DNA of 53,943 nucleotides from a virus. Shown one piece after another: positions 1 through 53,943 of the stretch. Every line of letters begins with the position of its first letter. Position 1 is the first letter of the stretch. Made by a program: the position numbers and the translations under genes. Location of the stretch: the IMG/VR virus record IMGVR_UViG_3300024999_000139, positions 1 through 53,943 of that record. One strand, given 5' to 3'. The notes under the pieces are model-generated. The model was not told where the DNA came from, did not search any database, and saw only the letters and a program-made list of their open reading frames with translations.

Positions 1-154
1 CGAAGTCATCTGCTAATTGTAAAACATAACGATAATAACTTCTAGTGGACTTCATTTGCTTTTCTAAAAATTCTTCCTTAACTTCTGGATCTACTTCAAA
101 TACTAATTTGTCTTCAGTTTGTGATTCATCATTAGTAATTTCAATTTTAGTCAT
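1..154 (-). CDS. Hypothetical acidic protein, 3' end missing
   Basis: The reading frame opens at ATG (154-152) behind a strong GGAGGTGC ribosome site and runs off the left edge after 51 codons. The N-terminus (MTKIEITNDESQTEDK) is acidic and polar, followed by a basic helical stretch. It lies directly downstream of the DndB-like gene, 15 bases after its stop, so the two are probably cotranscribed. I do not recognise a family. Confidence 0.7.
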   Translation of the reverse strand, partial: MTKIEITNDESQTEDKLVFEVDPEVKEEFLEKQMKSTRSYYRYVLQLADDF

Positions 155-169
155 TTCAAAGCACCTCCA

Positions 170-1555
170 TTAAATTAATTTTTGAAAGAATTTATAAAGA
201 TTTGTACGTGTAGATTTTTTCATGTCTGATTCTTTACTTAATTTAATATCATCCCAAAATGAATTTTCCATACTAAAGTCAATTTTATCTAAAATCTCTT
301 CAAGTATATCTTCCCACTTTTTAACACCATATAAACGTTCAGATAATGCAATATATCCTGCAAACATATTTTTATGGTTGATATAACTTACCTTCTGAGT
401 TGCTTCAGGATGTTCCATGAATGCTTCAACATTCAATCCAATGATATAATCCATGACATTTGCTATATGCTTTGCAATTGGCCTTATTTGAAGTTTGTTA
501 GTTAGTCTATCCCCATAACACTCTTCGATAGCTGTAACCAAAGTTGACTTCTTTGCCATACCGAAATGTTCAAGTTCGAAATGACCAATTTCTTTGTCAT
601 TATCCTTTATTTGATCTGCAAATTCAGAGGTATCAATATCTTTAATTGCATCCACGACTACATTGCCAAGACTAGCAGTATCCATATTCTTAATATGCTC
701 TTGTTTCATTTTTTGTTGCTTATTGATTTCTACCATATACTTTTGTGCTCTAATCTCACTATAGTTTGTTACAACTAATAACCAATTAAACTGTATGTCA
801 GGGTTAACTGCGAAAGCTAGGCTATTTCCAACTTTCCGGTGAAATCCGTCAACAAGGTTTTTAGTTCCTGAAATAATAGACAGATCACCAGATTTTTCAT
901 CATAATATATTTCATCTGTACCATCTTTAAGAACATTTATTACTATAGTGGTTGGGAATTGATCTCCTGAAAGAACACCATCTCTAATTTCTTTTGCATT
1001 TGTTTTGTTTAAATGTATTCGTTTCATTCCATATACATCAATAATTGGGTCACGTTGCGTCTTAAAATTATAGATAAATTCATTTCCAGCATCTAATTCA
1101 GCAAAATGTTTTCCTGATATATATCCAGAATAAAATCCAGGGGCAATTCTGTTCATTTTAGAAAAAACAATAACTTCGTCTTTTTTATCTACTTTCTTTT
1201 CAAATTTATAATCATTTAAGTTCTCAATTTCAATTTCATTAAAATAATTTTTGGGATCAATTCTTAATATCTCTTCAATTTTCCCCAATGGTTCTTTATC
1301 TTCTGACTCCTTATATGTCAATGCATTATACATACTCATGGTAAAAATAAATAACATTATTAAATCTTTACTTTCATCAATATCTAATGTGGATAATTCT
1401 CTGTTTTTATTTAGAATACCAACTGCCAAACTACCCTTCATATTTCTTTTGTCAAACTCTTCAACAATTATTTTTCTTACCTTGTCGTTCGATGCATATT
1501 CTTTAATTAAAACGTTCAATTCTTGAATTAACTCAACTGATTTTTCTTTTAACAT
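170..1555 (-). CDS. DGQHR/DndB-like protein
   Basis: A 461-residue protein whose central part carries VDGFHRKVGN (about residue 238), close to the DGQHR or ParB-like signature that positions an active-site or nucleic-acid contact in DndB-type and ParB/sulfiredoxin-like proteins. A following stretch (NKQQKMKQEHIKNMD) resembles the helix after that motif in DndB relatives. It has its own TTGACA/TATTAT promoter and an AAGGAG-type ribosome site. No dndCDE or other phosphorothioation genes are visible in the window, so a role in DNA sulfur modification is not supported by context. The family call is from motif recognition only. Confidence 0.6.
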   Translation of the reverse strand: MLKEKSVELIQELNVLIKEYASNDKVRKIIVEEFDKRNMKGSLAVGILNKNRELSTLDIDESKDLIMLFIFTMSMYNALTYKESEDKEPLGKIEEILRIDPKNYFNEIEIENLNDYKFEKKVDKKDEVIVFSKMNRIAPGFYSGYISGKHFAELDAGNEFIYNFKTQRDPIIDVYGMKRIHLNKTNAKEIRDGVLSGDQFPTTIVINVLKDGTDEIYYDEKSGDLSIISGTKNLVDGFHRKVGNSLAFAVNPDIQFNWLLVVTNYSEIRAQKYMVEINKQQKMKQEHIKNMDTASLGNVVVDAIKDIDTSEFADQIKDNDKEIGHFELEHFGMAKKSTLVTAIEECYGDRLTNKLQIRPIAKHIANVMDYIIGLNVEAFMEHPEATQKVSYINHKNMFAGYIALSERLYGVKKWEDILEEILDKIDFSMENSFWDDIKLSKESDMKKSTRTNLYKFFQKLI

Positions 1556-1596
1556 TTAAATATCACTCCTTCACATCACTATCATACTTATATAAT

Positions 1597-1626
1597 ATAA
1601 TACCATAGACTTCCTAATGATGTCAA
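1597..1626 (-). promoter_or_regulatory. Sigma-A-type promoter for the DndB-like gene
   Basis: On the minus strand TTGACA (1626-1621), an 18-base spacer and TATTAT (1602-1597) stand 42 bases before the start codon at 1555. Confidence 0.7.
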
Positions 1627-1644
1627 GAAATAATACTTATTTTT

Positions 1645-1687
1645 ATAATAAACTGCTCAGTGGCATGGTCTCAGAGCAGTTTATTAT
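1645..1687 (-). terminator. 14-bp hairpin, probable terminator
   Basis: Perfect 14-bp arms (ATAATAAACTGCTC / GAGCAGTTTATTAT) around a 15-base loop, 18 bases after the stop of the 132-residue gene and just before the next promoter. The arms end in A/T runs that would give a U-rich tail on either strand, so it may act bidirectionally. Confidence 0.65.
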
Positions 1688-1705
1688 GCTTCAAATGTTA
1701 AGTTA

Positions 1706-2104
1706 TTAGACTATACTAGAAGGAACAAGGTTTTGGGAACATGGACACATTCTCGTTCTTACCATTCTACAAGGCGTTAATGATAATTCTTTCTCATCTA
1801 CAACCAAATTATTGCCTTTGAATACCGTATGTTCATCAATTATTTTCTCTAAATTAAGACGTTCTATATGAAAGGAAAAATCCAATCCGGCAACTACTTT
1901 CTTTTCGTTTAAGAAAACCAATGCTTTCTCAGCATGTTCTTTGGTCGTATATCCCCTTGCTTCTTGGGAGAATGTTTTAAATGCTATGTATTGCCATTTT
2001 TTATTGTTTAATTTGCCTATACTTGATTTATTGATAAAGTTACCATCTTGATCTTTAATAACCCAAATTAATTGTTCGTTTTCTTCTTTTTTAAAACATC
2101 CCAT
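1706..2104 (-). CDS. Hypothetical protein, 132 aa
   Basis: The start is ATG at 2104 behind GGAGAAG. Soluble, with no membrane segment, and a Cys-containing C-terminus (CRMVRTRMCPCSQN). I do not recognise a family. It is the only gene between the operator-bearing promoter at 2185-2213 and the hairpin at 1645-1687, so it looks like a monocistronic, repressor-controlled gene next to the agr-like locus. Confidence 0.65.
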   Translation of the reverse strand: MGCFKKEENEQLIWVIKDQDGNFINKSSIGKLNNKKWQYIAFKTFSQEARGYTTKEHAEKALVFLNEKKVVAGLDFSFHIERLNLEKIIDEHTVFKGNNLVVDEKELSLTPCRMVRTRMCPCSQNLVPSSIV

Positions 2105-2184
2105 ACATTCACTTCTCCTTTAATTTTATTTTATGGAAAATTCTACAAATAGGGCTTTAATTCATTTAATACCTCCTTGTTAAT

Positions 2185-2213
2185 ATTATATCGTACATAT
2201 GTACGAGTTTCAA
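2185..2213 (-). promoter_or_regulatory. Promoter with a 16-bp palindromic operator filling its spacer
   Basis: On the minus strand: TTGAAA (2213-2208), a 17-base spacer, TATAAT (2190-2185). The spacer contains the perfect palindrome TCGTACATATGTACGA (2206-2191). The layout is that of a repressor operator blocking RNA polymerase. It resembles the Gram-positive LexA box (CGAACATATGTTCG) but differs at a symmetrical pair of positions. A GGAGG site with a two-codon ORF (ATG AAT TAA, 2165-2157) follows in the leader of the 132-residue gene. Confidence 0.8.
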
Positions 2214-2279
2214 TGAACAAAATTCCAAAAATTTGTGGATTATGTTCTATTATGTTCGGTGTTTCGACATTGTTGTGTT

Positions 2280-2360
2280 TTATTTATTTATTAAAATAGG
2301 AATATTGTCATTTGACATAGGTCGAATGTCATAGCACTTTAGGACTATCTTTATGAGCAT
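2280..2360 (-). CDS. Putative small peptide, 26 aa, coupled to the membrane protein
   Basis: ATG at 2360 follows a near-perfect GGAGGTG site that overlaps the stop codon of the upstream 277-residue membrane protein, the same arrangement as agrD after its paralogue. The peptide starts MLIKIVLK and continues CYDIRPMSNDNIP, so it has a short hydrophobic head, one cysteine and a later proline. It lacks the QPxxP signature of the clear AgrD at 5012-5128. It may be a divergent or truncated signal peptide; translation is inferred from the ribosome site only. Confidence 0.5.
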   Translation of the reverse strand: MLIKIVLKCYDIRPMSNDNIPILINK

Positions 2361-2372
2361 TGTTATCACCTC

Positions 2373-3206
2373 CTACGCATAATAATCTTCTTGACTGGCA
2401 ATATCATCCACATTATCACTATTAATAATATTTTCATAAACCTGCATTTTTTGTTTTTCTTTTGATAAAAAATAATTAATTACAATTAATAACCAAGTAA
2501 TCAAAATTACAGGAGTAGATGTAATTATTACAATAATGATAAATTGGTCAATGAATTGAAAACTAAACAAAATACTTTCACTTTCTATCAGTTTAGCAAT
2601 ATAAGTAATTATTGAAACTACAGACATTATTATCGCAGCAAAACTTCCCATAAAGAATTTACTCTTGATAATAACATCAAATAAATTTACTTTCACTTTG
2701 CCATTTTTCTTCATTATGATAAAAGTTATGATACACGTATAAAGAATTCTTGCAGGTAAACCCAATAGAAAATTATAGAAAAAAACATTATTAAAAAATT
2801 CTTGAGGCTTATGTAATAGTGAAAATATTATTGGACAATATGCATATTCCAATATTCCAGTGATTACAAAACCTGCTAGTGTGTAGATTGCTGTTTTTAG
2901 TATCAAGGGGATACTTATATTGTCGCTATTTTTAATTACTATGTAAATCATTGAAATAATCATTAGTGCCATTGCCGACAATATTACATCTATTTGAGGA
3001 ACAGCAATCACAAATCGTAAAACGCTAACTAATATAGATGTGGGCAAAGTTGCAATTAAAATCCATTTTAAATTTTTCTTCCACATATAGATATCAAAAA
3101 GATTATCTAGTTCTTTTAGGAATGTTAGAGTTATGATTGCGATAAATAATTCTTCAGGTATTCCTACAAATAGCATATTTAATATAGCATTGACAATGGT
3201 CTGCAT
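2373..3206 (-). CDS. Multi-pass membrane protein of the agr-like locus (paralogue 1)
   Basis: 277 residues with about seven hydrophobic segments and a short polar C-terminal tail. It is clearly paralogous to the protein at 5136-5969: shared features are the MQ...NA.L start, IPEELF near residue 17, MWK-NLKWI near residue 42, a NF.L..P.RIL segment near 145-155, and a final helix running into a charged tail (KE.Q....Y.N). The shape recalls the membrane sensor half of AgrC receptors, but there is no histidine kinase or GHKL ATPase domain. The start at 3206 has a GAAAGAAGGA ribosome site. It follows agrB and precedes a coupled 26-residue peptide. Receptor, transporter or immunity roles are all possible. 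Confidence 0.8.
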   Translation of the reverse strand: MQTIVNAILNMLFVGIPEELFIAIITLTFLKELDNLFDIYMWKKNLKWILIATLPTSILVSVLRFVIAVPQIDVILSAMALMIISMIYIVIKNSDNISIPLILKTAIYTLAGFVITGILEYAYCPIIFSLLHKPQEFFNNVFFYNFLLGLPARILYTCIITFIIMKKNGKVKVNLFDVIIKSKFFMGSFAAIIMSVVSIITYIAKLIESESILFSFQFIDQFIIIVIITSTPVILITWLLIVINYFLSKEKQKMQVYENIINSDNVDDIASQEDYYA

Positions 3207-3369
3207 AGGGATTCCTTCTTTCGTTTTTGTTTGATTTGTGGTGGTTGGGACTTATTATGTATTACTGTTGCTGTAAATATATCATAAATCATGGAAAATT
3301 TAATTGAATAAAGTATGACAAATATGGGAGTGGATAGGGGATGCGTGGACTATGAAAGAAAATTATATA

Positions 3370-4008
3370 TTATCTATGTATACTTTGTTCATCTAAGAGA
3401 GAATACAATCCGTAACCAACATTGCTTATCGAGAAAAGTTCTAGTAATAATCCAAAGCAACTTGCAATAATAATTATATTTAGATTAAAGAGTAAGAAAA
3501 TGGTCATTATCATTGCCCATGATATTAAGTAGTATAACGACCATTTTCTGAACTTTGATTTTTCAGAATCTTCTGTAATTGGTTTATTAGGTGTGTCGCG
3601 AGGGACATATTTTAAAATTATATATAGTCCCATCGCTAAACAAAATATAAATAATATTTGCATATCCATGTATGACCAATATTGCAGCGTGTGTTTAACT
3701 ATTAATGCAGATACTATGAATTGAAGGGTAGAAAATGTGATACATTTTGTATAGTCACTAAAATGAAAACCACCTCCAATTATTCTAAAACTACTAAAGG
3801 TTAATGTGATAATCATAGAGGTCATTAAGACTCCAAAGATAGACGCTAACGACACCATTATAAGTCCTTTTATTAATGCTCCTACGATTACCATGAAACC
3901 ATAAGTATAAACCTCAATTTGATCTTCTACAGTTGGATATTTATCATTTGGTACTTTTGTAGCTAATTTTTTAGCAAGATAATTTGATATAAATTCGATA
4001 AAATTCAT
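3370..4008 (-). CDS. agrB: AgrB-type peptide-processing membrane endopeptidase
   Basis: A 212-residue integral membrane protein with the AgrB core: the basic and glycine-rich segment RIIGGGFHFSDYTKC (about residues 76-90) carries the histidine and cysteine expected for the catalytic pair of this cysteine-protease family. AgrB cleaves the C-terminal tail of AgrD-type precursors and closes the macrocycle in the membrane. The length and hydrophobic profile fit AgrB. It lies 24 bases downstream of the MazF-like gene in the operon that starts at the 4902-4931 promoter. The likely substrate gene is agrD at 5012-5128, in the neighbouring operon. Confidence 0.92.
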   Translation of the reverse strand: MNFIEFISNYLAKKLATKVPNDKYPTVEDQIEVYTYGFMVIVGALIKGLIMVSLASIFGVLMTSMIITLTFSSFRIIGGGFHFSDYTKCITFSTLQFIVSALIVKHTLQYWSYMDMQILFIFCLAMGLYIILKYVPRDTPNKPITEDSEKSKFRKWSLYYLISWAMIMTIFLLFNLNIIIIASCFGLLLELFSISNVGYGLYSLLDEQSIHR

Positions 4009-4032
4009 TAAATTATTTAATCTTCCTTTCTT

Positions 4033-4839
4033 TTATCGTGCATAGGCTACCTGCTGACCTGCACTAGAATAATTATTTTGATATTGATTTTGCCTGATTG
4101 ATTTAACTTTATTTAGGTTTTTTAATGCTTCAATTGCTTCTTCTTCATTTACATGTATTTCTAAAACACCCTCCGATTTCATAAGAGCGATTTCAACTTT
4201 TAACATTAGGTTTGGTGGGCATTCCGATACCTTTTGAAACACTCCATTCTTTCCTATTAATCTCCTTTTTGATATTGTGTTTGGTAATTCACAACATATA
4301 ATTGAATCTTGGGGAATTCCGCACTCTTTACTGCTTGCAAAAACGTGAGTAGGCATCTTTGCTTTGGATCTACTGGTCATGGCGATTACGATGGAATTGC
4401 TAGAACACGCATTACCCTTGTTATTTTGAATCACAAGCACCATTCTTGGGCCTCCCACCTCACTATCTATCCCTTTGTCTCCAAAATCTGCGAAACAAAA
4501 ATCACCCCTTCTGACTCGAATATTTTTTATTTGCTCCAAATCATTATTTTCATACAATGAATACCCACATGCTATTTTCAGATCCTGCAATGAAACTCTA
4601 CCTTCTGAATTATTTGCGAAAACATTAAGAGTTTGAACGTTTGGGTAAGCATTTATTTTTTCACGAATAATTAATTCTATGTACCCTCCTTCAATTTTGC
4701 AGTCTGCTCCAAAATTATTAATAGTCCTATGAGTGCCTTTAGCATTCATAATTAAATTGGCTAATTTCTTAAAATCCTTTTTTGTATTTTCCTCAGAGTT
4801 AGTAGTGTTGGTTGATTTAGCAAATAATTTGTTGAACAT
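4033..4839 (-). CDS. MazF/PemK-like protein with N-terminal extension
   Basis: The C-terminal two thirds carry the PemK/MazF fold signature: VRRGDFCFADFG, GGPRMVLVIQNN, then VIAMTSRSKAKMPTHV, which in toxins forms the ribonuclease beta barrel. About 110 N-terminal residues have no obvious match. I prefer the start at 4839 (MFNKLF) because AAAGGATG lies about 10 bases upstream, while the ATG at 4860 has no ribosome site. No MazE-type antitoxin gene is adjacent. The C-terminus ends VAYAR, close to the VAYAN end of the second MazF-like protein. It is first in an operon with agrB. Toxin activity is not established. Confidence 0.8.
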   Translation of the reverse strand: MFNKLFAKSTNTTNSEENTKKDFKKLANLIMNAKGTHRTINNFGADCKIEGGYIELIIREKINAYPNVQTLNVFANNSEGRVSLQDLKIACGYSLYENNDLEQIKNIRVRRGDFCFADFGDKGIDSEVGGPRMVLVIQNNKGNACSSNSIVIAMTSRSKAKMPTHVFASSKECGIPQDSIICCELPNTISKRRLIGKNGVFQKVSECPPNLMLKVEIALMKSEGVLEIHVNEEEAIEALKNLNKVKSIRQNQYQNNYSSAGQQVAYAR

Positions 4840-4901
4840 AATAATGCACATCCTTTTCATATTTAATAAGATATAAATAATTTTCTTTATCTGATAGTAT
4901 T

Positions 4902-4931
4902 ATTATATCCTACTATGTATGAATATGTCAA
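4902..4931 (-). promoter_or_regulatory. Promoter of the mazF-like/agrB operon
   Basis: TTGACA (4931-4926), an 18-base spacer and TATAAT (4907-4902) on the minus strand, both consensus hexamers. It lies between the agrD terminator and the MazF-like gene, so agrB is transcribed separately from agrD. Confidence 0.8.
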
Positions 4932-4969
4932 CACAATTATTGTAATTGTTTATTAATTTATATTATGGT

Positions 4970-4999
4970 TATAGGGAAGAACCGAAGTCCTTCCCTATA
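4970..4999 (-). terminator. Strong hairpin with UUCG tetraloop after agrD
   Basis: A 13-bp stem (one G-U pair) closed by the very stable C(UUCG)G tetraloop in the minus-strand RNA, 12 bases after the agrD stop codon. The tail is A/U rich but not a pure U run. It separates the agrD operon from the next promoter. Confidence 0.8.
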
Positions 5000-5011
5000 T
5001 GTAGGAAATGA

Positions 5012-5128
5012 TTATTTCATGCAACTAGGAGTTTTTGGTTGATAAGAAATAAAATAAGAAGCAAACACGGTGGAGAACATGGAAGTAGCCATACATACAA
5101 CACTTGCAATAATAGCATATTTTTTCAT
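5012..5128 (-). CDS. agrD: AgrD-like cyclic peptide precursor with serine at the ring position
   Basis: A 38-residue precursor: basic/hydrophobic leader (MKKYAIIASVV...), a small-residue region, then ASYFISYQPKTPSCMK. It aligns with clostridial AgrD around the conserved QPxxP of the cleaved tail. The residue that is cysteine in most AgrD rings (for example C-x-x-x-T/S followed by aromatic-Q-P) is serine here, giving a predicted SYFIS ring. Serine rings are known from staphylococcal lactone pheromones. The AGGAGGTG ribosome site overlaps the stop codon of the upstream membrane protein, so translation is coupled. A cysteine remains in the tail (PSCMK). Confidence 0.85.
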   Translation of the reverse strand: MKKYAIIASVVCMATSMFSTVFASYFISYQPKTPSCMK

Positions 5129-5135
5129 TTTGTTT

Positions 5136-5969
5136 TCACCTCCTTTCATCTAAATCTTCTACATCAAGCATTACATCATCTTGCATAACAAGATTTTTGT
5201 AAGTCTGTTGTATTTGTCTTTCTTTAACCAACAAATAATTGATTAATAGTAACATCCAAAATAATATAATAGCAGGAATTACTAATGCACCCATTACGAT
5301 AAAACTTTGTTCAATCATTGATACTTTGTTTTCTAAAATTCTATCAGACCCAATAAGCTTTAAAACATAAATCGCAATAACATTAGACATTATCGTAAAT
5401 GAAATAAAAGAATACAATAAAAATCTATTTTTAGAAATAGTTTCAAATATTTTAATTTCAACGATATTGTTGTGTTGTATAATTAAATATATTACTATTG
5501 AAAATCCTAATATTCTGGACGGAATACTTAATATGAAGTTCCATAAAATATTGGTATTTAAGAAATCAAGAGGTTGATTCATTAAATATAGCATTATTGG
5601 ATAAGTACATCCTTCAAGAAAACCGAACATTATCAGACTAAAAATTATGCATACAAACAGTTTACAATAATCTCTTTTCTTGAATTCAAAACTATTTTTT
5701 CTTATTATATATGTAAATGTGATAATAAATATTATCAATGAACTTAATGAACATGTGACTTTTGGCAATTGTAATATATATTTTGTTGTATTTATATTTA
5801 CAGACATTGACAAAACAGGTATTATAATCCATTTTAAATTTTGCTTCCACATTCTTATGTCTAACATATCAAATCTTTTCAATAATATTAGCGTCATTCC
5901 CGTTAAAAACAATTCTTCTGGTATGCTCACCAAGATCGTGCTCAATAAAGCATTTATTACACCTTGCAT
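5136..5969 (-). CDS. Multi-pass membrane protein of the agr-like locus (paralogue 2)
   Basis: A 277-residue paralogue of the protein at 2373-3206, with about seven hydrophobic segments, IPEELF near residue 17, MWKQNLKWIII near residue 42 and a charged C-terminal tail. I choose the ATG at 5969, not the one six bases upstream: AGAGG then sits eight bases before it, and the N-terminus (MQGVINALL) matches the paralogue. The last codons overlap the agrD ribosome site. It probably acts with the peptide as receptor, exporter or immunity factor; it has no kinase domain. Confidence 0.8.
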   Translation of the reverse strand: MQGVINALLSTILVSIPEELFLTGMTLILLKRFDMLDIRMWKQNLKWIIIPVLSMSVNINTTKYILQLPKVTCSLSSLIIFIITFTYIIRKNSFEFKKRDYCKLFVCIIFSLIMFGFLEGCTYPIMLYLMNQPLDFLNTNILWNFILSIPSRILGFSIVIYLIIQHNNIVEIKIFETISKNRFLLYSFISFTIMSNVIAIYVLKLIGSDRILENKVSMIEQSFIVMGALVIPAIILFWMLLLINYLLVKERQIQQTYKNLVMQDDVMLDVEDLDERR

Positions 5970-6009
5970 ATGCATTGCCTCTTTCTTATCTATTTCTTAA
6001 CCTGTAACG

Positions 6010-6038
6010 AGTATATCATAAGACAAGGTGCAATGCAA
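6010..6038 (-). promoter_or_regulatory. Promoter of the membrane protein-agrD operon
   Basis: TTGCAT (6038-6033), a 17-base spacer and TATACT (6015-6010) on the minus strand, about 40 bases before the start codon. Confidence 0.7.
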
Positions 6039-6050
6039 ACATTATTTTAT

Positions 6051-6671
6051 TTATTGATTTAACATTTTATTCATATGTATTTTACTAATCTCTTTAACTG
6101 AATAATAAACAATTATAAAAACAAATAATCTACATAGCACATCCCCAGGCGACCAAATACTTGTGCCGATATCAAATATGTCAGATAAAAATATTAGATT
6201 TGTTGTATGATCTCCAAGAACATGAAAATCTCCATATTTAGAAGCATTAATAATCATATTATATTGTGTATAACCAGTTGAATAAGATACTGATGGAAAA
6301 ATTGGCATAAGATTATTGTTAAAACTCATTACAATCTTATTCAATGTAAAGCCACACAACAAACTACAACAGGCGATAATATACTCCTTATACTTCTCGT
6401 ACCTAAACAAAACATCAAGTCCTAGAATCATATATGATCCTAATATAGCATTCTTTATTATGTGTTGATATTGAAGAAAATAGTAATTCTGATTCATTAT
6501 TGTGTATTGTAGATAGACGTAAAATATTGACATAAATATTATTGGATAGATACTCCATCTTTTTAATATTGGTTTTATGAGGTATGATTCTTTATGTATT
6601 TGGAGTTTTCCTAGTTTTATGTATAGTTGAATTTTAGAGAATATGAGTGATACTATCAGTGTCTCAACCAA
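6051..6671 (-). CDS. DUF5317-like membrane protein
   Basis: 206 residues with several hydrophobic helices. The C-terminal half shows the pattern I associate with DUF5317: NLMPIFP, GDFHVLGDHTTNLIFLSDIF (near residue 147) and WSPGDVL followed by a last membrane helix. Function unknown. The start is TTG at 6671 with GAGAAGAGGTG seven bases upstream, inside the end of the endonuclease-like gene, giving an eight-base overlap and probable translational coupling. It is followed by the promoter of the agrD operon. Confidence 0.6.
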   Translation of the reverse strand: MVETLIVSLIFSKIQLYIKLGKLQIHKESYLIKPILKRWSIYPIIFMSIFYVYLQYTIMNQNYYFLQYQHIIKNAILGSYMILGLDVLFRYEKYKEYIIACCSLLCGFTLNKIVMSFNNNLMPIFPSVSYSTGYTQYNMIINASKYGDFHVLGDHTTNLIFLSDIFDIGTSIWSPGDVLCRLFVFIIVYYSVKEISKIHMNKMLNQ

Positions 6672-8454
6672 TAGTTAACACCTCTTCTCTTGTCTCTATT
6701 GTATTTATGTATTCATTATAGAACATCCATCTTAAAGGTTCTTCTGTAATTGGATGTTTCCCCATAGACTGTCGTTTATTGTTACAACATTTAGATATAT
6801 TTTGCCTTCTAATATTATATTTACTTGAAGCTTCTGTTTGTGAATCAAATACCTCTCCTGTTGTTAAACATGTTACTTTTTTATTATAATTATGATTTTT
6901 TATATATTCATCATACCATCCTATAGTTTGATTTTTAATTAAATATTCATCGTAAAATATCCATTTAAGTAGTTCTTTTGTGACAGGATGTTTACCACAA
7001 TATTTTTGTTTATTGTAACAACATTGGGATATACCACTATCTTGTATACCATACTTTCTTTTTGCATCTTTTATAGAATTAAATATCTCACCAGTGGTCA
7101 AACACATTACTTTTATACTTAGTTTATTTTTTAATTTTTCTTTGCTTTTTTGTAATTCTTTATTAGGATCGTAATCGCACCAATTTAATTTAGCACCTTG
7201 TTTTAGATATTTTCTAATAGTTGCACTATGTAATTTAAATTTCTTTGATACTTTTGATATGTTGTCAGTTCCATCATCCCACATATTACAAACTAGTTTA
7301 ATAATATTACTACATGCATATTCATGTGCTTTCAACCAATCAATATCTTCCTCTTTAAAGTTTAATAATTTAGGTAATTTACTTTTCATAATACTATTCT
7401 TTATCCATTCTAATTCAGATTTTCTACAATCTATAATTATGTAATTCTTAATATTATTACTCCTAGCCAGCCATTCTTTATCAAAATCATTGTTTTGGAT
7501 ATCTTCTAATGAACCCCAGTTAATACCAACCTCTTCATAATGTTGCAATCCTCCAACTTCGCAAATTCCGTTAATCTTTTTTATATAAAAATCATATCTA
7601 TATTTTCTACACCATTTAAAAGCAGACTTATTTAGTTGCGTTATAAAATCTTTGTTTAATAACTGTTCTAACACATTAAACGTAAATTTTTCTGGATATG
7701 GTATATTGTCTGAACATTTAGGACAAGAAAATCCGTTTATTCTTAATTGACTTATCTCTCTTTTCTTTTCATATCCACAATCTGGACATCGCATAGGCAA
7801 TTTAATTTTTGAAGATCCAGCAGGATATTTTAATGCATCTTCTGGATTAACTAGATATTTAACTAAATGAGGATGAGTTGTAAAAATTGAATTGCATTTA
7901 ATACAATCAAGATTCACTCCACTACAAACATTTGTAAAACTCGATATATTTTTTAACTCTGATCCATGTTCTGGATGCTTCAAACACTTAAACCAATATC
8001 CTTTACCATTCAATCCCCTAGAACTATGACTAACATCTTTTGGAGATAATTTATTTCCATTTTTATCGATATTTAATTCATCGTCCCATCTGTCTAATAT
8101 CCAATCTGCAAATTCTTTAGGTAGATTGTCATAACACCATTGATAAAAAGTAATACTATCTTTTAATTTTGTCTTTCTTGTTTTTTCTCCTCCGAACAAT
8201 TGCATGGTACATTTGTGACAATAATATTTCCCATCATCTTTAACACTTTTTTTATAATTTCTCCATATTATTCCTTCTAATAACTCACCACACCCATCAC
8301 ATTCAACATCAACTTTAACACGAGAATTATTTAATAGGTCATCGATTTTTACTTCGAATTTATCACCCCAGTTAGTAAAAATATATCCTCTTTCTTCATA
8401 CCATTTTTTAGTTGTCCCGTTCCATTCTGTAATACCAATTTTACTTATTAACAC
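6664..8454 (-). CDS. Zinc-ribbon endonuclease-like protein with two NUMOD-type repeats
   Basis: A large modular protein. The N-terminal half has CxxC zinc-ribbon pairs (CDGCGELL...CHKC, CIKC, CPDCGYEKK...CPKC). A central part (YRYDFYIKKINGICEVGGLQHYEE) resembles a Vsr/PD-(D/E)xK-type endonuclease core. It is followed by a helix-turn-helix-like segment (ISKVSKKFKLHSATIRKYL). Two C-terminal repeats (TTGEIFNSIKDAKRKYGI and TTGEVFDSQTEASSKYNI, each followed by IS.CC) are NUMOD1-like DNA-binding modules typical of homing endonucleases. The start is GTG at 8454, nine bases after AAAGGAG. It may be a free-standing mobile endonuclease inserted beside the agr locus. Confidence 0.7.
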   Translation of the reverse strand: MLISKIGITEWNGTTKKWYEERGYIFTNWGDKFEVKIDDLLNNSRVKVDVECDGCGELLEGIIWRNYKKSVKDDGKYYCHKCTMQLFGGEKTRKTKLKDSITFYQWCYDNLPKEFADWILDRWDDELNIDKNGNKLSPKDVSHSSRGLNGKGYWFKCLKHPEHGSELKNISSFTNVCSGVNLDCIKCNSIFTTHPHLVKYLVNPEDALKYPAGSSKIKLPMRCPDCGYEKKREISQLRINGFSCPKCSDNIPYPEKFTFNVLEQLLNKDFITQLNKSAFKWCRKYRYDFYIKKINGICEVGGLQHYEEVGINWGSLEDIQNNDFDKEWLARSNNIKNYIIIDCRKSELEWIKNSIMKSKLPKLLNFKEEDIDWLKAHEYACSNIIKLVCNMWDDGTDNISKVSKKFKLHSATIRKYLKQGAKLNWCDYDPNKELQKSKEKLKNKLSIKVMCLTTGEIFNSIKDAKRKYGIQDSGISQCCYNKQKYCGKHPVTKELLKWIFYDEYLIKNQTIGWYDEYIKNHNYNKKVTCLTTGEVFDSQTEASSKYNIRRQNISKCCNNKRQSMGKHPITEEPLRWMFYNEYINTIETREEVLTIG

Positions 8455-8521
8455 TTGACAAAACTCCTTTGCCAAGTAAAAGATTTATTATTAATAATCA
8501 ATTAAATTATATCTCTCCTTC

Positions 8522-8572
8522 TTAAATTGCATAAGCAATATTATATTTATTTTTTACAATTCCAATCATCAT
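8522..8572 (-). pseudogene. 16-codon ORF, possible relic of a MazF-like C-terminus
   Basis: A short frame (MMIGIVKNKYNIAYAI) begins at 8572 behind AGGTG, just after the stop of the 212-residue gene. Its end, KNKYNIAYAI, resembles the C-termini of both MazF-like proteins here (RNKVAYAN, GQQVAYAR). It may be a decayed copy or a small peptide gene. Confidence 0.35.
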
Positions 8573-8581
8573 ACCAATCAC

Positions 8582-9220
8582 CTAAGAAGTAATTAATGAG
8601 TATGTAGATTCAATTGGATATCCTAATAAAAGTCCTACTATTACTGATTCAATAACTGTTCTAGGATTTCCATAATTCCAATCTGTAAGATAATTTGATA
8701 ACTCATTATCTATAATTTTTAAAAGATTATCTTTTATCAAATTATAGATCCATTTATCATGAGAAGAATCTAGTAAATTATATGATTCAATAACCGCATC
8801 AATATCAAGTAGATCACCTATTTTCCCATGTTGACAAATATTAAAACCATATCTTATTGGAAAATCTGGATTTTTCCAATCTAATTCATCTATTGTATAA
8901 GGCAGCCTAGACTCAATAATAAGTTTCATAAATTCATCTTTTTGTTCCTCACTAAATGAATAGCAAAATCCAATAGGTTTTAATCCATTAATAACATCTT
9001 GTAGAAGATTTATCTGCGTTGATAATTCTAATCCATTTTCATCACACATACTCCATCCACCGCAATGATTTAGATTTTCCCATCGTACCATTGGAGAAGT
9101 AAAAGGAATCATAACCTTTGGATATTTATACTTCATTAATACATACCCATTTCTAATGAATTTAGTTACCAAATGCTTTTTAAATTCATTGTGGAATATA
9201 CCAGTTAATTTTTCTTTCAT
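8582..9220 (-). CDS. Hypothetical protein, 212 aa
   Basis: The start is ATG at 9220 behind AAAGGAG. A soluble protein with a C-terminal segment (VESVIVGLLLGYPIESTYSL, from about residue 189) typical of a small uncharacterised family found in Firmicute mobile elements. No catalytic motif recognised. It follows the MazF-like gene by 23 bases, so it is likely cotranscribed, and could be a partner or antidote, which is inference only. Confidence 0.6.
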   Translation of the reverse strand: MKEKLTGIFHNEFKKHLVTKFIRNGYVLMKYKYPKVMIPFTSPMVRWENLNHCGGWSMCDENGLELSTQINLLQDVINGLKPIGFCYSFSEEQKDEFMKLIIESRLPYTIDELDWKNPDFPIRYGFNICQHGKIGDLLDIDAVIESYNLLDSSHDKWIYNLIKDNLLKIIDNELSNYLTDWNYGNPRTVIESVIVGLLLGYPIESTYSLITS

Positions 9221-9243
9221 ATAAACTCTACTCCTTTTTTCTT

Positions 9244-9624
9244 TTAATTTGCATAAGCAACTTTATTTCTTATATTATGATTAAACAAACCAAACTGCAC
9301 CATTAAACCTTCTTCTAATTTATTTACAATTAAACTACTGCATACACCTATTTTCTTACTAAAAACCTCTTTCGGAAGCAACATTACTTGTTCGCAAAGT
9401 GCGACTGAATCCTTTAAGAGTCCACTACTAACCATTGGCACAGAAACATGAGTAGGTATCCATTTCTTAAAAACCTTACTGGATAAAGGGATTGCGTGAA
9501 TAACAGGAGAATGTAACAAACTCATATGATTCGAAATAATTATCATTGGTCTTTGACAAATTGTTTGCACTGATCCTCCAACATTATTTTGTACTGTAGC
9601 TAAGTATATATCTCCTCTTTGCAT
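9244..9624 (-). CDS. MazF/PemK-like protein
   Basis: 126 residues, the length of a classical MazF. It has the barrel signature MQRGDIYLATVQ, CQRPMIIISN (conserved RP...I.SN), VIHAIPLSSK and WIPTHVSVP, so a ribonuclease-type fold is likely. The C-terminus is VAYAN. The start codon overlaps a 14-bp inverted repeat whose loop holds the AAAAGGAG ribosome site. No MazE-like gene is adjacent; the following 212-residue gene is the only candidate partner. Confidence 0.85.
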   Translation of the reverse strand: MQRGDIYLATVQNNVGGSVQTICQRPMIIISNHMSLLHSPVIHAIPLSSKVFKKWIPTHVSVPMVSSGLLKDSVALCEQVMLLPKEVFSKKIGVCSSLIVNKLEEGLMVQFGLFNHNIRNKVAYAN

Positions 9625-9665
9625 ACTATAATCACACTCCTTTTATTTCTTTGTGATTATAGTAT
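9623..9665 (-). promoter_or_regulatory. 14-bp inverted repeat over -10 region, ribosome site and start codon
   Basis: Perfect arms ATACTATAATCACA / TGTGATTATAGTAT around a 15-base loop that contains AAAAGGAG. One arm contains a TATACT/TATAAT-like -10, the other ends inside the start codon of the MazF-like gene. It could act as a DNA operator or as an RNA hairpin limiting initiation. Confidence 0.7.
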
Positions 9666-9747
9666 AGACAATTTCATTTTGTCCTATACCTAACTAAAAA
9701 CTTTTATTTCTACATTACAATCACCTCATTCCAATAGAATATTACAT

Positions 9748-10029
9748 TTACTTTGACATATTATTCAATACTCTTTTTACAATATAAACAAACAATACTG
9801 CTCCGAATGCTGAAAACAAACATATTAACGACCCAATGCCAAAAGTATATAAAGACATTAGTAATCCAAACTCTCTAATCTCTTTAACCATGCCAACACC
9901 CAAAGTCCATGAACCTATAATAAAAATAGTCACCGCCATAAGTGTAATAATTACACCAAATATCCATGATATAATTCTTGCCCATAATGGTATTATTTTA
10001 GTTTCTTGTGTTTTACTATCTTCTTCCAT
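9748..10029 (-). CDS. Small membrane protein, two helices
   Basis: About 93 residues beginning MEEDSKTQET. Two hydrophobic segments (IISWIFGVIITLMAVTIF and GIGSLICLFSAFGAVLFVYI) separated by a short loop. I prefer the ATG at 10029 behind GAGGAG over the GTG at 10044. No family recognised. It follows a 56-residue gene by a near-overlap. Confidence 0.55.
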   Translation of the reverse strand: MEEDSKTQETKIIPLWARIISWIFGVIITLMAVTIFIIGSWTLGVGMVKEIREFGLLMSLYTFGIGSLICLFSAFGAVLFVYIVKRVLNNMSK

Positions 10030-10040
10030 AATTTTATTTA

Positions 10041-10211
10041 TCACTCCTCTTCATAAAATACAGGATGGGTAGCAACCATATCAACAAACGTAATACCCAT
10101 CCACCAGTACATACTTTCAATATTTCTTGGCAATCCAATTATTGATAAAAGTATTATCGCTCCTGACTGGATTACAAAGAATTTTCTCCAATAATTTTTG
10201 AATTTATGCAT
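10041..10211 (-). CDS. Small hypothetical protein, 56 aa
   Basis: Starts at 10211 behind AAAGGAGG, overlapping the last eight bases of the DUF1385-like gene. One hydrophobic helix (FVIQSGAIILLSIIGLP) suggests membrane association. It ends in acidic residues. No family recognised. Overlap on both sides argues for a real operon member. Confidence 0.6.
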   Translation of the reverse strand: MHKFKNYWRKFFVIQSGAIILLSIIGLPRNIESMYWWMGITFVDMVATHPVFYEEE

Positions 10212-11079
10212 TAAAACCTCCTTTTCTATTATTTAATAATAAATTAAATGAAACTATAGCTACCTCAAGTTGGTCATGTGTTGGTTCTGCTGTAGTAAAA
10301 GATTGCATCCATAGTCCAAATTTTTTAATTGGACTTAAAATTTTAATATCTTTTCTATTCATTAAACGAAACGTTTCATATGTCAAACTAAATAAGAAAA
10401 TTATCGCAAATGTCTTTACCCATACAGGAGCTACTATAAAAAAGAATATAATATTAAAAATTAACAATTTTTTTAATATTAATAGACCAATAAAAGATGT
10501 TCCACATCTTGGATGTAAAGTAGAATGTTTTATTACATTTTCAATTTTTACATCTTCACCATTTTCATAACAATTAATAACCTTATGCTCTGCCCCATGA
10601 AAATACTTTAATTCTTTTGCCATTGGGAAGTGCGAGAAAACAGTCATTATATAACCAATAAATATTATCATAAAAACAATAGATGTAACTGCGTTTACAT
10701 TTAGAAATGGAATTATCCTTACTAAAAATAATGATATATACTTAGGCAAAAAATAGAAAAGTGTATATAGCAAAAATGAACTAAAAACTAATCCTAATAT
10801 ATTGTAAAATGCTTTAATTAATTTCGATTTAGGTTTTTCTGATAATGTTAGTAATTCCATAGCTTTAAATAGTTTATTAAAAACACTAATATCTAAAAAC
10901 ATTGCAAATCCTCTAATAATGGGTATTTTAAACAATATTCTTGGGATATAAGATTTTTCTCTTTCTACGATTGTTTTTATTGTGCCATCTTCTCCTCTAA
11001 CTGCAATGGCATAATTATCCATGTCAGAAAACATTACACCATTTGGGACTGCACTACCACCATAAGTATTCTTACTCAT
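10204..11079 (-). CDS. DUF1385 (YqhQ-like) membrane protein
   Basis: 291 residues with the DUF1385 features: YGGSAVPNGVMF at the N-terminus, AIAVRGEDG, IPIIRGF, then two membrane pairs flanking the hallmark YFHGAEHKVINCYE and LHPRCGTSFIG (about residues 180-216). The family is widespread in Firmicute chromosomes (B. subtilis YqhQ) and has no settled biochemical role. Its presence among phage-like genes suggests capture from a host. The ribosome site is AAGGAG. It heads a short membrane-protein operon. Confidence 0.85.
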   Translation of the reverse strand: MSKNTYGGSAVPNGVMFSDMDNYAIAVRGEDGTIKTIVEREKSYIPRILFKIPIIRGFAMFLDISVFNKLFKAMELLTLSEKPKSKLIKAFYNILGLVFSSFLLYTLFYFLPKYISLFLVRIIPFLNVNAVTSIVFMIIFIGYIMTVFSHFPMAKELKYFHGAEHKVINCYENGEDVKIENVIKHSTLHPRCGTSFIGLLILKKLLIFNIIFFFIVAPVWVKTFAIIFLFSLTYETFRLMNRKDIKILSPIKKFGLWMQSFTTAEPTHDQLEVAIVSFNLLLNNRKGGFNA

Positions 11080-11166
11080 TGCTACTCTCCTTTAGTTTCC
11101 ATATGTATATAGTATGCCATAATGAAAACTGTTTTAACCCACTATAAAAGACTTGTTTGCTAGGTT

Positions 11167-11349
11167 CTATTCAACATCGAATAATTCCTTATACTGTTGA
11201 AGTGGTAACTTCAGTGTCATCAGAATACTTTTATCATCCGTCAATATATTGATTTCTCCATACTCTTCGTTGATGTTTGAAACCTTACATGGCGAGATAT
11301 TTAATCCCTCTACTCTACGCAAATCAATTTCCTGCATCATTATATTCAT
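11167..11349 (-). CDS. Small hypothetical protein, 60 aa
   Basis: Starts at 11349 behind GAGGAG. A compact alpha/beta sequence (INILTDDKSILMTLKLPLQQ) without recognisable motif. Its stop is followed by ACCTAGCAAAC, a motif that recurs after several other genes here. Confidence 0.6.
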   Translation of the reverse strand: MNIMMQEIDLRRVEGLNISPCKVSNINEEYGEINILTDDKSILMTLKLPLQQYKELFDVE

Positions 11350-11391
11350 CTAGTGTTCTCCTCTCTTATACGTTAAAGCTGTTCATTGAAG

Positions 11392-11598
11392 TTATTTCCC
11401 ATATTCTCTTTTGGTTACGGAATAATTAAAAGTTATCATTACTGGATATGAATTTTTACAAGTTTGACAATAGTGTCTAATATCTGTAATTCCTTCACCT
11501 TCATTATTAAACGATACCCAAATAACATCTTCGATATTTATATCAAGACTTTTACAGTAAGGACATGGATCGTTACTTATCATTTTGTGTTTAAACAC
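11392..11598 (-). CDS. Small zinc-ribbon protein
   Basis: 68 residues with CPYC (residue 12) and CQTC (residue 44), the spacing of a four-cysteine zinc ribbon. Probably nucleic-acid or protein binding; no specific family recognised. It follows the next cysteine-rich gene by five bases. Confidence 0.65.
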   Translation of the reverse strand: MFKHKMISNDPCPYCKSLDINIEDVIWVSFNNEGEGITDIRHYCQTCKNSYPVMITFNYSVTKREYGK

Positions 11599-11603
11599 CT
11601 TTC

Positions 11604-11810
11604 TTATTTGAATTTAAAACACCATTCAGGAATATCACATTCTTTTCTAATATTATAAGGTCTACAGGCACAAGTAATTTCTTTATTGTTTAATTTGCAA
11701 ATAACTTTTACATCATCGTCACAAAACCAATCATGAGGGTCTGGATCTGGCAACACTTGATGTGAAGCACAATCGATACAACTATTAATAGTAATATTCA
11801 TTCTTAACAT
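11604..11810 (-). CDS. Cysteine-rich small protein
   Basis: 68 residues with a CIDC pair, a DPDPHDWFCDDD stretch and the ending CRPYNIRKECDIPEWCFKF. This CRPYN...EC.IP.WC pattern is familiar from small phage and mobile-element proteins of Firmicutes, with no known function. The eight cysteines suggest metal binding. Confidence 0.65.
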   Translation of the reverse strand: MLRMNITINSCIDCASHQVLPDPDPHDWFCDDDVKVICKLNNKEITCACRPYNIRKECDIPEWCFKFK

Positions 11811-11851
11811 TTCTCCTTTTAATTCTACTCAAATTTAACTCATTGTCACAT

Positions 11852-12001
11852 TTATTCTTCAACCTTAATGATAATAAAACCATCTTTTATTGCTTTTGCA
11901 TACTGAGTTTTATTATCTGTACTCAATTGACCATAATCTGCATCAATATAATATAACCCATTTTCTTCCCAATGAGCATGAATTTTAAATGCTTCATCCA
12001 T
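11852..12001 (-). CDS. Small hypothetical protein, 49 aa
   Basis: Starts at 12001 behind a full AGGAGG site and reads MDEAFKIHAHWEENG with a short acidic C-terminus. No family recognised. It lies 12 bases after the 73-residue gene, so it is probably in the same operon. Confidence 0.6.
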   Translation of the reverse strand: MDEAFKIHAHWEENGLYYIDADYGQLSTDNKTQYAKAIKDGFIIIKVEE

Positions 12002-12013
12002 AATAATTACCTC

Positions 12014-12235
12014 CTAATCCTCAAATATCAATTCTTCTTTTACAACCCAATATCCTTCTTCTAATCCATGTTTCATCCTCTTTTCTTCTATAGACGATTG
12101 CTCTAATTCTCCATCTTCAATCCAAGTTACTTTATACTTGCCATCATTTTCTTTCTCTGCTTTGAATACGAAATCACAAGTAGGAAACAATTTTTTATTC
12201 TTTTCATCTAGTTCAAAGTTAAAAATATCTTTCAT
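12014..12235 (-). CDS. Small hypothetical protein, 73 aa
   Basis: Acidic, soluble protein (MKDIFNFELDEKNKKLF...) with an alternating beta-strand pattern (YKVTWIEDGELEQ, EGYWVVKEELIFED). No family recognised. Confidence 0.6.
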   Translation of the reverse strand: MKDIFNFELDEKNKKLFPTCDFVFKAEKENDGKYKVTWIEDGELEQSSIEEKRMKHGLEEGYWVVKEELIFED

Positions 12236-12279
12236 GAGAATTAATCATCCTTTCTTTTCTTTAGAAGCAACTCTAATTA

Positions 12280-12810
12280 CTAAATATCTTTTTCTTTAAG
12301 TGTATGTTCTAATTTTGAAATATCATAGCCCATATTACTTAATTGATCCAACCATCTTTGTTCAATTGGCCTCATTATTTTATTATCTTTTATTTCAAAT
12401 ACCTGTATATACACTAGACTTCTAAAACCTTTATCACCAATTTTAAACTCTTTTCTTAATTTGTCAATTTCTAATAAGCTGAAATTTTCATACTCATCTA
12501 AGATATTTTCTACTTCATATCCAACTTTAATTGACTCTCCATTAATTCTGGCAAATACACTAGTATATAAATAATACATTTCTGAAACATTATCTCGTTC
12601 ATTTAATATTTGTTTTAATTCTTTTCTTGCTATTCTTCCGTATCTTATTTTATCTTTGGTTATATAATGAAAAGTATGTTTAGATTCATCTTTCATTATT
12701 ACATCAAAATATTCTTCATTGTCACCACCCGTATATGAATAACTACCTCCAACACCTGATGAAACATTTTTAATATCATTAATTTTAAGACGATTCCAAT
12801 ATTCTTTCAT
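12280..12810 (-). CDS. Hypothetical protein, 176 aa
   Basis: The start at 12810 has a GAGGAGG site. A soluble protein with a glycine/serine-rich patch near residue 20 (SSGVGGSYSYTGG) and mixed alpha/beta character. I recognise no domain. It sits between small genes and the deoxyribosyltransferase-like gene in one directional run. Confidence 0.6.
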   Translation of the reverse strand: MKEYWNRLKINDIKNVSSGVGGSYSYTGGDNEEYFDVIMKDESKHTFHYITKDKIRYGRIARKELKQILNERDNVSEMYYLYTSVFARINGESIKVGYEVENILDEYENFSLLEIDKLRKEFKIGDKGFRSLVYIQVFEIKDNKIMRPIEQRWLDQLSNMGYDISKLEHTLKEKDI

Positions 12811-12846
12811 TCAATTTACCTCCTCAATTAAAATAACTCTTTTATG

Positions 12847-13248
12847 TTAATTATTTACACTATTCAAATGTTCTGCAACTTCTTCTAATGATTTAAAATA
12901 CAAAGCACCATTTCTCTCTGCTAAACGCCCTACTGCATCTAAATGTTTAATATCCTGACTACTCATTGCTAATTTCCCATTTAACAATTTTTCATTTGTG
13001 ATACATACAATAGTTTTATTTGGCCTTTTATTACTATCATCTACCACTTCAGCAATAGAATATGTACTAAAAACTCTTGTTAAAGTATAAAGTACATAAT
13101 CACAAGTCTCCCTTTGTCTAATTTCTTCATCTTGACATTCTGGTGTCCAATTAGATACCACAGGATTATAATAATCAATGTTGAGCATTGGAATTAATTC
13201 TTTTCTCCATTCGCTATTGGCACAAGTCCCACCTAAAAATACTCTCAT
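12847..13248 (-). CDS. Nucleoside 2-deoxyribosyltransferase-like protein
   Basis: 133 residues with the fold landmarks of the Nuc_deoxyrib_tr family: MRVFLGGTCANSEWR (phosphate/base loop), YYNPVVSNW, CDYVLYTLT and YSIAEVVDDS, where the glutamate in IAEV is the expected nucleophile and the aspartate in the CDYV segment is also conserved. Such enzymes exchange or hydrolyse bases of deoxynucleosides and nucleotides. In this context it may remodel nucleotide or NAD-related pools, which is inference. Confidence 0.75.
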   Translation of the reverse strand: MRVFLGGTCANSEWRKELIPMLNIDYYNPVVSNWTPECQDEEIRQRETCDYVLYTLTRVFSTYSIAEVVDDSNKRPNKTIVCITNEKLLNGKLAMSSQDIKHLDAVGRLAERNGALYFKSLEEVAEHLNSVNN

Positions 13249-13280
13249 TTTTACTTTCTTCCTCTCTTTTATTAAGATAT

Positions 13281-14984
13281 TTAACCCAACCTATAAACTT
13301 CTTTCTCATTAATGACAACAAATTTACTACCTTCTCTAATTAATCTAGATCCATCATTAACCACATCACAAGCAAAATCCTTATAGACATTCTTTTCAAA
13401 CCCAAATCCTCTAATAACCTTATCACTAGGACTAAAAATTACTCCATTACTAAAACATAAATTACCTAAATCAGTAGAATATCTAATAGAATCATTACTA
13501 TAAACTACCTTATTTTTATCAAAAATTAATGTCTTAAAATTAACCTTATCATCCTCAGTAATAAATAACCAATTCTTTTTCGCAACATCATAATGCATCC
13601 CATAATTAATAATTTTGTCATTGTCATTCATTTGATAATTATATCCACTAACATTAACAATTTTAAATCCATCATAATTATTGCATACAAAGTAATTATC
13701 CTTATCATACACCTCAAATATAGCGTTAAAAGACGTTTTAGTAATTGTTCTCAAAGAATTGCCAATATTCCCTACAGTCAATTCAACAAGATTAGAACTT
13801 GAATTGATATAATAAACTACTGAATCTTTAACAATAACTTGACTTTTATTAATCTTCTCAAATATAAATGTGCCTTTTTTATTACTAATACAAATATCTG
13901 TATTTGACACAGTAAAAACATTTTCTCCATCATTTGAGAAATAATATCTATTACCATTAATCAATTTGACTTTCTTTTTTGATCTACTATGAACCACAAA
14001 ATCACTATCATCAATAAATACATCAACACCTAAGACCATTTTTACACCATTTGAGGCAATCAAAACAATGTAAGGTATAGATCCATTAGTAACAACCTTA
14101 GTAGGAGCTTGGATCATTACTGCACTACCATCACATATAGGGCAGGTTTTATATTTTCCATAGTAATAATCGCCATGAGTACTGCAAAGTTTTAAGTTAG
14201 TAATAAAATCTGTTAGATTTTGATCTATTAAAAATCTTTTACCTTGCTCAAAAATACTTCTCATATCTGTAAGTAACTTTGGAGACATAAATTCCCACTT
14301 ATTAATATTCTTTGGCACAATTACCTTAGAATTTTCGATTACTGAAATCCCTTTATTTATCCTTTGAATAATATCCATATCTGGATTAGTTGTACCGCCA
14401 TAGGGGTGAAGTCTTGTCAGCATCTTAAATAATAACACCGCAAAAGAAAATGAATCAGTGTCTTTTGTAAAATTACTTGAAACTAATTTAGGATCTTTAA
14501 ATGTTTCCATACATACAGTACAATTGATATTATCAATAGACCAACTATCTACATCAATAAAATATGGTTCAAAGTCTTTAGTGAATAATATGTTGCTATC
14601 ATTTAAGTCACTGATAAGAATGTTTTGATTGTGTAAAATGGATAGTGTCTCTTTAATTCTTAATGCCAACTTACTAATGTCTTGAATAGTAATATTGTTT
14701 ACTTTTACATATTTCTTGTTTCCTAATTTCTTAACATCTTCACCTTCTGCTTTAGGCATAATATAACCAATGAATTTCTTCTGTGAATCATAGGCAATAT
14801 CAATAGGTTTAATGATATTTGAAGGTAGAGATTTAGTCATTAATAATTTAATCTTTTGTAATTTTTCTTGCTTATTGACGGAATCTTTATAAACTTTGAG
14901 AACATTATCTCCCAAATCATAAATAATTCCTTCTCCGCCTTCGGCTAATGGAGTTTGCTTTAGAATTTTAGCACTTACGTTCAT
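13281..14984 (-). CDS. TerY-P-type protein kinase with C-terminal beta repeats
   Basis: Residues 1 to about 260 form a Hanks-type kinase: glycine loop LAEGGEGIIYDLG (13-25), lysine in VLKVYKD (about 30), catalytic-loop aspartate in ISDLNDSN (the HRDxxxxN equivalent, about 140) and metal aspartate in FIDVDSW (DFG equivalent, about 156). A zinc-ribbon segment (CSTHGDYYYGKYKTCPICDG) follows near residue 270. The last 270 residues are beta-rich, with repeats like a propeller. It is last in a triad after the VWA and PP2C genes and is separated from PP2C by only 11 bases. It probably phosphorylates the VWA protein or partner proteins. Confidence 0.88.
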   Translation of the reverse strand: MNVSAKILKQTPLAEGGEGIIYDLGDNVLKVYKDSVNKQEKLQKIKLLMTKSLPSNIIKPIDIAYDSQKKFIGYIMPKAEGEDVKKLGNKKYVKVNNITIQDISKLALRIKETLSILHNQNILISDLNDSNILFTKDFEPYFIDVDSWSIDNINCTVCMETFKDPKLVSSNFTKDTDSFSFAVLLFKMLTRLHPYGGTTNPDMDIIQRINKGISVIENSKVIVPKNINKWEFMSPKLLTDMRSIFEQGKRFLIDQNLTDFITNLKLCSTHGDYYYGKYKTCPICDGSAVMIQAPTKVVTNGSIPYIVLIASNGVKMVLGVDVFIDDSDFVVHSRSKKKVKLINGNRYYFSNDGENVFTVSNTDICISNKKGTFIFEKINKSQVIVKDSVVYYINSSSNLVELTVGNIGNSLRTITKTSFNAIFEVYDKDNYFVCNNYDGFKIVNVSGYNYQMNDNDKIINYGMHYDVAKKNWLFITEDDKVNFKTLIFDKNKVVYSNDSIRYSTDLGNLCFSNGVIFSPSDKVIRGFGFEKNVYKDFACDVVNDGSRLIREGSKFVVINEKEVYRLG

Positions 14985-14995
14985 TTACTTTCACC

Positions 14996-15622
14996 TCAAA
15001 TTACTATTGAAATGTCATCCTTAAAATATTTATGCTCACGGTTAATTAATCTTCTGATTGCAAATTCTTTTCTTTCTAATAATAGTCTTTCAAATTCTTC
15101 CTTGAATGGACTATTAAGAATGTATTCTAACCCGTCAGAAGCTACTCCTACGGCCTTATATTCGATTTTAGATAGTAAGTGACGTTTAAACTCTACACCG
15201 TCTTTATATTTGCTTAAATGATCTGGTGAAACATAATTATAAGCAAAATATTCAGGTGCATTGCCTTCGCCTATTTTTTCATATTCAATAGAATCATCAT
15301 GTTTTTGTTTTATTATGTAACCATCACCGCAAACATCAACTATATAATCCTCTTTAGTTTCAGATACAATTAACACAGTGAATAACAAATGATTGCGAAC
15401 ATCTTCATATTTAGGGAAAATGTCAGATAACATTCCGAATATATCATCAATTGAATATCTATCTTGTGATAGCAAATGTCCAAATAATTTAGCACCAACT
15501 TCAGAATGCTTTCCTTCAGAACAACCATCCATTACGCATTTATGATCCGAATTTTCAAAACCAAAATCTTGACAATTTAATCCTTTTTCAATATGTTCGT
15601 AACCTATTTTACAAATAAACAT
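14996..15622 (-). CDS. PP2C-family protein phosphatase of the TerY-P triad
   Basis: 208 residues with the PP2C metal-binding aspartates: CVMDGCSEGKHSEVGAKLF (near 30), DVCGDGYII (near 115), VASDGLEYIL (near 160) and the terminal DDISIVI. It is a short, domain-only PP2C that would reverse phosphorylation by the adjacent kinase. The order VWA, PP2C, kinase with tight spacing is the TerY-P arrangement described for bacterial stress/defence islands. Confidence 0.88.
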   Translation of the reverse strand: MFICKIGYEHIEKGLNCQDFGFENSDHKCVMDGCSEGKHSEVGAKLFGHLLSQDRYSIDDIFGMLSDIFPKYEDVRNHLLFTVLIVSETKEDYIVDVCGDGYIIKQKHDDSIEYEKIGEGNAPEYFAYNYVSPDHLSKYKDGVEFKRHLLSKIEYKAVGVASDGLEYILNSPFKEEFERLLLERKEFAIRRLINREHKYFKDDISIVI

Positions 15623-15640
15623 TGTTGCCTCCCATTTAGG

Positions 15641-15676
15641 GAATAGTTCTGCTACTTTATCATAACAGAACTATTC
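15641..15676. repeat. 11-bp hairpin between VWA and PP2C genes
   Basis: Perfect arms GAATAGTTCTG / CAGAACTATTC with a 14-base loop. A T-run follows on the plus strand only. On the transcribed minus strand it lies just upstream of the PP2C ribosome site, so it may tune relative expression or stabilise the downstream RNA. Confidence 0.6.
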
Positions 15677-15688
15677 TTTTTATTTTAA

Positions 15689-16384
15689 TTACATTGTGAA
15701 AGAATCATCTGTCATTGCAAAGAATCCGTCTTGATCTGCAACTACTGATTTTGAACTTTCAATAACCGATTTAGACAGACAATCAAATGCTTTTCGTAAT
15801 TCACTAGCAGAAGAACCAACCTGAAGAATATTTTTGAATTGCATATTCTTTGCTTCTCTCATAGCACTTGAACCAAAGCTGATAAATGCAGTCGTGACCT
15901 CTTTGCTATTTAAGTCTGTGATAACATTCTTTGCCTGACTAACACTATTTCTTGAACTGGTATCTTCTCCATCACTGAATACTGCAAATACAGCTTTAAC
16001 TCTCATACCTTGATTCTTTAGATATGTCATATAATTAACTAATTTCTCTGCTCCATCAACAACTACATCATATAACGGTGTCATCCCATAGACATTGTAT
16101 GCTGTATCAAATTCTTCAATCTTTTTATATCCTCCAATATCAATATTACTGTCATGAAAATTAGCTCTAGCCACTAGCATTTCATCTGATTCTTTACTAT
16201 CGGTTAATGCACTTTTGAACTCTGAAAGATTTTTCTTCATATCTTGAATATATCCACCCATTGAGCCAGATTCATCAATCGCAATAAAGATTAAATTAAT
16301 GTTTTCACTATTAAGATCATCCATTGAAGTATTTTCTTGTTCAATATCATCAAGTCCTAAAATATCCATTGTTTCTACTGTCAT
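15689..16384 (-). CDS. VWA-domain protein of the TerY-P triad
   Basis: A nearly bare von Willebrand A domain with a full MIDAS site: FIAIDESGSMGG (DxSxS), the threonine in YGMTPLYD, and the aspartate in AVFSDGED. It resembles TerY. I prefer the ATG at 16384 (MTVETMD), which has GAGGAAT at correct spacing, over the one 15 bases upstream. It is the first gene of the VWA-PP2C-kinase triad. No TerD or TerC proteins are in the window, so the partners of the triad remain unknown. Confidence 0.88.
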   Translation of the reverse strand: MTVETMDILGLDDIEQENTSMDDLNSENINLIFIAIDESGSMGGYIQDMKKNLSEFKSALTDSKESDEMLVARANFHDSNIDIGGYKKIEEFDTAYNVYGMTPLYDVVVDGAEKLVNYMTYLKNQGMRVKAVFAVFSDGEDTSSRNSVSQAKNVITDLNSKEVTTAFISFGSSAMREAKNMQFKNILQVGSSASELRKAFDCLSKSVIESSKSVVADQDGFFAMTDDSFTM

Positions 16385-16440
16385 TTTAATATTCCTCATT
16401 TCTTATATTTTAGTTTTTAGGTTTATTCATTATTTTTAAA

Positions 16441-17349
16441 TTACAGAACCAAGTCTGTTGATTTTACAATGTTTACTTTATAGATTTTCTTTAATTCATC
16501 ATATCTAATCTTTTTCTGTTCAGGTGTATCCATTACAGAAGACATGCAATCTTCTAAGATATAAACTTTCTTTAAGAGTTTTGGATTACTCTTGTGGAAC
16601 TCTAGTAATTGTTTAATACTTTCATATACACAGAAATCAGAAGCTTGACCAGCGATTACGATCTTATCAAATTTAGCTATTTTATTTAAAACATCTAAGT
16701 TTATAAATCCTTTTTCATCAAATTCAGGGGCGAACAGTCCATACATCTCACTGAAACAATCTGTACCTTTAACAATTCTATTAACCATTGTTTTCTTAGC
16801 AACCGAATGGAAATAAACCATGTTAGCAAACTGATTTTCTAATGCTGCCCCATGAGTTCCTTGAAGGCAATGATAAGGCCAAATTAATAAGTTTTTCTTA
16901 CCTTTTGATTCTAATCCTTCAACATAACGTCTGGAGCGAATTGGATCAACTACTGGAAACCATTTTCCATCATCTAAATCCTTTAGAGTAATTGGTGTGA
17001 ATGGAGTAGGATTAATACCATTTGTATCTACCCACCAACAAGGATGAAAGATTTGGAATGGGTTATGAGTATCAATTGATACTGCAATTTGAGCAATTTT
17101 ATCCATGTTATCATAGATGAATTGTGTGAATCTTGCTGTATCTGCACAACTGCCTTGTACTGCTAAAGCTCCCTGCTCTAAAAAATCATTTTGGATATCA
17201 ATTCCAATTACCAATATTTGCTCTACGTTCTTAGATGCAGGTTGAAGTTTTTCTTGATTTGCTTTTGCAAGAATTTCATTTAAACTACGAGTGTTTTGTG
17301 GTGCTCCAATTGCCTGTACGTCTACAATTTCTTCATAAGATGTTTTCAT
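16441..17349 (-). CDS. Nicotinamidase-like cysteine hydrolase
   Basis: The isochorismatase/nicotinamidase fold is clear: IGIDIQNDFLEQGAL supplies the catalytic aspartate, SIDTHNPFQIFHPCWW the metal ligands typical of nicotinamidases, and AGQASDFCVYESI the nucleophilic cysteine. At about 302 residues it is longer than the usual 180-220, with inserts after the metal site and around CFSEMYGLFAPEF. Nicotinamidase converts nicotinamide to nicotinate for NAD resynthesis. The start at 17349 has a GAAGGAAA site. It is adjacent to a NadM-like adenylyltransferase, which supports a role in NAD salvage. Confidence 0.85.
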   Translation of the reverse strand: MKTSYEEIVDVQAIGAPQNTRSLNEILAKANQEKLQPASKNVEQILVIGIDIQNDFLEQGALAVQGSCADTARFTQFIYDNMDKIAQIAVSIDTHNPFQIFHPCWWVDTNGINPTPFTPITLKDLDDGKWFPVVDPIRSRRYVEGLESKGKKNLLIWPYHCLQGTHGAALENQFANMVYFHSVAKKTMVNRIVKGTDCFSEMYGLFAPEFDEKGFINLDVLNKIAKFDKIVIAGQASDFCVYESIKQLLEFHKSNPKLLKKVYILEDCMSSVMDTPEQKKIRYDELKKIYKVNIVKSTDLVL

Positions 17350-17401
17350 TTTTAAGTTTCCTTCTTTCATAATTTTATTTATTGGTTTAATGGAGTTTAC
17401 A

Positions 17402-17446
17402 TTACTTTGAAATAGTTATGTATATACCTCTTTCCCCATGTTTCAA
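17402..17446 (-). CDS. Possible 14-codon leader peptide
   Basis: In the leader of the nicotinamidase-like gene a TTG codon follows GAAAGGATG at good spacing and reads (M)KHGERGIYITISK before a stop. It may be a regulatory leader or chance. Confidence 0.25.
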   Translation of the reverse strand: MKHGERGIYITISK

Positions 17447-17498
17447 TTCACATCCTTTCAATATCTAAAAAGTTTTACTTGAATTAACTTTATGATTT

Positions 17499-17528
17499 AT
17501 TATACATCGGCATTGAGTAGTTTGTCAA
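17499..17528 (-). promoter_or_regulatory. Promoter of the nicotinamidase-like gene
   Basis: TTGACA (17528-17523), 18 bases, TATAAT (17504-17499) on the minus strand. The untranslated leader to the start at 17349 is about 140 bases, long enough for regulation, though I recognise no known riboswitch. Confidence 0.75.
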
Positions 17529-17544
17529 GTATTTATTTTATGAT

Positions 17545-18096
17545 TTAATTCTCCTTATAATATGTACAATTCATCAACTCTAAACGTAAATCATAAAAAT
17601 ATTTATGCAATTCTAAACTATGATAATCACACCATTTCAACCAATTATTACTTACCATTAACTTTCTTAGTTCAGTTGCGGATATGGGTATTTCAGAACG
17701 AGGTACAACAATTTCCATAATATCTTTTATATCTTCTGGAGCAAACCACCCTGACCTAGATTCATCATTTCCATAAATCATAACATCTGGATTCTTTCCG
17801 ATAATATCATGAACTTTATCAAGTAAATATTTGCCCCATTCTTCCGAAATATCATCTTCGCTTGTTAAGTCTGGTAATCCACAAACAATAACATTATCAT
17901 CATGATAAATTTCCTTAATCATTTTAATTCTTGTTTCTACAGAAAATGGATTTCGCAATGTACCATTTTCTTGAGCAGAACCTACAAGAATTAATAATCT
18001 ATCACACATGGTCAATGCTAAATCTGCAAGTGATTTATGACCTATATGAAATACATTAAAACGACCTACTAGCAAACCTACATCATATTTTTTCAT
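17545..18096 (-). CDS. nadM: NadM-type nicotinamide-nucleotide adenylyltransferase
   Basis: 183 residues of the nucleotidyltransferase fold: GLLVGRFNVFHIGHKSL carries the HxGH motif, and SEIPISATELRKLM matches the C-terminal ISxTxxR motif. The enzyme joins NMN (or nicotinate mononucleotide) and ATP to give NAD or its deamido form. The bifunctional phage/bacterial forms often add a Nudix domain; none is present here. It has its own promoter at 18147-18175 and lies next to the nicotinamidase-like gene, so the pair probably rebuilds NAD during infection. Confidence 0.9.
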   Translation of the reverse strand: MKKYDVGLLVGRFNVFHIGHKSLADLALTMCDRLLILVGSAQENGTLRNPFSVETRIKMIKEIYHDDNVIVCGLPDLTSEDDISEEWGKYLLDKVHDIIGKNPDVMIYGNDESRSGWFAPEDIKDIMEIVVPRSEIPISATELRKLMVSNNWLKWCDYHSLELHKYFYDLRLELMNCTYYKEN

Positions 18097-18146
18097 TTAT
18101 GTATTTACCTCGCTTTCATTAAAACATAAATTTTATTTCTTACTTT

Positions 18147-18175
18147 AGTATACATGGTTTATTGTGGAAAGTCAA
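18147..18175 (-). promoter_or_regulatory. Promoter of the NadM-like gene
   Basis: TTGACT (18175-18170), 17 bases, TATACT (18152-18147) on the minus strand, about 50 bases before the start codon. Confidence 0.75.
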
Positions 18176-18201
18176 ATTAATTTTTCAAATTAACCAAACC
18201 A

Positions 18202-20394
18202 TTACTCTTTCTCGCAATAAAACATTTCTCTAAGTGTAATAATATCTTTCCTTAATACCTCTCTAGTTTGCTGTCTTAACCATCCATAAAACTCATTTGC
18301 TAAAGGTGTAGTCAAGGAACTAGTATACTTAGTATATCCATTCTTAGAAACATCTTCTTTAACACTTCTCATATGTTTCCAGAAACCATAATACTGCAAT
18401 TTAACCTTTGTCATAAATCCAACCGTATCTTCTAAAACAAATCCCTCAATATACTGATTCTTATACTTGTAATCATCTGCGGTTACTTCTTCATACCATT
18501 GATAAAATTCTCTCCAATTATCTAAAACTTTTGCCTTTACTTTCAATGGAAGATTATATTTGTTAGAGAATAATTGCAACTCTTCATAAGATTTTACCTT
18601 ATGTTCATTAATATTATTTTCTACAATTTCCAATAACACTAAATGAGGAAAACTATATTTAATCATATGAGGATCATTCGTAGGATCAATAACTTCAAAT
18701 ACTAAAGTAGATTTCTGTTCCTTGAGATATTCTTTAATTTCAAATTGTTGTTTTTCGTCAAGAATATTATTAAATATATCCTTAAAATATCCTGCAAATT
18801 CACTATTAGGATTTGATTTTGAGCTAATTAATAATGTATCTCTAGAAGAATCATAACCTACTAACCCTAAGAATCCATTATATTTTACCCAAGCTGTCAC
18901 AGGAAATTGGAATACATTTTTAAGATTATCTAGTTTAGTGTTCTCTCGCTCATTGATATTGAAAAATTTTAGAAAACTTTTGGCAATTATCTCTCCGTTT
19001 TCAACATTAAAGAATAATCCTCTGGCCTTCATAGTTTGATCGTCCCAAATCTTCTTATAAAAAGCATCCTTTGTAAAATTAAATGAAGATATATGACCAA
19101 ACTTAGATTCTCTAATGTAGCGATTTTCACGCAATTTTTGTATTAATTCCATGTTAGAAACTACAATTTCTTCAGACTGAACAGGTTTAATTTCTTCCTC
19201 AATTTCCTTAAAAACATTATTTTTTACTTCAATAGTGTTAAATCCTTCATTATCGAGTGTAACAACCCTGAGATTTCCTCCAAACTCTATTTTTCCTTCC
19301 AAACAAAAACATCTTTTATTAATTTGGATTGGTGAATCTGCAACGTTACGATGCCCGTGTATCTGAAAGTGATTATCTGATGTGGAGTTTAAAAATTGAG
19401 CATTGACCACTTCCATATCCTTATATTCTCCAACGCCTTTAATCAACTGTTCTGTGGCTAAGAATTCAAATCTTTCTGGTATTGTGCTGATACCACCATG
19501 CGTAACAACTACAATTTTCTCATTGTATGTATAATAAGCTAATTGTCTTAATTTCCTATAGAATATTCTCAATTTCTTTTTATCTACTTGATATTTATTA
19601 AGTTCTCTTTTTGTTACTTGTTCAAATTCTTTGCTTTTACTAGGAATGTCATTAGCAAAGTCAAACAGCCATTTTTCATGATTTCCTTGTAAAAATATTA
19701 CATTGGGTTTATCCATAATAGTAAATAAGAAATTAAGTAATTCTGCATTTTCAATTCCTCTGTCAACATAATCTCCAACAAAGATATATAATTCATCTTC
19801 TTTTAATTCACTCTGTAAATATTCTTGCAAAACAGTATTACATCCATGTAAATCTCCAATATGATGAATCTTTTTATACTTAGAAAAATCTAAAGGAGAA
19901 TATGTAATTGTGTCCCAAAATTCCTCTGGTTTAATTGCTTTAACTCCACTAGGAATTTTTTGAGATTCAAATCTTGCATACATATTGTCAATCACAAAAT
20001 CAGGTACAACTTTATAATCAGGTTTTCTATTCCTATTTCTCTCTTTGCAAACTTCAATAGGAATATCCGTCATATCAACACAAATTATTCTATATCTATA
20101 TGTTTCTGCCATACTTTTGTATCTATTTAACTCAACAGTTTTAGAATTAGTTGCATCAACTACAACAAATTCTCCACGAATCATTCTTTGCTCTAAGATA
20201 TCAAATAGTAGTTCCCATACTTTTTTATCATTCTTCTGACTAACACCATATTTTCCATCTGAAGTCATAATAGGAGATTGTAAAAGTAGTCTAATATTAT
20301 CCGCACTTAAAGCATATTGTTCAAGATTATTTTCTTTGATGAAGGTTGATTTTCCACTCGCAGGTGATCCTCGAAACAATGTAAGTATTCTCAA
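18202..20394 (-). CDS. RNA end-healing and sealing protein: kinase, phosphatase, ligase
   Basis: Three fused domains in 730 residues. Residues 1-160 are a polynucleotide kinase (P-loop GSPASGKS at 9-16, VVDATNS). Residues about 175-385 are a calcineurin-type phosphatase (GDLHGC, GDYVDRG, GNHEKW, THGGI, HGHRN). The C-terminal part is a nucleotidyltransferase/RNA ligase with KYNGFLG (the adenylated lysine, near 490), EVIDPTND, EGFVLED and KVK. This matches bacterial Pnkp logic and T4 Pnkp plus Rnl1. It would repair RNA broken by anticodon nucleases. The start is TTG at 20394 behind GAAGGAGG. Confidence 0.92.
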   Translation of the reverse strand: MRILTLFRGSPASGKSTFIKENNLEQYALSADNIRLLLQSPIMTSDGKYGVSQKNDKKVWELLFDILEQRMIRGEFVVVDATNSKTVELNRYKSMAETYRYRIICVDMTDIPIEVCKERNRNRKPDYKVVPDFVIDNMYARFESQKIPSGVKAIKPEEFWDTITYSPLDFSKYKKIHHIGDLHGCNTVLQEYLQSELKEDELYIFVGDYVDRGIENAELLNFLFTIMDKPNVIFLQGNHEKWLFDFANDIPSKSKEFEQVTKRELNKYQVDKKKLRIFYRKLRQLAYYTYNEKIVVVTHGGISTIPERFEFLATEQLIKGVGEYKDMEVVNAQFLNSTSDNHFQIHGHRNVADSPIQINKRCFCLEGKIEFGGNLRVVTLDNEGFNTIEVKNNVFKEIEEEIKPVQSEEIVVSNMELIQKLRENRYIRESKFGHISSFNFTKDAFYKKIWDDQTMKARGLFFNVENGEIIAKSFLKFFNINERENTKLDNLKNVFQFPVTAWVKYNGFLGLVGYDSSRDTLLISSKSNPNSEFAGYFKDIFNNILDEKQQFEIKEYLKEQKSTLVFEVIDPTNDPHMIKYSFPHLVLLEIVENNINEHKVKSYEELQLFSNKYNLPLKVKAKVLDNWREFYQWYEEVTADDYKYKNQYIEGFVLEDTVGFMTKVKLQYYGFWKHMRSVKEDVSKNGYTKYTSSLTTPLANEFYGWLRQQTREVLRKDIITLREMFYCEKE

Positions 20395-20438
20395 TTTATT
20401 TTCCTCCTTCTTATTCTACCCAATCAAATTTGATTTTG

Positions 20439-20864
20439 TTAGGAATGTAAAAATTTCAAAGCCTTAACATATTTATCCTTCATTCTCATATATTTTTCAT
20501 CTGGTTCAGGTATTCTATCCAAACATAAATTATGTGATATATCAGCTAATTTCACCTTCAATGCTAACTGATTTGATTTTACTCTTATTAAATAATCTTC
20601 ATATTTTTCTTTAGTATTTTTCCTTTTAGTAATACAATCAACTGCATCAGCAATAATATTCCCAAACCATAGTCTTAATTCTTCTAGAGTAAATAAATTA
20701 GAGTCTTCTATAATATCATGTAATAATGCAACAATCTTTTCTTCTTCTGTATCCATTTGTAAAGACAAATATATTGGATGGTTAATGTATGGAGTACCTC
20801 CTCTATCATATTGGTCTTCATGTGCTACAATAGCAATATTAATAGCTAATTGTAATCTATTCAC
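20439..20864 (-). CDS. MESH1-like HD-domain (p)ppGpp hydrolase
   Basis: 141 residues of the RelA/SpoT HD hydrolase module: AHEDQYDRGGTPYINHP, LLHDIIEDS with the HD pair and ED dyad, and LKVKLADISHNL. There is no synthetase domain, so it resembles small alarmone hydrolases (MESH1 type). It may degrade ppGpp or related alarmones. The start is GTG at 20864 behind GGAGAG. It precedes the RNA-repair gene by 45 bases. Confidence 0.85.
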   Translation of the reverse strand: MNRLQLAINIAIVAHEDQYDRGGTPYINHPIYLSLQMDTEEEKIVALLHDIIEDSNLFTLEELRLWFGNIIADAVDCITKRKNTKEKYEDYLIRVKSNQLALKVKLADISHNLCLDRIPEPDEKYMRMKDKYVKALKFLHS

Positions 20865-20911
20865 TGAATATCACTCTCCTGCTTTATAATCATCCTAAGT
20901 TCATATTTAAT

Positions 20912-21103
20912 TCAATCACTACAAAAAGTAATATATCGCCCTGTCACCCATTGGTTATTATCTAATAAATATTCATTAAATTCATCTTTGTCTTTACGAA
21001 TGTCTTTAATTGTTCTCATAATATATCCAAAAGTAAACCAATCTCCTATCTTATAATTCGTATCAAAATTATTTTCCAAAAACATCATTCCTTTAATTCC
21101 CAA
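20912..21103 (-). CDS. Small hypothetical protein, about 60 aa
   Basis: Soluble sequence (ENNFDTNYKIGDWFTFGYIM...). The start is uncertain: AAAGGA precedes either a pair of ATG codons or a TTG nine bases later. No family recognised. Confidence 0.5.
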   Translation of the reverse strand: MGIKGMMFLENNFDTNYKIGDWFTFGYIMRTIKDIRKDKDEFNEYLLDNNQWVTGRYITFCSD

Positions 21104-21128
21104 TATCCAACATTTTATAGACTCATTT

Positions 21129-21401
21129 TTACATAAAAACTATTCTATAAATCAACACATAACCCCAAACAATAATTAACATGCCCACATATCCTTTGAA
21201 TACATTCATAATATTATTGGTAAAAATAAACCATAACGATGCTACAACTATTGGAATTGCTGTCACAAAATCACACATGCTTTCTGTTATTGAAACTGCT
21301 TCCCAATTTAAACCAAAATACCATGATTCTAAAAGATTTATTAAAATACATATAGTAACTGAAAACATGTATTTATCTATGGTTAATTGCTTTTTAAACA
21401 T
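21129..21401 (-). CDS. Small membrane protein, 90 aa
   Basis: Three hydrophobic segments (MFSVTICILINLLESWYFGL, FVTAIPIVVASLWFIF, VGMLIIVWGYVLIYRIVF). GAAAGGAT ribosome site. No family recognised. Confidence 0.6.
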   Translation of the reverse strand: MFKKQLTIDKYMFSVTICILINLLESWYFGLNWEAVSITESMCDFVTAIPIVVASLWFIFTNNIMNVFKGYVGMLIIVWGYVLIYRIVFM

Positions 21402-21421
21402 TATTTATCCTTTCTATTTCC

Positions 21422-21691
21422 TTAAATATCCCTTAATGGTACTGTCTCTAATTTACTTTCTGCTTTATCTTTTTGATACTTAATTAATACTTCTCTAACT
21501 TCATCTGATATATAATCATCATCATAATTCTCTTCATTTTTACTTGTCCAATTTAAACAAACATGATCTTGCCAAATGAAATGTCCATGACAATATAAAT
21601 CCCACACATTTTCTGATTTATAATTTTTATATGATTCTGAACAAGTTAAACAAGTTATATTATTTTCTTTGCATATTTTTCTAAGATTCAT
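21422..21691 (-). CDS. Small hypothetical protein, about 89 aa
   Basis: I choose the ATG at 21691 (MNLRKICKENN) behind AGAAGGG. It has a CLTC pair near the N-terminus and a CHGHF segment, suggesting a metal site, then an acidic helical C-terminus. No family recognised. Confidence 0.55.
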   Translation of the reverse strand: MNLRKICKENNITCLTCSESYKNYKSENVWDLYCHGHFIWQDHVCLNWTSKNEENYDDDYISDEVREVLIKYQKDKAESKLETVPLRDI

Positions 21692-21724
21692 TAAAATCAT
21701 CCCTTCTCAATTTTAAGTTAAGTT

Positions 21725-22015
21725 TTACAACATATAATATTCCTTAATTCGTTTAATTCTTTCTAATACTTCTCTTGGATTGTCATAATCTGATTCGTAA
21801 AATGGCTCAAAATAAGACATAAATTCTTGCATATCATTTGGATATGGATCACTTACATGATGTCCTTTTTCATACTCAATATCAAATTCAAGATCAAAAT
21901 ATTGTCTTGCTTCTTTGATTAGATACTTAATATCTTCTACAATTTCATCATTGTATTTTTCCAAGATAAATCCAAATGTATCTTCATAATTTCTATAAAA
22001 TAATAGTCTTTTCAT
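21725..22015 (-). CDS. Hypothetical protein, 96 aa
   Basis: Acidic, helical protein starting MKRLLFYRNYEDTFG behind AGGAGGAAA. No family recognised. Confidence 0.6.
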   Translation of the reverse strand: MKRLLFYRNYEDTFGFILEKYNDEIVEDIKYLIKEARQYFDLEFDIEYEKGHHVSDPYPNDMQEFMSYFEPFYESDYDNPREVLERIKRIKEYYML

Positions 22016-22050
22016 ATTTTCCTCCTTCTTGCATCCCGCATTTTATTTCT

Positions 22051-22410
22051 CTACATCTCTTTATATGCTTTAATCATTTCCTCTCCATATTCTATATCTT
22101 TTCTAATTTCATCTTCTACTAATTTTTCATATTCCTCTACTTCTTTTTCACTCATATATTTTCTAGCAGTTGGATACACATAAGTAACATTTACTTGTTT
22201 TATTTCACCAGTAAATAATATATAGGTAGAAGTGATGAAATTTGCTATTGTTACAAGCCATAAAGTAGTCATAATCAGCTCACTTTTATCCATAATTCCT
22301 TCTGCTTTAATCAAATATACAAATAAACAACAAACTATTGCAACCAAAGAGAAACCCCATATTGCCCCAACAGGACTATGATTTAAATTATAGTTAAATC
22401 TCTTAAACAT
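22051..22410 (-). CDS. Membrane protein, 119 aa
   Basis: Two hydrophobic segments (IWGFSLVAIVCCLFVYLI and MTTLWLVTIANFITSTYIL) followed by a charged cytoplasmic helix rich in E, K and Y. No family recognised. It follows the next gene by two bases. Confidence 0.6.
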   Translation of the reverse strand: MFKRFNYNLNHSPVGAIWGFSLVAIVCCLFVYLIKAEGIMDKSELIMTTLWLVTIANFITSTYILFTGEIKQVNVTYVYPTARKYMSEKEVEEYEKLVEDEIRKDIEYGEEMIKAYKEM

Positions 22411-22412
22411 AA

Positions 22413-22622
22413 TTATTTACTCCTATCATCTATATATTTTCTCATACACTTCAAACAATAATCTTTTTCTCCAGTATCAGGATATTTTGTAGTAATTATG
22501 TCATTAAAATCATGTATAATAGCATTGCAATTATCGCAAATCTCTTTCCACGTATACCAAGTACATTTATCTGGAACAATTGACTTATAATTATATTTAA
22601 CTATCATTATATCTTTCTTCAT
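22413..22622 (-). CDS. Small zinc-ribbon-like protein
   Basis: 69 residues with CDNC (near 33) and CLKC (near 57), a likely four-cysteine metal site. Strong GAAAGGAAA ribosome site. No family recognised. Confidence 0.6.
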   Translation of the reverse strand: MKKDIMIVKYNYKSIVPDKCTWYTWKEICDNCNAIIHDFNDIITTKYPDTGEKDYCLKCMRKYIDDRSK

Positions 22623-22660
22623 TTGCTTTTTCCTTTCTAAAATAACATAAAAACAATAGT

Positions 22661-22864
22661 TTATCGTAGTTTATGCTCAACTTCAACTAATCTCATTATT
22701 GCTTTATATAAATATGCAGTTGAACAAATACAATCAGTTCTCATATTTTTCATTAAACAATTTCTCCAACATGTATCAGTGCAATAATTTATAATGTCTT
22801 TGTATTCGTCACCAATCTTAAATTGAATCCTACCATCTATAATTTTCGTTAATTTATTTTCCAT
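22661..22864 (-). CDS. Small cysteine-containing protein, 67 aa
   Basis: MENKLTKIIDGRIQFKIG followed by CTDTCWRNCLMKNMRTDCIC, a cluster of cysteines consistent with a metal or disulfide site. GAAAGGAAG ribosome site. No family recognised. Confidence 0.6.
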   Translation of the reverse strand: MENKLTKIIDGRIQFKIGDEYKDIINYCTDTCWRNCLMKNMRTDCICSTAYLYKAIMRLVEVEHKLR

Positions 22865-22896
22865 TTTTATCTTCCTTTCATCGAATGAATTATTTG

Positions 22897-23055
22897 CTAT
22901 GAATTATATTTCCCTGCTCTTATTTTACATCCTTCTTGATATTCACATTTATCTTTATTGAAGCATATGTGCCAATCACCATAACAATCAACTTCTACAA
23001 TATTAAATAAATGATGAAATTCTCCAAACTTTTTTAGGAATTCTTCTTCAGTCAT
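22897..23055 (-). CDS. Small hypothetical protein, 52 aa
   Basis: Starts at 23055 behind GGAGAGG and reads MTEEEFLKKFGEFHHLF; the second half contains CFNKDKCEYQEGCK. No family recognised. Confidence 0.6.
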   Translation of the reverse strand: MTEEEFLKKFGEFHHLFNIVEVDCYGDWHICFNKDKCEYQEGCKIRAGKYNS

Positions 23056-23072
23056 AGAAATACCTCTCCATT

Positions 23073-23273
23073 CTAAGAAATATATTTGATAAAAGAATTT
23101 ATCCCTACACTCTTTTCTCCGTTCTTAGGATCATACCATTTCTGAGAAGTACACCAATAATTTACACCATCAACTTGTAATTGTCCGTTTGCATACTCAT
23201 CATAGATAATATCTCTCTTATCAAGAATTTCTTTTACTTTATCAAGTTTAGACATGTTTTTGTCGTTTAGCAT
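23073..23273 (-). CDS. Small hypothetical protein, 66 aa
   Basis: MLNDKNMSKLDKVKEIL, then a beta-rich C-terminus (GQLQVDGVNYWCTSQKW). GAAGGGAG ribosome site. It follows the tRNA-His guanylyltransferase-like gene by 24 bases and is likely cotranscribed. Confidence 0.6.
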   Translation of the reverse strand: MLNDKNMSKLDKVKEILDKRDIIYDEYANGQLQVDGVNYWCTSQKWYDPKNGEKSVGINSFIKYIS

Positions 23274-23297
23274 AATTAATTTCTCCCTTCTTATTAA

Positions 23298-23474
23298 TTA
23301 CAAATACTTCTCAATATAGTTTCTATCCTGTGTAAAAATAGGGATATCCTCATCAACCACCCATCTACTACGCATAACTCCGTCTTTATCATATTGCTCT
23401 TTTATAATACATACACCACGTTTTTGATATGTTGGTAAATCATTGAAATTAATTTCTTTCTCTTGAAATAACAT
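23298..23474 (-). pseudogene. C-terminal part of the Thg1-like gene after an in-frame stop
   Basis: This 58-codon frame begins at an ATG directly after the TAA at 23477-23475 and continues in the same frame as the upstream gene: MLFQEKEINFNDLPTYQKRG, CIIKEQYDKDG, SRWVVDEDIPIF. These segments are what normally follows NQIQ in Thg1-like proteins, so the two parts are one interrupted gene. The TAAATG junction could allow reinitiation, giving two polypeptides, or the stop could be read through; a nonsense mutation or sequencing error is the simplest reading. Confidence 0.7.
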
Positions 23475-24059
23475 TTATTGAATTTGATTGCAGGTTTTAT
23501 TTTGTAGTTGTTTGTGACTAAAGTTTGCCTGACCAACCATTTGTATAGCATTCCTAGTTGCGTCTTGTTGTCTCCAAATAAACGCATTGCACACTTCTTC
23601 TTTAGGAATATTATAGACTCTACTATCAAACATAGCAGTATTAAACCTTTTTGCATATTTATTAAAAGTCTCATTTGTATCTGATATCTCATTACTATTA
23701 ACTCGAAAAGCATTATTGAAAGCCATCGTTGCCATACTTGCAGATACAGAAACGATCTTTTGCACGTTTTTATCAAACCATGCTTGAGTTGTAAGAGTAT
23801 CATAATCAGTGAGCAGTAAAGTAATTTCATCGCTTTGGATATAAGCAATTTTACATCCCATAACATTTTCACAAAGATATTTTGCGGTGTCCCACATTGT
23901 TTTCATTAATACCATATCAAATGGTTTTTTAAATCCTTTAGTGAACGAGTGGAACGCTTTACCATCCAGACGAATTAAAGTTGGCATTCTTTTAGTTAGA
24001 TATCGTCTTTCAATATTTTCATAACCCTTCATGCGGTCTCCAAGATCATCTTTACTCAT
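23475..24059 (-). CDS. Thg1-like 3'-5' tRNA polymerase, N-terminal catalytic part
   Basis: 194 residues of the tRNA-His guanylyltransferase family: TLIRLDGKAFHSFTKGF carries the RxDGxxF metal site and YIQSDEITLLL the second metal aspartate and glutamate. WRQQDATRNAIQ and the SHKQLQNKTCNQIQ end are also family-typical. The frame stops at TAA where homologues continue (see the next entry), so the C-terminal 58 residues are detached. Thg1-like enzymes add nucleotides to tRNA 5' ends and can repair truncated tRNA. That fits the RNA-repair protein encoded nearby at 18202-20394. Confidence 0.88.
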   Translation of the reverse strand: MSKDDLGDRMKGYENIERRYLTKRMPTLIRLDGKAFHSFTKGFKKPFDMVLMKTMWDTAKYLCENVMGCKIAYIQSDEITLLLTDYDTLTTQAWFDKNVQKIVSVSASMATMAFNNAFRVNSNEISDTNETFNKYAKRFNTAMFDSRVYNIPKEEVCNAFIWRQQDATRNAIQMVGQANFSHKQLQNKTCNQIQ

Positions 24060-24099
24060 ATTTATTTTCCTTTCTTTTATAACTTAAAATATTTGTTTG

Positions 24100-24444
24100 C
24101 TAGGAAATTAATAGTTCAGTATTTTCCCATTTATTACCTACAATTTTGATTTTTGATATGCGATAATAAGAATCATCCCTATTCATTTCCAAATAAAGTT
24201 CTCTTAAATCCTTTACAATATAATAATTATCCTGCTTAATATCGTCAATCCAAATCTCAAGAATATCATCTTCATAAACTTTTAATCCTTCTAAATCATT
24301 GATCCCTGCCCATTGCATCAATTCAATTTCGTTTCTTCTATACATGAAACCATTAGTAAAATAAGGATTAGAAGTTGCCCTCCAATCATATAACATTTTA
24401 TTTTCTTCTTTTAACCAACATCTAAATTTATACTCTCTACTCAT
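24100..24444 (-). CDS. YopX-family protein
   Basis: 114 residues with the YopX pattern: YKFRCWLKEENKMLYDW at the N-terminus, then IELMQWAGINDLEGLKVYEDDI, a hallmark of the family (QxTGxxDxxGxxIYExDI). YopX proteins are common in Firmicute phages and their function is unknown. The start at 24444 overlaps the previous gene by eight bases. Confidence 0.85.
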   Translation of the reverse strand: MSREYKFRCWLKEENKMLYDWRATSNPYFTNGFMYRRNEIELMQWAGINDLEGLKVYEDDILEIWIDDIKQDNYYIVKDLRELYLEMNRDDSYYRISKIKIVGNKWENTELLIS

Positions 24445-24724
24445 CTTGCCAATCCTCCCTCCCTTTAATATTCTCCCAATCTAAAAATTCCTCTTCTGCT
24501 CTTTTCCTACACTCCGGACAAAATCCTCTACCCATTCCATCTGTGCATAAATGAGCATTACCATTTTCACCACAATACCAACAAGAATAAAAACTATTTT
24601 GTTTTGAAGGATGCCAAGGACTATCGACACTATCTTTATCTACTAAGAATTTTTCTGCAAACTCTTCATCTGACATATTATTAATGTCTTCTTCAATTTG
24701 TTTCCATTGTTTATCTGTAAGCAT
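24437..24724 (-). CDS. Zinc-ribbon protein, 95 aa
   Basis: CWYCGENGNAHLC and CPECRKRAEEEF form a likely zinc site between an acidic helical N-terminus and a tryptophan-rich tail. GGAG-type ribosome site. Overlaps the YopX-like gene. Confidence 0.65.
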   Translation of the reverse strand: MLTDKQWKQIEEDINNMSDEEFAEKFLVDKDSVDSPWHPSKQNSFYSCWYCGENGNAHLCTDGMGRGFCPECRKRAEEEFLDWENIKGREDWQDE

Positions 24725-24726
24725 TT

Positions 24727-24915
24727 TTATTTCTCCTTTTCAATCTTCTGTTTTAAATCATCATCTAATGCATCATTTTTCCAAAGTATTGCAAAATTAT
24801 CTTCCCATTCAGAAAGTTTATTATGTATTTTTAAACCTTTCCCTGTAAACCTACAATAATTTCTTTCTGCATTTGAAAACAATTTAGCTATAAGATCGAG
24901 ATAATATATAATCAT
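24727..24915 (-). CDS. Small hypothetical protein, about 62 aa
   Basis: I choose the ATG at 24915 (MIIYYLDLIAKLF) behind AAGGTG. A basic helical protein; no family recognised. First gene after the promoter at 24974-25003. Confidence 0.55.
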   Translation of the reverse strand: MIIYYLDLIAKLFSNAERNYCRFTGKGLKIHNKLSEWEDNFAILWKNDALDDDLKQKIEKEK

Positions 24916-24973
24916 TCTAAACACCTTGTTGATAAATAAAACTAAAATATTTTCCCGGATTTATTATGTACTT

Positions 24974-25003
24974 AGTATAACATTATTTATTAATTAATGT
25001 CAA
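24974..25003 (-). promoter_or_regulatory. Sigma-A-type promoter
   Basis: TTGACA (25003-24998), 18 bases, TATACT (24979-24974) on the minus strand, upstream of the run of genes leading to the YopX-like and Thg1-like genes. Confidence 0.75.
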
Positions 25004-25018
25004 GTATTTATTTTCGCT

Positions 25019-25237
25019 TTATGAATCAACCTCACAACAGTTTTCACATACTAATCTAAGATACCCACAGTCAGAGCAAACTATATCAGGAATTTTACAA
25101 CCTACATGATATTGTGAAATGTTACCATCACTCTCAATCTTCATCTTACACGCATTACCAATAGGCATCATTACTCCACAAGTATGGCAAATGTGAGTAT
25201 CTTCATTGATTTGTTTTGCATTCTTATCTATAAACAT
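25019..25237 (-). CDS. Small protein with two zinc-ribbon knuckle pairs
   Basis: 72 residues with CHTCGVM, C...GC, CSDCGYLRLVCENC. Eight cysteines suggest two metal sites. No specific family recognised. Confidence 0.65.
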   Translation of the reverse strand: MFIDKNAKQINEDTHICHTCGVMMPIGNACKMKIESDGNISQYHVGCKIPDIVCSDCGYLRLVCENCCEVDS

Positions 25238-25240
25238 TCG

Positions 25241-25441
25241 CTACCTCCTATTCTTTAATCTATTATAAGTAAAATCTGCTTCTCTCCGAAATTCCATATC
25301 TTCTTCATACCTATTAGCGAAATCAACATGACTCATAAATAACAAATCTCTTACCTTTTCTTTTGCTTTGATGTCTCCAAATATACAATTTGCAACCGCT
25401 TCAACAATCTTATAATAAGTTTTTATACTTTTCATATTCAT
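25241..25441 (-). CDS. Small helical protein, about 66 aa
   Basis: Start chosen at 25441 (MNMKSIKTYY) behind GAAGGAGA; helical, with a basic C-terminus (YNRLKNRR). No family recognised. Three bases separate it from the next gene. Confidence 0.55.
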   Translation of the reverse strand: MNMKSIKTYYKIVEAVANCIFGDIKAKEKVRDLLFMSHVDFANRYEEDMEFRREADFTYNRLKNRR

Positions 25442-25482
25442 TATTTTACATTCTCCTTCGTCCAATAAAATATCAATTGAAT

Positions 25483-25671
25483 TTACTTCAACCCCAATGC
25501 AACAAACTCTCCAGAACTCATTAACCGATACTTCTCTAAATCAACAACCTTACAATCTTTCCCATCAATAATTACTACATCACCACTTTTATAATCTTGA
25601 TCATTTGGAGTATAGGCCGACACAACTTTTCCTTTGGAATTATACAATAGCACATCCATTTTCATACTCAA
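25483..25671 (-). CDS. Small hypothetical protein, 62 aa
   Basis: MSMKMDVLLYNSKGKVVSAY followed by a beta-rich stretch (GDVVIIDGKDCKVVDLEKY). The start may be TTG at 25671 or ATG six bases later. No family recognised. Confidence 0.55.
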   Translation of the reverse strand: MSMKMDVLLYNSKGKVVSAYTPNDQDYKSGDVVIIDGKDCKVVDLEKYRLMSSGEFVALGLK

Positions 25672-25701
25672 ATTATTTTCCCACTTTCTTTTCTTTTATT
25701 T

Positions 25702-26385
25702 CTACAACAATACAACGTCATTATAAATTAATCTGTGTTTATCATCTACCCATTTATCTTCATGATAGTGACCAAAGTACCACTGTTTATAGTCTAATTT
25801 CTCTTCTAAGGCCTCAAAATACTTGTTAATTGATGTTAAACTCTTAACCCATAGTCCTGCCATCAACTTCTCAAAAACACTCTGAGAACAATCATGTGAA
25901 ATAACATAATCTACAATCCACCCACATTTATCTAAATTATCTAATCCCTCTTCATATTCTCTATTAGATGGCATTTCTCTTTTCCACCATGATTTTCCTT
26001 CTGTCCTGTGTTGCTTATCAATTGAATCAGCTCCACCAAATGTAAATATTTTTGTACCATTGATAGTATATACTTGACCTCTCATAAGATGGATCACACT
26101 GTCGTTAATAAAATGTACTTTCCCACCATTCCATTCAGATACTTTCATTTTATCAAGCATTGAATGGTTTTCATGATTTCCATCAATCCACAGAGTAGTA
26201 TAACTCTTCTTATGTAGCCAATTCAACCAATATTCTTCTTCTTTATCTCCGTTCCATACTAAGCCGAAATCTCCAGCAATAATCATATAGTCATCTTTAG
26301 TTAATTCTTTTTGTATTGGAAAATTCATCATATTAAATTTTGACATGCTCATACTTCCATGAGTATCGCCTGTGACAAAAATCAT
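25702..26385 (-). CDS. Calcineurin-like metallophosphoesterase
   Basis: Full metal-site series: IFVTGDTHGS, IIAGDFGLVW, WIDGNHENH, VISHDCSQ and YFGHYHEDKW. About 227 residues, typical for a single-domain enzyme. Substrates could be phosphoproteins, nucleotides or RNA. The ATG at 26385 overlaps the stop of the frameshifted zinc-ribbon gene (TAATG), so they were meant to be coupled. Confidence 0.88.
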   Translation of the reverse strand: MIFVTGDTHGSMSMSKFNMMNFPIQKELTKDDYMIIAGDFGLVWNGDKEEEYWLNWLHKKSYTTLWIDGNHENHSMLDKMKVSEWNGGKVHFINDSVIHLMRGQVYTINGTKIFTFGGADSIDKQHRTEGKSWWKREMPSNREYEEGLDNLDKCGWIVDYVISHDCSQSVFEKLMAGLWVKSLTSINKYFEALEEKLDYKQWYFGHYHEDKWVDDKHRLIYNDVVLL

Positions 26386-26571
26386 TAATAAACACACTCC
26401 TCGTTCCTACTATTAACAATTTCCACCAATTCACCATCGTACATAATATCAAAAACTTGCTTAGTCTTTACATCAATTTCCAAATCGCAGTTCATACAAT
26501 ATACTGAAAGATACCTTAGTGGTTTGTTTACTTCCGCACTTTGGGCATTGGCATATTTCTGTTCTTTTCAT
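26385..26571 (-). pseudogene. Zinc-ribbon gene with a one-base frameshift
   Basis: ATG at 26571 reads MKRTEICQCPKCGSKQ, then in this frame degenerates and stops at 26473. Skipping one base inside AAACAAACC restores PLRYLSVYCMNCDLEIDV... to a stop at 26385 that overlaps the next start. CPKCG plus YCMNCD then makes a normal four-cysteine ribbon of 61 residues. The extra base may be an assembly error, a mutation or a +1 frameshift site. Confidence 0.7.
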
Positions 26572-26617
26572 TTATGTACACTCCTTGCTGTTCATTATTA
26601 ATTTATTTCTTATTTAT

Positions 26618-26646
26618 ACTATAACATGTCTTACAACATAATGCAA
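26618..26646 (-). promoter_or_regulatory. Promoter upstream of the zinc-ribbon/metallophosphoesterase genes
   Basis: TTGCAT (26646-26641), 17 bases, TATAGT (26623-26618) on the minus strand. Confidence 0.7.
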
Positions 26647-26678
26647 ATATAATTTTTCTTTAAATTGTTTTTATGTAT

Positions 26679-26704
26679 GAGGATAATGAATCAGCATTAC
26701 CCTC
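26679..26704 (-). terminator. 10-bp hairpin after the 189-residue gene
   Basis: Arms GAGGGTAATG / CATTATCCTC with one G-U pair and a six-base loop, seven bases after the stop codon at 26711. The tail lacks a strong U run, so terminator strength is uncertain. Confidence 0.55.
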
Positions 26705-26710
26705 TATATA

Positions 26711-27277
26711 CTACCTATTATTTTCCAAATTATAGATTTCTCTCATAGACATATTGCCAAATTTTTCTTCCATTTTATCTAAATAAGCACCAGACATTTT
26801 ACCCTTTTCTAATAGATAATCGTTTTCCCATTGTTCAAATTTTTCTTCGCTTAAATTCATAACTACAATTTCTTGCCATCGATAAAGATCGTTTTTGAGT
26901 CCAATACTATATTTTGTTGTCCTAACACGTTCAGCCATTCCTTTAAAACTTGTGCTATCTGGCATTTTTTGAACCATTTCCTCATTGAAAAGTATTGCGT
27001 CTGCATGATTGTAGATAAAATGTTTAAAGATTCCACTGATAAGATTTGTCATACTTGAAACTAAAAATGTTTCATTAATATCGTTTTCAATTAATGTTAC
27101 CATTCTATCTCTTAGGATAACTAACCCCTTATTATAATCTTCCTCAATCTCTTTAACACCGATCTTAAAACCAATTAAGCAAATTAGGCTTGCCATATCT
27201 GTAGCTTTGTTGTCTTGAGTATTTTCATCCCACTTTTTTAACGCATCAATAAATGTGTTAGTAGCATCGAATTTCAT
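26711..27277 (-). CDS. Hypothetical protein, about 188 aa
   Basis: Start chosen at 27277 (MKFDATNTFID) behind AGGTGGAG. Helical, soluble, with few hydrophobic stretches apart from SLICLIGFKIGVKEI. No family recognised. It is transcribed alone between the 27329-27357 promoter and the hairpin at 26679. Confidence 0.6.
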   Translation of the reverse strand: MKFDATNTFIDALKKWDENTQDNKATDMASLICLIGFKIGVKEIEEDYNKGLVILRDRMVTLIENDINETFLVSSMTNLISGIFKHFIYNHADAILFNEEMVQKMPDSTSFKGMAERVRTTKYSIGLKNDLYRWQEIVVMNLSEEKFEQWENDYLLEKGKMSGAYLDKMEEKFGNMSMREIYNLENNR

Positions 27278-27328
27278 GTTTTCTCCACCTCTCAATTTTT
27301 AAGTAGTATATTTTACTAACTTATTAAT

Positions 27329-27357
27329 AATATACCATGTATGTTTGGTATAGTCAA
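27329..27357 (-). promoter_or_regulatory. Promoter with an inverted repeat in its spacer
   Basis: TTGACT (27357-27352), 17 bases, TATATT (27334-27329) on the minus strand. The spacer region carries TATACC-10-GGTATA, a possible repressor site. Confidence 0.7.
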
Positions 27358-27416
27358 TAGTTTAAGAAAAATTATATTTGGATTATGGTTTATTGATTAT
27401 ATAAAATGAGTATTTG

Positions 27417-27707
27417 CTAGGAATTCACTTTCAACATCTCAACTAACAAACTCATAATCTTTTCTGTAAAAGCTTTATCATCTTCACGATCCATATATTC
27501 TGTATGCACAGTTAATAACAATTCTTCTGGTGGACTAAGGAAGTCCTCTCCATCATTTCCACTGCGTTTTACAATATCAAGTTGCCCGAATCCAATATCT
27601 GCACTCCAATAGATTCTCATCCCACCTTTGTTTCCTGTATGAGAACTCCAAAAATTAACGTTGTCTATTTGTAGATTAATATTGTTTACATCATATTTTC
27701 TAGGCAT
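27417..27707 (-). CDS. Hypothetical protein, 96 aa
   Basis: MPRKYDVNNINLQIDNVNFW, then beta-rich sequence and an acidic helical C-terminus. The stop is followed by TAGCAAATA, one copy of the recurrent post-stop motif. No family recognised. Confidence 0.6.
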   Translation of the reverse strand: MPRKYDVNNINLQIDNVNFWSSHTGNKGGMRIYWSADIGFGQLDIVKRSGNDGEDFLSPPEELLLTVHTEYMDREDDKAFTEKIMSLLVEMLKVNS

Positions 27708-27729
27708 TAAACTTATCTCCTTTTTTTAT

Positions 27730-27960
27730 TTATTTACTCATTTCTGTCCCTGTTTGTTTAAGATATTTAAGAACATATTCTATTCCATTAATTATATCAT
27801 CTGTAGAATACATTACTCCATGATCTATTTGATTTGTTGACATACATGGTTTAAAGCAACAACAACTATGGTGGGGAAGTTCACAATGTTTATCACATTT
27901 ATTATAATTAACAAATGCTCGAAGACTTTCTTTAGCTTTATATAAATTATCAATATCCAT
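27730..27960 (-). CDS. Small cysteine/histidine-rich protein, about 76 aa
   Basis: Start chosen at 27960 (MDIDNLYKAK) behind AAAGGAGA. CDKHCELPHHSCCCFKPC suggests a metal-binding core. No family recognised. Confidence 0.6.
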   Translation of the reverse strand: MDIDNLYKAKESLRAFVNYNKCDKHCELPHHSCCCFKPCMSTNQIDHGVMYSTDDIINGIEYVLKYLKQTGTEMSK

Positions 27961-27999
27961 TTTTAAATTCTCCTTTCCATTTAAAATCAAAGTTTTAAG

Positions 28000-28236
28000 C
28001 TATCTACTATCTCCTCTAATAATCCTGTCTTCATCATCATAATTAACATCATATTCTTTTTGGCATTTAAGGCATTCTAACCAACAGGCTCCTACTAACC
28101 CAACATCTGATCTGTGTAATTTTTTCTTATCAGATGTCTCACCATATCTATTAATATCAAATCTCATCTCACTTGTTCGTTCTTCAATATATACTAAAAT
28201 TTCTCCACATTCACATTTTGGTTTTAAATATTTCAT
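28000..28236 (-). CDS. Small zinc-ribbon protein, 78 aa
   Basis: CECGEILVYIEE and CLKCQKEYDVNYDD give a likely zinc site. AAAGGAGG ribosome site. No specific family recognised. Confidence 0.6.
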   Translation of the reverse strand: MKYLKPKCECGEILVYIEERTSEMRFDINRYGETSDKKKLHRSDVGLVGACWLECLKCQKEYDVNYDDEDRIIRGDSR

Positions 28237-28260
28237 CTTATACCTCCTTTTAGATATGAA

Positions 28261-28452
28261 CTATATTTTAGGTTCATAATTTCCAACAAATTTACATCTA
28301 GTACACCACACATGATTAGTCCAACCATATTCTAATGTGCTAATTAATTCTGAATGCAAAACCCCTCTGCAATTGGGACATGGTTTATCTAGTGTCTTTA
28401 CATTTGACATATCAGATTTTAACTCAAAAAATTTCTTGATGAATTTTAACAT
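28261..28452 (-). CDS. Small zinc-ribbon protein, 63 aa
   Basis: Helical N-terminus, then CPNCRGVLHSEL and CTRCKFVG, a compact ribbon. AAAAGGAG ribosome site. No specific family recognised. Confidence 0.6.
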   Translation of the reverse strand: MLKFIKKFFELKSDMSNVKTLDKPCPNCRGVLHSELISTLEYGWTNHVWCTRCKFVGNYEPKI

Positions 28453-28490
28453 AAATTTAGTCTCCTTTTAAATTCGTTAAATTCCTCGAT

Positions 28491-28646
28491 TTATTTCCCT
28501 CCATGTTCCCAAACATCTTCTTGCCCATTTTCATAAACAGTGACCATTGATTCACATATAATACAAACATATAAATGTTGTTCGTCATTTGAAATACCTT
28601 CAGATGAAAAGTGATCCATTTTCTCTTGGCAGTATTTACAAAACAT
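28491..28646 (-). CDS. Small zinc-ribbon protein, 51 aa
   Basis: Start at 28646 behind AAGGAGGAA: MFCKYCQEKMDHF, then VCIICESMVTVYENG and an acidic tail. CxxC twice indicates a zinc ribbon. Confidence 0.6.
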   Translation of the reverse strand: MFCKYCQEKMDHFSSEGISNDEQHLYVCIICESMVTVYENGQEDVWEHGGK

Positions 28647-28695
28647 AATTATTCCTCCTTAACCATATAGCTTAAAACTAGATTTTGCTAGGGTT

Positions 28696-29157
28696 TTAAT
28701 CTTCTTCCTTAACTTCCCACTCATCTCTCCAACCCATTATTTCTTTTATCTTTTGAGAGTTATTGTTTAAAAACTTTGTAGCAAAATTATCTGCATCTAA
28801 TTCGCTAATGCCTGTTTTCTTAATATATTGATAATAATGACGTAATTCGTGCAATAAAGCATGTAAAGAATAAAACTGTTTACTATGAAAGTTATAATCA
28901 TCATAATCTTGAGCAAATATAAAGACACACACTTTATCAAAGTAGGGAATATAAATACCTTCGACTTTACCTATAAGAATAGGAAGTATCCTTAATGAAA
29001 GTAACATTAATAAACAATGAAGAAATCCTAATTTTAGAAGGTCAAATCTATTTTCGCAAATAATAATTTCTTTGGGTATATATTCCTCACCTAGAAACTT
29101 CAGTATTTTGTTAAGTTGTTTATTGGTAATATACCGTTCATTGTTCTTAATTCTCAT
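28696..29157 (-). CDS. HExxH metallopeptidase-like protein
   Basis: 153 residues with LHALLHELRHYYQY near residue 100 (HExxH) followed by ELDADNFATKFL, the third-ligand pattern of gluzincin or ImmA-like peptidases. It contains a hydrophobic stretch near residue 50. ImmA-type proteins cleave phage repressors, but no repressor partner is adjacent, so the target is unknown. Confidence 0.7.
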   Translation of the reverse strand: MRIKNNERYITNKQLNKILKFLGEEYIPKEIIICENRFDLLKLGFLHCLLMLLSLRILPILIGKVEGIYIPYFDKVCVFIFAQDYDDYNFHSKQFYSLHALLHELRHYYQYIKKTGISELDADNFATKFLNNNSQKIKEIMGWRDEWEVKEED

Positions 29158-29174
29158 TTATTTCTCCAAAGAAA

Positions 29175-29309
29175 TTACTTTTCTATCGTAAGTTTAATAT
29201 TTAACTTATCACAATACTGACAACCAGTTATAGTATCGCCAAATCCAAACGGATCTTCTTGTAGTTCTGGTTTGTGGAATCCTAATAAACATAATAATTT
29301 TCTAATCAA
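29175..29309 (-). CDS. Small zinc-knuckle protein, 44 aa, TTG start
   Basis: TTG at 29309 follows GGAGG at seven bases. It reads (M)IRKLLCLLGFHK, DPFGFGDTITGCQYCDK. A similar arrangement (KLLCxLGFHK, FGDTITGCxYC) is common in small phage proteins of Firmicutes. Confidence 0.6.
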   Translation of the reverse strand: MIRKLLCLLGFHKPELQEDPFGFGDTITGCQYCDKLNIKLTIEK

Positions 29310-29323
29310 TTTTCAGTCCTCCA

Positions 29324-29635
29324 TTACTTAAAATCTCTCTCATATTTTTCTTCACCTAAAATATCTTTGGCAATAACCAATACCTCCTGCAATTGATTAA
29401 TATATTCCTCCAAGTTACAAATATGAATATAATCTGTATTGTCTTCAACATCCTGCGAGAATTCACTATCGTTTATATATCCATTATATCGCTTCCACAG
29501 ATTTACACAACCATCCCATTTGAAACTAAGTTCAAGTGTATTGTAATTTTTATCTCTCAGTTCAACTGATACAATTAGTTTTCCGTCATTTGTTTTATTT
29601 ATTTTATGTACATTCCAATGTTGATATTCTTTCAT
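29324..29635 (-). CDS. Hypothetical protein, 103 aa
   Basis: MKEYQHWNVHKINKTNDGKL, beta-rich first half, helical acidic second half. No family recognised. Part of the close-packed run of small genes. Confidence 0.6.
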   Translation of the reverse strand: MKEYQHWNVHKINKTNDGKLIVSVELRDKNYNTLELSFKWDGCVNLWKRYNGYINDSEFSQDVEDNTDYIHICNLEEYINQLQEVLVIAKDILGEEKYERDFK

Positions 29636-29653
29636 TAATATTTTAACTCCTTT

Positions 29654-29995
29654 CTATCCACCATGTAACGATGGAATATTATAAATCCTCTTACTAAAAT
29701 CTTTTAATTCAATAGGTAATTCACCTCTATAACTTCTCTCACATTCTCTAACACACCATTTATTTAATCTTTCTTCTTTTGTTTCTGGTTTTCCTACCAT
29801 TTCAAATCCTTCATAAGTACCTGGATCAATAGGAGCTTCATCTAATTTATTGTCTGACAAATAAGCATAATCATCCTCATTATTATCATCAAATTGAATT
29901 TTTGGTCTACTATTCATACCCCATGCTTTATTACATTTTTCATCGCAAGCAACAATAATTCGTTGACCACAATAAGTTATATTCTTTTGAATCAT
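29654..29995 (-). CDS. Hypothetical protein, paralogue of 34167-34508
   Basis: 113 residues. Shared with its paralogue: ITYCGQRIIVACDEKCNKAW, SRPKIQ, DPGTYEGFEMVGKP, NKWCVRECERS and KDFSKR. Conserved cysteines suggest a metal site. Function unknown. Confidence 0.65.
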   Translation of the reverse strand: MIQKNITYCGQRIIVACDEKCNKAWGMNSRPKIQFDDNNEDDYAYLSDNKLDEAPIDPGTYEGFEMVGKPETKEERLNKWCVRECERSYRGELPIELKDFSKRIYNIPSLHGG

Positions 29996-30041
29996 TATAA
30001 TTTCTCCTTTTCACTTGGTTTAAAACCACACTTTTCTGGGA

Positions 30042-30269
30042 TTACTTTTTAATTTTCATCGTTACATTAACATCAATTTGTTTCATAAACCAAACATACC
30101 AAGGTTCAAATCCTTCATTGTTAGCATAATGTCCATCTCTATATAATATAAATTCTTTTTCTAGTTTTTCTGAATCTTCTAAAGACATAAAATTTCTTAA
30201 TATTGCTACTGTTTTCCACATAACCCCTTGTTCTGATTCGGTTTTAGGTTCATTAATATATTTATACAT
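30042..30269 (-). CDS. Small hypothetical protein, 75 aa
   Basis: MYKYINEPKTESEQGVMWKT, helical, ending in a basic tail. No family recognised. Confidence 0.6.
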   Translation of the reverse strand: MYKYINEPKTESEQGVMWKTVAILRNFMSLEDSEKLEKEFILYRDGHYANNEGFEPWYVWFMKQIDVNVTMKIKK

Positions 30270-30284
30270 TTTACTTTCCTCCTT

Positions 30285-30485
30285 TTAACTAAACAAATCT
30301 TCAACTTTGCAATATAATACATCATCCTTATACAATTTATCTTCAACCACTTTTACAGATGTTGAAAATCCTCCTCTCAAAGATATTAAGCACTCATCTC
30401 CATCAATATATTTAGATACAACAACTGCTCTTATTCCTTGTGCAGATATAAACCTTTCAACTATTTTCTCAAAACCAATAATCAT
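30285..30485 (-). CDS. Small hypothetical protein, 66 aa
   Basis: MIIGFEKIVERFISAQG followed by beta strands. Overlaps the uvsE stop by four bases, so it is translationally coupled to it. No family recognised. Confidence 0.6.
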   Translation of the reverse strand: MIIGFEKIVERFISAQGIRAVVVSKYIDGDECLISLRGGFSTSVKVVEDKLYKDDVLYCKVEDLFS

Positions 30486-31363
30486 AATCTAATCTCCCTC
30501 CTATAATCCTCAATAAACCTATCTACTGCTAAATCCTTATCTTTCGCCTCAATCATAACATCAAATTCCAAATCCTTATACTTCTCAAAGAAATCTTTGC
30601 AATAATCAAAATCAATCATGTCAGAATGGCTTCTAAACGCATCAATACTCTTAGGTGAACTAAGATGTATCTTAGGTACTTTACTATCGCCCCAAGTGGC
30701 AAATATAGCTTCTAAATCTAATTCTATGCCATCATTATTACAAACAAAATGATGATAATCAAAACAAAGTCTGACTTCAGTTTTCTTGTGTATTTCCATT
30801 ATATCACCTACAGTATAACTTTTGTCATCATTTTCTAGCAAAATATGATTTCTTAATTTTACTGGCAAACTATTAAACACATTGATAAATCTTTGTATTG
30901 CTTCGGCCTTATTGCCATAAACACCACCAACATGAATGATGATATTGAAATGATCCAGACCCATAGTTTTAAGAATATTATAATGATAAAATAAATCTTT
31001 AATAGAATTATTTACAACTTCATCCCTATTGCTTGACAACACGCACATTTGAGATGGATGCATTGATAATATCATATTATTATTTTTTGCTATATTACCA
31101 ATTCTCTGCAAATCAGATTCAATCCAAGACATGTAATCAATATCTTTCATAATTTCATGCGTAACAAATGGAACAAGATCAGAACTGATTCTGAATAATT
31201 TAATTCCTTCCGAAATACAATGTTGAATTGTACGCTCAGTTTCGTTGATATTGTGAGTAATTGCTTGTTTTAATCTGTATTCACTAAATGATGCCAATCG
31301 GAATGTTTGGTATTTTGTATTGCATTTTTTACTCATACAAGCGAATCCTACATGTCTGATCAT
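30482..31363 (-). CDS. uvsE: UV DNA damage endonuclease (UvsE/UVDE)
   Basis: 293 residues of the TIM-barrel UvsE family: HVGFACMSKKCNTKYQTFRL, RISSDLVPF, ILSMHPSQMCVLSSN, IIIHVGGVYGNK, LENDDKSYTVGDI, RLCFDYHHFVC, KIHLSSPK and FDVMIEAKDKDLA. The histidines and glutamates correspond to the metal site. UvsE nicks DNA 5' of UV photoproducts. Useful to a spore-associated or light-exposed phage. The ribosome site AAAGGAGG lies directly after a 16-bp hairpin. Confidence 0.93.
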   Translation of the reverse strand: MIRHVGFACMSKKCNTKYQTFRLASFSEYRLKQAITHNINETERTIQHCISEGIKLFRISSDLVPFVTHEIMKDIDYMSWIESDLQRIGNIAKNNNMILSMHPSQMCVLSSNRDEVVNNSIKDLFYHYNILKTMGLDHFNIIIHVGGVYGNKAEAIQRFINVFNSLPVKLRNHILLENDDKSYTVGDIMEIHKKTEVRLCFDYHHFVCNNDGIELDLEAIFATWGDSKVPKIHLSSPKSIDAFRSHSDMIDFDYCKDFFEKYKDLEFDVMIEAKDKDLAVDRFIEDYRREIRL

Positions 31364-31389
31364 ATTATGTATTGCCTCCTTTGGGATAT

Positions 31390-31449
31390 AAACCTAATAT
31401 AATTATATTAACATTAAATAGATGTTTTTTCAATAATTATATTAGGTTT
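31390..31449. repeat. 16-bp AT-rich inverted repeat upstream of uvsE
   Basis: Perfect arms AAACCTAATATAATTA / TAATTATATTAGGTTT separated by 28 bases. The right end abuts the uvsE ribosome site. It could be an operator, a 5' hairpin or a weak terminator. Confidence 0.6.
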
Positions 31450-31470
31450 TTGTGTTTGGTTGAAATAAGA

Positions 31471-31629
31471 TTACTTTTCAAAATAACAGTAAGGAGCATA
31501 ACCAGTTCCTAAATATTCAATATTTAATTCTCGGCAAGTTTTAATTGCATCTTCCTTGGTTAATTCCATCTTAATGAACTTTAATTGCGTCTCATCTTTA
31601 TTATCGTCTCTCTTATAAATATAAAACAA
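31471..31629 (-). CDS. Small hypothetical protein, 52 aa, TTG start
   Basis: TTG at 31629 behind AAGGAGGG reads (M)FYIYKRDDNKDETQ, ending YAPYCYFEK. No family recognised. Confidence 0.55.
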   Translation of the reverse strand: MFYIYKRDDNKDETQLKFIKMELTKEDAIKTCRELNIEYLGTGYAPYCYFEK

Positions 31630-31659
31630 TTTTTGCCCTCCTTCCCTCAAATAAATAAT

Positions 31660-32004
31660 TTATCCTCTATTTAAATTATCTAACATTTTATCAAAAATAT
31701 GTCTCCGTCTTTCCATTTCATTTTTTGCACAAATTTTTAAATGTTCAATCATTTTTTGTTCGTTTTCAGGAGAATCATCTGTATCCCACAATTTTCTTTC
31801 GAAACTTCCAACACTTTCACTAAATCTACCCTTTTGAACAATTCCAATTTTGTCTTTTGGTATATTGACAAAACAATCAAAAACTAACTCACTATTACTG
31901 TTGAGTTTAATAACTTTATCGGTTTCTTTAATAATCGGTAATCTTGCCACCTCTATTTCCATTTTTGTATCAGTTAATCTTAGAGATACACCTAATATAT
32001 TCAT
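31660..32004 (-). CDS. Hypothetical protein, 114 aa
   Basis: MNILGVSLRLTDTKMEIEVA, alternating beta strands, then a long charged helix (NEQKMIEHLKICAKNEMERR). AGGAGGAAA ribosome site. No family recognised. Confidence 0.6.
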   Translation of the reverse strand: MNILGVSLRLTDTKMEIEVARLPIIKETDKVIKLNSNSELVFDCFVNIPKDKIGIVQKGRFSESVGSFERKLWDTDDSPENEQKMIEHLKICAKNEMERRRHIFDKMLDNLNRG

Positions 32005-32025
32005 AATATTTTCCTCCTATAAATC

Positions 32026-32190
32026 TTAATTTTCGTAGGTTTTACTTTCTTTTTTATCTCTTAAAACAAATAGCACAGTTAATCCAGAAATAACATATAT
32101 TAATGAAAAATTTACAACTGAGATTTTCAAGAACCCTGTAAATATAATTCCTGATAAAATATATGATGGTATTAAAAACCAAGACCTCAT
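32026..32190 (-). CDS. Small membrane protein, 54 aa
   Basis: Two hydrophobic helices (WFLIPSYILSGIIFTGFL and FSLIYVISGLTVLFVL) and a basic tail. GGGAGG ribosome site upstream of ATG at 32190. Confidence 0.6.
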   Translation of the reverse strand: MRSWFLIPSYILSGIIFTGFLKISVVNFSLIYVISGLTVLFVLRDKKESKTYEN

Positions 32191-32237
32191 TTAAAAAACC
32201 TCCCTCCTAATTGTTTTAAAATTCATCTTTCCAATTA

Positions 32238-32414
32238 TTATTCTGGATGTCTATCAGAAAATGTACCCATCCAACTTTTCAATATTTCCATCGCTTTAAC
32301 TTCTGATAAATCAGAAAATGCTTCCATTAAATAAGGTGTTGCTCCGAACATATTAGTTACACCACTTTCCCTAAGATTATCAAGAAACTCATAATATTTT
32401 TCGTTAGTATCCAT
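32238..32414 (-). CDS. Small hypothetical protein, about 58 aa
   Basis: Start chosen at 32414 (MDTNEKYYEFLDNL) behind AAAGGTGG. Helical; no family recognised. Confidence 0.55.
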   Translation of the reverse strand: MDTNEKYYEFLDNLRESGVTNMFGATPYLMEAFSDLSEVKAMEILKSWMGTFSDRHPE

Positions 32415-32476
32415 TAATAATTCCACCTTTCAAAATTTCTTTCTTGCCCTATTCTACCATACCATCAATTAATAAG

Positions 32477-32692
32477 TCAATAATTTTTATAAATTTTATT
32501 TTTACATTTAATATTCTTAGTATTTTTACCTAAAAGTTTAATCTCATATCCATTGTCATTACAATATTTTTCTGCCTCTGGATAAGTATAAAATTCTTTC
32601 AATAATTCTTTTGTATCAAGATTTTGCAGTACCCATAACCATTTACCAGATTCATTTGTGAGAATAACTTTTACTTGCATATCATTAATCAC
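32477..32692 (-). CDS. Small hypothetical protein, 71 aa
   Basis: MINDMQVKVILTNESGKWLW, beta-rich, then a basic C-terminus (KNKIYKNY). AGGTGAT ribosome site. No family recognised. Confidence 0.6.
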   Translation of the reverse strand: MINDMQVKVILTNESGKWLWVLQNLDTKELLKEFYTYPEAEKYCNDNGYEIKLLGKNTKNIKCKNKIYKNY

Positions 32693-32696
32693 CTTT

Positions 32697-32876
32697 CTAT
32701 TTAATAATTGTCAAAATAATATTACTGATGATCTCTGTTTTATTCTCATTCCCTCTAATAGAAATACCTAAACCTTTTGCAATTTTAATAACTTCTTTGA
32801 TCTTCAATGGTTTTAATATTTGTTTTACTTCATTGGGATTAGTTGAAAGTTTAATCGTATTGATAATATCTTGCAT
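32697..32876 (-). CDS. Small helical protein, possibly SAP-like
   Basis: Start chosen at 32876 (MQDIINTIKLSTN) behind AGAGGTG. The second half (VIKIAKGLGISIRGNENKTE) has a helix-turn-helix rhythm like SAP/LEM DNA-binding helices; weak evidence. Confidence 0.5.
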   Translation of the reverse strand: MQDIINTIKLSTNPNEVKQILKPLKIKEVIKIAKGLGISIRGNENKTEIISNIILTIIK

Positions 32877-32939
32877 GAAATTCACCTCTCATGCCTATTA
32901 TACTACCATTTATTCCATTTTTCTACAACTAAATTCCAC

Positions 32940-33662
32940 TTAGCACGCTATATCTTCACAATACATTTCAGCCAATTGAAATATCTTCTTCTCAATTCTA
33001 CTTACGCTAACTTGACCACATCCAATTACTTCACTAACCTCTCGCTGACTTAATCCATGTAAAAATCTATATTCATAAACTTCCATCATTTTATCATCAA
33101 GCAAATTAAGAAAATCATTAATAATTATTTCATTATCCAAATCATTGCTCGTAGTCCCTACAATTAATGTTCCTAAAGCACTTCCTTTTGACTCTTTATA
33201 ACTAACACTCCTGTCCAAACTATCAAACCATCCTGCATCTAATATTTCCATTCCTGATTTGACTAATTTCAAAGGAATATTTAATTTCTCAGAAATCTCT
33301 ATTGGATTATCTTCCCTAACATATCCTGCTTTTCTGATTTTTACACTAGTTTCTTTCATTGGTCTTGGAATAGATATTAAATCATAATGATCACGAATAT
33401 TATTATGAATTTCACTAGTGATTACAGGAACAGCATATGTACTGAATTTAATATCATTTCCATTTTTACCTTTAAATTTAACAGGATTAAATTTTTCATA
33501 TGCTCTAATTAATCCTATAGTTGCAATACTTATTACATCATCTTTTTCCAACCCTTGATTATATAATTTAGGAATAAATCTCCATGCAATTTTGTGAGCT
33601 AAATCCATATTATTTGCAATGAATGTATCAGGGTCTTCTTTGATATGTGGATTAATTTTCAT
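32940..33662 (-). CDS. Sporulation-type sigma-70 family factor
   Basis: 240 residues with region 2 (LEKDDVISIATIGLIRAYEKF, FSTYAVPVITSEIHNNIRD), region 3 and region 4 (LSQREVSEVIGCGQVSVSRIEKKIF, the -35 helix-turn-helix). The SEI.N.IRD and SIPRPMKE segments are close to SigF/SigG/SigB-type factors. It lacks region 1. It may redirect host RNA polymerase to a phage or sporulation-type promoter set. AAAGGAGA ribosome site. Confidence 0.92.
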   Translation of the reverse strand: MKINPHIKEDPDTFIANNMDLAHKIAWRFIPKLYNQGLEKDDVISIATIGLIRAYEKFNPVKFKGKNGNDIKFSTYAVPVITSEIHNNIRDHYDLISIPRPMKETSVKIRKAGYVREDNPIEISEKLNIPLKLVKSGMEILDAGWFDSLDRSVSYKESKGSALGTLIVGTTSNDLDNEIIINDFLNLLDDKMMEVYEYRFLHGLSQREVSEVIGCGQVSVSRIEKKIFQLAEMYCEDIAC

Positions 33663-33694
33663 TTTTATTTGTCTCCTTTATATGAATGAGTATT

Positions 33695-33850
33695 TTATAA
33701 TTTATCGTCTCTTGAACAATTAAATCCTTCTGGAACTTCTTTTAACGCTTCTTTATGAAGTAATATACAATATAGCTTTACAATATCAGGTTTCCCATCC
33801 TCACATGTCAGTGTTGAAAACCCACACAACAAACAACAATTTTTATCCAT
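33695..33850 (-). CDS. Small cysteine-containing protein, about 51 aa
   Basis: MDKNCCLLCGFSTLTCEDGK and a later NCSRDDKL. The start is tentative: AGGAGG lies 13 bases before the ATG at 33850. Metal binding is likely from the cysteines. Confidence 0.5.
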   Translation of the reverse strand: MDKNCCLLCGFSTLTCEDGKPDIVKLYCILLHKEALKEVPEGFNCSRDDKL

Positions 33851-33971
33851 TATATATATCATTCCTCCTATCGAAATCTTCATTCATGTCATCTAATCCT
33901 TGATTCCCAATTTAACTTTTGCAATCTTTTTATCTAGATCACACAATTCTAAACTTAACTCTCCAACTCTC

Positions 33972-34136
33972 TTATTTAATGGCTTGAATTTCCATCATTA
34001 AATAAGTAATAAAAAGAAACAACAAACAAATAGTTCCAATAATATTATTTCCTTTAATAAAACTATATACAGATGATCCTCCAAACAATAATATTGTAAT
34101 AAGATTAGTATAATATTGTTTTATAAATTTTAACAT
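33972..34136 (-). CDS. Small membrane protein, about 54 aa
   Basis: Start chosen at 34136 (MLKFIKQYYTN) behind GAAGGG. Two hydrophobic helices (LITILLFGGSSVYSFI and IIGTICLLFLFITYLMM). Confidence 0.55.
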   Translation of the reverse strand: MLKFIKQYYTNLITILLFGGSSVYSFIKGNNIIGTICLLFLFITYLMMEIQAIK

Positions 34137-34166
34137 ATCTTTAAACCCTTCTTTCGCAAAATTCAA

Positions 34167-34508
34167 CTAAACATCCCTATTCCTATAATTATATCTACGT
34201 TTACTAAAATCTTTAATCTCAATTTCACCTAATAAATCATTAATAGAACTTCTTTCACATTCTCTTGCACACCATCTATTCATTTCTCCTCCATCACATG
34301 TAGGTTTCCCCTCCATATCTAATCCTTCATAAGTCCCAGGATCTTCAGGAGCAATTCCTAATTCATCATCTGCTAAATAACAATAATCATTTTCGTCAGT
34401 TTCGCTTAATTGGATTTTTGGTCTTGAACTAGCTCCCCATGCTTTTTCACATTTCCCATCACAAAAGAGAATCATTTTTCTACCAAAGTATGTAATAACT
34501 TTTTGCAT
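34167..34508 (-). CDS. Hypothetical protein, paralogue of 29654-29995
   Basis: 113 residues sharing DGKCEKAWGASSRPKIQ, DPGTYEGLDMEGKP and NRWCARECERS with the other copy, about 4.2 kb away. Both copies have strong ribosome sites. Function unknown. Confidence 0.65.
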   Translation of the reverse strand: MQKVITYFGRKMILFCDGKCEKAWGASSRPKIQLSETDENDYCYLADDELGIAPEDPGTYEGLDMEGKPTCDGGEMNRWCARECERSSINDLLGEIEIKDFSKRRYNYRNRDV

Positions 34509-34522
34509 TTTTATTTCTCCTT

Positions 34523-34642
34523 TTATTTTGTATTGTTTTTCATATCTTCTTTATTCTGCATCCATTGTCTGTAGAAGCAAAATGTTGCATAATATAAAAG
34601 ACCAGATATGATTATGAAAATCGCAAACCAATCTGTTTTCAT
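34523..34642 (-). CDS. Small single-helix membrane protein, 39 aa
   Basis: MKTDWFAIFIIISGLLYYAT followed by a polar tail. GGGAGGAATT ribosome site upstream of ATG at 34642. Confidence 0.55.
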   Translation of the reverse strand: MKTDWFAIFIIISGLLYYATFCFYRQWMQNKEDMKNNTK

Positions 34643-34680
34643 TGTTTAATTCCTCCCTATAAATTTAATATTTGCTTGGA

Positions 34681-35037
34681 TTATTCCTTATCATCTACTG
34701 ATATTTGATGTTCATAATAATCATCCCATGCTTTTACATTCTGTGAAATCTGATCTCCACAAACAGGACAAAAATTAAACTGAATACTTTCACTAAAAGG
34801 CCAAATAACAACCTCTTCTCCCCCTCTAGATTTTATCACTTGTTTATATTCTACACCAACATAAGCGTTTCCTTCATAATTAAATACTTTTAAACTGAAC
34901 CCCATTTGACAACCATTACATAAACTACAAGTAGTATCATTTACAAACTCACAAATATTATTGTCTGCATATGTACTTCTTAATTGCCAAGTGATTTGTT
35001 TATTTTTATCTTTTAGAGAATCACAAAATTCACACAT
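34681..35037 (-). CDS. Zinc-ribbon-containing protein, 118 aa
   Basis: CEFC at the N-terminus, CSLCNGC in the middle and FNFCPVCGDQIS near the end, so probably two metal sites. The stop is followed by a variant (CAAGCAAAT) of the recurrent post-stop motif. No family recognised. Confidence 0.6.
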   Translation of the reverse strand: MCEFCDSLKDKNKQITWQLRSTYADNNICEFVNDTTCSLCNGCQMGFSLKVFNYEGNAYVGVEYKQVIKSRGGEEVVIWPFSESIQFNFCPVCGDQISQNVKAWDDYYEHQISVDDKE

Positions 35038-35052
35038 TTGTTTATCTCCTTT

Positions 35053-35400
35053 CTATTCTTCTCCCAATATTCTATTAACTCTTTCCTTCTCTTTATCCAC
35101 ATTAATATACTTAAACACATTAAGTCTTTCTACTAAAGTTTCTACCATATGCTTAACTTTCTTTAGTCCCTTATCATTGGATGCAATCATATATACAAGT
35201 GAAGCAAATTCAATTTGCGTTCTTTCTTTTCGTTCATTTTCATAAACGTCATTTAATCCTAAATATAGACTATTAGTTATCTTTTTAAAATAGTCTGGTT
35301 CTGCTAAACATTTTTCTCTAAGATATTGTTGAATTATAACTTCACTGTAGTCACTAAATTGTGAACTGACTACACCTTCAAACTTTTCGATCAAATTCAT
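35053..35400 (-). CDS. Hypothetical protein, about 115 aa
   Basis: Start chosen at 35400 (MNLIEKFEGVVSS) behind AAGGAGGAAA. Helical and charged (ENERKERTQIEF, KVKHMVETLVERLNV). No family recognised. Confidence 0.6.
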   Translation of the reverse strand: MNLIEKFEGVVSSQFSDYSEVIIQQYLREKCLAEPDYFKKITNSLYLGLNDVYENERKERTQIEFASLVYMIASNDKGLKKVKHMVETLVERLNVFKYINVDKEKERVNRILGEE

Positions 35401-35444
35401 TATAATTTTCCTCCTTAAATATAGATTAAAACGATTCATTTATG

Positions 35445-35666
35445 CTAAACCATCAAAATCATATTGCATTTAGGGCAAGCGTATAATTCAACAGTAACCG
35501 TAGATTCATAATCATAATCTCCATGATGGCATTCTTCAGTATTTTCAATCTTAAATTTACGATCTGATAAAATTTGTATAAACTTTTCATCACCTATAAT
35601 ATTAACATATCCATCTCTATTCCACTCACCTTTATATTCATAACCGCAAGCACCACATTTTTTCAT
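35445..35666 (-). CDS. Zinc-ribbon protein, about 73 aa
   Basis: Start chosen at 35666 (MKKCGACGYEYKG) behind AAGGAG. CGAC and a C-terminal YACPKCNMILM complete a zinc ribbon interrupted by an acidic insert. Confidence 0.6.
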   Translation of the reverse strand: MKKCGACGYEYKGEWNRDGYVNIIGDEKFIQILSDRKFKIENTEECHHGDYDYESTVTVELYACPKCNMILMV

Positions 35667-35688
35667 ATTAAACATCTCCTTCAATTAA

Positions 35689-36060
35689 TTATACTCTCAT
35701 ATTCCACAAATCAATAGCATCATCTTCTGTTTTCCCATCATGTTTATCCACCCATGATCCTTGTGCTTCACATGATTTACATTCTACCCACATAGAACCC
35801 CATTCACCTTCATCTTGGACTTCTCCTGTTCCACCACAAAAAGGACATGGTTTAATTTCTTTTGGTTTATTTTCTTGTTCTAAAACTAAACGTGTTGCTT
35901 TTCCACAACAATTTAATCTATGAGAATAAGGGCCATAAGGAGAGATGAATCCGCAAGAATCACAAACTTGAGCATTCCCCCAACGAGTAATATAATCTTT
36001 AAGCAATTCTTTGTTTACATGTTTACTGACAATTAACGAATCTATATCAATTTCTTTCAT
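35689..36060 (-). CDS. Lar-like restriction-alleviation family protein
   Basis: 123 residues. The C-terminal half is KPCPFCGGTGEVQDEGEWG, VECKSCEAQGSW, DDAIDLWNMRV, the classic Lar pattern (CPFCG, CxxC, then A..WN.R). The N-terminal half has a further CDSCGF and CC pair. Lar proteins modify EcoK-type restriction in enteric systems; anti-restriction activity here is inference. Confidence 0.7.
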   Translation of the reverse strand: MKEIDIDSLIVSKHVNKELLKDYITRWGNAQVCDSCGFISPYGPYSHRLNCCGKATRLVLEQENKPKEIKPCPFCGGTGEVQDEGEWGSMWVECKSCEAQGSWVDKHDGKTEDDAIDLWNMRV

Positions 36061-36289
36061 TTTTTATCACTCCTTCTTTCTTAATTCCATCCAACCACTT
36101 ACCCAATCTACTTTCGTTTACTGATAAAACACATTCACATTTTTTAAGTTTGCTAATATTTTTTGAATCCATAATAATACTGCAAACATTAATATGTTGG
36201 GAAACATAACTTACAGTTCCAAAATCAAGTAATGTTAAAATTGTTTCATCACTGGTGTCTTTTACTTTTATAATGTATTTCTTATCCAT
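36047..36289 (-). CDS. Small hypothetical protein, about 80 aa
   Basis: Start chosen at 36289 (MDKKYIIKVKDTS) behind GGAGAG, eight bases inside the previous gene. It overlaps the Lar-like gene by 14 bases. No family recognised. Confidence 0.55.
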   Translation of the reverse strand: MDKKYIIKVKDTSDETILTLLDFGTVSYVSQHINVCSIIMDSKNISKLKKCECVLSVNESRLGKWLDGIKKEGVIKNERN

Positions 36290-36518
36290 CTGTTTCAATC
36301 TCTCCATTTTTTGACAAATTTATAATTTCTACAATTTCTGCAATTGTGTGTAAATCAACTTCTTCATCTACGCTAAACCCTTCCGTCCCTAAATCCATGC
36401 CAATACACACATAAGGATTACCTCCATTGTCTTCAATATAATGTTCAACATCGTTAACATTGTGAATATGACCATCTCTATGCGAAAAGTAATAAATTTT
36501 ATCATCCATTATACTCAC
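36282..36518 (-). CDS. Small hypothetical protein, 78 aa
   Basis: MSIMDDKIYYFSHRDGHIHN, acidic throughout. It starts behind AAAGGAGTG. Overlaps the following gene by eight bases. No family recognised. Confidence 0.6.
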   Translation of the reverse strand: MSIMDDKIYYFSHRDGHIHNVNDVEHYIEDNGGNPYVCIGMDLGTEGFSVDEEVDLHTIAEIVEIINLSKNGEIETDG

Positions 36519-36571
36519 TCCTTTAATTTTTTTAACAGAACTTTAAAGTAACAGTTTAAGCTACTTTACTA

Positions 36572-37093
36572 CTAGCATTCCATATGTTTAACTAAAGTTC
36601 TAGCAACAATTTCAACTAGTTTTTGCTCTGGCGTTTCCATATTTTCTTGTTTTGATATTAACCCTACTATACCAATCACATCACCTTGATAGATTATTGG
36701 AGTTACAACTTGAGATTGATAATTAAACTCCTCTTTTACAATTCCTGTATAACCAACCTTTGTACGTCTTTCTTCCATTACTAATTGAGCTAAATTCCAA
36801 ATAGGTTTATTCAAAAATTCCTTCTTTGATATTCCTGCTACTGCTATTACATAATCTCTATCACATATTAGAGCAATGTATCCAGTAGTTTCAAATAGAG
36901 AATCTACAAAATTCTGAGCAAAATTACTTAATTCACCTAAAGGAGAATATTTTTTAAATAGGACTCCACCATCTTGAGCAAATATTTCCATAGGATCGCC
37001 TTCTCTAAGTCTTAAAGTTCTACGAATCTCTTTAGGAATTACTATTCTCCCTAAATCATCAATTCTTCTAATAATACCTGTTGATTTTGCCAT
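36572..37093 (-). CDS. spoVT: SpoVT-like AbrB/GAF regulator
   Basis: 173 residues: an N-terminal AbrB swapped-hairpin DNA-binding domain (GIIRRIDDLGRIVIPKEIRR, TLRLREGDPMEIF) joined to a GAF-like domain (YIALICDRDYVIAVAG, QSQVVTPIIYQGDVIGIV). The two-domain plan and length match SpoVT, the forespore regulator downstream of SigG. Encoding it beside a sporulation-type sigma factor suggests interference with host spore development. AAGAAAG-type ribosome site. Confidence 0.9.
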   Translation of the reverse strand: MAKSTGIIRRIDDLGRIVIPKEIRRTLRLREGDPMEIFAQDGGVLFKKYSPLGELSNFAQNFVDSLFETTGYIALICDRDYVIAVAGISKKEFLNKPIWNLAQLVMEERRTKVGYTGIVKEEFNYQSQVVTPIIYQGDVIGIVGLISKQENMETPEQKLVEIVARTLVKHMEC

Positions 37094-37142
37094 TATATAT
37101 CACTCTCTTTCTTAAAATTTATCATAGATTAAAAATATAATT

Positions 37143-37322
37143 TTATTCTATTTTTTCAATTACCCAATATCCACTAATTTCACTAAATGAAACATTACTA
37201 TGATTCTCTAATTTCTTACACTCATCAACTAACCATTTTTCGTTGTCATTGTCTAATAAAAATTGTTCCAATGTTCCTTTAAAAACATTTTCTCCATCAC
37301 ATGAGACCTGGATAATCATCAT
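37143..37322 (-). CDS. Small hypothetical protein, about 59 aa
   Basis: Start chosen at 37322 (MMIIQVSCDGENVF) behind AAGGAAG. Beta-rich, then helical. No family recognised. Behind the operator-containing promoter at 37357-37393. Confidence 0.55.
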   Translation of the reverse strand: MMIIQVSCDGENVFKGTLEQFLLDNDNEKWLVDECKKLENHSNVSFSEISGYWVIEKIE

Positions 37323-37356
37323 ATATAACACTTCCTTTAATTTACTTCTTAGTAAT

Positions 37357-37393
37357 ATTATACGACATCCTGCAAGCAATTACAAGATGTCGT
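37357..37393 (-). promoter_or_regulatory. Promoter with an 8-bp inverted repeat spanning it
   Basis: TTGTAA (37385-37380), 17 bases, TATAAT (37362-37357) on the minus strand. ACGACATC and GATGTCGT flank the -35 to -10 interval (37393-37362), so a dimeric repressor site is plausible; the same repeat could also fold as a hairpin after the methyltransferase gene. Confidence 0.65.
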
Positions 37394-37399
37394 GATTAA

Positions 37400-38095
37400 T
37401 TATTTTTGATTTATTGTGTATGTATCTAATCTCTTTTGTCCTAGATCACAATATGTATCATCTGTCTCAAAACCTATAAAATTCCTATCCAAACTCTTAC
37501 ATGCCAGTGCTGTAGTCCCACTCCCTATATATGGGTCAAGAATCACATCACCTTCTTTTGTAGATGCCATAATACACCTACTTGGTAATTCAATATGAAA
37601 TGTAGCAGGATGACCACTAATTTTACGCGAAACCTTTTTCATTTCCCAAACATCGGTAAAACATTGTTCGTTATTAAGTTTAGATTTTTTATCTTTATTT
37701 AAAACGAATAATAATTCATATACTGGAAAGAATCTTCTTTTGTCTACGTTGGCAGTTGATTTTAGATTTATGATTACAACCTGAGATATATTAAATTTAG
37801 ATTTATCAATCCATTCTAAAGGACTAATAATACCACCATTTACAATACGATTCTTATGATTATAAAACATAAATCCATCATCTTTTAAAACTCTATGACA
37901 CTCGTTTAATACATCTATTTGATTTTGTTGGTAAACAGATTCTTCAATCTTATCTTTATATTTATTATAGTCACCATATGTAACTCTTTTCCCATTTACA
38001 AAAGTATGAAAATCTCCACCAAGATTATAAGGAGGAGAAGTGATAATGTAATCTATTTTATCCTCTATTTGTTTAATTCCGTCTAAACAATCCAT
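37400..38095 (-). CDS. DNA adenine/cytosine-N4 methyltransferase
   Basis: Amino-methyltransferase of the beta class: IITSPPYNLGG (catalytic motif IV) precedes DPYIGSGTTALACKSL (SAM-binding motif I) near the C-terminus, with an F.G.E segment after it. The ATG at 38095 has no ribosome site, and the frame is open upstream: LELNKIYN would extend it to an ATA at 38122 that lies eight bases after AAGGAG, and IYNMDCLDG is the usual start of these enzymes. No restriction enzyme gene is adjacent, so it may protect the element's DNA. Confidence 0.85.
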   Translation of the reverse strand: MDCLDGIKQIEDKIDYIITSPPYNLGGDFHTFVNGKRVTYGDYNKYKDKIEESVYQQNQIDVLNECHRVLKDDGFMFYNHKNRIVNGGIISPLEWIDKSKFNISQVVIINLKSTANVDKRRFFPVYELLFVLNKDKKSKLNNEQCFTDVWEMKKVSRKISGHPATFHIELPSRCIMASTKEGDVILDPYIGSGTTALACKSLDRNFIGFETDDTYCDLGQKRLDTYTINQK

Positions 38096-38235
38096 ATTAT
38101 AAATTTTATTTAATTCTAATATATTAATCTCTCCTTTTCATTTTTTATAGTTTTACTCAAATCTAAAACCATTGCTACAAGCCACTTTCAGAGTTCGTTA
38201 CATCCTATAAAACTTAACTTTTAATCTATCGTATA

Positions 38236-38787
38236 TTAATTACTAGTAAGATATTTATTTAAAGTCAAGTCTATATTATCTTGTTTTTCTAATTCATCCG
38301 ATGGCATATCATAAACACTAATATATCCTCTTAACCATTCTCCTAACTCAAAGAAAAACTCTAAGTATAAATTGCATCCATCTTGCAACATTGGATATTC
38401 TTCTTCTAAATCTTCAACTATTCTTTCAATGTTTTCTGGATCTAATTGACCATGCCACTCCAATATATCATAAAAATTATCTAATCCTTCTACTTTTGTT
38501 AATATTCCATCATCATAAATAAAATTCTCAATAATATCTTCTTTAGTTTGCTGTATGCTTTTTATTTCTAAAAGTTGCTCTTTAGTTAAAGACATAGTCT
38601 TTTTGAAGACCATAAATGTGCCATATGATTCATAATTTGTTTCTCCATATGCATAAATCTCTATTACTGGAATGATTTTATCCTTAATAAATTGACCATT
38701 AATACGACTATACCCCATAGCTTTAGCATCATTGATTAGTTCTTGTTCTTTTTGTTTTATTCGTTGTAATTCTTTATTATAATCCAT
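38236..38787 (-). CDS. Hypothetical protein, 183 aa
   Basis: MDYNKELQRIKQKEQELIND, a charged helical start followed by mixed sequence and an acidic middle (ILEWHGQLDPENIERIVEDL). AAAGGAGTG ribosome site. No family recognised. Confidence 0.6.
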   Translation of the reverse strand: MDYNKELQRIKQKEQELINDAKAMGYSRINGQFIKDKIIPVIEIYAYGETNYESYGTFMVFKKTMSLTKEQLLEIKSIQQTKEDIIENFIYDDGILTKVEGLDNFYDILEWHGQLDPENIERIVEDLEEEYPMLQDGCNLYLEFFFELGEWLRGYISVYDMPSDELEKQDNIDLTLNKYLTSN

Positions 38788-38846
38788 TGATTAACACTCC
38801 TTTTAATATTTATTTATCCTTTGAATCATACATTCTAAAGGGTATT

Positions 38847-38978
38847 TTACGTACCCCAAATTAAATACCCTATAAGTAATCCAAGAAAAACACCTTGTAA
38901 AATGCCTAAAACATAATTATGCAAAGTATAAATTCTCTCTGGCTTATCTTTATCTTTATCTTTATCTTTTATATTCAT
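38847..38978 (-). CDS. Small membrane protein with KD repeat, 43 aa
   Basis: Start at 38978, sharing one base with the previous stop (TAATG). The N-terminus MNIKDKDKDKDKPER is encoded by a hexamer repeat (AAAGAT)n, then one helix (LGILQGVFLGLLIGYLIW). A hexamer unit number change would keep the frame. Confidence 0.6.
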   Translation of the reverse strand: MNIKDKDKDKDKPERIYTLHNYVLGILQGVFLGLLIGYLIWGT

Positions 38979-39457
38979 TAAATATCTATCACCTCATTAT
39001 ATAAAATCTTTAAACTCACCTTAATAACTCTTCCATCTTCCTTAAAATAACCATACTTAAACAAATCTCTAACACCAATACTTTCAACCACTAAACTCTC
39101 ATCACCTCTTAAAATATCTTCAATTTCATCAAATACAGCTTTCTCAGATTTATTAGAATAATGTAATAAAGTAAATTCTTCACCAATCGAAACAATATCA
39201 TAAGAACTATATTCTTGACCAACGTATAAATCAGTAATATAAACACAACCTTCATTTAACAAAACTTTATAAATATTATTCTTTAACTTTTTATATGCTT
39301 TCTTAACTTTTCGCTTAGATTGCAAATCTGAACCATCATATTTTGAGTATGTTAGACGTAATGGATATAATACTACGTCAAATGTTTTGGTAATTATTTT
39401 GTCGATTATGCTTTTGATATTTTGTTTTCTTGTGTATGTTGATATATTATTGTTCAT
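38978..39457 (-). CDS. Hypothetical protein, 159 aa
   Basis: MNNNISTYTRKQNIKSIIDK, basic N-terminal half (SKRKVKKAYKKLKNN), then acidic alpha/beta C-terminal half. No family recognised. Tightly packed with both neighbours. Confidence 0.6.
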   Translation of the reverse strand: MNNNISTYTRKQNIKSIIDKIITKTFDVVLYPLRLTYSKYDGSDLQSKRKVKKAYKKLKNNIYKVLLNEGCVYITDLYVGQEYSSYDIVSIGEEFTLLHYSNKSEKAVFDEIEDILRGDESLVVESIGVRDLFKYGYFKEDGRVIKVSLKILYNEVIDI

Positions 39458-39460
39458 TGT

Positions 39461-39649
39461 TTATTCATCCTCTACTTTCTCATCAATTTCATGACTCAAT
39501 AACCAAACCAATTTATCAAAATATTCATTATCTAAAATAGCCAATGCTTTTTTCAAAGGAATATCAACATCTTCCACTAAACTTTCAATAAATTCTTTAC
39601 GATTTTTATATCCTTTAGATTGATATATTTTGTTTATGTCTTTTGTCAT
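39461..39649 (-). CDS. Small hypothetical protein, 62 aa
   Basis: MTKDINKIYQSKGYKNRKEF, then acidic. It starts one base before the stop region of the MBL-fold gene, so it is coupled to it. No family recognised. Confidence 0.6.
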   Translation of the reverse strand: MTKDINKIYQSKGYKNRKEFIESLVEDVDIPLKKALAILDNEYFDKLVWLLSHEIDEKVEDE

Positions 39650-40384
39650 TTATTTAATCTCCCCCTCAATCTCAGCAACATTAAATCCTAATTCCTTTGC
39701 TTCATCAAAATCAAAACCTTCATCAGTGTGCATAATAAAAATTTTCCCCCTTAGTCCTTCAGGAATAACCTCTGTAAGCTTTCTCAATGACAAATGAACA
39801 TTGCCATCATAATCTGCTTTACAAGTATCTTGATACAAATAATCAATTTGTCCTGTTTTTAATGCATTAATAGTATTATCTTTAATATCACAAGAATCTC
39901 CACTATAATAAATAACCTCTTCATTTTCTTTTTCTTTAGTATTGTCAACCAACAATATTCCAAATGATGCAAGTTCCTTAACGTGATTTTCTTCAATATA
40001 AATTAATCTAATATTTAAACTTTCTATAGCAAAATTAGGATTTGCATTATTGTGTTCAAATTTACAATGTTCTTCAGTGACTCCCATATATTGTAACAAT
40101 CTAATAAAATCATTATCAGCAGAATGGAATATTGGTTTAATTTTCTTGATAAAATGACAATAAAATATTAAACTCCCTAGACTACCAATATGATCTGGAT
40201 GAGTATGAGTTACTGCAATATGGACTTCTGATATACCATCTAATAAATTTAGAGATAAGATTCTAGCGAAAGTTAACTCTCCACAATCGATAAGTAATAA
40301 TGTATTATTTTCTTTTATGTAGGCACTTGTGTTACCTAATTTAATATTGAATGCTGAACCTGTTCCTATAAATTTTAATTTCAT
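39650..40384 (-). CDS. MBL-fold hydrolase, RNase Z-like
   Basis: 244 residues of the metallo-beta-lactamase fold: MKLKFIGTGSAFNIKLGNTS, LIDCG, VTHTHPDHIGSLG (HxHxDH), YSGDSCD and MHTDEGFDF. The GTGSAF start and length resemble RNase Z/arylsulfatase-like members. A role in tRNA 3'-end processing would fit the nearby RNA-repair genes, but the substrate is not shown by sequence. Confidence 0.85.
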   Translation of the reverse strand: MKLKFIGTGSAFNIKLGNTSAYIKENNTLLLIDCGELTFARILSLNLLDGISEVHIAVTHTHPDHIGSLGSLIFYCHFIKKIKPIFHSADNDFIRLLQYMGVTEEHCKFEHNNANPNFAIESLNIRLIYIEENHVKELASFGILLVDNTKEKENEEVIYYSGDSCDIKDNTINALKTGQIDYLYQDTCKADYDGNVHLSLRKLTEVIPEGLRGKIFIMHTDEGFDFDEAKELGFNVAEIEGEIK

Positions 40385-40413
40385 TTATTTTATACTCCTT
40401 TATTAATTTTTGT

Positions 40414-40596
40414 TTATCTACATATAAATTCACTTGCTAACTTCCAACTATATACTTCTTTGATATTATTCATAATACATTCTGCTCTAATAGTATCTTG
40501 CAAATCTTTAATGGCAGTATCTCTTTCTTCCTCAGAAAAGTTATATTTATCACTTTCTTCAAAATGAACATCAATTGTAATACTTAATCTTTTTAT
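40414..40596 (-). CDS. Small protein, 60 aa, with ATA as its only plausible start
   Basis: An open frame reads IKRLSITIDVHFEESDKY and ends SWKLASEFICR. The first codon, ATA at 40596, lies seven bases after a full AAGGAGG site; no ATG, GTG or TTG precedes the conserved part. The end matches that of the product at 46145-46441 (SWKLANEFVCK), so the frame is real. Either a non-standard start or a G-to-A change in the start codon. Confidence 0.6.
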   Translation of the reverse strand: MKRLSITIDVHFEESDKYNFSEEERDTAIKDLQDTIRAECIMNNIKEVYSWKLASEFICR

Positions 40597-40614
40597 ATTG
40601 ATTCCTCCTTAAAT

Positions 40615-40642
40615 TATTGGGACGGAATTAACCGTCCCAATA
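40615..40642 (-). terminator. GC-rich hairpin after the putative replication gene
   Basis: 11-bp perfect stem (TATTGGGACGG / CCGTCCCAATA) with a six-base loop, 16 bases after the stop at 40658. The tail is A/T rich. Confidence 0.75.
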
Positions 40643-40657
40643 CTCATTAATCTCTAA

Positions 40658-41731
40658 TTAACAATCTTCGTCATCATCTGTCCAGTCTATATAATCTGCT
40701 TCAGTCTCCCATCCCATTTCTTCTATAAAAGCACTATCATCTGTTCCAAAAGGATCTTCATTCTCATCATAAATTTTTGGTAAAGGAAGAGGTTTCTTAT
40801 TTTGCAAACCCCTTGGTTTTTCAGGTTTTTCTTTTTCTTTAAGAATATCATCTTTAGGTTTATATTCTAACTTCTCTTTTTCATCTAATAATTTTTGAAG
40901 TTCCTTTATTCTAGCATCCCTTATTTCTTCCTCAGACATTACTATATTATTTATTTTCTGCTGTACACTTCTTCTCTTATTGGAACTAATTTTATCCGTA
41001 TGTATCAATCCCTTAGAACTTACCTCTATTTCTAACTGAGCGTTAAAATTCTTTCTGTCATCCCACTTACCAATAAAAGTCGTACAATAATGTTTATCGG
41101 GAGTTAAATAACTATTATTGTATATTATTAATTCTAACTCGTCTTGTAATATTATATTGTATCTTTGAATGGTTCTAGAGTCGGATATTAATTTCTTCAA
41201 TTTTCCTTGTGCTAAATATCCTATACTGGCATCATTATTAGAAACCCTACAACATGCAATATAATATCTTATCATACTAAATTTATTAAGTTTTTTATCT
41301 TGCAAATAATCATATATTGTATCTATATTTTTATCAAAAACTTTAAAATACAATGTCTCAAGAGGTTTAGGTATCTCTACATAAAACATAGTGTCTTTAT
41401 TAATTTCTGAAAGTACAATATCTTCATATGATAAATTACACATCTTAGTTATGTATCTATTTTCTATTAATTCATCTATGATATCTCTTATTCTTGATAT
41501 TATTTTATGATTACTACTAGAATCATATTTCATATAATCAGCTAACATTTGCATCGAACAAATGGCAAGATTTTTATACTGCATATAATTTCTATACATT
41601 AAAGACAATATTGTTAATTCTTCATTAGAAATACTTAAATCATCATAAATGCTATTAGGTAATTTGATATAGTATTGAGTTTGTTCATCTTCTTCTTTTA
41701 TTATATTGTTCGTAATTGTAAAGCATCTCAC
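40658..41731 (-). CDS. Putative replication initiator or winged-helix DNA-binding protein
   Basis: 357 residues. The N-terminal 250 are rich in helix-turn-helix-like segments (LSISNEELTILSLMYRNYMQ, ICSMQMLADYMKYD, SRTIQRYNIILQDE); the C-terminal 100 are a charged, proline-rich tail ending acidic. The architecture recalls phage/plasmid replication or regulatory winged-helix proteins. It lies 217 bases downstream of the 32-bp repeat array at 41984-42177, the usual layout for an iteron origin and its Rep. Function is inference. Confidence 0.55.
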   Translation of the reverse strand: MRCFTITNNIIKEEDEQTQYYIKLPNSIYDDLSISNEELTILSLMYRNYMQYKNLAICSMQMLADYMKYDSSSNHKIISRIRDIIDELIENRYITKMCNLSYEDIVLSEINKDTMFYVEIPKPLETLYFKVFDKNIDTIYDYLQDKKLNKFSMIRYYIACCRVSNNDASIGYLAQGKLKKLISDSRTIQRYNIILQDELELIIYNNSYLTPDKHYCTTFIGKWDDRKNFNAQLEIEVSSKGLIHTDKISSNKRRSVQQKINNIVMSEEEIRDARIKELQKLLDEKEKLEYKPKDDILKEKEKPEKPRGLQNKKPLPLPKIYDENEDPFGTDDSAFIEEMGWETEADYIDWTDDDEDC

Positions 41732-41761
41732 TTTCTTTTCTTAATTGCATTATTATATTAT

Positions 41762-41947
41762 TTATCTACCGTATCGGCTAAATCTACTTTGCAGACTAAG
41801 TAATTCGGTCATAGCCTCATTTAATTTCTCACTATTTTCAAATGAATAATAAACACTACCATTTGGCTCAGTGAACTTATAATACTTAAATCCTAAAAAT
41901 GACAATGCATCTGCTAAGTATTTTTTCCTTACAATAAAATATTTCAT
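41762..41947 (-). CDS. DUF5659-like small protein, 61 aa
   Basis: KYFIVRKKYLADALSFLGFK then YKFTEPNGSVYYSFENSEKL matches the DUF5659 pattern (YxxxxxxLAxxLxxxGFxxxxV....y.F). Function unknown. It sits between the repeat array and the putative replication gene. Confidence 0.7.
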   Translation of the reverse strand: MKYFIVRKKYLADALSFLGFKYYKFTEPNGSVYYSFENSEKLNEAMTELLSLQSRFSRYGR

Positions 41948-41983
41948 AATAAAGCTCCTTTTGTTTATTAAACATTTTGGTGG

Positions 41984-42177
41984 GGAATATACGTTATATT
42001 ACATAATTTCCAAGTGGATAAAACACGGTATCCTTGTATTATAATTCTGGAGAATAACGCAAAATCCCCACCTTGAGTTTGGAATATAAGGTATAATTGC
42101 CACTTCCATTTTGGAATATAAGGCATTTTAACACCAGAATCCAAGAGTATAAAGAGTAAACTAATAATGAAGATTAA
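41984..42177. repeat. Phased array of about 32-bp repeats, iteron-like
   Basis: Degenerate units starting GGAATATA... begin at 41984, 42016, 42049, 42081, 42113 and 42145, a period of 32-33 bp (about three helical turns). The two best units share GGAATATAAGG. GGTGGGGA / TCCCCACC inverted arms flank the first two units (41979-42072). The 378-bp gap 41948-42325 holds no gene. This looks like a binding-site array, either an origin or an operator cluster. Confidence 0.6.
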
Positions 42178-42325
42178 ACAAAGTATAAAGATTAAAATCT
42201 AATAAAGAGTTATATAGGTTTGCTAAAGCAAAACCAAATTGTTTTTCTCTATCATTATTACTTACTTTATGTTTTCTAATATTTTATTTACTATGTAAAT
42301 CCACTCAAAAACAATATTATATTAA

Positions 42326-42724
42326 TCATTTTACCTTTATCTCCCTTAATTTAAATGCAGTTCTAAAATCATGATATAGTCTATCTTGTTCATCTTCAGA
42401 CATATCTACGAAATCTAATCCTCCTTCTGTATAATCCTCTCTAAAAACTATAATATTCCCAACAATATGCCCTTTATGAGCATAAATATAATTGCCTGTT
42501 TTATTCATTGCTCCTAATCCCATATTATGCATTCCATTATCATCTACTGCAAAACATAATCTACCATATGCTTTATTCAATTCTGGAGCAACATCACCAA
42601 TATCAAACATTTCTCCACCTGTATGTTTTCTGATATTTTTGAAGAAATCTTTATTGTCACGATCAAACTTAATTTTTGCTATTTCATTCTTATATGTAAT
42701 TAATATTCCTCTTAATTCATTCAT
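42326..42724 (-). CDS. DUF3846-like protein, 132 aa
   Basis: MNELRGILITYKNEIAKIKF, GDVAPELNKAYGRLCFAVDD, GNYIYAHKGHIVGNIIVFRE match the small DUF3846 family (A.GP....v..ne....G.plNR). Common near phage replication genes; function unknown. Confidence 0.6.
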   Translation of the reverse strand: MNELRGILITYKNEIAKIKFDRDNKDFFKNIRKHTGGEMFDIGDVAPELNKAYGRLCFAVDDNGMHNMGLGAMNKTGNYIYAHKGHIVGNIIVFREDYTEGGLDFVDMSEDEQDRLYHDFRTAFKLREIKVK

Positions 42725-42745
42725 TATTTTTATCTCCTCCTTAAA

Positions 42746-42890
42746 TTATTTATTCTTTGGTTGAAACATTCCGCAAATACAAGGGAAACCAGTTTCTTCA
42801 TTGTAATTATCTGGATTATTTTCTTCTGGGTTATCCACAATCAATTTGCAATATTTCACAGAAACCAAAAATTCTATTTTCACAATCCAT
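42746..42890 (-). pseudogene. Small zinc-ribbon gene with a one-base frameshift
   Basis: ATG at 42890 behind AGGAGG reads MDCENRIFGFC, then the frame fails at CEILQIDCG-stop. Skipping one base after TTCTGT gives KYCKLIVDNPEENN..., PCICGMFQPKNK and a stop at 42746. CKYC plus CICG completes the zinc site, so the shift is needed for a sensible protein. Confidence 0.7.
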
Positions 42891-42995
42891 TGTTTTTAAC
42901 CTCCTCTCACCTATATTTAATCCACATATAATTATATCATTTCACTAACCATATGTCAACATATTTTATTTATTAATTTGTATAATCTTTTCCTT

Positions 42996-43559
42996 CTAAA
43001 TCTCATCTGGATTAATAATAATAATTTCTTTCCCTTGTTTCTTAGCATAATTTACCGCATTAGCAGTTCCACTCTTACTACCATTCCATACAGCAATAAC
43101 AATATCTGAATTATTAACCATATAACGATTCCGAATCATCATCTTGGCAGGATGATATTCTCCTACTGCCACACCTTTAAAATCATATCCTTCAACAGTA
43201 TCAACAAATGTTAAAATATCGGCATGTTGTTTTTGATCATTATACCTATCAATATCTACCTTATTAAACCACTTCATTGCTTGTTTCTTAAATGGAATTG
43301 CTAATTCTAATTCTATTTTACATGAGTTTAATTTTACTACGGAATCTCTTATTTCTTTGCATATTTCGAAGCTCATCTGATCAATTCCAAGCGCAGAACC
43401 GTGTATAAATCTAATTGTTTGTATAGTAGGTTCTATGTTGTTTATTACCTCAATTATCTTAGTTTTTAATACTTTCATAATTCTTTGATTCTTTGGTGTG
43501 TTCCAATCATAACCGCCCAAGCGATCTGGTCTGTGGCCTGTAAAACATATTGTTTTCAT
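42996..43559 (-). CDS. SLOG-family protein (YpsA/DUF1273-like)
   Basis: 187 residues: ICFTGHRPDRLGGYDW at the start, FIHGSALGIDQMSFEICKEI, and RNRYMVNNSDIVIAVWNGSK followed by SGTANAVNYAKKQGK. These are the nucleotide-binding signatures of the YpsA branch of the SLOG fold (related to LOG and DprA Rossmann proteins). It may bind or hydrolyse a nucleotide-derived signal such as those in SLOG-based defence. Confidence 0.85.
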   Translation of the reverse strand: MKTICFTGHRPDRLGGYDWNTPKNQRIMKVLKTKIIEVINNIEPTIQTIRFIHGSALGIDQMSFEICKEIRDSVVKLNSCKIELELAIPFKKQAMKWFNKVDIDRYNDQKQHADILTFVDTVEGYDFKGVAVGEYHPAKMMIRNRYMVNNSDIVIAVWNGSKSGTANAVNYAKKQGKEIIIINPDEI

Positions 43560-43601
43560 TATACAATCTCTCCTTTATTTAAATTAATATTATACATTTA
43601 A

Positions 43602-43923
43602 TCAAGACTCCCATACAAACGGTACATAATCATCTTCCTTTAATACAGGCCAAGCAGTATCACCTTCTCTAACTTGACTTTGTAAAAAATCACAAATTAA
43701 TTTTCCATAATAACTATTTAATCCTTCTGCTATGACATATTCACTATAGTCATCTAGATTGTAATTGCTTGTTGCTACAATAAATATGTGAATAGTGTCT
43801 ACCATGCTCATCTTCCTCAGATTCACCATCTTGCTCTACATATTCCCATTCTTCATTATCAACGATTAATTTTGATTCATTGTCTATTGCTTGCATTTGT
43901 TCGTTGGTTAATTCAATTTTCAT
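43602..43923 (-). pseudogene. Single gene split by a one-base frameshift
   Basis: The 5' part (MKIELTNEQMQAIDNESKL from ATG 43923 behind AAGGAGAG) and the 3' part (FIVATSNYNLDDYSEYVIAE, DTAWPVLKEDDYVPFVWES, stop 43602) overlap in different frames at about 43780-43810, and joining them by a one-base shift gives a 107-codon gene. No family recognised. Confidence 0.6.
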
Positions 43924-43945
43924 TATGTAATCTCTCCTTCTGTTT

Positions 43946-44266
43946 TTATTCAATTTCCCATTTTCCGTTAATATCTTCTAATTCTAATCTATGAATAAAA
44001 TAATTTACATCATGAAAATTAGCAAATCTTTCTCCTTTAATTCTCTTACCACTATTTATTGCTGTCATAAAATCTACAGTCTCTCTAATTAATTCCCAGT
44101 CCTCATTAACATTTGGAATACAAAGACTACAACCATTTTTAATATCTTCGACTAGTATCCCATTTGATATTTTGAAAATCTTATTGTAATTATGTCCTTC
44201 AGTTAGAGATTTGAATTTAGCATCTAAATAAGTACGAGCGTATGTATATAAGTCACCTGTTTTCAT
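43946..44266 (-). CDS. Hypothetical protein, 106 aa
   Basis: MKTGDLYTYARTYLDAKFKS, mixed alpha/beta with a CSLCIPN segment. GGAGATG ribosome site. No family recognised. Confidence 0.6.
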   Translation of the reverse strand: MKTGDLYTYARTYLDAKFKSLTEGHNYNKIFKISNGILVEDIKNGCSLCIPNVNEDWELIRETVDFMTAINSGKRIKGERFANFHDVNYFIHRLELEDINGKWEIE

Positions 44267-44294
44267 TATATTTTACATCTCCTTTATTATTATT

Positions 44295-44576
44295 TTATTG
44301 AATCATATAAGCCAATTTCTTTGATAAAATTCCATACCTATTAACAATATCACAATCTAAATGAAAATCATCTAAACTTGTAATTTCTACCACAGCACTA
44401 CTCGGAATTGTATTACCATGTAAACTTCCAAGAACTGAATTTCTAGAAACTGATTTAGCATCTTTAATTTCTTGAATATATTCTTCCCAAGAATCAACCT
44501 CTATTACTCTGGATTGATGATCTTTGATTGTATTTTCTTCATCTATAGATAGATTTGTTTCGATAACTTTGATCAT
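44295..44576 (-). CDS. Hypothetical protein, 93 aa
   Basis: MIKVIETNLSIDEENTIKDH, acidic first half, then VLGSLHGNTIPSSAVVEITS. GAGAGGAGGTG ribosome site. No family recognised. Confidence 0.6.
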   Translation of the reverse strand: MIKVIETNLSIDEENTIKDHQSRVIEVDSWEEYIQEIKDAKSVSRNSVLGSLHGNTIPSSAVVEITSLDDFHLDCDIVNRYGILSKKLAYMIQ

Positions 44577-44594
44577 ATTTTATTTCACCTCCTC

Positions 44595-44954
44595 TCAATC
44601 ATATAATCCTTTAACATATTCTTTTATTTGCAATCCAGTGAACCCTAATTTGTGTAGTTTATCTAGCATTATTTCAGCATCGTGTAAATCAAATATTATA
44701 GCATCTTCATGAAGTGGTGTTAGAGATGGCATACCATTATCATAATCTCCTTCATAGAAGAAATTGAGAAAATTGTATATTACATATTGTTTAGTCGTTG
44801 GTTTTACTTCCTTTCTATTATACCAATTTTGAATATTATAAGTTTTCCCACATGATTCGCAAAAATTAATCCTACCACTCATTCCAACTAAAACAGCATA
44901 TGTATCAAGTTCATCATCAATTTCTTCACCGCAATTAAAACATCTATCAAGCAC
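44595..44954 (-). CDS. Zinc-ribbon protein, 119 aa
   Basis: GTG start at 44954 behind AAAGGAGGTGAG. CFNCGEEIDDEL and CESCGKTYN form a ribbon; the rest is acidic, with a helical end (LHKLGFTGLQIKEYV). First gene after the promoter at 44990-45034. Confidence 0.65.
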   Translation of the reverse strand: MLDRCFNCGEEIDDELDTYAVLVGMSGRINFCESCGKTYNIQNWYNRKEVKPTTKQYVIYNFLNFFYEGDYDNGMPSLTPLHEDAIIFDLHDAEIMLDKLHKLGFTGLQIKEYVKGLYD

Positions 44955-44989
44955 TTGTTGCTCACCTCCTTTACATACATCCCTTAAAA

Positions 44990-45034
44990 ATTATACCATA
45001 ATACTAAATTAATTGCAAATAATTATTTTAGTAT
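44990..45034 (-). promoter_or_regulatory. Promoter with an inverted repeat over the -35
   Basis: TTGCAA (45018-45013), 17 bases, TATAAT (44995-44990) on the minus strand. 14-bp arms with one mismatch (45001-45014 and 45021-45034) surround the -35 box, a possible operator. Confidence 0.7.
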
Positions 45035-45081
45035 TTATAAAAATTCAAATATCACATCAATTAAAATGTAAATTTTAAATA

Positions 45082-45624
45082 CTAAATAACTACAACATTT
45101 TCCCTAGTACAATACACACATATCGGAACAACAACAGTATTTAATACATTTAACGTAATATTTTTATCTATAAATGCCTTAAAACACCTATGTCCTCTTG
45201 AATTATCAATTGGTTTAATCCAAGTATAATAAGTATCATTTTTTAACAATAAACTTATATTATCTTTGCTTTGCCAATATTTCTCGACATTTTCTTTGTT
45301 TTGATTATACAAATCTTCAAAGAATCTTGATGCTTTATCTCTATTATTTGTAAATACTCCAATTTTGCCATTATGAAATGGAATCATATGCTCTTCTTGA
45401 AACATATTAATTATGTAGTCTGTAGGTAAGGGATTGTAATCATTATCTAATGCTTCATAATCCGAATAAGCATCTCTTAATGTATAAATTTTTCCATTTT
45501 TATTATCCTCAATACTCATAGATCCATCATCAAGATTTGTTCCTGATATACTGTATCTGTATTTACTCAATAATTCAATTAATTCACTTCTAAAACTAAT
45601 AAAATTTAAATCATTTTTATTCAT
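45082..45624 (-). CDS. Hypothetical protein, 180 aa
   Basis: MNKNDLNFISFRSELIELLS, a polar, mixed alpha/beta protein ending CVYCTRENVVVI, so a possible C-terminal CxxC. GAGGAGAG ribosome site. No family recognised. Confidence 0.6.
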   Translation of the reverse strand: MNKNDLNFISFRSELIELLSKYRYSISGTNLDDGSMSIEDNKNGKIYTLRDAYSDYEALDNDYNPLPTDYIINMFQEEHMIPFHNGKIGVFTNNRDKASRFFEDLYNQNKENVEKYWQSKDNISLLLKNDTYYTWIKPIDNSRGHRCFKAFIDKNITLNVLNTVVVPICVYCTRENVVVI

Positions 45625-45682
45625 TATTATTCTCTCCTCTTTATTTTTTATTTATATTGATGTAAATTAAAACAATGCTTTT

Positions 45683-45839
45683 CTAGGACTCTTCACATTC
45701 TTCATTCCAACATTTTTTACAACCAGTGGGACACAAAGATGTATCAGCTTTCATTCCGAAATCCATAGGACATCCAAAAGTAATCAACTCGTCAGCATTA
45801 AACTTACCTAATTTTAATATTTTTTTCTAACTTTGTCAT
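45683..45839 (-). pseudogene. Small cysteine-rich gene with a frameshift in an A7 run
   Basis: ATG at 45839 reads MTKLEKNIKIR and stops. If the A7 tract (45820-45826 on the plus strand as T7) is read as A6, the frame continues ILKLGKFNADELITFGCPMD, SLCPTGCKKCWNEECEES to a stop at 45683. The cysteine pattern supports the joined version. Confidence 0.7.
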
Positions 45840-45881
45840 ATTAATTAACTCCTTTCCGTCAATTCAAATAAAGATTTTAAT

Positions 45882-46118
45882 CTAATATAATTCACTTTTT
45901 GATTTATAAATACCCAACAAACTTCTAAAACTAGACCTTAAATTATCTTCTGCTTCTTCAACCCATCTTGTTTTTAATTTCTTTAACACTACTTCAAGTT
46001 CTACATCTCTATTGATATGATAACTAAACATAATATCTTCTTTAAAATCTTGAGAAAACCAATAATCTCCTTCCTTTTTGAAATTAAGAGTTTGAAAAAT
46101 TTCATCTGTCATTTTCAT
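45882..46118 (-). CDS. Small hypothetical protein, 78 aa
   Basis: MKMTDEIFQTLNFKKEGDYW, beta-rich, then a helical end (RWVEEAEDNLRSSFRSLLG). GGAAGG-type ribosome site. No family recognised. Confidence 0.6.
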   Translation of the reverse strand: MKMTDEIFQTLNFKKEGDYWFSQDFKEDIMFSYHINRDVELEVVLKKLKTRWVEEAEDNLRSSFRSLLGIYKSKSELY

Positions 46119-46144
46119 TATTTGTAATACCCCTTCCTTTATTA

Positions 46145-46441
46145 TTATTTACATACAAATTCATTTGCTAATTTCCAACTTTTAATTTCTCTAATTTGAT
46201 TATCTTTTAATTCTATATAAATACTTTCTTATAATTCTTTAATAATCCTATCTCTTTCTCCAACCGTGAAGTCATATTTACCTTTCTTATAAGGTTGATA
46301 AATTGGAACTTTTGAAGCAAAAGAACAAATATTATAATCAATTTCGCATTTATCATATTTGCATTCTGGAACTAAATTTAGAATATCTGTGTAAGTTTTA
46401 GATAAATTACGTTTGCACCGTCTTATATCGAATCTATCCAT
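46145..46441 (-). pseudogene. Gene with in-frame TAA, paralogous end to 40414-40596
   Basis: From ATG 46441 the frame runs to TAA at 46231-46229 after GERDRIIKEL, then continues ESIYIELKDNQIREIKSWKL and ANEFVCK to the next TAA at 46145. The protein at 40414-40596 aligns across the stop (ERDTAIKDLQDTI versus ERDRIIKEL-stop-ESI) and has glutamine there. It is therefore one gene interrupted by a stop. Confidence 0.7.
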
Positions 46442-46442
46442 T

Positions 46443-46778
46443 TTATTTATCTCCTTTATGATTTATCGTCTTAACCAACACACCTTTTTCATAATCATCT
46501 CTACCACTAGGACTCAATACCGTAAAATCCATTCCCATTAATTTCATTAATTCTAATCTAAAATTAGCCAACCATCTTTTATGTGCCATATAAGGATTGA
46601 TAAATGAAATAGTCTTATCTTTTTCCATCATTGCATTTAAAATTAATTTCTGATATGGGAGAAATTTAATATCTGGATTAAAATCTTCAATAAGTGGCAC
46701 AGGATTATTATCATAGTAATCTTTAAATTTTGCATATCTTTCTTTGAAACTTAGTTTGTCTTGATCTTGATAATTCAT
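46443..46778 (-). CDS. Hypothetical protein, 111 aa
   Basis: MNYQDQDKLSFKERYAKFKD, then FLPYQKLILNAMMEKD and MAHKRWLANFRLELMKLMG. The FLPYQK segment is reminiscent of phage proteins with a P-x-Q-x motif, but I cannot assign it. Two bases upstream of the interrupted gene. Confidence 0.55.
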   Translation of the reverse strand: MNYQDQDKLSFKERYAKFKDYYDNNPVPLIEDFNPDIKFLPYQKLILNAMMEKDKTISFINPYMAHKRWLANFRLELMKLMGMDFTVLSPSGRDDYEKGVLVKTINHKGDK

Positions 46779-46796
46779 AAAAATAGCCTCCTTTCC

Positions 46797-47444
46797 CTAA
46801 ATACTATTAACAAGTTGAACAATTTTTCGTGCATTCATGTTTTCTATCTCACTATCCAACAACACATTCTTAAATTCTTCTTTACTAATAACACTCCAAG
46901 ACCCATATCCATCAGGATATTCATAAATTTCAATGTTGCATTCTTCCTCCCAATCACCAATCTTTTTCATATTATGTTTAGTAATTTTCTCTATATCCAG
47001 TGCATGTTCTAAGTAATAAGTTCCAGTAGAATGTGGATATTTATTAGAAAACATAGATGATAAATCTTTAATTGTTTGCTTATTTAATTCAAGAATACTA
47101 TTAATAGATTTAAGTTTATCACAGTATATTTTAACTTCTTGATATTCTTTATCTATCTCTTGGAGATATTTTAGATATTCGTTCAATTTCTTAGTTTTTC
47201 TACTTTCCACTTCATTCAAATACTTTTCTCCTGCTTGAATAAGACTTTGTTTCACAACATTTCCAATATCATTATAGCAACTATCACATATGTAATTTCT
47301 AACTAGATGAGCATTCTCTTCTGGTAAGGGATAATAATTAGTTACTGGATAATATTCTCTGTCATGAAGTTCTTCCTCTTGTCTTGCAAATACTTTGAAC
47401 TGATAATCACATAGATCACATTTAATAATTTCTGAATTACTCAT
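46797..47444 (-). CDS. Zinc-finger protein with coiled coil, 215 aa
   Basis: CDLCDYQFKVFARQEE and CDSCYNDIGN give an N-terminal zinc ribbon. Residues about 85-150 (ESRKTKKLNEYLKYLQEI and following) look like a coiled coil. The C-terminal part is soluble, with a W/Y-rich patch. No family recognised. Confidence 0.6.
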   Translation of the reverse strand: MSNSEIIKCDLCDYQFKVFARQEEELHDREYYPVTNYYPLPEENAHLVRNYICDSCYNDIGNVVKQSLIQAGEKYLNEVESRKTKKLNEYLKYLQEIDKEYQEVKIYCDKLKSINSILELNKQTIKDLSSMFSNKYPHSTGTYYLEHALDIEKITKHNMKKIGDWEEECNIEIYEYPDGYGSWSVISKEEFKNVLLDSEIENMNARKIVQLVNSI

Positions 47445-47488
47445 TTGATTTTCCTTCTTTCATGTTTTATATTTTAATACCCTTTAAA

Positions 47489-47695
47489 CTAATTAATACA
47501 TCTATGTATCTTGTCTGTCTCCAAATATTCACCGCCAGTTTTTAAAGCATATGACAATTGTTTTTCAAGATTGTCATTGTCCTCTTCAAGTTTAACCATA
47601 AAAGAAAATAACCTATTAAATGATTCTTGATTAATATATTTCTCTTTTTCGAAATCAGTTTTTTCTAATAATTTTTGGATTATTTTATCGCTCAT
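47489..47695 (-). CDS. Small coiled-coil-like protein, 68 aa
   Basis: MSDKIIQKLLEKTDFEKEKY, then FSFMVKLEEDNDNLEKQLSY, heptad-like. Overlaps the upstream gene by 11 bases. No family recognised. Confidence 0.55.
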   Translation of the reverse strand: MSDKIIQKLLEKTDFEKEKYINQESFNRLFSFMVKLEEDNDNLEKQLSYALKTGGEYLETDKIHRCIN

Positions 47696-48035
47696 TGTTT
47701 TCTATCCCCACATAAGGTTTATTTACTTTCCATACTAAACCGCAATCACAATGTAATTTGTCATAAATATCATTACTTGTAATAATTCCATTCACTATAT
47801 GTCCACAAGAGCATATTAATGAGAAAATATGTTCTTTATTATTCATATACTCCCTAATCTCCTCTCTATCCCTTGCTTTGTCTTCCTCAGTCATTGGCAT
47901 TATTCTTCCATGCGAATATTTACCATCTGTACGATCCATTTCTCCAAATGGAAGAATATCACGAAGTTTATCTGAAGAATTTGAATAATGGGTATTTGTT
48001 TCTTTAAGGATTGAGTATTTATTAAATTGTTCCAT
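47685..48035 (-). CDS. Hypothetical protein, 116 aa, C-terminal zinc site
   Basis: Polar N-terminal half, an acidic/basic central helix (TEEDKARDREEIREYM), then CSCGHIVNGIITSNDIYDKL and CDCGLVWKV, a likely zinc ribbon. No family recognised. Confidence 0.6.
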   Translation of the reverse strand: MEQFNKYSILKETNTHYSNSSDKLRDILPFGEMDRTDGKYSHGRIMPMTEEDKARDREEIREYMNNKEHIFSLICSCGHIVNGIITSNDIYDKLHCDCGLVWKVNKPYVGIENNER

Positions 48036-48038
48036 TAT

Positions 48039-48374
48039 CTATTTCTCACTTTCTAACAAATTATTTTCTTCCAAAATTATGACTGCCTCATCTGAAATCG
48101 TGACTATCATCCAATCATTTTCATTCTTCGACCAAACATCATCTAAAGCATCAATCATTAAAGTCCCATCATTAAGCAATATACAATATTGTCCTTGTTT
48201 GTTGTAAAAATGAACTCCTTCCCAACATGGTTATAGTGATGATACAGGAAGTTCATTAGGTTAAATTAGATTAAACTATCACTTTAATTGGTAAGAAAGG
48301 AAATGATTAAAATCACAAAAATAGATTTAGTTTGTCTAAATACGTTATACAATTGAATTAGCGTCATCTTGCAT
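48039..48374 (-). pseudogene. Gene interrupted by 114 bp, split into two fragments
   Basis: ATG at 48374 behind AGAGGTTG reads MQDDANSIV then TAA. After 114 bases the same frame opens again at 48230 as PCWEGVHFYNKQGQYCILLN and continues to a stop at 48039. The intervening sequence (48231-48344) has several stops in every useful frame. Whether it is an insertion, a decayed segment or two separate genes cannot be told. Confidence 0.5.
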
Positions 48375-48375
48375 T

Positions 48376-48585
48376 TTAATCAACCTCTTTCAAATATTTT
48401 CCTCTAAATGTCACTGGGATAAATTCATCTTCCCTTATAATCTCGTATCTTTTCACATATCCCAACGTATTCAAATCCAATATATCAAAATAGTATAAGT
48501 TTTCATTTTGCTTTAAAGCATCTTTAAGTGTAGTTAATTGATCTGACATAAAACATATGCCACTAAGACTATATTCTTCAATCAT
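48376..48585 (-). CDS. Small hypothetical protein, 69 aa
   Basis: MIEEYSLSGICFMSDQLTTL, helical, then VKRYEIIREDEFIPVTFRGK. AAGGATG ribosome site. No family recognised. Confidence 0.6.
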   Translation of the reverse strand: MIEEYSLSGICFMSDQLTTLKDALKQNENLYYFDILDLNTLGYVKRYEIIREDEFIPVTFRGKYLKEVD

Positions 48586-48603
48586 TATACAATTTCATCC
48601 TTT

Positions 48604-48792
48604 CTACATCGTTAATTCCATCTCTGATAATAATCTATTGGTCTGAGTTAAGGTTTCACTAATTAATGTCTTACAACCACCTTCTGGGCTGTTAGGTAGC
48701 ATTTCAGTAAGATATTTAATGTATGCTTCTAATGCATTGTATATTATGTTTTTCTCTTGTTTAGAAACTTCTAATGTTTGTGTAATTTTCAT
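48604..48792 (-). CDS. Small helical protein, 62 aa
   Basis: MKITQTLEVSKQEKNIIYNA, all-helical, with a PEGGCKT turn. GAAGGAGA ribosome site. No family recognised. Confidence 0.6.
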   Translation of the reverse strand: MKITQTLEVSKQEKNIIYNALEAYIKYLTEMLPNSPEGGCKTLISETLTQTNRLLSEMELTM

Positions 48793-48816
48793 TTATTTAA
48801 TCTCCTTCTCTTTTAA

Positions 48817-48984
48817 TTATTTTAATCCACGTATTATATCATTATACTGATGTAATAATTCTACCGCATTAGTTAAAGTTCTTACTTTACCTACATCATC
48901 CATTGAGACACTTCTTGAATAATCTTTTCTAATTTCAAGTAGATAAATGATAGTTTCTTGGATTAATAATTCTGTTTCAGTCAT
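48817..48984 (-). CDS. Small helical protein, 55 aa
   Basis: ATG at 48984 behind AAAGGAATT reads MTETELLIQETIIYLLEIRK and ends DIIRGLK. All-helical. No family recognised. Not overlapping neighbours. Confidence 0.6.
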   Translation of the reverse strand: MTETELLIQETIIYLLEIRKDYSRSVSMDDVGKVRTLTNAVELLHQYNDIIRGLK

Positions 48985-49030
48985 TGTTTTAAAATTCCTT
49001 TCTTCTCATCAAACTAACCTTCTTTTCTGA

Positions 49031-49246
49031 TTATAATTTACTTTCTAATTCCTTTATTCTTTTTTCATATTTCTGTGTTAATAATCTAATGCTTTGTAAA
49101 AATGAAATCTGACTAATAATCCAAACAATTATTAATGAAATATGATTAATGTATGGTATTGCCATTGATAAAAATAGTAAAGGTAAAATCATAGCAAAGC
49201 CACCTAACCAATATCCTAAACTTCCTTTGCCGAATAAATCTTTCAT
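49031..49246 (-). CDS. Small membrane protein, 71 aa
   Basis: MKDLFGKGSLGYWLGGFAMI, two hydrophobic helices (FAMILPLLFLSMAIPYI and ISLIIVWIISQISFLQSI) and a charged coil tail. AAAGGAGAA ribosome site. Confidence 0.6.
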   Translation of the reverse strand: MKDLFGKGSLGYWLGGFAMILPLLFLSMAIPYINHISLIIVWIISQISFLQSIRLLTQKYEKRIKELESKL

Positions 49247-49280
49247 AAATTATTCTCCTTTCTAAAATGAATAAATCTGA

Positions 49281-49544
49281 CTATTGATTACTCTTTACTT
49301 CTATTTCTTCATCCACTTTTGATTCAATTTTATTCTCATACTGCTCTTTAGTAAGCCAACTGAAAGTAAAATATTTAGGATTGAACCCATCGGCAATAAT
49401 TTTATTAGTTATATGATCTTTAAGCGAACTACTGTCTAAATGGTTGGTTAATAGTTTTGTAAAGTCATCAAAAGTTAGTTCGGCAGAATATATAACTTTA
49501 TCCTTTATCAATGCACCATAATATGCTTTTAATTGATATATCAT
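49281..49544 (-). CDS. Small hypothetical protein, about 87 aa
   Basis: Start chosen at 49544 (MIYQLKAYYGALI) behind AGAGGAGG, overlapping the preceding stop as ATGA. Acidic C-terminus. No family recognised. Confidence 0.6.
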   Translation of the reverse strand: MIYQLKAYYGALIKDKVIYSAELTFDDFTKLLTNHLDSSSLKDHITNKIIADGFNPKYFTFSWLTKEQYENKIESKVDEEIEVKSNQ

Positions 49545-49912
49545 TTGATAACCTCCTCTTTCCATACATGATTATTTTTCATTTCCACTTCTCTTTTAGC
49601 TTTTGTTTTATATTGATTAACAAAATAAAGCATTTTTAAATATTCAATTGGATTTTGCATGATCATCCCAATTCCATTAAATTTTATAATACCAGCATGT
49701 ATTTGTGAATCTCTTGAATAATCGAATAAACTCCCTTTCCATCTGCTATTATCCCATTCGCATTTGTTAAACTCTTGGATAAAAATATTATTACTGCTTT
49801 TTCCATATCTCTCAGTGTGATCTTTTACTTGACTTATATGTACTCCATAATCAATAAGGAGTATAATACTCCCAATTGCCAATATAAATAATATAATAGT
49901 TAATAAAGTCAT
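49541..49912 (-). CDS. Membrane-anchored hypothetical protein, 123 aa
   Basis: MTLLTIILFILAIGSIILLI, an N-terminal membrane anchor, then a polar domain (YFVNQYKTKAKREVEMKNNH). GGAAGGAAG ribosome site. No family recognised. Confidence 0.6.
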   Translation of the reverse strand: MTLLTIILFILAIGSIILLIDYGVHISQVKDHTERYGKSSNNIFIQEFNKCEWDNSRWKGSLFDYSRDSQIHAGIIKFNGIGMIMQNPIEYLKMLYFVNQYKTKAKREVEMKNNHVWKEEVIK

Positions 49913-49948
49913 TTTATAAAACTTCCTTCCTCAATTGAAATTGCTGTT

Positions 49949-50305
49949 TTATTCAACGTCACCATATAATCCGTTAGGTGTAGGATGTAAATTATTTCTT
50001 AACCATAATTGATTCAAATCAAAAACTTCAATTATTTGTCCAACTATTAATTTATCTCCTATTTTTATATCCATCAAGTGATCTTCTTTTGTTGTATGAT
50101 AGTAAAAATTTAAATTGTCATCAAGATTATCTAATGATTCTAACATACATCCGCTATTTAAAAGACATCCATAATCTAGTAAATAATTAGGATCATATAA
50201 AAACTTAATACAATTTTCATTTGTGGCATCTTTTAAACATACAACACCATATCTCCCACCACTTGTTTTTACAATCATTCCATTTTTTAATTCTGATTTT
50301 TTCAT
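49949..50305 (-). CDS. Hypothetical protein, 118 aa
   Basis: MKKSELKNGMIVKTSGGRYG, a small beta-barrel-like sequence common in phage proteins (KNGMIVxTxxGxxYVV). The ribosome site is weak. No function known. Confidence 0.6.
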   Translation of the reverse strand: MKKSELKNGMIVKTSGGRYGVVCLKDATNENCIKFLYDPNYLLDYGCLLNSGCMLESLDNLDDNLNFYYHTTKEDHLMDIKIGDKLIVGQIIEVFDLNQLWLRNNLHPTPNGLYGDVE

Positions 50306-50325
50306 ATTGTATTATCCTATCTAAT

Positions 50326-50499
50326 TTATTTATCTAACTTTTCTCCACAAAACGGACAATAACTAATATGTCTCATTACACAATCATTTAGGATATTGTA
50401 TAGTTCCCAACCACGAGACAAACTAAAATAAATAGTATAATCATTACATCTATGTGGTTGATTTTTACTTAATAATTCAAAATCATATTTACTTAACAT
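50326..50499 (-). CDS. Small zinc-knuckle protein, 57 aa
   Basis: ATG at 50499, overlapping the 85-residue gene by 11 bases: MLSKYDFELLSKNQPHRCND, with CPFCGEKLDK at the end. GGAAATTGAT precedes the start; coupling to the upstream gene is likely. Confidence 0.65.
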   Translation of the reverse strand: MLSKYDFELLSKNQPHRCNDYTIYFSLSRGWELYNILNDCVMRHISYCPFCGEKLDK

Positions 50500-50746
50500 T
50501 ATCAATTTCCTCCATATAATTTAATTCATCCCAATATTTTTTAATCCAAATATCACAAGTAGCATATAATTCATCATTTCTATAATAAATATTAGAAGGG
50601 AAAATTAAATCCTCTTTATCTTTGCATCCCAAATCTTTTAATCTTTTTTCACATATAAGTAAAATTTCTTCAATTCTTTCTGATAATTCTTTTACCTTGC
50701 AGTCAATTCCTACAATAAAACCTTCTGATGTCATAAAATTATTCAT
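50489..50746 (-). CDS. Hypothetical protein, 85 aa
   Basis: MNNFMTSEGFIVGIDCKVKE, helical, with CEKRLKDLGCKDKEDL. AAAGGACG ribosome site. No family recognised. Confidence 0.6.
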   Translation of the reverse strand: MNNFMTSEGFIVGIDCKVKELSERIEEILLICEKRLKDLGCKDKEDLIFPSNIYYRNDELYATCDIWIKKYWDELNYMEEIDNVK

Positions 50747-50854
50747 CTCTAATCGTCCTTTCTTTCTTATACTATAAATGCTAAGTTTTAAGTTAAGATA
50801 TGACTCTTAAACCATTATCACAAACGAATTTAAAAGTCATATCGTTTACATATT

Positions 50855-52099
50855 TTAATTACTCACAAATATATCCATAAACTCACTATTTCTTACATGA
50901 AACCAAAATTGATTATCATCTTTTTCAAACATTACAGCAATATGTTTATCTTTAGCTCTGCAAGGCAAAGTATCTCCATAAGCCCATCCTACTGCATATT
51001 GAAATAATAATTCCCTGCTATAAGATTCTGTAAGTGTTTCAAATCTACAAGGAATGCCAAAATCATGAATACTTCCTGCTGACCACTTTTGCCAATCAAA
51101 ATTTGAACTATCAATTTTTCTTAGTCTAGTTTTCTCAATGTTATATCTTGTGAATTTATTATTGTAATCAATACAGACATCCAAACAATTATTTTTGCAT
51201 ATAATGTCTTTATGAGTATCATGTTTTTTCATCCATTCTAGTCTTTCTTGCCTCATATTTTCTCCGACTCTACCTACAGGATTGCCTCCTTCTCGCATAT
51301 AGATAATACAAGGGAAATGATAATCTCCTGCAATTGCCATATCATCTAAAACTAATCCACATCTATGAGAATCTGTTTCTTGCAATCCTCTTACATTTCT
51401 TTGATTGTTTAAATTCTCAATGCGATATTTAAGAATAGGATATTTTTTATAAACATCTTTAGATACAGTCTTGGCAACTTCAAGTAATTGATTGTATTGA
51501 GCAGAGGAAATAATTCTAATATCCGAAACACCTAAACTAGAAGCAAACTCAATAGTATTTTTTAAATCACTTACAGTTTCTTCTGTGACTACAACCCCAA
51601 CAGTGACATAAGTAAGTTGAGAAATTTCTTTGATATTGGAAATAACTTTATCCCATGCTCCATTAATTCCTCCTGCCATTGCGTCACCAAAGGCACTACA
51701 ACAGGCATCTAAAGATATTGAGAAGTCATTTACTCCTGCTTCAATTAGTTTATAATATAAGTCCATTTCAGCATATCCATTGGTTGAAATAGCAATTCGT
51801 TCTACACCTTTTGATTTAATATATTTGACTAACTCTACTAAACCTTTCCATACTGTAGGTTCTCCACCTGACAGTCTAATATTTTTAAGATTATCTTTAG
51901 TCCATAAATCAACTATGTATTTTGCTCTTTCCAATGTCATTGTTCCCTTTAAGTCTGGTCTAAGTCCTCTGCAATAAGGACATTTAAAATTACAAGCATC
52001 TGTTAAGATCAATTCACATCTCATAAGTTGAGAGTCAACACTTGTTCTTTTGCACCTATTATCATTTAGTGTATAGAAACCGATATTTTCTAGTTTCAT
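50855..52099 (-). CDS. Radical SAM protein with C-terminal cysteine motifs
   Basis: 414 residues. ILTDACNFKCPYCRG carries the CxxxCxxC cluster motif; NIRLSGGEPTVW and ISTNGYAEM are further radical SAM signatures; the C-terminal half has CGLVLDD, C..YMREGG, and CKNNCLDVC, which may hold an auxiliary cluster of the SPASM/twitch type. The reaction is unknown. It is 30 bases after a SAM-dependent methyltransferase-like gene, so the two may act on the same substrate. No precursor peptide gene is visible nearby. Confidence 0.88.
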   Translation of the reverse strand: MKLENIGFYTLNDNRCKRTSVDSQLMRCELILTDACNFKCPYCRGLRPDLKGTMTLERAKYIVDLWTKDNLKNIRLSGGEPTVWKGLVELVKYIKSKGVERIAISTNGYAEMDLYYKLIEAGVNDFSISLDACCSAFGDAMAGGINGAWDKVISNIKEISQLTYVTVGVVVTEETVSDLKNTIEFASSLGVSDIRIISSAQYNQLLEVAKTVSKDVYKKYPILKYRIENLNNQRNVRGLQETDSHRCGLVLDDMAIAGDYHFPCIIYMREGGNPVGRVGENMRQERLEWMKKHDTHKDIICKNNCLDVCIDYNNKFTRYNIEKTRLRKIDSSNFDWQKWSAGSIHDFGIPCRFETLTESYSRELLFQYAVGWAYGDTLPCRAKDKHIAVMFEKDDNQFWFHVRNSEFMDIFVSN

Positions 52100-52129
52100 T
52101 ATTTATCATTCTCCTTTTAATTTCAATTC

Positions 52130-52780
52130 TTATTTAACTAACTTAGGATAATCATGAATTCCCCACCATTGTTTATATTCCTTAACGGCATCATCAAATG
52201 TTTCATCTTCAATTTCCACAATACTATCAAAGAATTCATCACTCGCAGTACATCCACCATAACCTTCACCGATAAATATCATTTTACAGAAAGTATTCTC
52301 TTCTCTCATTGCTTGTAAAACTTTATAAGCATTATCATCCATATAAGGCCAAGACATAATTATAACATTAATATCTTTACCATACTTTTTAACTGCTTCA
52401 ATAGCATCAATATTTTCAATATCTGTCCAATAATTTTTACTTTGATTCCAATTATTTTGACCATCCCATGAAAAATCATCTGTTGGCTTTATGTCAATGC
52501 CTTGTTGTTTTAATGCAAAACTTAAAGATCCTGTACCAGACATAACTTCTAAACATTTTCTATTCCCTATCCATTTTGACAAAGGAATAATCCAATCTAA
52601 AGATACAAGAGAAAATCCCATTTGCTTAATAAATTTATCACGCAAACTCCATTTGTTAATATTATTAAACATGTGTTTAGGATAGGAATTAGGAATTTGT
52701 TTTTGATTAACTTGAGATATGATAGAATCAATGATGTCATTTTCTTCTTTAGAATTTTCTTGGTTTGATAATGAATACAT
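52130..52780 (-). CDS. SAM-dependent methyltransferase-like protein
   Basis: About 216 residues. CLEVMSGTGSLSFALKQQGI is a class I SAM-binding loop (motif I), followed by PTDDFSW and a catalytic-like MSWPYMDDNAYKVL. Start chosen at 52780 (MYSLSNQEN) behind AAGGAG. Coupled to the radical SAM gene; substrate unknown. Confidence 0.75.
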   Translation of the reverse strand: MYSLSNQENSKEENDIIDSIISQVNQKQIPNSYPKHMFNNINKWSLRDKFIKQMGFSLVSLDWIIPLSKWIGNRKCLEVMSGTGSLSFALKQQGIDIKPTDDFSWDGQNNWNQSKNYWTDIENIDAIEAVKKYGKDINVIIMSWPYMDDNAYKVLQAMREENTFCKMIFIGEGYGGCTASDEFFDSIVEIEDETFDDAVKEYKQWWGIHDYPKLVK

Positions 52781-52857
52781 TTTTACCAACTCCTTAAATT
52801 ATTTATATTAGTATTATATCATATTTGTTGAAGAAATGATAACATAAATTCAACATT

Positions 52858-53052
52858 TTAAGACAAATTCTTTGAATTATTATCTTTTGCAATCACAATT
52901 CCACCTATAAAAAATAAACCACAACCAAAAATCATTATTACTTCAATAGGAAATTCCCTATTTCCAGTTTTTATCATCCAAAACATAATTATAAATTCAA
53001 TGATTGAATAAATTATTCCAATACTAAGAACTATTTTTGTAGTCTTTTTCAT
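52858..53052 (-). CDS. Small membrane protein, 64 aa
   Basis: Start chosen at 53052 (MKKTTKIVLSIGI) behind GAAGGAG. Two hydrophobic helices (IVLSIGIIYSIIEFIIMF and EVIMIFGCGLFFIGGIVI). Confidence 0.6.
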   Translation of the reverse strand: MKKTTKIVLSIGIIYSIIEFIIMFWMIKTGNREFPIEVIMIFGCGLFFIGGIVIAKDNNSKNLS

Positions 53053-53054
53053 AA

Positions 53055-53417
53055 TTAACACACTCCTTCAATAATTTTATTTCTACAAGTTTCAGCAAAT
53101 TCAGTATGCTTATCGTTCAAACCATAATATTTCTTACATATCTTGTTGTAAAAGTTTCCATCATTTCCATTAACATTGCCAACAATTGTATATTCAACTT
53201 TTGATACAGTTAAGTTATTTTCTTCTACAATCATTTTACAGTGACCAAACCTGTGTTGATATTTATTGTTTCCTAGATTAACTCTACAATATTTTGTAGC
53301 ATGAATCATTGCACTAATTTTACGTTTAATAATTGGAGTGGTTAGCGATTTGCCACCATGAATATGTTGTTGGTATTCTTGGATTACACGTTTTGGGATG
53401 AAGTATAGTGGATACAT
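53055..53417 (-). CDS. Hypothetical protein, 120 aa
   Basis: MYPLYFIPKRVIQEYQQHIH, soluble, with HRFGHCKMIV and a cysteine pair near the end (CRNKIIEGVC). It begins directly after the stop of the 21-residue ORF. No family recognised. Confidence 0.6.
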   Translation of the reverse strand: MYPLYFIPKRVIQEYQQHIHGGKSLTTPIIKRKISAMIHATKYCRVNLGNNKYQHRFGHCKMIVEENNLTVSKVEYTIVGNVNGNDGNFYNKICKKYYGLNDKHTEFAETCRNKIIEGVC

Positions 53418-53483
53418 TTATTTATCATCCTTCCAATCTAATAATATCTTAATAATCTTTTCACGATTAGTTAGTTGTTTCAT
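53418..53483 (-). CDS. Very small ORF, 21 aa, possible leader or coupled peptide
   Basis: ATG at 53483 behind GGAGGAAATTAAA reads MKQLTNREKIIKILLDWKDD and stops as TAAATG directly against the next gene. The spacing suggests translational coupling. Confidence 0.5.
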   Translation of the reverse strand: MKQLTNREKIIKILLDWKDDK

Positions 53484-53505
53484 TTTAATTTCCTCCTTTC
53501 TTAAT

Positions 53506-53733
53506 TTAGGCTAAAACTATGTCTTTCTTTCTGAAAAGAACTCCTCCCTGATTTACATTGTCTCTTTGTAATATTTCATTTTCTAAATACTCTACTTTGT
53601 AATATTCTTCATAATATCCTGTAATTTTTACTTTTTCTAAATGGGATTTTAATTTACCTGTTCTGGTTATTATAACCCATGGGTAATCAGCTTCTTTTAC
53701 ATGTGCAATTGTTCCAATTTCAATTTTTGCCAT
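53506..53733 (-). CDS. Small hypothetical protein, about 75 aa
   Basis: Start chosen at 53733 (MAKIEIGTIAHVKE) behind AAAGGATG. Beta-rich (YPWVIITRTGKLKSHLEKVK), barrel-like. No family recognised. Confidence 0.6.
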   Translation of the reverse strand: MAKIEIGTIAHVKEADYPWVIITRTGKLKSHLEKVKITGYYEEYYKVEYLENEILQRDNVNQGGVLFRKKDIVLA

Positions 53734-53901
53734 AGTTAACATCCTTTCCTAAAAATACTAAATTTACTTAGCAGTTTCTTTCATCTTTTGAGTCTTAATA
53801 ATCTTTAAATTTATCCTAATCTAAACTGGTATATATGTAATTTCTCCTCTCATACTTATTTTTGTGTCTAATATCTAATTAATTAAATAATAAATATTAC
53901 T

Positions 53902-53943
53902 TCAATCTTCTATCCCAGTCCCTTTTAAAACATCGTTCGCATA
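53902..53943 (-). CDS. C-terminal end of a gene continuing beyond the window
   Basis: The open frame entering from the right edge reads YANDVLKGTGIED before TGA. Too little to identify. Confidence 0.4.
   Translation of the reverse strand, partial: YANDVLKGTGIED

What the first reader, a model, noticed from the sequence alone, without database searches (positions are those of the whole stretch)
2280..6671. Agr-like locus built from membrane protein-peptide pairs instead of AgrC/AgrA
Seen: two paralogous seven-helix proteins without kinase domains, each overlapping the ribosome site of a short downstream peptide gene, plus one AgrB and no response regulator. Inference: a signalling or peptide-immunity module of unknown wiring, possibly a density sensor for a phage or plasmid.
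Basis: partly seen in the sequence, partly recalled or inferred. Interest (0 to 1): 0.85.

Follow-up and report, generated by a model that had tools for sequence, protein, structure and literature searches.

The report
Kinase-less Agr signalling module in phage
A virus of Clostridia-type bacteria (related to the phages that 'vote' on killing or sparing their hosts) carries a bacterial-style cyclic-peptide messaging system whose receptor lacks its usual enzyme part and sits beside a DNA-binding toxin fusion, exactly where its cousins keep their own messaging genes.

Summary
The locus is real and more interesting than described, but one of the two 'peptide pairs' is not. Window 2373-6671(-) encodes DUF5317, a seven-helix protein (7TM-A) overlapping the ribosome site of an AgrD-type precursor, a helix-turn-helix-MazF fusion, AgrB, and a second seven-helix protein (7TM-B). 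AgrD follows 7TM-A in 9/9 related phage records and 30/33 bacterial copies. No member of the family carries a kinase, but profile comparison shows they are the membrane sensor domain of clostridial AgrC kinases. The second 'peptide' (2280-2354) is broken in one sister phage and absent in another; 7TM-B is an orphan in 4/4. In bacterial chromosomes an XRE regulator commonly sits beside the 7TM-AgrD pair; in the phages an HTH domain fused to MazF takes that place. The phages are SPbeta-like, and the module lies directly upstream of homologues of yopQ and yopR/mrpR, the position of arbitrium (AimR-AimP-AimX), which itself acts through host MazF. Best reading: an Agr-type density sensor without phosphorelay that sets lysis-lysogeny through a phage-encoded HTH-MazF. 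Parts and position are shown; receptor-to-HTH wiring and outcome are inferred. I found no description of this wiring or placement.

The parts
6051..6671 (-). DUF5317 membrane protein, 206 aa, first gene of the module
   Evidence: Pfam PF17248 E 4e-17; same place in L003, L004, L005, L015, L019, L021
5136..5975 (-). 7TM-A: kinase-less AgrC-type sensor domain, candidate receptor of the locus's own peptide
   Evidence: AF2 seven long helices, pLDDT 86.8; hhalign to N-terminal domains of AgrC-type kinases Prob 96.4, E 1e-9, 183 columns; AgrB control 0.4; among the fastest-changing proteins of the module (38-70%)
5012..5128 (-). AgrD-type precursor MKKYAIIASVVCMATSMFSTVFASYFISYQPKTPSCMK; predicted five-residue Ser lactone S-Y-F-I-S
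   Evidence: TIGR04223 16.6 bits, cut-off 19; sister copies pass; invariant leader and QPKxPxCMK tail around a variable core
4970..4999 (-). 12-13 bp hairpin directly after agrD
   Evidence: present in all eight phage loci aligned; 92% of pair cells kept, no two-sided compensatory change
4902..4931 (-). promoter-like TTGACA-N18-TATAAT ahead of the HTH-MazF gene
   Evidence: direct reading; exact consensus in L004 too, close in L015 and L019
4033..4860 (-). HTH (XRE-like) - MazF/PemK fusion, 275 aa (probable start 4836); candidate output of the system
   Evidence: PemK E 1e-17; MazF fold, about 40% to solved MazF; Arg and Thr of the MazF site kept; HTH: phrog_18248 E 1e-4 in a sister, five helices, CI/LexA/HipB/XRE structural matches
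3370..4008 (-). AgrB, maturation peptidase/exporter
   Evidence: Pfam AgrB E 4e-36; GG-x-H-x6-C conserved in four phages
2373..3206 (-). 7TM-B: orphan second receptor-like paralogue without a peptide
   Evidence: 74-84% conserved among sisters, own clade 99*, followed by no AgrD in 4/4
   Evidence: frame broken after two codons in L005, sequence absent in L004
1706..2104 (-). small ORF (132 aa) between 7TM-B and the yopQ homologue, with counterparts in sister phages
170..1555 (-). homologue of SPbeta/phi3T YopQ; in sister phages the next gene is the YopR/MrpR homologue (beyond the end of this contig)
   Evidence: E 1e-17 to phi3T_96; phrog_5732 E 6e-58; YopR: L003 E 6e-13, six of nine records
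9244..9624 (-). second, free-standing MazF, upstream of the module in six sister records too
   Evidence: phrog_1936 E 3e-19; shares the C-terminal -VAYA(N/R) tail with the fusion

Best explanation
This is a phage-encoded Agr-type communication module that works without a phosphorelay and replaces arbitrium in SPbeta-like phages of Clostridia-like hosts. AgrB cuts and exports AgrD as a small Ser-lactone autoinducing peptide (predicted ring S-Y-F-I-S). 7TM-A, the sensor domain of AgrC without its kinase, binds the peptide outside. Instead of phosphorylating AgrA it changes the activity or location of the HTH-MazF fusion made from the neighbouring transcription unit, much as chromosomal relatives of 7TM-A are probably coupled to the XRE regulator beside them. 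MazF action on transcripts, or HTH binding near the yopQ-yopR (master repressor) operon, then shifts the phage towards lysogeny as peptide accumulates. 7TM-B is a second, more conserved receptor without its own signal. Shown: gene content, homologies, pairing, position and conservation. Inferred: peptide structure, peptide-receptor match, receptor-to-HTH coupling, and the direction of the decision.
For: AgrB and AgrD by profile with catalytic H and C. 7TM homologous to AgrC sensor domains (control); two of the matching kinases, L089 and L090, themselves sit beside agrB and agrD. 7TM-AgrD pairing in 9/9 phage and 30/33 bacterial copies, with no kinase in the family proper. XRE gene within 2.5 kb in 19/33 against about 4% expected; the phage counterpart is an HTH-MazF fusion. 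Variable AgrD core together with a fast-changing middle of 7TM-A (29-44% over columns 61-240) while 7TM-B stays at 66-96% there: the pattern expected of a peptide-receptor specificity pair. SPbeta-like genome; module directly upstream of yopQ-yopR homologues, where phi3T has aimR-aimP-aimX; no AimR found. Arbitrium acts through MazF and the yopMNOPQR operon (PMC10769878, PMC10516654). A Ser-lactone AgrD pentapeptide was detected by LC-MS/MS in C. thermocellum, with no AgrC or AgrA identified (PMC5322536).
Against: No experiment. Sequence support for the HTH domain is modest (Pfam silent; hhalign Prob 17.6, E 0.0014 against shuffles 0.3-0.8). No tool shows contact between 7TM and the HTH protein. 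Fourteen of 33 bacterial copies have no XRE gene within 2.5 kb by this test, and the copies are not independent. In L021 AgrB lies elsewhere in the module and AgrD is divergent. The nine phage records share ancestry, so the shared position is one observation rather than nine. The empty AimR search is weak. The window itself ends before yopR.
Confidence: 0.6

Rival explanations
1. Host manipulation: AgrB and AgrD make a peptide aimed at the host's own Agr receptors, and 7TM-A/7TM-B are kinase-less decoys that bind peptide and blunt host signalling. The HTH-MazF fusion is a separate gene.
For: Likely hosts encode several AgrB systems; kinase-less sensor domains could act as sinks; phage agr genes without a response regulator are known in phiCDHM1 (PMC3901668).
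Against: Stand-alone 7TM-AgrD pairs are also ordinary chromosomal genes with an adjacent XRE regulator, which a decoy does not explain; HTH-MazF stays in the module in all nine records.
Confidence: 0.15
2. Density-gated defence or superinfection exclusion: the peptide signals prophage density and releases HTH-MazF to abort infection by competing phages; it is not the lysis-lysogeny switch.
For: MazF toxins are used in abortive infection (discussed in PMC10516654); two MazF proteins per phage share a tail; nearby kinase-like and PP2C-like genes in the window could be a defence cassette.
Against: Position next to yopQ-yopR lysogeny genes; no cognate MazE antitoxin seen next to either MazF.
Confidence: 0.13
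3. Split AgrC: 7TM supplies the sensor domain and pairs with a separate GHKL kinase encoded by the host.
For: 7TM is homologous to the membrane domain of AgrC-type kinases; hosts carry other agr loci.
Against: No kinase gene recurs next to the 7TM copies inspected and no LytTR gene above cut-off in the phage records; an XRE gene is the recurrent neighbour.
Confidence: 0.08

Closest known systems
agr quorum sensing (AgrBDCA; Staphylococcus and Clostridia)
   Same: AgrB with conserved H and C, AgrD-type precursor, receptor domain homologous to the AgrC sensor of clostridial kinases, variable peptide core with fast-changing receptor
   Different: no kinase, no AgrA/LytTR; an HTH-MazF fusion (phage) or XRE regulator (chromosome) is the neighbour instead
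Arbitrium (AimR-AimP-AimX) of SPbeta/phi3T
   Same: peptide communication genes directly upstream of the yopQ-yopR/mrpR region in SPbeta-like phages; link to MazF (PMC10769878)
   Different: exported cyclic AgrD-type peptide, membrane receptor and dedicated AgrB instead of a linear AimP taken up and bound by cytoplasmic AimR; MazF is encoded by the phage and fused to an HTH
phiCDHM1 agr3 (agrC-agrB-agrD in a C. difficile phage, PMC3901668)
   Same: phage-borne agr genes without a response regulator
   Different: phiCDHM1 AgrC has a HATPase domain and, per its authors, no identified receptor domain: the reverse of 7TM-A; different phage, no HTH-MazF reported
AgrD lactone pentapeptide of Clostridium thermocellum (PMC5322536)
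   Same: five-residue Ser lactone from an AgrD without identified AgrC/AgrA, in a relative of the chromosomal 7TM carriers
   Different: no phage; receptor unknown; whether it has a 7TM partner was not tested
MazEF/PemIK toxin-antitoxin
   Same: MazF fold with the catalytic Arg and Thr
   Different: no adjacent MazE; N-terminal HTH fusion; placed inside a signalling operon

Membership tests
agr (AgrBDCA) | AgrB peptidase with catalytic His and Cys | tested here: met
agr (AgrBDCA) | AgrD precursor matching TIGR04223 | tested here: inconclusive
   window copy 16.6 bits, below the cut-off of 19; six of six sister phage and four of four chromosomal copies scanned pass
agr (AgrBDCA) | AgrC: sensor domain joined to a GHKL histidine kinase | tested here: not met
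   sensor domain present by homology, kinase absent in all family members
agr (AgrBDCA) | AgrA response regulator (LytTR) | tested here: not met
   none above cut-off in nine phage records; records may be fragments
Arbitrium | AimR receptor | tested here: not met
   no match to phi3T AimR in nine records (an empty answer is weak)
Arbitrium | location directly upstream of the yopQ-yopR lysogeny genes | tested here: met
Arbitrium | peptide-dependent control of lysis-lysogeny | not testable with these tools
   needs phage and host in culture
SPbeta-like phages | shared core genes (yopQ, yopR, replication, tail, YokA-type recombinase) | tested here: met
   166-kb relative G836: 17 ORFs match phi3T including yopQ, yopR, yorJ, yorL, YonF/G/J and YokA; window: YopQ and YoqJ homologues and an RNA ligase 47% identical to SPbetaL phages
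MazF/PemK toxins | MazF fold with catalytic Arg and Thr | tested here: met
   (Arg in 9/9, Thr in 8/9 copies)
MazEF toxin-antitoxin | adjacent MazE-type antitoxin | tested here: not met
   none among the neighbouring ORFs scanned; a MazE-type AbrB fold was seen only in a SpoVT-like gene about 32 kb away

The most novel reading that the evidence does not exclude
A previously undescribed mode of cyclic-peptide quorum sensing, recurrent in Acetivibrionales and Peptococcales: a kinase-less AgrC receptor signals to a cytoplasmic XRE regulator without phosphorylation, and clostridial SPbeta-like phages have taken it up as a functional replacement of arbitrium with a phage-encoded HTH-MazF as the output.
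Probability: 0.5. Interest if true: 0.93.

Novelty: new variant of a known kind. Interest (0 to 1): 0.84.

Why it matters
Arbitrium is known from Bacillus phages and uses a linear peptide read inside the cell. Here, in the same genomic slot of related phages from another class of hosts, sits an unrelated messaging system with a surface receptor, and its neighbour is again MazF, the toxin that arbitrium was shown to control. If the function matches, phages have built the same decision circuit twice from different parts. It would also give orphan AgrD peptides, such as the C. thermocellum lactone, a candidate receptor class, and show that Agr receptors can work without a kinase.

Tried and rejected
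(1) Second peptide after 7TM-B: rejected. (2) 7TM as a CAAX-type protease, from a weak Pfam hit at E 0.69: rejected, not seen for the paralogue. (3) Known fold for 7TM: no PDB match (best E 2.3), so its identity rests on profile homology to AgrC. (4) Terminase PF03237 as a phage marker: nothing above cut-off; phage identity came from phi3T homologues instead. (5) Covariation in the hairpin after agrD: helix kept but no two-sided changes; two earlier structure strings were misplaced. (6) A scan of viral contigs with a single AgrB sequence found nothing; the 7TM alignment worked. (7) My first count of AgrD neighbours missed variants such as QPVTP and QPATP and counted one spurious ORF in L065; corrected by reading the gaps. 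(8) YopP as the identity of the integrase-like neighbour: rejected in favour of YopR.
Full report
WHAT IS THERE. The window is an IMG/VR virus record of 53,943 bases. On the minus strand, in transcription order: a free-standing MazF (9244-9624), two further ORFs including an endonuclease-like one (6664-8475), then the module: DUF5317 (6051-6671), 7TM-A (5136-5975), agrD (5012-5128), a hairpin (4970-4999), a promoter-like site (4902-4931), HTH-MazF (4033-4860), agrB (3370-4008), 7TM-B (2373-3206); then a small ORF and a YopQ homologue (170-1555). AgrB is clear (E 4e-36). AgrD scores just below the curated cut-off here but above it in six of six scanned sister phages.

RELATIVES IN PHAGES. Scans of viral contigs with single sequences and with an alignment gave eight further records (L003, L004, L005, L014, L015, L019, L020, L021). 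All nine records carry 7TM-A, AgrD, HTH-MazF and AgrB together. The order is constant except in L021, where AgrB lies upstream. AgrD has an invariant leader and QPKxPxCMK tail in the close sisters around a variable core: ASYFISY, ASWLGAH, ASWLFSH, ASMFFSH, ASWFFAH, ASWFWLY, ASLMWLH, ASAMWSY, and a divergent copy in L021. Ser replaces the usual Cys in all, which predicts a lactone ring; a five-residue Ser lactone of this type was detected in C. thermocellum (PMC5322536). 7TM-A is among the fastest-changing proteins of the module: 38-70% identity among four sisters, only 29-44% over columns 61-240, against 74-84% for 7TM-B, 65-87% for DUF5317 and 59-82% for HTH-MazF (the upstream MazF and the L004 YopQ homologue vary at least as much). 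This is the pattern of a signal-receptor pair diverging in specificity, with 7TM-B outside that race. The phage 7TM proteins form one clade (99*), with 7TM-B a sub-clade (99*).

RELATIVES IN BACTERIA. A genome-contig scan gave eight loci; profile searches over whole genomes gave 19 of 58 genomes in the order of R. hungatei (Acetivibrionales by my reading of GTDB), 6 of 391 in the class, 2 of 25 in the order of a Peptococcaceae genome. Neighbourhoods of 33 copies: none is fused to a kinase (open frames at most 354 aa); 30 are followed directly by an AgrD (27 by motif, plus L062 twice and L065 on reading the gaps; exceptions: the first of two tandem copies in L007, L061, L063); 19 have an XRE-type regulator within 2.5 kb, most of them about 200-250 bp downstream on the opposite strand. 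Six of these genomes carry 24-40 HTH_3 genes each, so about 4% would be expected by chance (binomial 3e-18 if independent, which they are not). AgrB is next door in 9 of 33 and is encoded in all 14 genomes checked.

WHAT 7TM IS. In a search over the phylum, weak hits included open frames of 448-530 aa; the four I read (L086, L088, L089, L090) look like GHKL-type kinases, and two of them (L089, L090) sit next to agrB and agrD. Profile-profile comparison of the 7TM family with the N-terminal membrane domains of these four gives probability 96.4, E 1e-9 over 183 columns; the same comparison with AgrB gives 0.4. The 7TM proteins are therefore AgrC sensor domains without a kinase. Whether the kinase was lost or never gained is open: the tree places kinases on long branches.

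WHAT THE FUSION IS. The C-terminal part is a MazF by sequence and fold (about 40% to solved Bacillus MazF) with the catalytic Arg kept in nine and the Thr in eight of nine copies. The N-terminal 70 residues form five helices at high confidence; support for an XRE-type HTH comes from phrog_18248 'transcriptional regulator' (E 1e-4 in L015), structural matches to LexA/CI/HipB/XRE proteins, and a weak profile match in register. Pfam does not see it. In each of seven phages, among ORFs of 60 aa or more in the stretches scanned (the whole contig in one case), a C-terminal -[VIM]-x-[YF]-A tail occurs only on the two MazF-family proteins, which suggests a common control such as proteolysis; this is inference.

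WHERE IT SITS. The 730-aa RNA ligase of the window is 47% identical to SPbetaL-phage proteins and the 461-aa protein at 170-1555 matches phi3T_96 = YopQ (E 1e-17). In the sister loci the next gene matches phi3T_97 = YopR/MrpR (E 6e-13 in L003, against 0.68 for YopP), found once each in six of nine records beside the module. The 166-kb relative G836 shares 17 ORFs with phi3T, including replication, structural and YokA-type recombinase genes. In phi3T the order is aimR-aimP-aimX-92-93-94-yopP-yopQ-yopR. The Agr-type module thus stands where arbitrium stands. Published work shows that phi3T arbitrium controls lysis-lysogeny by acting on host MazF (AimX and YosL inhibit it; phi3T_93 frees it from MazE), and that MrpR is the master repressor of SPbeta encoded in the yopMNOPQR operon (PMC10769878, PMC10516654). 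Finding a phage-encoded HTH-MazF inside the Agr-type module at this place is the strongest hint to function.

MECHANISM AND CONFIDENCE. Peptide made by AgrB/AgrD and sensed by 7TM-A: about 0.85. Output through HTH-MazF: about 0.6. Role in lysis-lysogeny: about 0.6. Direction (more peptide, more lysogeny) is by analogy with arbitrium only. A hairpin closes the 7TM-A/agrD unit and a separate promoter-like site starts HTH-MazF-agrB(-7TM-B), so the two halves can be regulated apart.

NOVELTY. Searches of open full texts returned phiCDHM1 (whose AgrC has a HATPase domain and no identified receptor domain) and reviews, but no kinase-less AgrC-XRE system and no Agr module in the arbitrium place. One review (PMC11945551) says in passing that SPbeta-like phages carry agr homologues; one of the two references printed for this concerns Listeria AgrA, the other I did not trace. 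Subscription papers and most preprints are outside that library, so the claim of novelty is provisional.

Noticed in passing
window 9244-9624 and 4033-4860; L003, L004, L005, L014, L015, L019: Both MazF-family proteins of each of seven phages end in the same -[VIM]-x-[YF]-A(N/R) tail, found on no other ORF of 60 aa or more in the stretches scanned, including a whole 166-kb relative: possibly a shared degradation tag or partner-binding tail.
   Followed up: partly
window 36572-37093 and 32940-33662: Phage-encoded SpoVT-like regulator (SpoVT_C E 6e-34, with a MazE-type AbrB domain) and a sigma-70 family factor (phrog_351), suggestive of interplay with host sporulation.
   Followed up: partly
window 13281-16399: Row of a Ser/Thr protein kinase-like gene, a PP2C-like gene and a third gene that by eye looks von Willebrand-like (no Pfam hit); possibly a defence or stress cassette.
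   Followed up: no
window 16441-18096: A protein that looks nicotinamidase-like by eye (no Pfam hit) next to a nicotinamide-nucleotide adenylyltransferase-like protein (phrog_3462): a possible NAD salvage pair.
   Followed up: no
window 23402-24059: tRNA-His guanylyltransferase (Thg1, Pfam E 3e-30) overlapped by a second open frame; perhaps a frameshift.
   Followed up: no
window 30482-31363: UV-damage endonuclease UvdE (E 5e-68) encoded by the phage.
   Followed up: no
L008, L056, L057, L058 (genome G003, Anaerobacterium chartisolvens): One genome carries four distinct 7TM-AgrD pairs, each with a different peptide core: several parallel channels in one cell.
   Followed up: partly
L070 (G032), L071 (G066): In one 7TM sub-clade AgrB is divergent from the pair and the AgrD leader is unusual (KCMLMIYQPKVPKVLR).
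   Followed up: no

What the first reader, a model, noticed from the sequence alone, without database searches (positions are those of the whole stretch)
13281..16384. TerY-P triad (VWA, PP2C, kinase) on a mobile element, with a propeller-like kinase tail
Seen: complete MIDAS site, PP2C aspartates and kinase residues in three tightly spaced genes. Known: such triads occur in Ter-linked stress and defence systems. Inference: a phosphorylation-switch module, possibly defence or counter-defence, with no TerD partners in view.
Basis: partly seen in the sequence, partly recalled or inferred. Interest (0 to 1): 0.7.

Follow-up and report, generated by a model that had tools for sequence, protein, structure and literature searches.

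The report
Phage NAD-salvage enzyme with kinase switch
A large phage carries a four-gene unit in which an enzyme that recycles a vitamin-B3 fragment toward NAD sits beside a kinase, a phosphatase and an adaptor protein; the same unit recurs in other giant phages and a few bacteria, suggesting that NAD recycling is controlled there by protein phosphorylation.

Summary
The three genes are real, intact and tightly spaced: VWA 15689-16399, PP2C 14996-15622, kinase 13281-14984, all on the minus strand. The kinase tail folds confidently as a beta-propeller (pLDDT 92, pTM 0.88). A nicotinamidase-type hydrolase (PncA-like, 16441-17349) lies directly upstream, behind a perfect sigma-70 consensus promoter that relatives conserve.

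PncA-VWA-PP2C-kinase recurs in huge and other phages, Lachnospiraceae, Clostridium, Bacteroidota, a Chromatiaceae MAG and a Nomurabacteria MAG. Twelve of 13 IMG/VR loci with a PncA at least 30% identical carry the VWA. Across 25 loci all PncA, PP2C and kinase catalytic residues are retained wherever sequence exists; the only MIDAS change is Ser to Thr in three. Several loci add NadE, PncB, NrtR, NMNAT, NADAR or ADP-ribosylglycohydrolase. No TerD gene was found in the window or in the phage records searched.

Best reading: a TerY-P-type phosphorylation switch wired to Preiss-Handler NAD salvage, used by phages to sustain or restore NAD+ during infection. Architecture, linkage and conservation are shown; regulation of PncA and anti-defence use are inferred. 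I found no description of this linkage, but the founding TerY-P paper could not be read. Classed as a new variant of a known kind.

The parts
17499..17528 (-). sigma-70 consensus promoter TTGACA-18-TATAAT (12 of 12), own promoter of the cassette
   Evidence: Best of 42 promoter-like matches in 6.5 kb (43 expected by chance overall); same site in L015, L023 (whose upstream gene is different) and as TATACT in L016
17416..17439 (-). short leader ORF MGKEVYT* in the 5' UTR (possible, function unknown)
   Evidence: Conserved as MGKEVYT, MIKEVYT or MGKEVHT in L015, L016, L023; relatives are close, so conservation is weak evidence
16441..17349 (-). nicotinamidase-type cysteine hydrolase (PncA-like, 302 aa from the start used by relatives; ORF opens at 17370)
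   Evidence: Profile matches solved nicotinamidases (E=1e-17 to 1e-6); D58, D100, H102, H109, K201, C247 (numbered from 17370) 25/25; triad-free relatives lie in NrtR/PncB/NadE operons
15689..16399 (-). VWA protein, TerY/YegL-like, complete MIDAS
14996..15622 (-). PP2C-type Ser/Thr phosphatase
   Evidence: PF13672; all metal-binding Asp 25/25
14196..14984 (-). Ser/Thr protein kinase domain (residues 1-263)
   Evidence: PF00069 E=1.2e-11; homologous to YegI over kinase and knuckle (98.8%); AlphaFold model
14133..14186 (-). zinc-knuckle-like C-x2-[HD]...C-P-x-C (residues 267-284)
   Evidence: Present in 13 of 21 family kinases tested, absent in the Bacteroidota/distant-phage branch; the region aligns with YegI, where only the second CPxC is clear
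13284..14111 (-). C-terminal beta-propeller domain (residues 292-567), about seven four-stranded blades
   Evidence: AlphaFold pLDDT 92.3, pTM 0.88, 28 strands; Foldseek PDB hits mostly propellers
17545..18096 (-). NadM-like NMN adenylyltransferase, upstream neighbour (accessory)
   Evidence: PF01467, phrog_3462; same position in L015 and L016, absent in L023 and L017
12847..13248 (-). nucleoside 2-deoxyribosyltransferase-like protein, downstream neighbour (tentative accessory)
   Evidence: PF15891 E=6e-10; also downstream of the kinase in L023, and a similarly annotated gene lies in the Variovorax NAD cluster

Best explanation
It is a four-gene transcription unit, pncA-vwa-pp2C-kinase. Nicotinamidase turns nicotinamide (the product of NAD+-cleaving enzymes) into nicotinic acid, feeding the Preiss-Handler route: PncB, then an NMN/NaMN adenylyltransferase, then NadE. 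The phage supplies PncA and, in this lineage, the adenylyltransferase; the host, or the phage itself in larger relatives, supplies the rest. The kinase, with its propeller sensor or docking domain, and the PP2C set a phosphorylation state; the MIDAS VWA protein most likely joins that switch to PncA, so that nicotinamidase output is turned up or down. In phages this would sustain or restore NAD+ during infection, including against NAD+-depleting abortive-infection systems. Shown: gene identities, linkage, catalytic conservation, propeller fold, NAD-salvage context. Inferred: nicotinamide as substrate, phosphorylation of PncA or VWA, the direction of control, and the anti-defence use.
For: Linkage: 12 of 13 IMG/VR loci with a PncA relative at >=30% identity carry the VWA, 11 also PP2C and kinase within the fetched DNA, and the twelfth has both 6-10 kb further on. 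Searching 50,697 phage records separately with the kinase and with PncA returned the same four records. Fifteen of 80 bacterial PncA loci have the VWA next door. On the PncA tree the linkage label needs 9 changes against 23.2 shuffled, and a starred 18-row clade is wholly linked. Pairwise distances correlate, PncA-VWA r=0.97, kinase-PP2C r=0.96 (closely related rows inflate these). NAD context: NadE and PncB in G006, G008, G010 and LR756500, all of PncA, VWA, NadE, PncB, PP2C, kinase and NMNAT on one strand within 15 kb of G006; NrtR-PncB-NADAR-PncA-VWA-PP2C-kinase-NadE in a Bacteroidales MAG. Triad-free PncA relatives sit in NrtR/PncB/NadE operons. Two-pair modularity (PncA-VWA apart from PP2C-kinase) in G022, Variovorax and G006 makes the VWA the natural link to PncA.
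Against: No experiment, and no direct sign that the kinase acts on PncA or VWA. Most PncA relatives in bacteria work without a triad. One huge-phage PncA-NadE locus (L025) has no triad, and no kinase was found elsewhere in that 161-kb contig. The window lineage shows no PncB, NadV-type or NadE gene in the 230-kb relative, so the pathway would lean on the host. TerY-P-like modules elsewhere are reported to act as stand-alone defence (PMC11090510 citing Gao 2020). The kinase could have other substrates.
Confidence: 0.5

Rival explanations
1. The triad is a TerY-P-type defence (superinfection exclusion) module carried by the phage, and PncA is its metabolic arm or effector, for example by changing nicotinamide or NAD pools when a rival phage is sensed.
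For: TerY-P-like modules with a kinase-OB fold are reported as stand-alone antiphage systems and accompany CoCoNuTs (PMC11090510). The cassette also sits in bacterial genomes, patchily: no PncA-linked non-seed hit in 1,375 genome draws.
Against: PADLOC finds only generic kinase matches and nothing for VWA, PP2C or PncA. No nuclease, membrane or toxin partner is constant; the constant partner is a biosynthetic enzyme with intact catalytic residues. Bacterial copies lie with NrtR/PncB/NadE.
Confidence: 0.2
2. PncA and the triad are only co-transcribed: the kinase acts on host proteins (host takeover, as phage T7 kinase does, from general knowledge), and PncA is a separate auxiliary metabolic gene.
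For: Phage genes cluster by expression time; the window has many other early-type genes. PncA-VWA and PP2C-kinase can separate.
Against: The linkage recurs in several bacterial phyla and distant phages with unrelated flanks, the VWA stays with PncA even when the kinase leaves, and the kinase still carries PP2C and VWA partners unlike a lone takeover kinase.
Confidence: 0.15
3. The hydrolase has a related but different substrate (another amide in NAD or ADP-ribose metabolism) and the cassette processes an immune signal rather than salvaging nicotinamide.
For: The ~300-aa subfamily has an N-terminal extension and an insertion relative to canonical PncA. NADAR, ADP-ribosylglycohydrolase, Macro and deoxyribosyltransferase-like genes recur nearby.
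Against: All six canonical nicotinamidase catalytic and metal residues are 25/25, and the same subfamily sits in plain NrtR-PncA-PncB-NadE operons in Bacillus.
Confidence: 0.1

Closest known systems
TerY-P triad (TerY-like VWA, PP2C, Ser/Thr kinase with C-terminal zinc ribbon)
   Same: Same three enzyme classes in one unit, intact MIDAS, and a zinc-knuckle-like motif behind the kinase in the window's branch.
   Different: Nicotinamidase partner instead of TerD or restriction genes, a beta-propeller tail, no TerD in window or phage relatives.
E. coli yegL-pphC-yegI
   Same: VWA-PP2C-kinase in the same order; kinase homologous over kinase and knuckle (98.8%); YegI autophosphorylates and PphC dephosphorylates it (PMC13232886).
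   Different: YegI is a membrane-bound 648-aa kinase, with no PncA in the fetched 9.6-kb yeg region; the PphC profile match is weak (12% probability, E=0.002).
Preiss-Handler NAD salvage operons under NrtR (NrtR-PncA-PncB-NadE)
   Same: The cassette PncA belongs to the same subfamily; the Bacteroidales copy is such an operon with the triad inserted.
   Different: The usual operons have no kinase, phosphatase or VWA.
Phage NAD+ synthesis and reconstitution pathways (NadV-NadM/NadR; NARP1 Adps-Namat)
   Same: Phage-encoded NAD+ renewal; the window also has a NadM-like NMNAT.
   Different: Those run from nicotinamide by phosphoribosyltransferase or from ADP-ribose (PMC9503650, PMC13232231); this one deamidates nicotinamide and carries a phosphorylation module.

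Membership tests
TerY-P triad | TerY-like VWA with complete MIDAS | tested here: met
   MIDAS retained in 25 of 25, Ser to Thr in three; profile match to YegL 94.5%
TerY-P triad | adjacent PP2C with catalytic aspartates | tested here: met
TerY-P triad | adjacent Ser/Thr kinase with catalytic residues | tested here: met
TerY-P triad | kinase fused to a C-terminal zinc ribbon | tested here: inconclusive
   C-x2-[HD]...CPxC in 13 of 21 family members, none in the distant branch; the region is low confidence in the model and is followed by a propeller
TerY-P triad | linkage to TerD/Ter genes or restriction systems | tested here: not met
   No TerD in the window or in 9 phage records. Ter linkage is common rather than defining, and TerY-P also occurs without it (PMC11090510), so the claim stays 'TerY-P-type'
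Gao 2020 stand-alone TerY-P-like defence | kinase-OB-fold fusion | tested here: not met
   Tail is a beta-propeller
Gao 2020 stand-alone TerY-P-like defence | protects against phages | not testable with these tools
   needs plaque assays
Nicotinamidase (PncA) | catalytic D-K-C and metal D-H-H | tested here: met
   25/25; matches solved nicotinamidases; Pfam Isochorismatase itself only 19 bits, below its cut-off of 27
Nicotinamidase (PncA) | hydrolyses nicotinamide | not testable with these tools
   needs enzyme assay
Phage NAD+ reconstitution (NARP1, NadV route) | Nampt/NadV or Adps-Namat enzymes | tested here: not met
   No NAPRTase-family hit in the 230-kb relative; larger relatives carry PncB and NadE instead. 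Adps was not searched for

The most novel reading that the evidence does not exclude
A dedicated Ser/Thr phosphorylation switch controls nicotinamidase and hence NAD+ salvage, through a VWA adaptor and a propeller kinase; giant phages and some bacteria use it as a regulated NAD+ replenishment system against NAD+-depleting immunity.
Probability: 0.4. Interest if true: 0.82.

Novelty: new variant of a known kind. Interest (0 to 1): 0.66.

Why it matters
TerY-P-type triads are spread widely but their targets are unknown. A constant small-molecule enzyme partner gives the first defined candidate output, nicotinamide and NAD+ levels, that a simple assay can read. It also adds a deamidating, apparently regulated route to the known phage ways of renewing NAD+, relevant to Thoeris, DSR and other NADase defences.

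Tried and rejected
TerD linkage: searched, absent in the window and phage relatives; four TerD genes lie about 43 kb from the cassette in one Lachnospiraceae genome, taken as not linked. Known defence system: PADLOC gives only generic kinase hits. Riboswitch in the 143-base leader: no Rfam match. Near-identical known phage: no megablast match. VWA and PP2C profiles against PDB: no match. Wider bacterial spread: outside the seed genomes no PncA-linked VWA in 1,375 genome draws (some overlap between draws); two Clostridia have a close VWA and PP2C with a 1,570-aa kinase and no PncA. The full-length kinase model placed the domains poorly (pTM 0.52), so the tail was folded alone. An apparent second PP2C at 39650-40384 (profile hit) is a metallo-beta-lactamase. 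Reading the 2012 Ter paper and the 2024 Microbiome paper on NAD in jumbo phages: not held.

Full report
What is in the window. The window is a 53,943-base IMG/VR virus record; of the 57 ORFs of at least 100 codons only two short ones are on the plus strand. The three genes of the finding are present as described. VWA (15689-16399, 236 aa) carries D42-x-S44-x-S46, T107 and D143; PP2C (14996-15622, 208 aa) carries D19, D32-G33, D100, D163 and D203; the kinase (13281-14984, 567 aa) carries the GGEG loop, K30, D126, N131 and D144. Pfam calls the kinase and PP2C but not the VWA; the VWA rests on its motif and on a profile match to YegL. The genes are under purifying selection: dN/dS 0.04-0.29.

The kinase tail. 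The full-length model has a good kinase lobe and a poor hinge. Residues 289-567, folded alone with 19 relatives, give pLDDT 92.3, pTM 0.88 and 28 strands; PDB matches are dominated by beta-propellers such as BamB, WDR5 and Vps18, at TM 0.36-0.56. About seven blades is my reading of the strand count. Between kinase and propeller lies C-x2-[HD]...C-P-x-C in the window's branch, in a region that aligns with E. coli YegI.

The missing fourth gene. Directly upstream (16441-17349) is a cysteine hydrolase that Pfam scores below its isochorismatase cut-off, but whose family profile matches solved nicotinamidases (E down to 1e-17) and keeps D58, K201, C247 and the metal ligands D100, H102, H109. The unit begins with a TTGACA-18-TATAAT promoter at 17528-17499. 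It is a 12-of-12 match, and it is kept in L015, in L023 where the gene upstream is a different one, and nearly in L016. The number of promoter-like matches in the region is not above chance overall; the conservation is the evidence.

Linkage. In IMG/VR, 16 loci encode a relative of this PncA. Thirteen are at least 30% identical, and 12 of them have the VWA downstream, 11 with PP2C and kinase within the fetched DNA; in the twelfth (G006) PP2C and kinase lie 6-10 kb further on, with NadE and PncB in between. Two of the 12 (L010, L018) look like one virus. The three remote relatives have none. tblastn of 50,697 phage records with the kinase and separately with PncA returned the same four records. 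Flanking genes are otherwise unrelated between lineages. In bacteria, 15 of the best 80 PncA loci have the VWA next door: Lachnospiraceae and other Clostridia, a Clostridium MAG beside an SMC-like gene, Bacteroidota, a Nomurabacteria MAG and a Thiodictyon MAG. Many are MAG contigs, where misplacement is possible; the Lachnospiraceae A4 isolate scaffold (416 kb) is not a MAG.

History. On a PncA tree of 79 rows the linkage label needs 9 changes against 23.2 for shuffled labels; a starred clade of 18 phage and Lachnospiraceae rows is entirely linked, and other linked rows are scattered over deep branches. Gain and loss cannot be told apart. Pairwise distances agree best for PncA-VWA (r=0.97) and kinase-PP2C (r=0.96). 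In G022, Variovorax and G006 the cassette splits exactly into PncA-VWA and PP2C-kinase. I infer that the VWA is PncA's partner and the link to the switch.

Catalysis is kept. Across 25 loci from phages and several bacterial phyla, every PncA, PP2C and kinase catalytic residue is retained wherever the sequence exists; the only MIDAS change is S44 to T in three.

NAD context. NadE and PncB occur in the phages G006, G008, G009, G010 and LR756500, of which G009 lacks the triad. G006 has PncA, VWA, NadE, PncB, PP2C, kinase and NMNAT on one strand within 15 kb. A Bacteroidales MAG has NrtR-PncB-NADAR-PncA-VWA-PP2C-kinase-NadE; a Thiodictyon MAG has NadE-PncB-NrtR beside it; a Variovorax megaplasmid has all parts plus NADAR, Macro and NAD kinase genes. 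PncA relatives without the triad lie in NrtR, PncB and NadE operons of Bacillus and Sphingobacterium, which supports a true nicotinamidase. The window's own lineage has only PncA and a NadM-like NMNAT; its 230-kb relative has no NadE or PncB.

Comparison with the known. The module matches TerY-P as defined in PMC11090510 (VWA, PP2C, kinase plus zinc ribbon) in three features; the ribbon is uncertain and the Ter link is absent. YegL-PphC-YegI of E. coli has the same order; YegI autophosphorylates and PphC dephosphorylates it (PMC13232886), so a kinase-phosphatase pair is a reasonable reading here. The survey of NAD/ADP-ribose systems in viruses lists NadV, NadM and NadR and has no mention of PncA or PP2C (PMC9503650). 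Literature searches for the linkage found nothing, but the 2012 TerY-P paper and a 2024 paper on NAD in jumbo phages are not held, so novelty is provisional.

How it most likely works. NAD+-cleaving immune effectors release nicotinamide. PncA converts it to nicotinate, and PncB, the adenylyltransferase and NadE, from host or phage, rebuild NAD+. The propeller kinase and PP2C set a phosphorylation state that the VWA transmits to PncA. The first sentences follow from established enzymology; the last is inference. Whether this serves anti-defence, replication demand or exclusion of rivals is open; an Apyc1-like anti-Pycsar protein elsewhere in the window only shows that the phage carries a likely counter-defence gene.

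Rarity. Outside seed genomes no PncA-linked VWA was found in 294 Lachnospirales, 394 Bacteroidota, 397 Pseudomonadota and 290 Clostridia genome draws (flanks were checked for the best 30 matches of each search). The unit is rare in bacteria and recurs in large phages.

Noticed in passing
39650-40384 (-): Metallo-beta-lactamase-fold hydrolase close to Apyc1 anti-Pycsar proteins (PF23023, 49.2 bits against a cut-off of 50).
   Followed up: no
18202-20394 (-): Fused kinase-phosphatase-RNA ligase repair protein (phrog_8238, 737 bits), next to the NMNAT; an RNA ligase beside NAD genes also occurs in L025.
   Followed up: partly
4033-4860 (-): C-terminal half resembles a MazF-like growth inhibitor (phrog_1936).
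   Followed up: no
30482-31363 (-): UV endonuclease UvdE homologue (PF03851, 230 bits) in a phage.
   Followed up: no
10204-11079 (-): DUF1385 membrane protein (PF07136 E=2e-46) near the cassette; a relative lies downstream of the kinase in L015.
   Followed up: partly
17416-17439 (-): Seven-codon leader ORF in the cassette's 5' UTR, conserved in three relatives.
   Followed up: partly
L211 and L212: Clostridia loci with close VWA and PP2C relatives, a kinase of about 1,570 aa and two unknown genes in between, no PncA: a different triad type.
   Followed up: partly
L182 5992-12687: Vibrio vulnificus large replicon: PncA-like gene followed by an RNA ligase, a potassium channel and a TerD protein, no triad.
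   Followed up: no
L180: Variovorax 800-kb plasmid with a dense NAD/ADP-ribose gene set (PncA, VWA, PP2C, kinase, PncB, NadE, NAD kinase, NADAR, Macro, Nudix regulators).
   Followed up: partly
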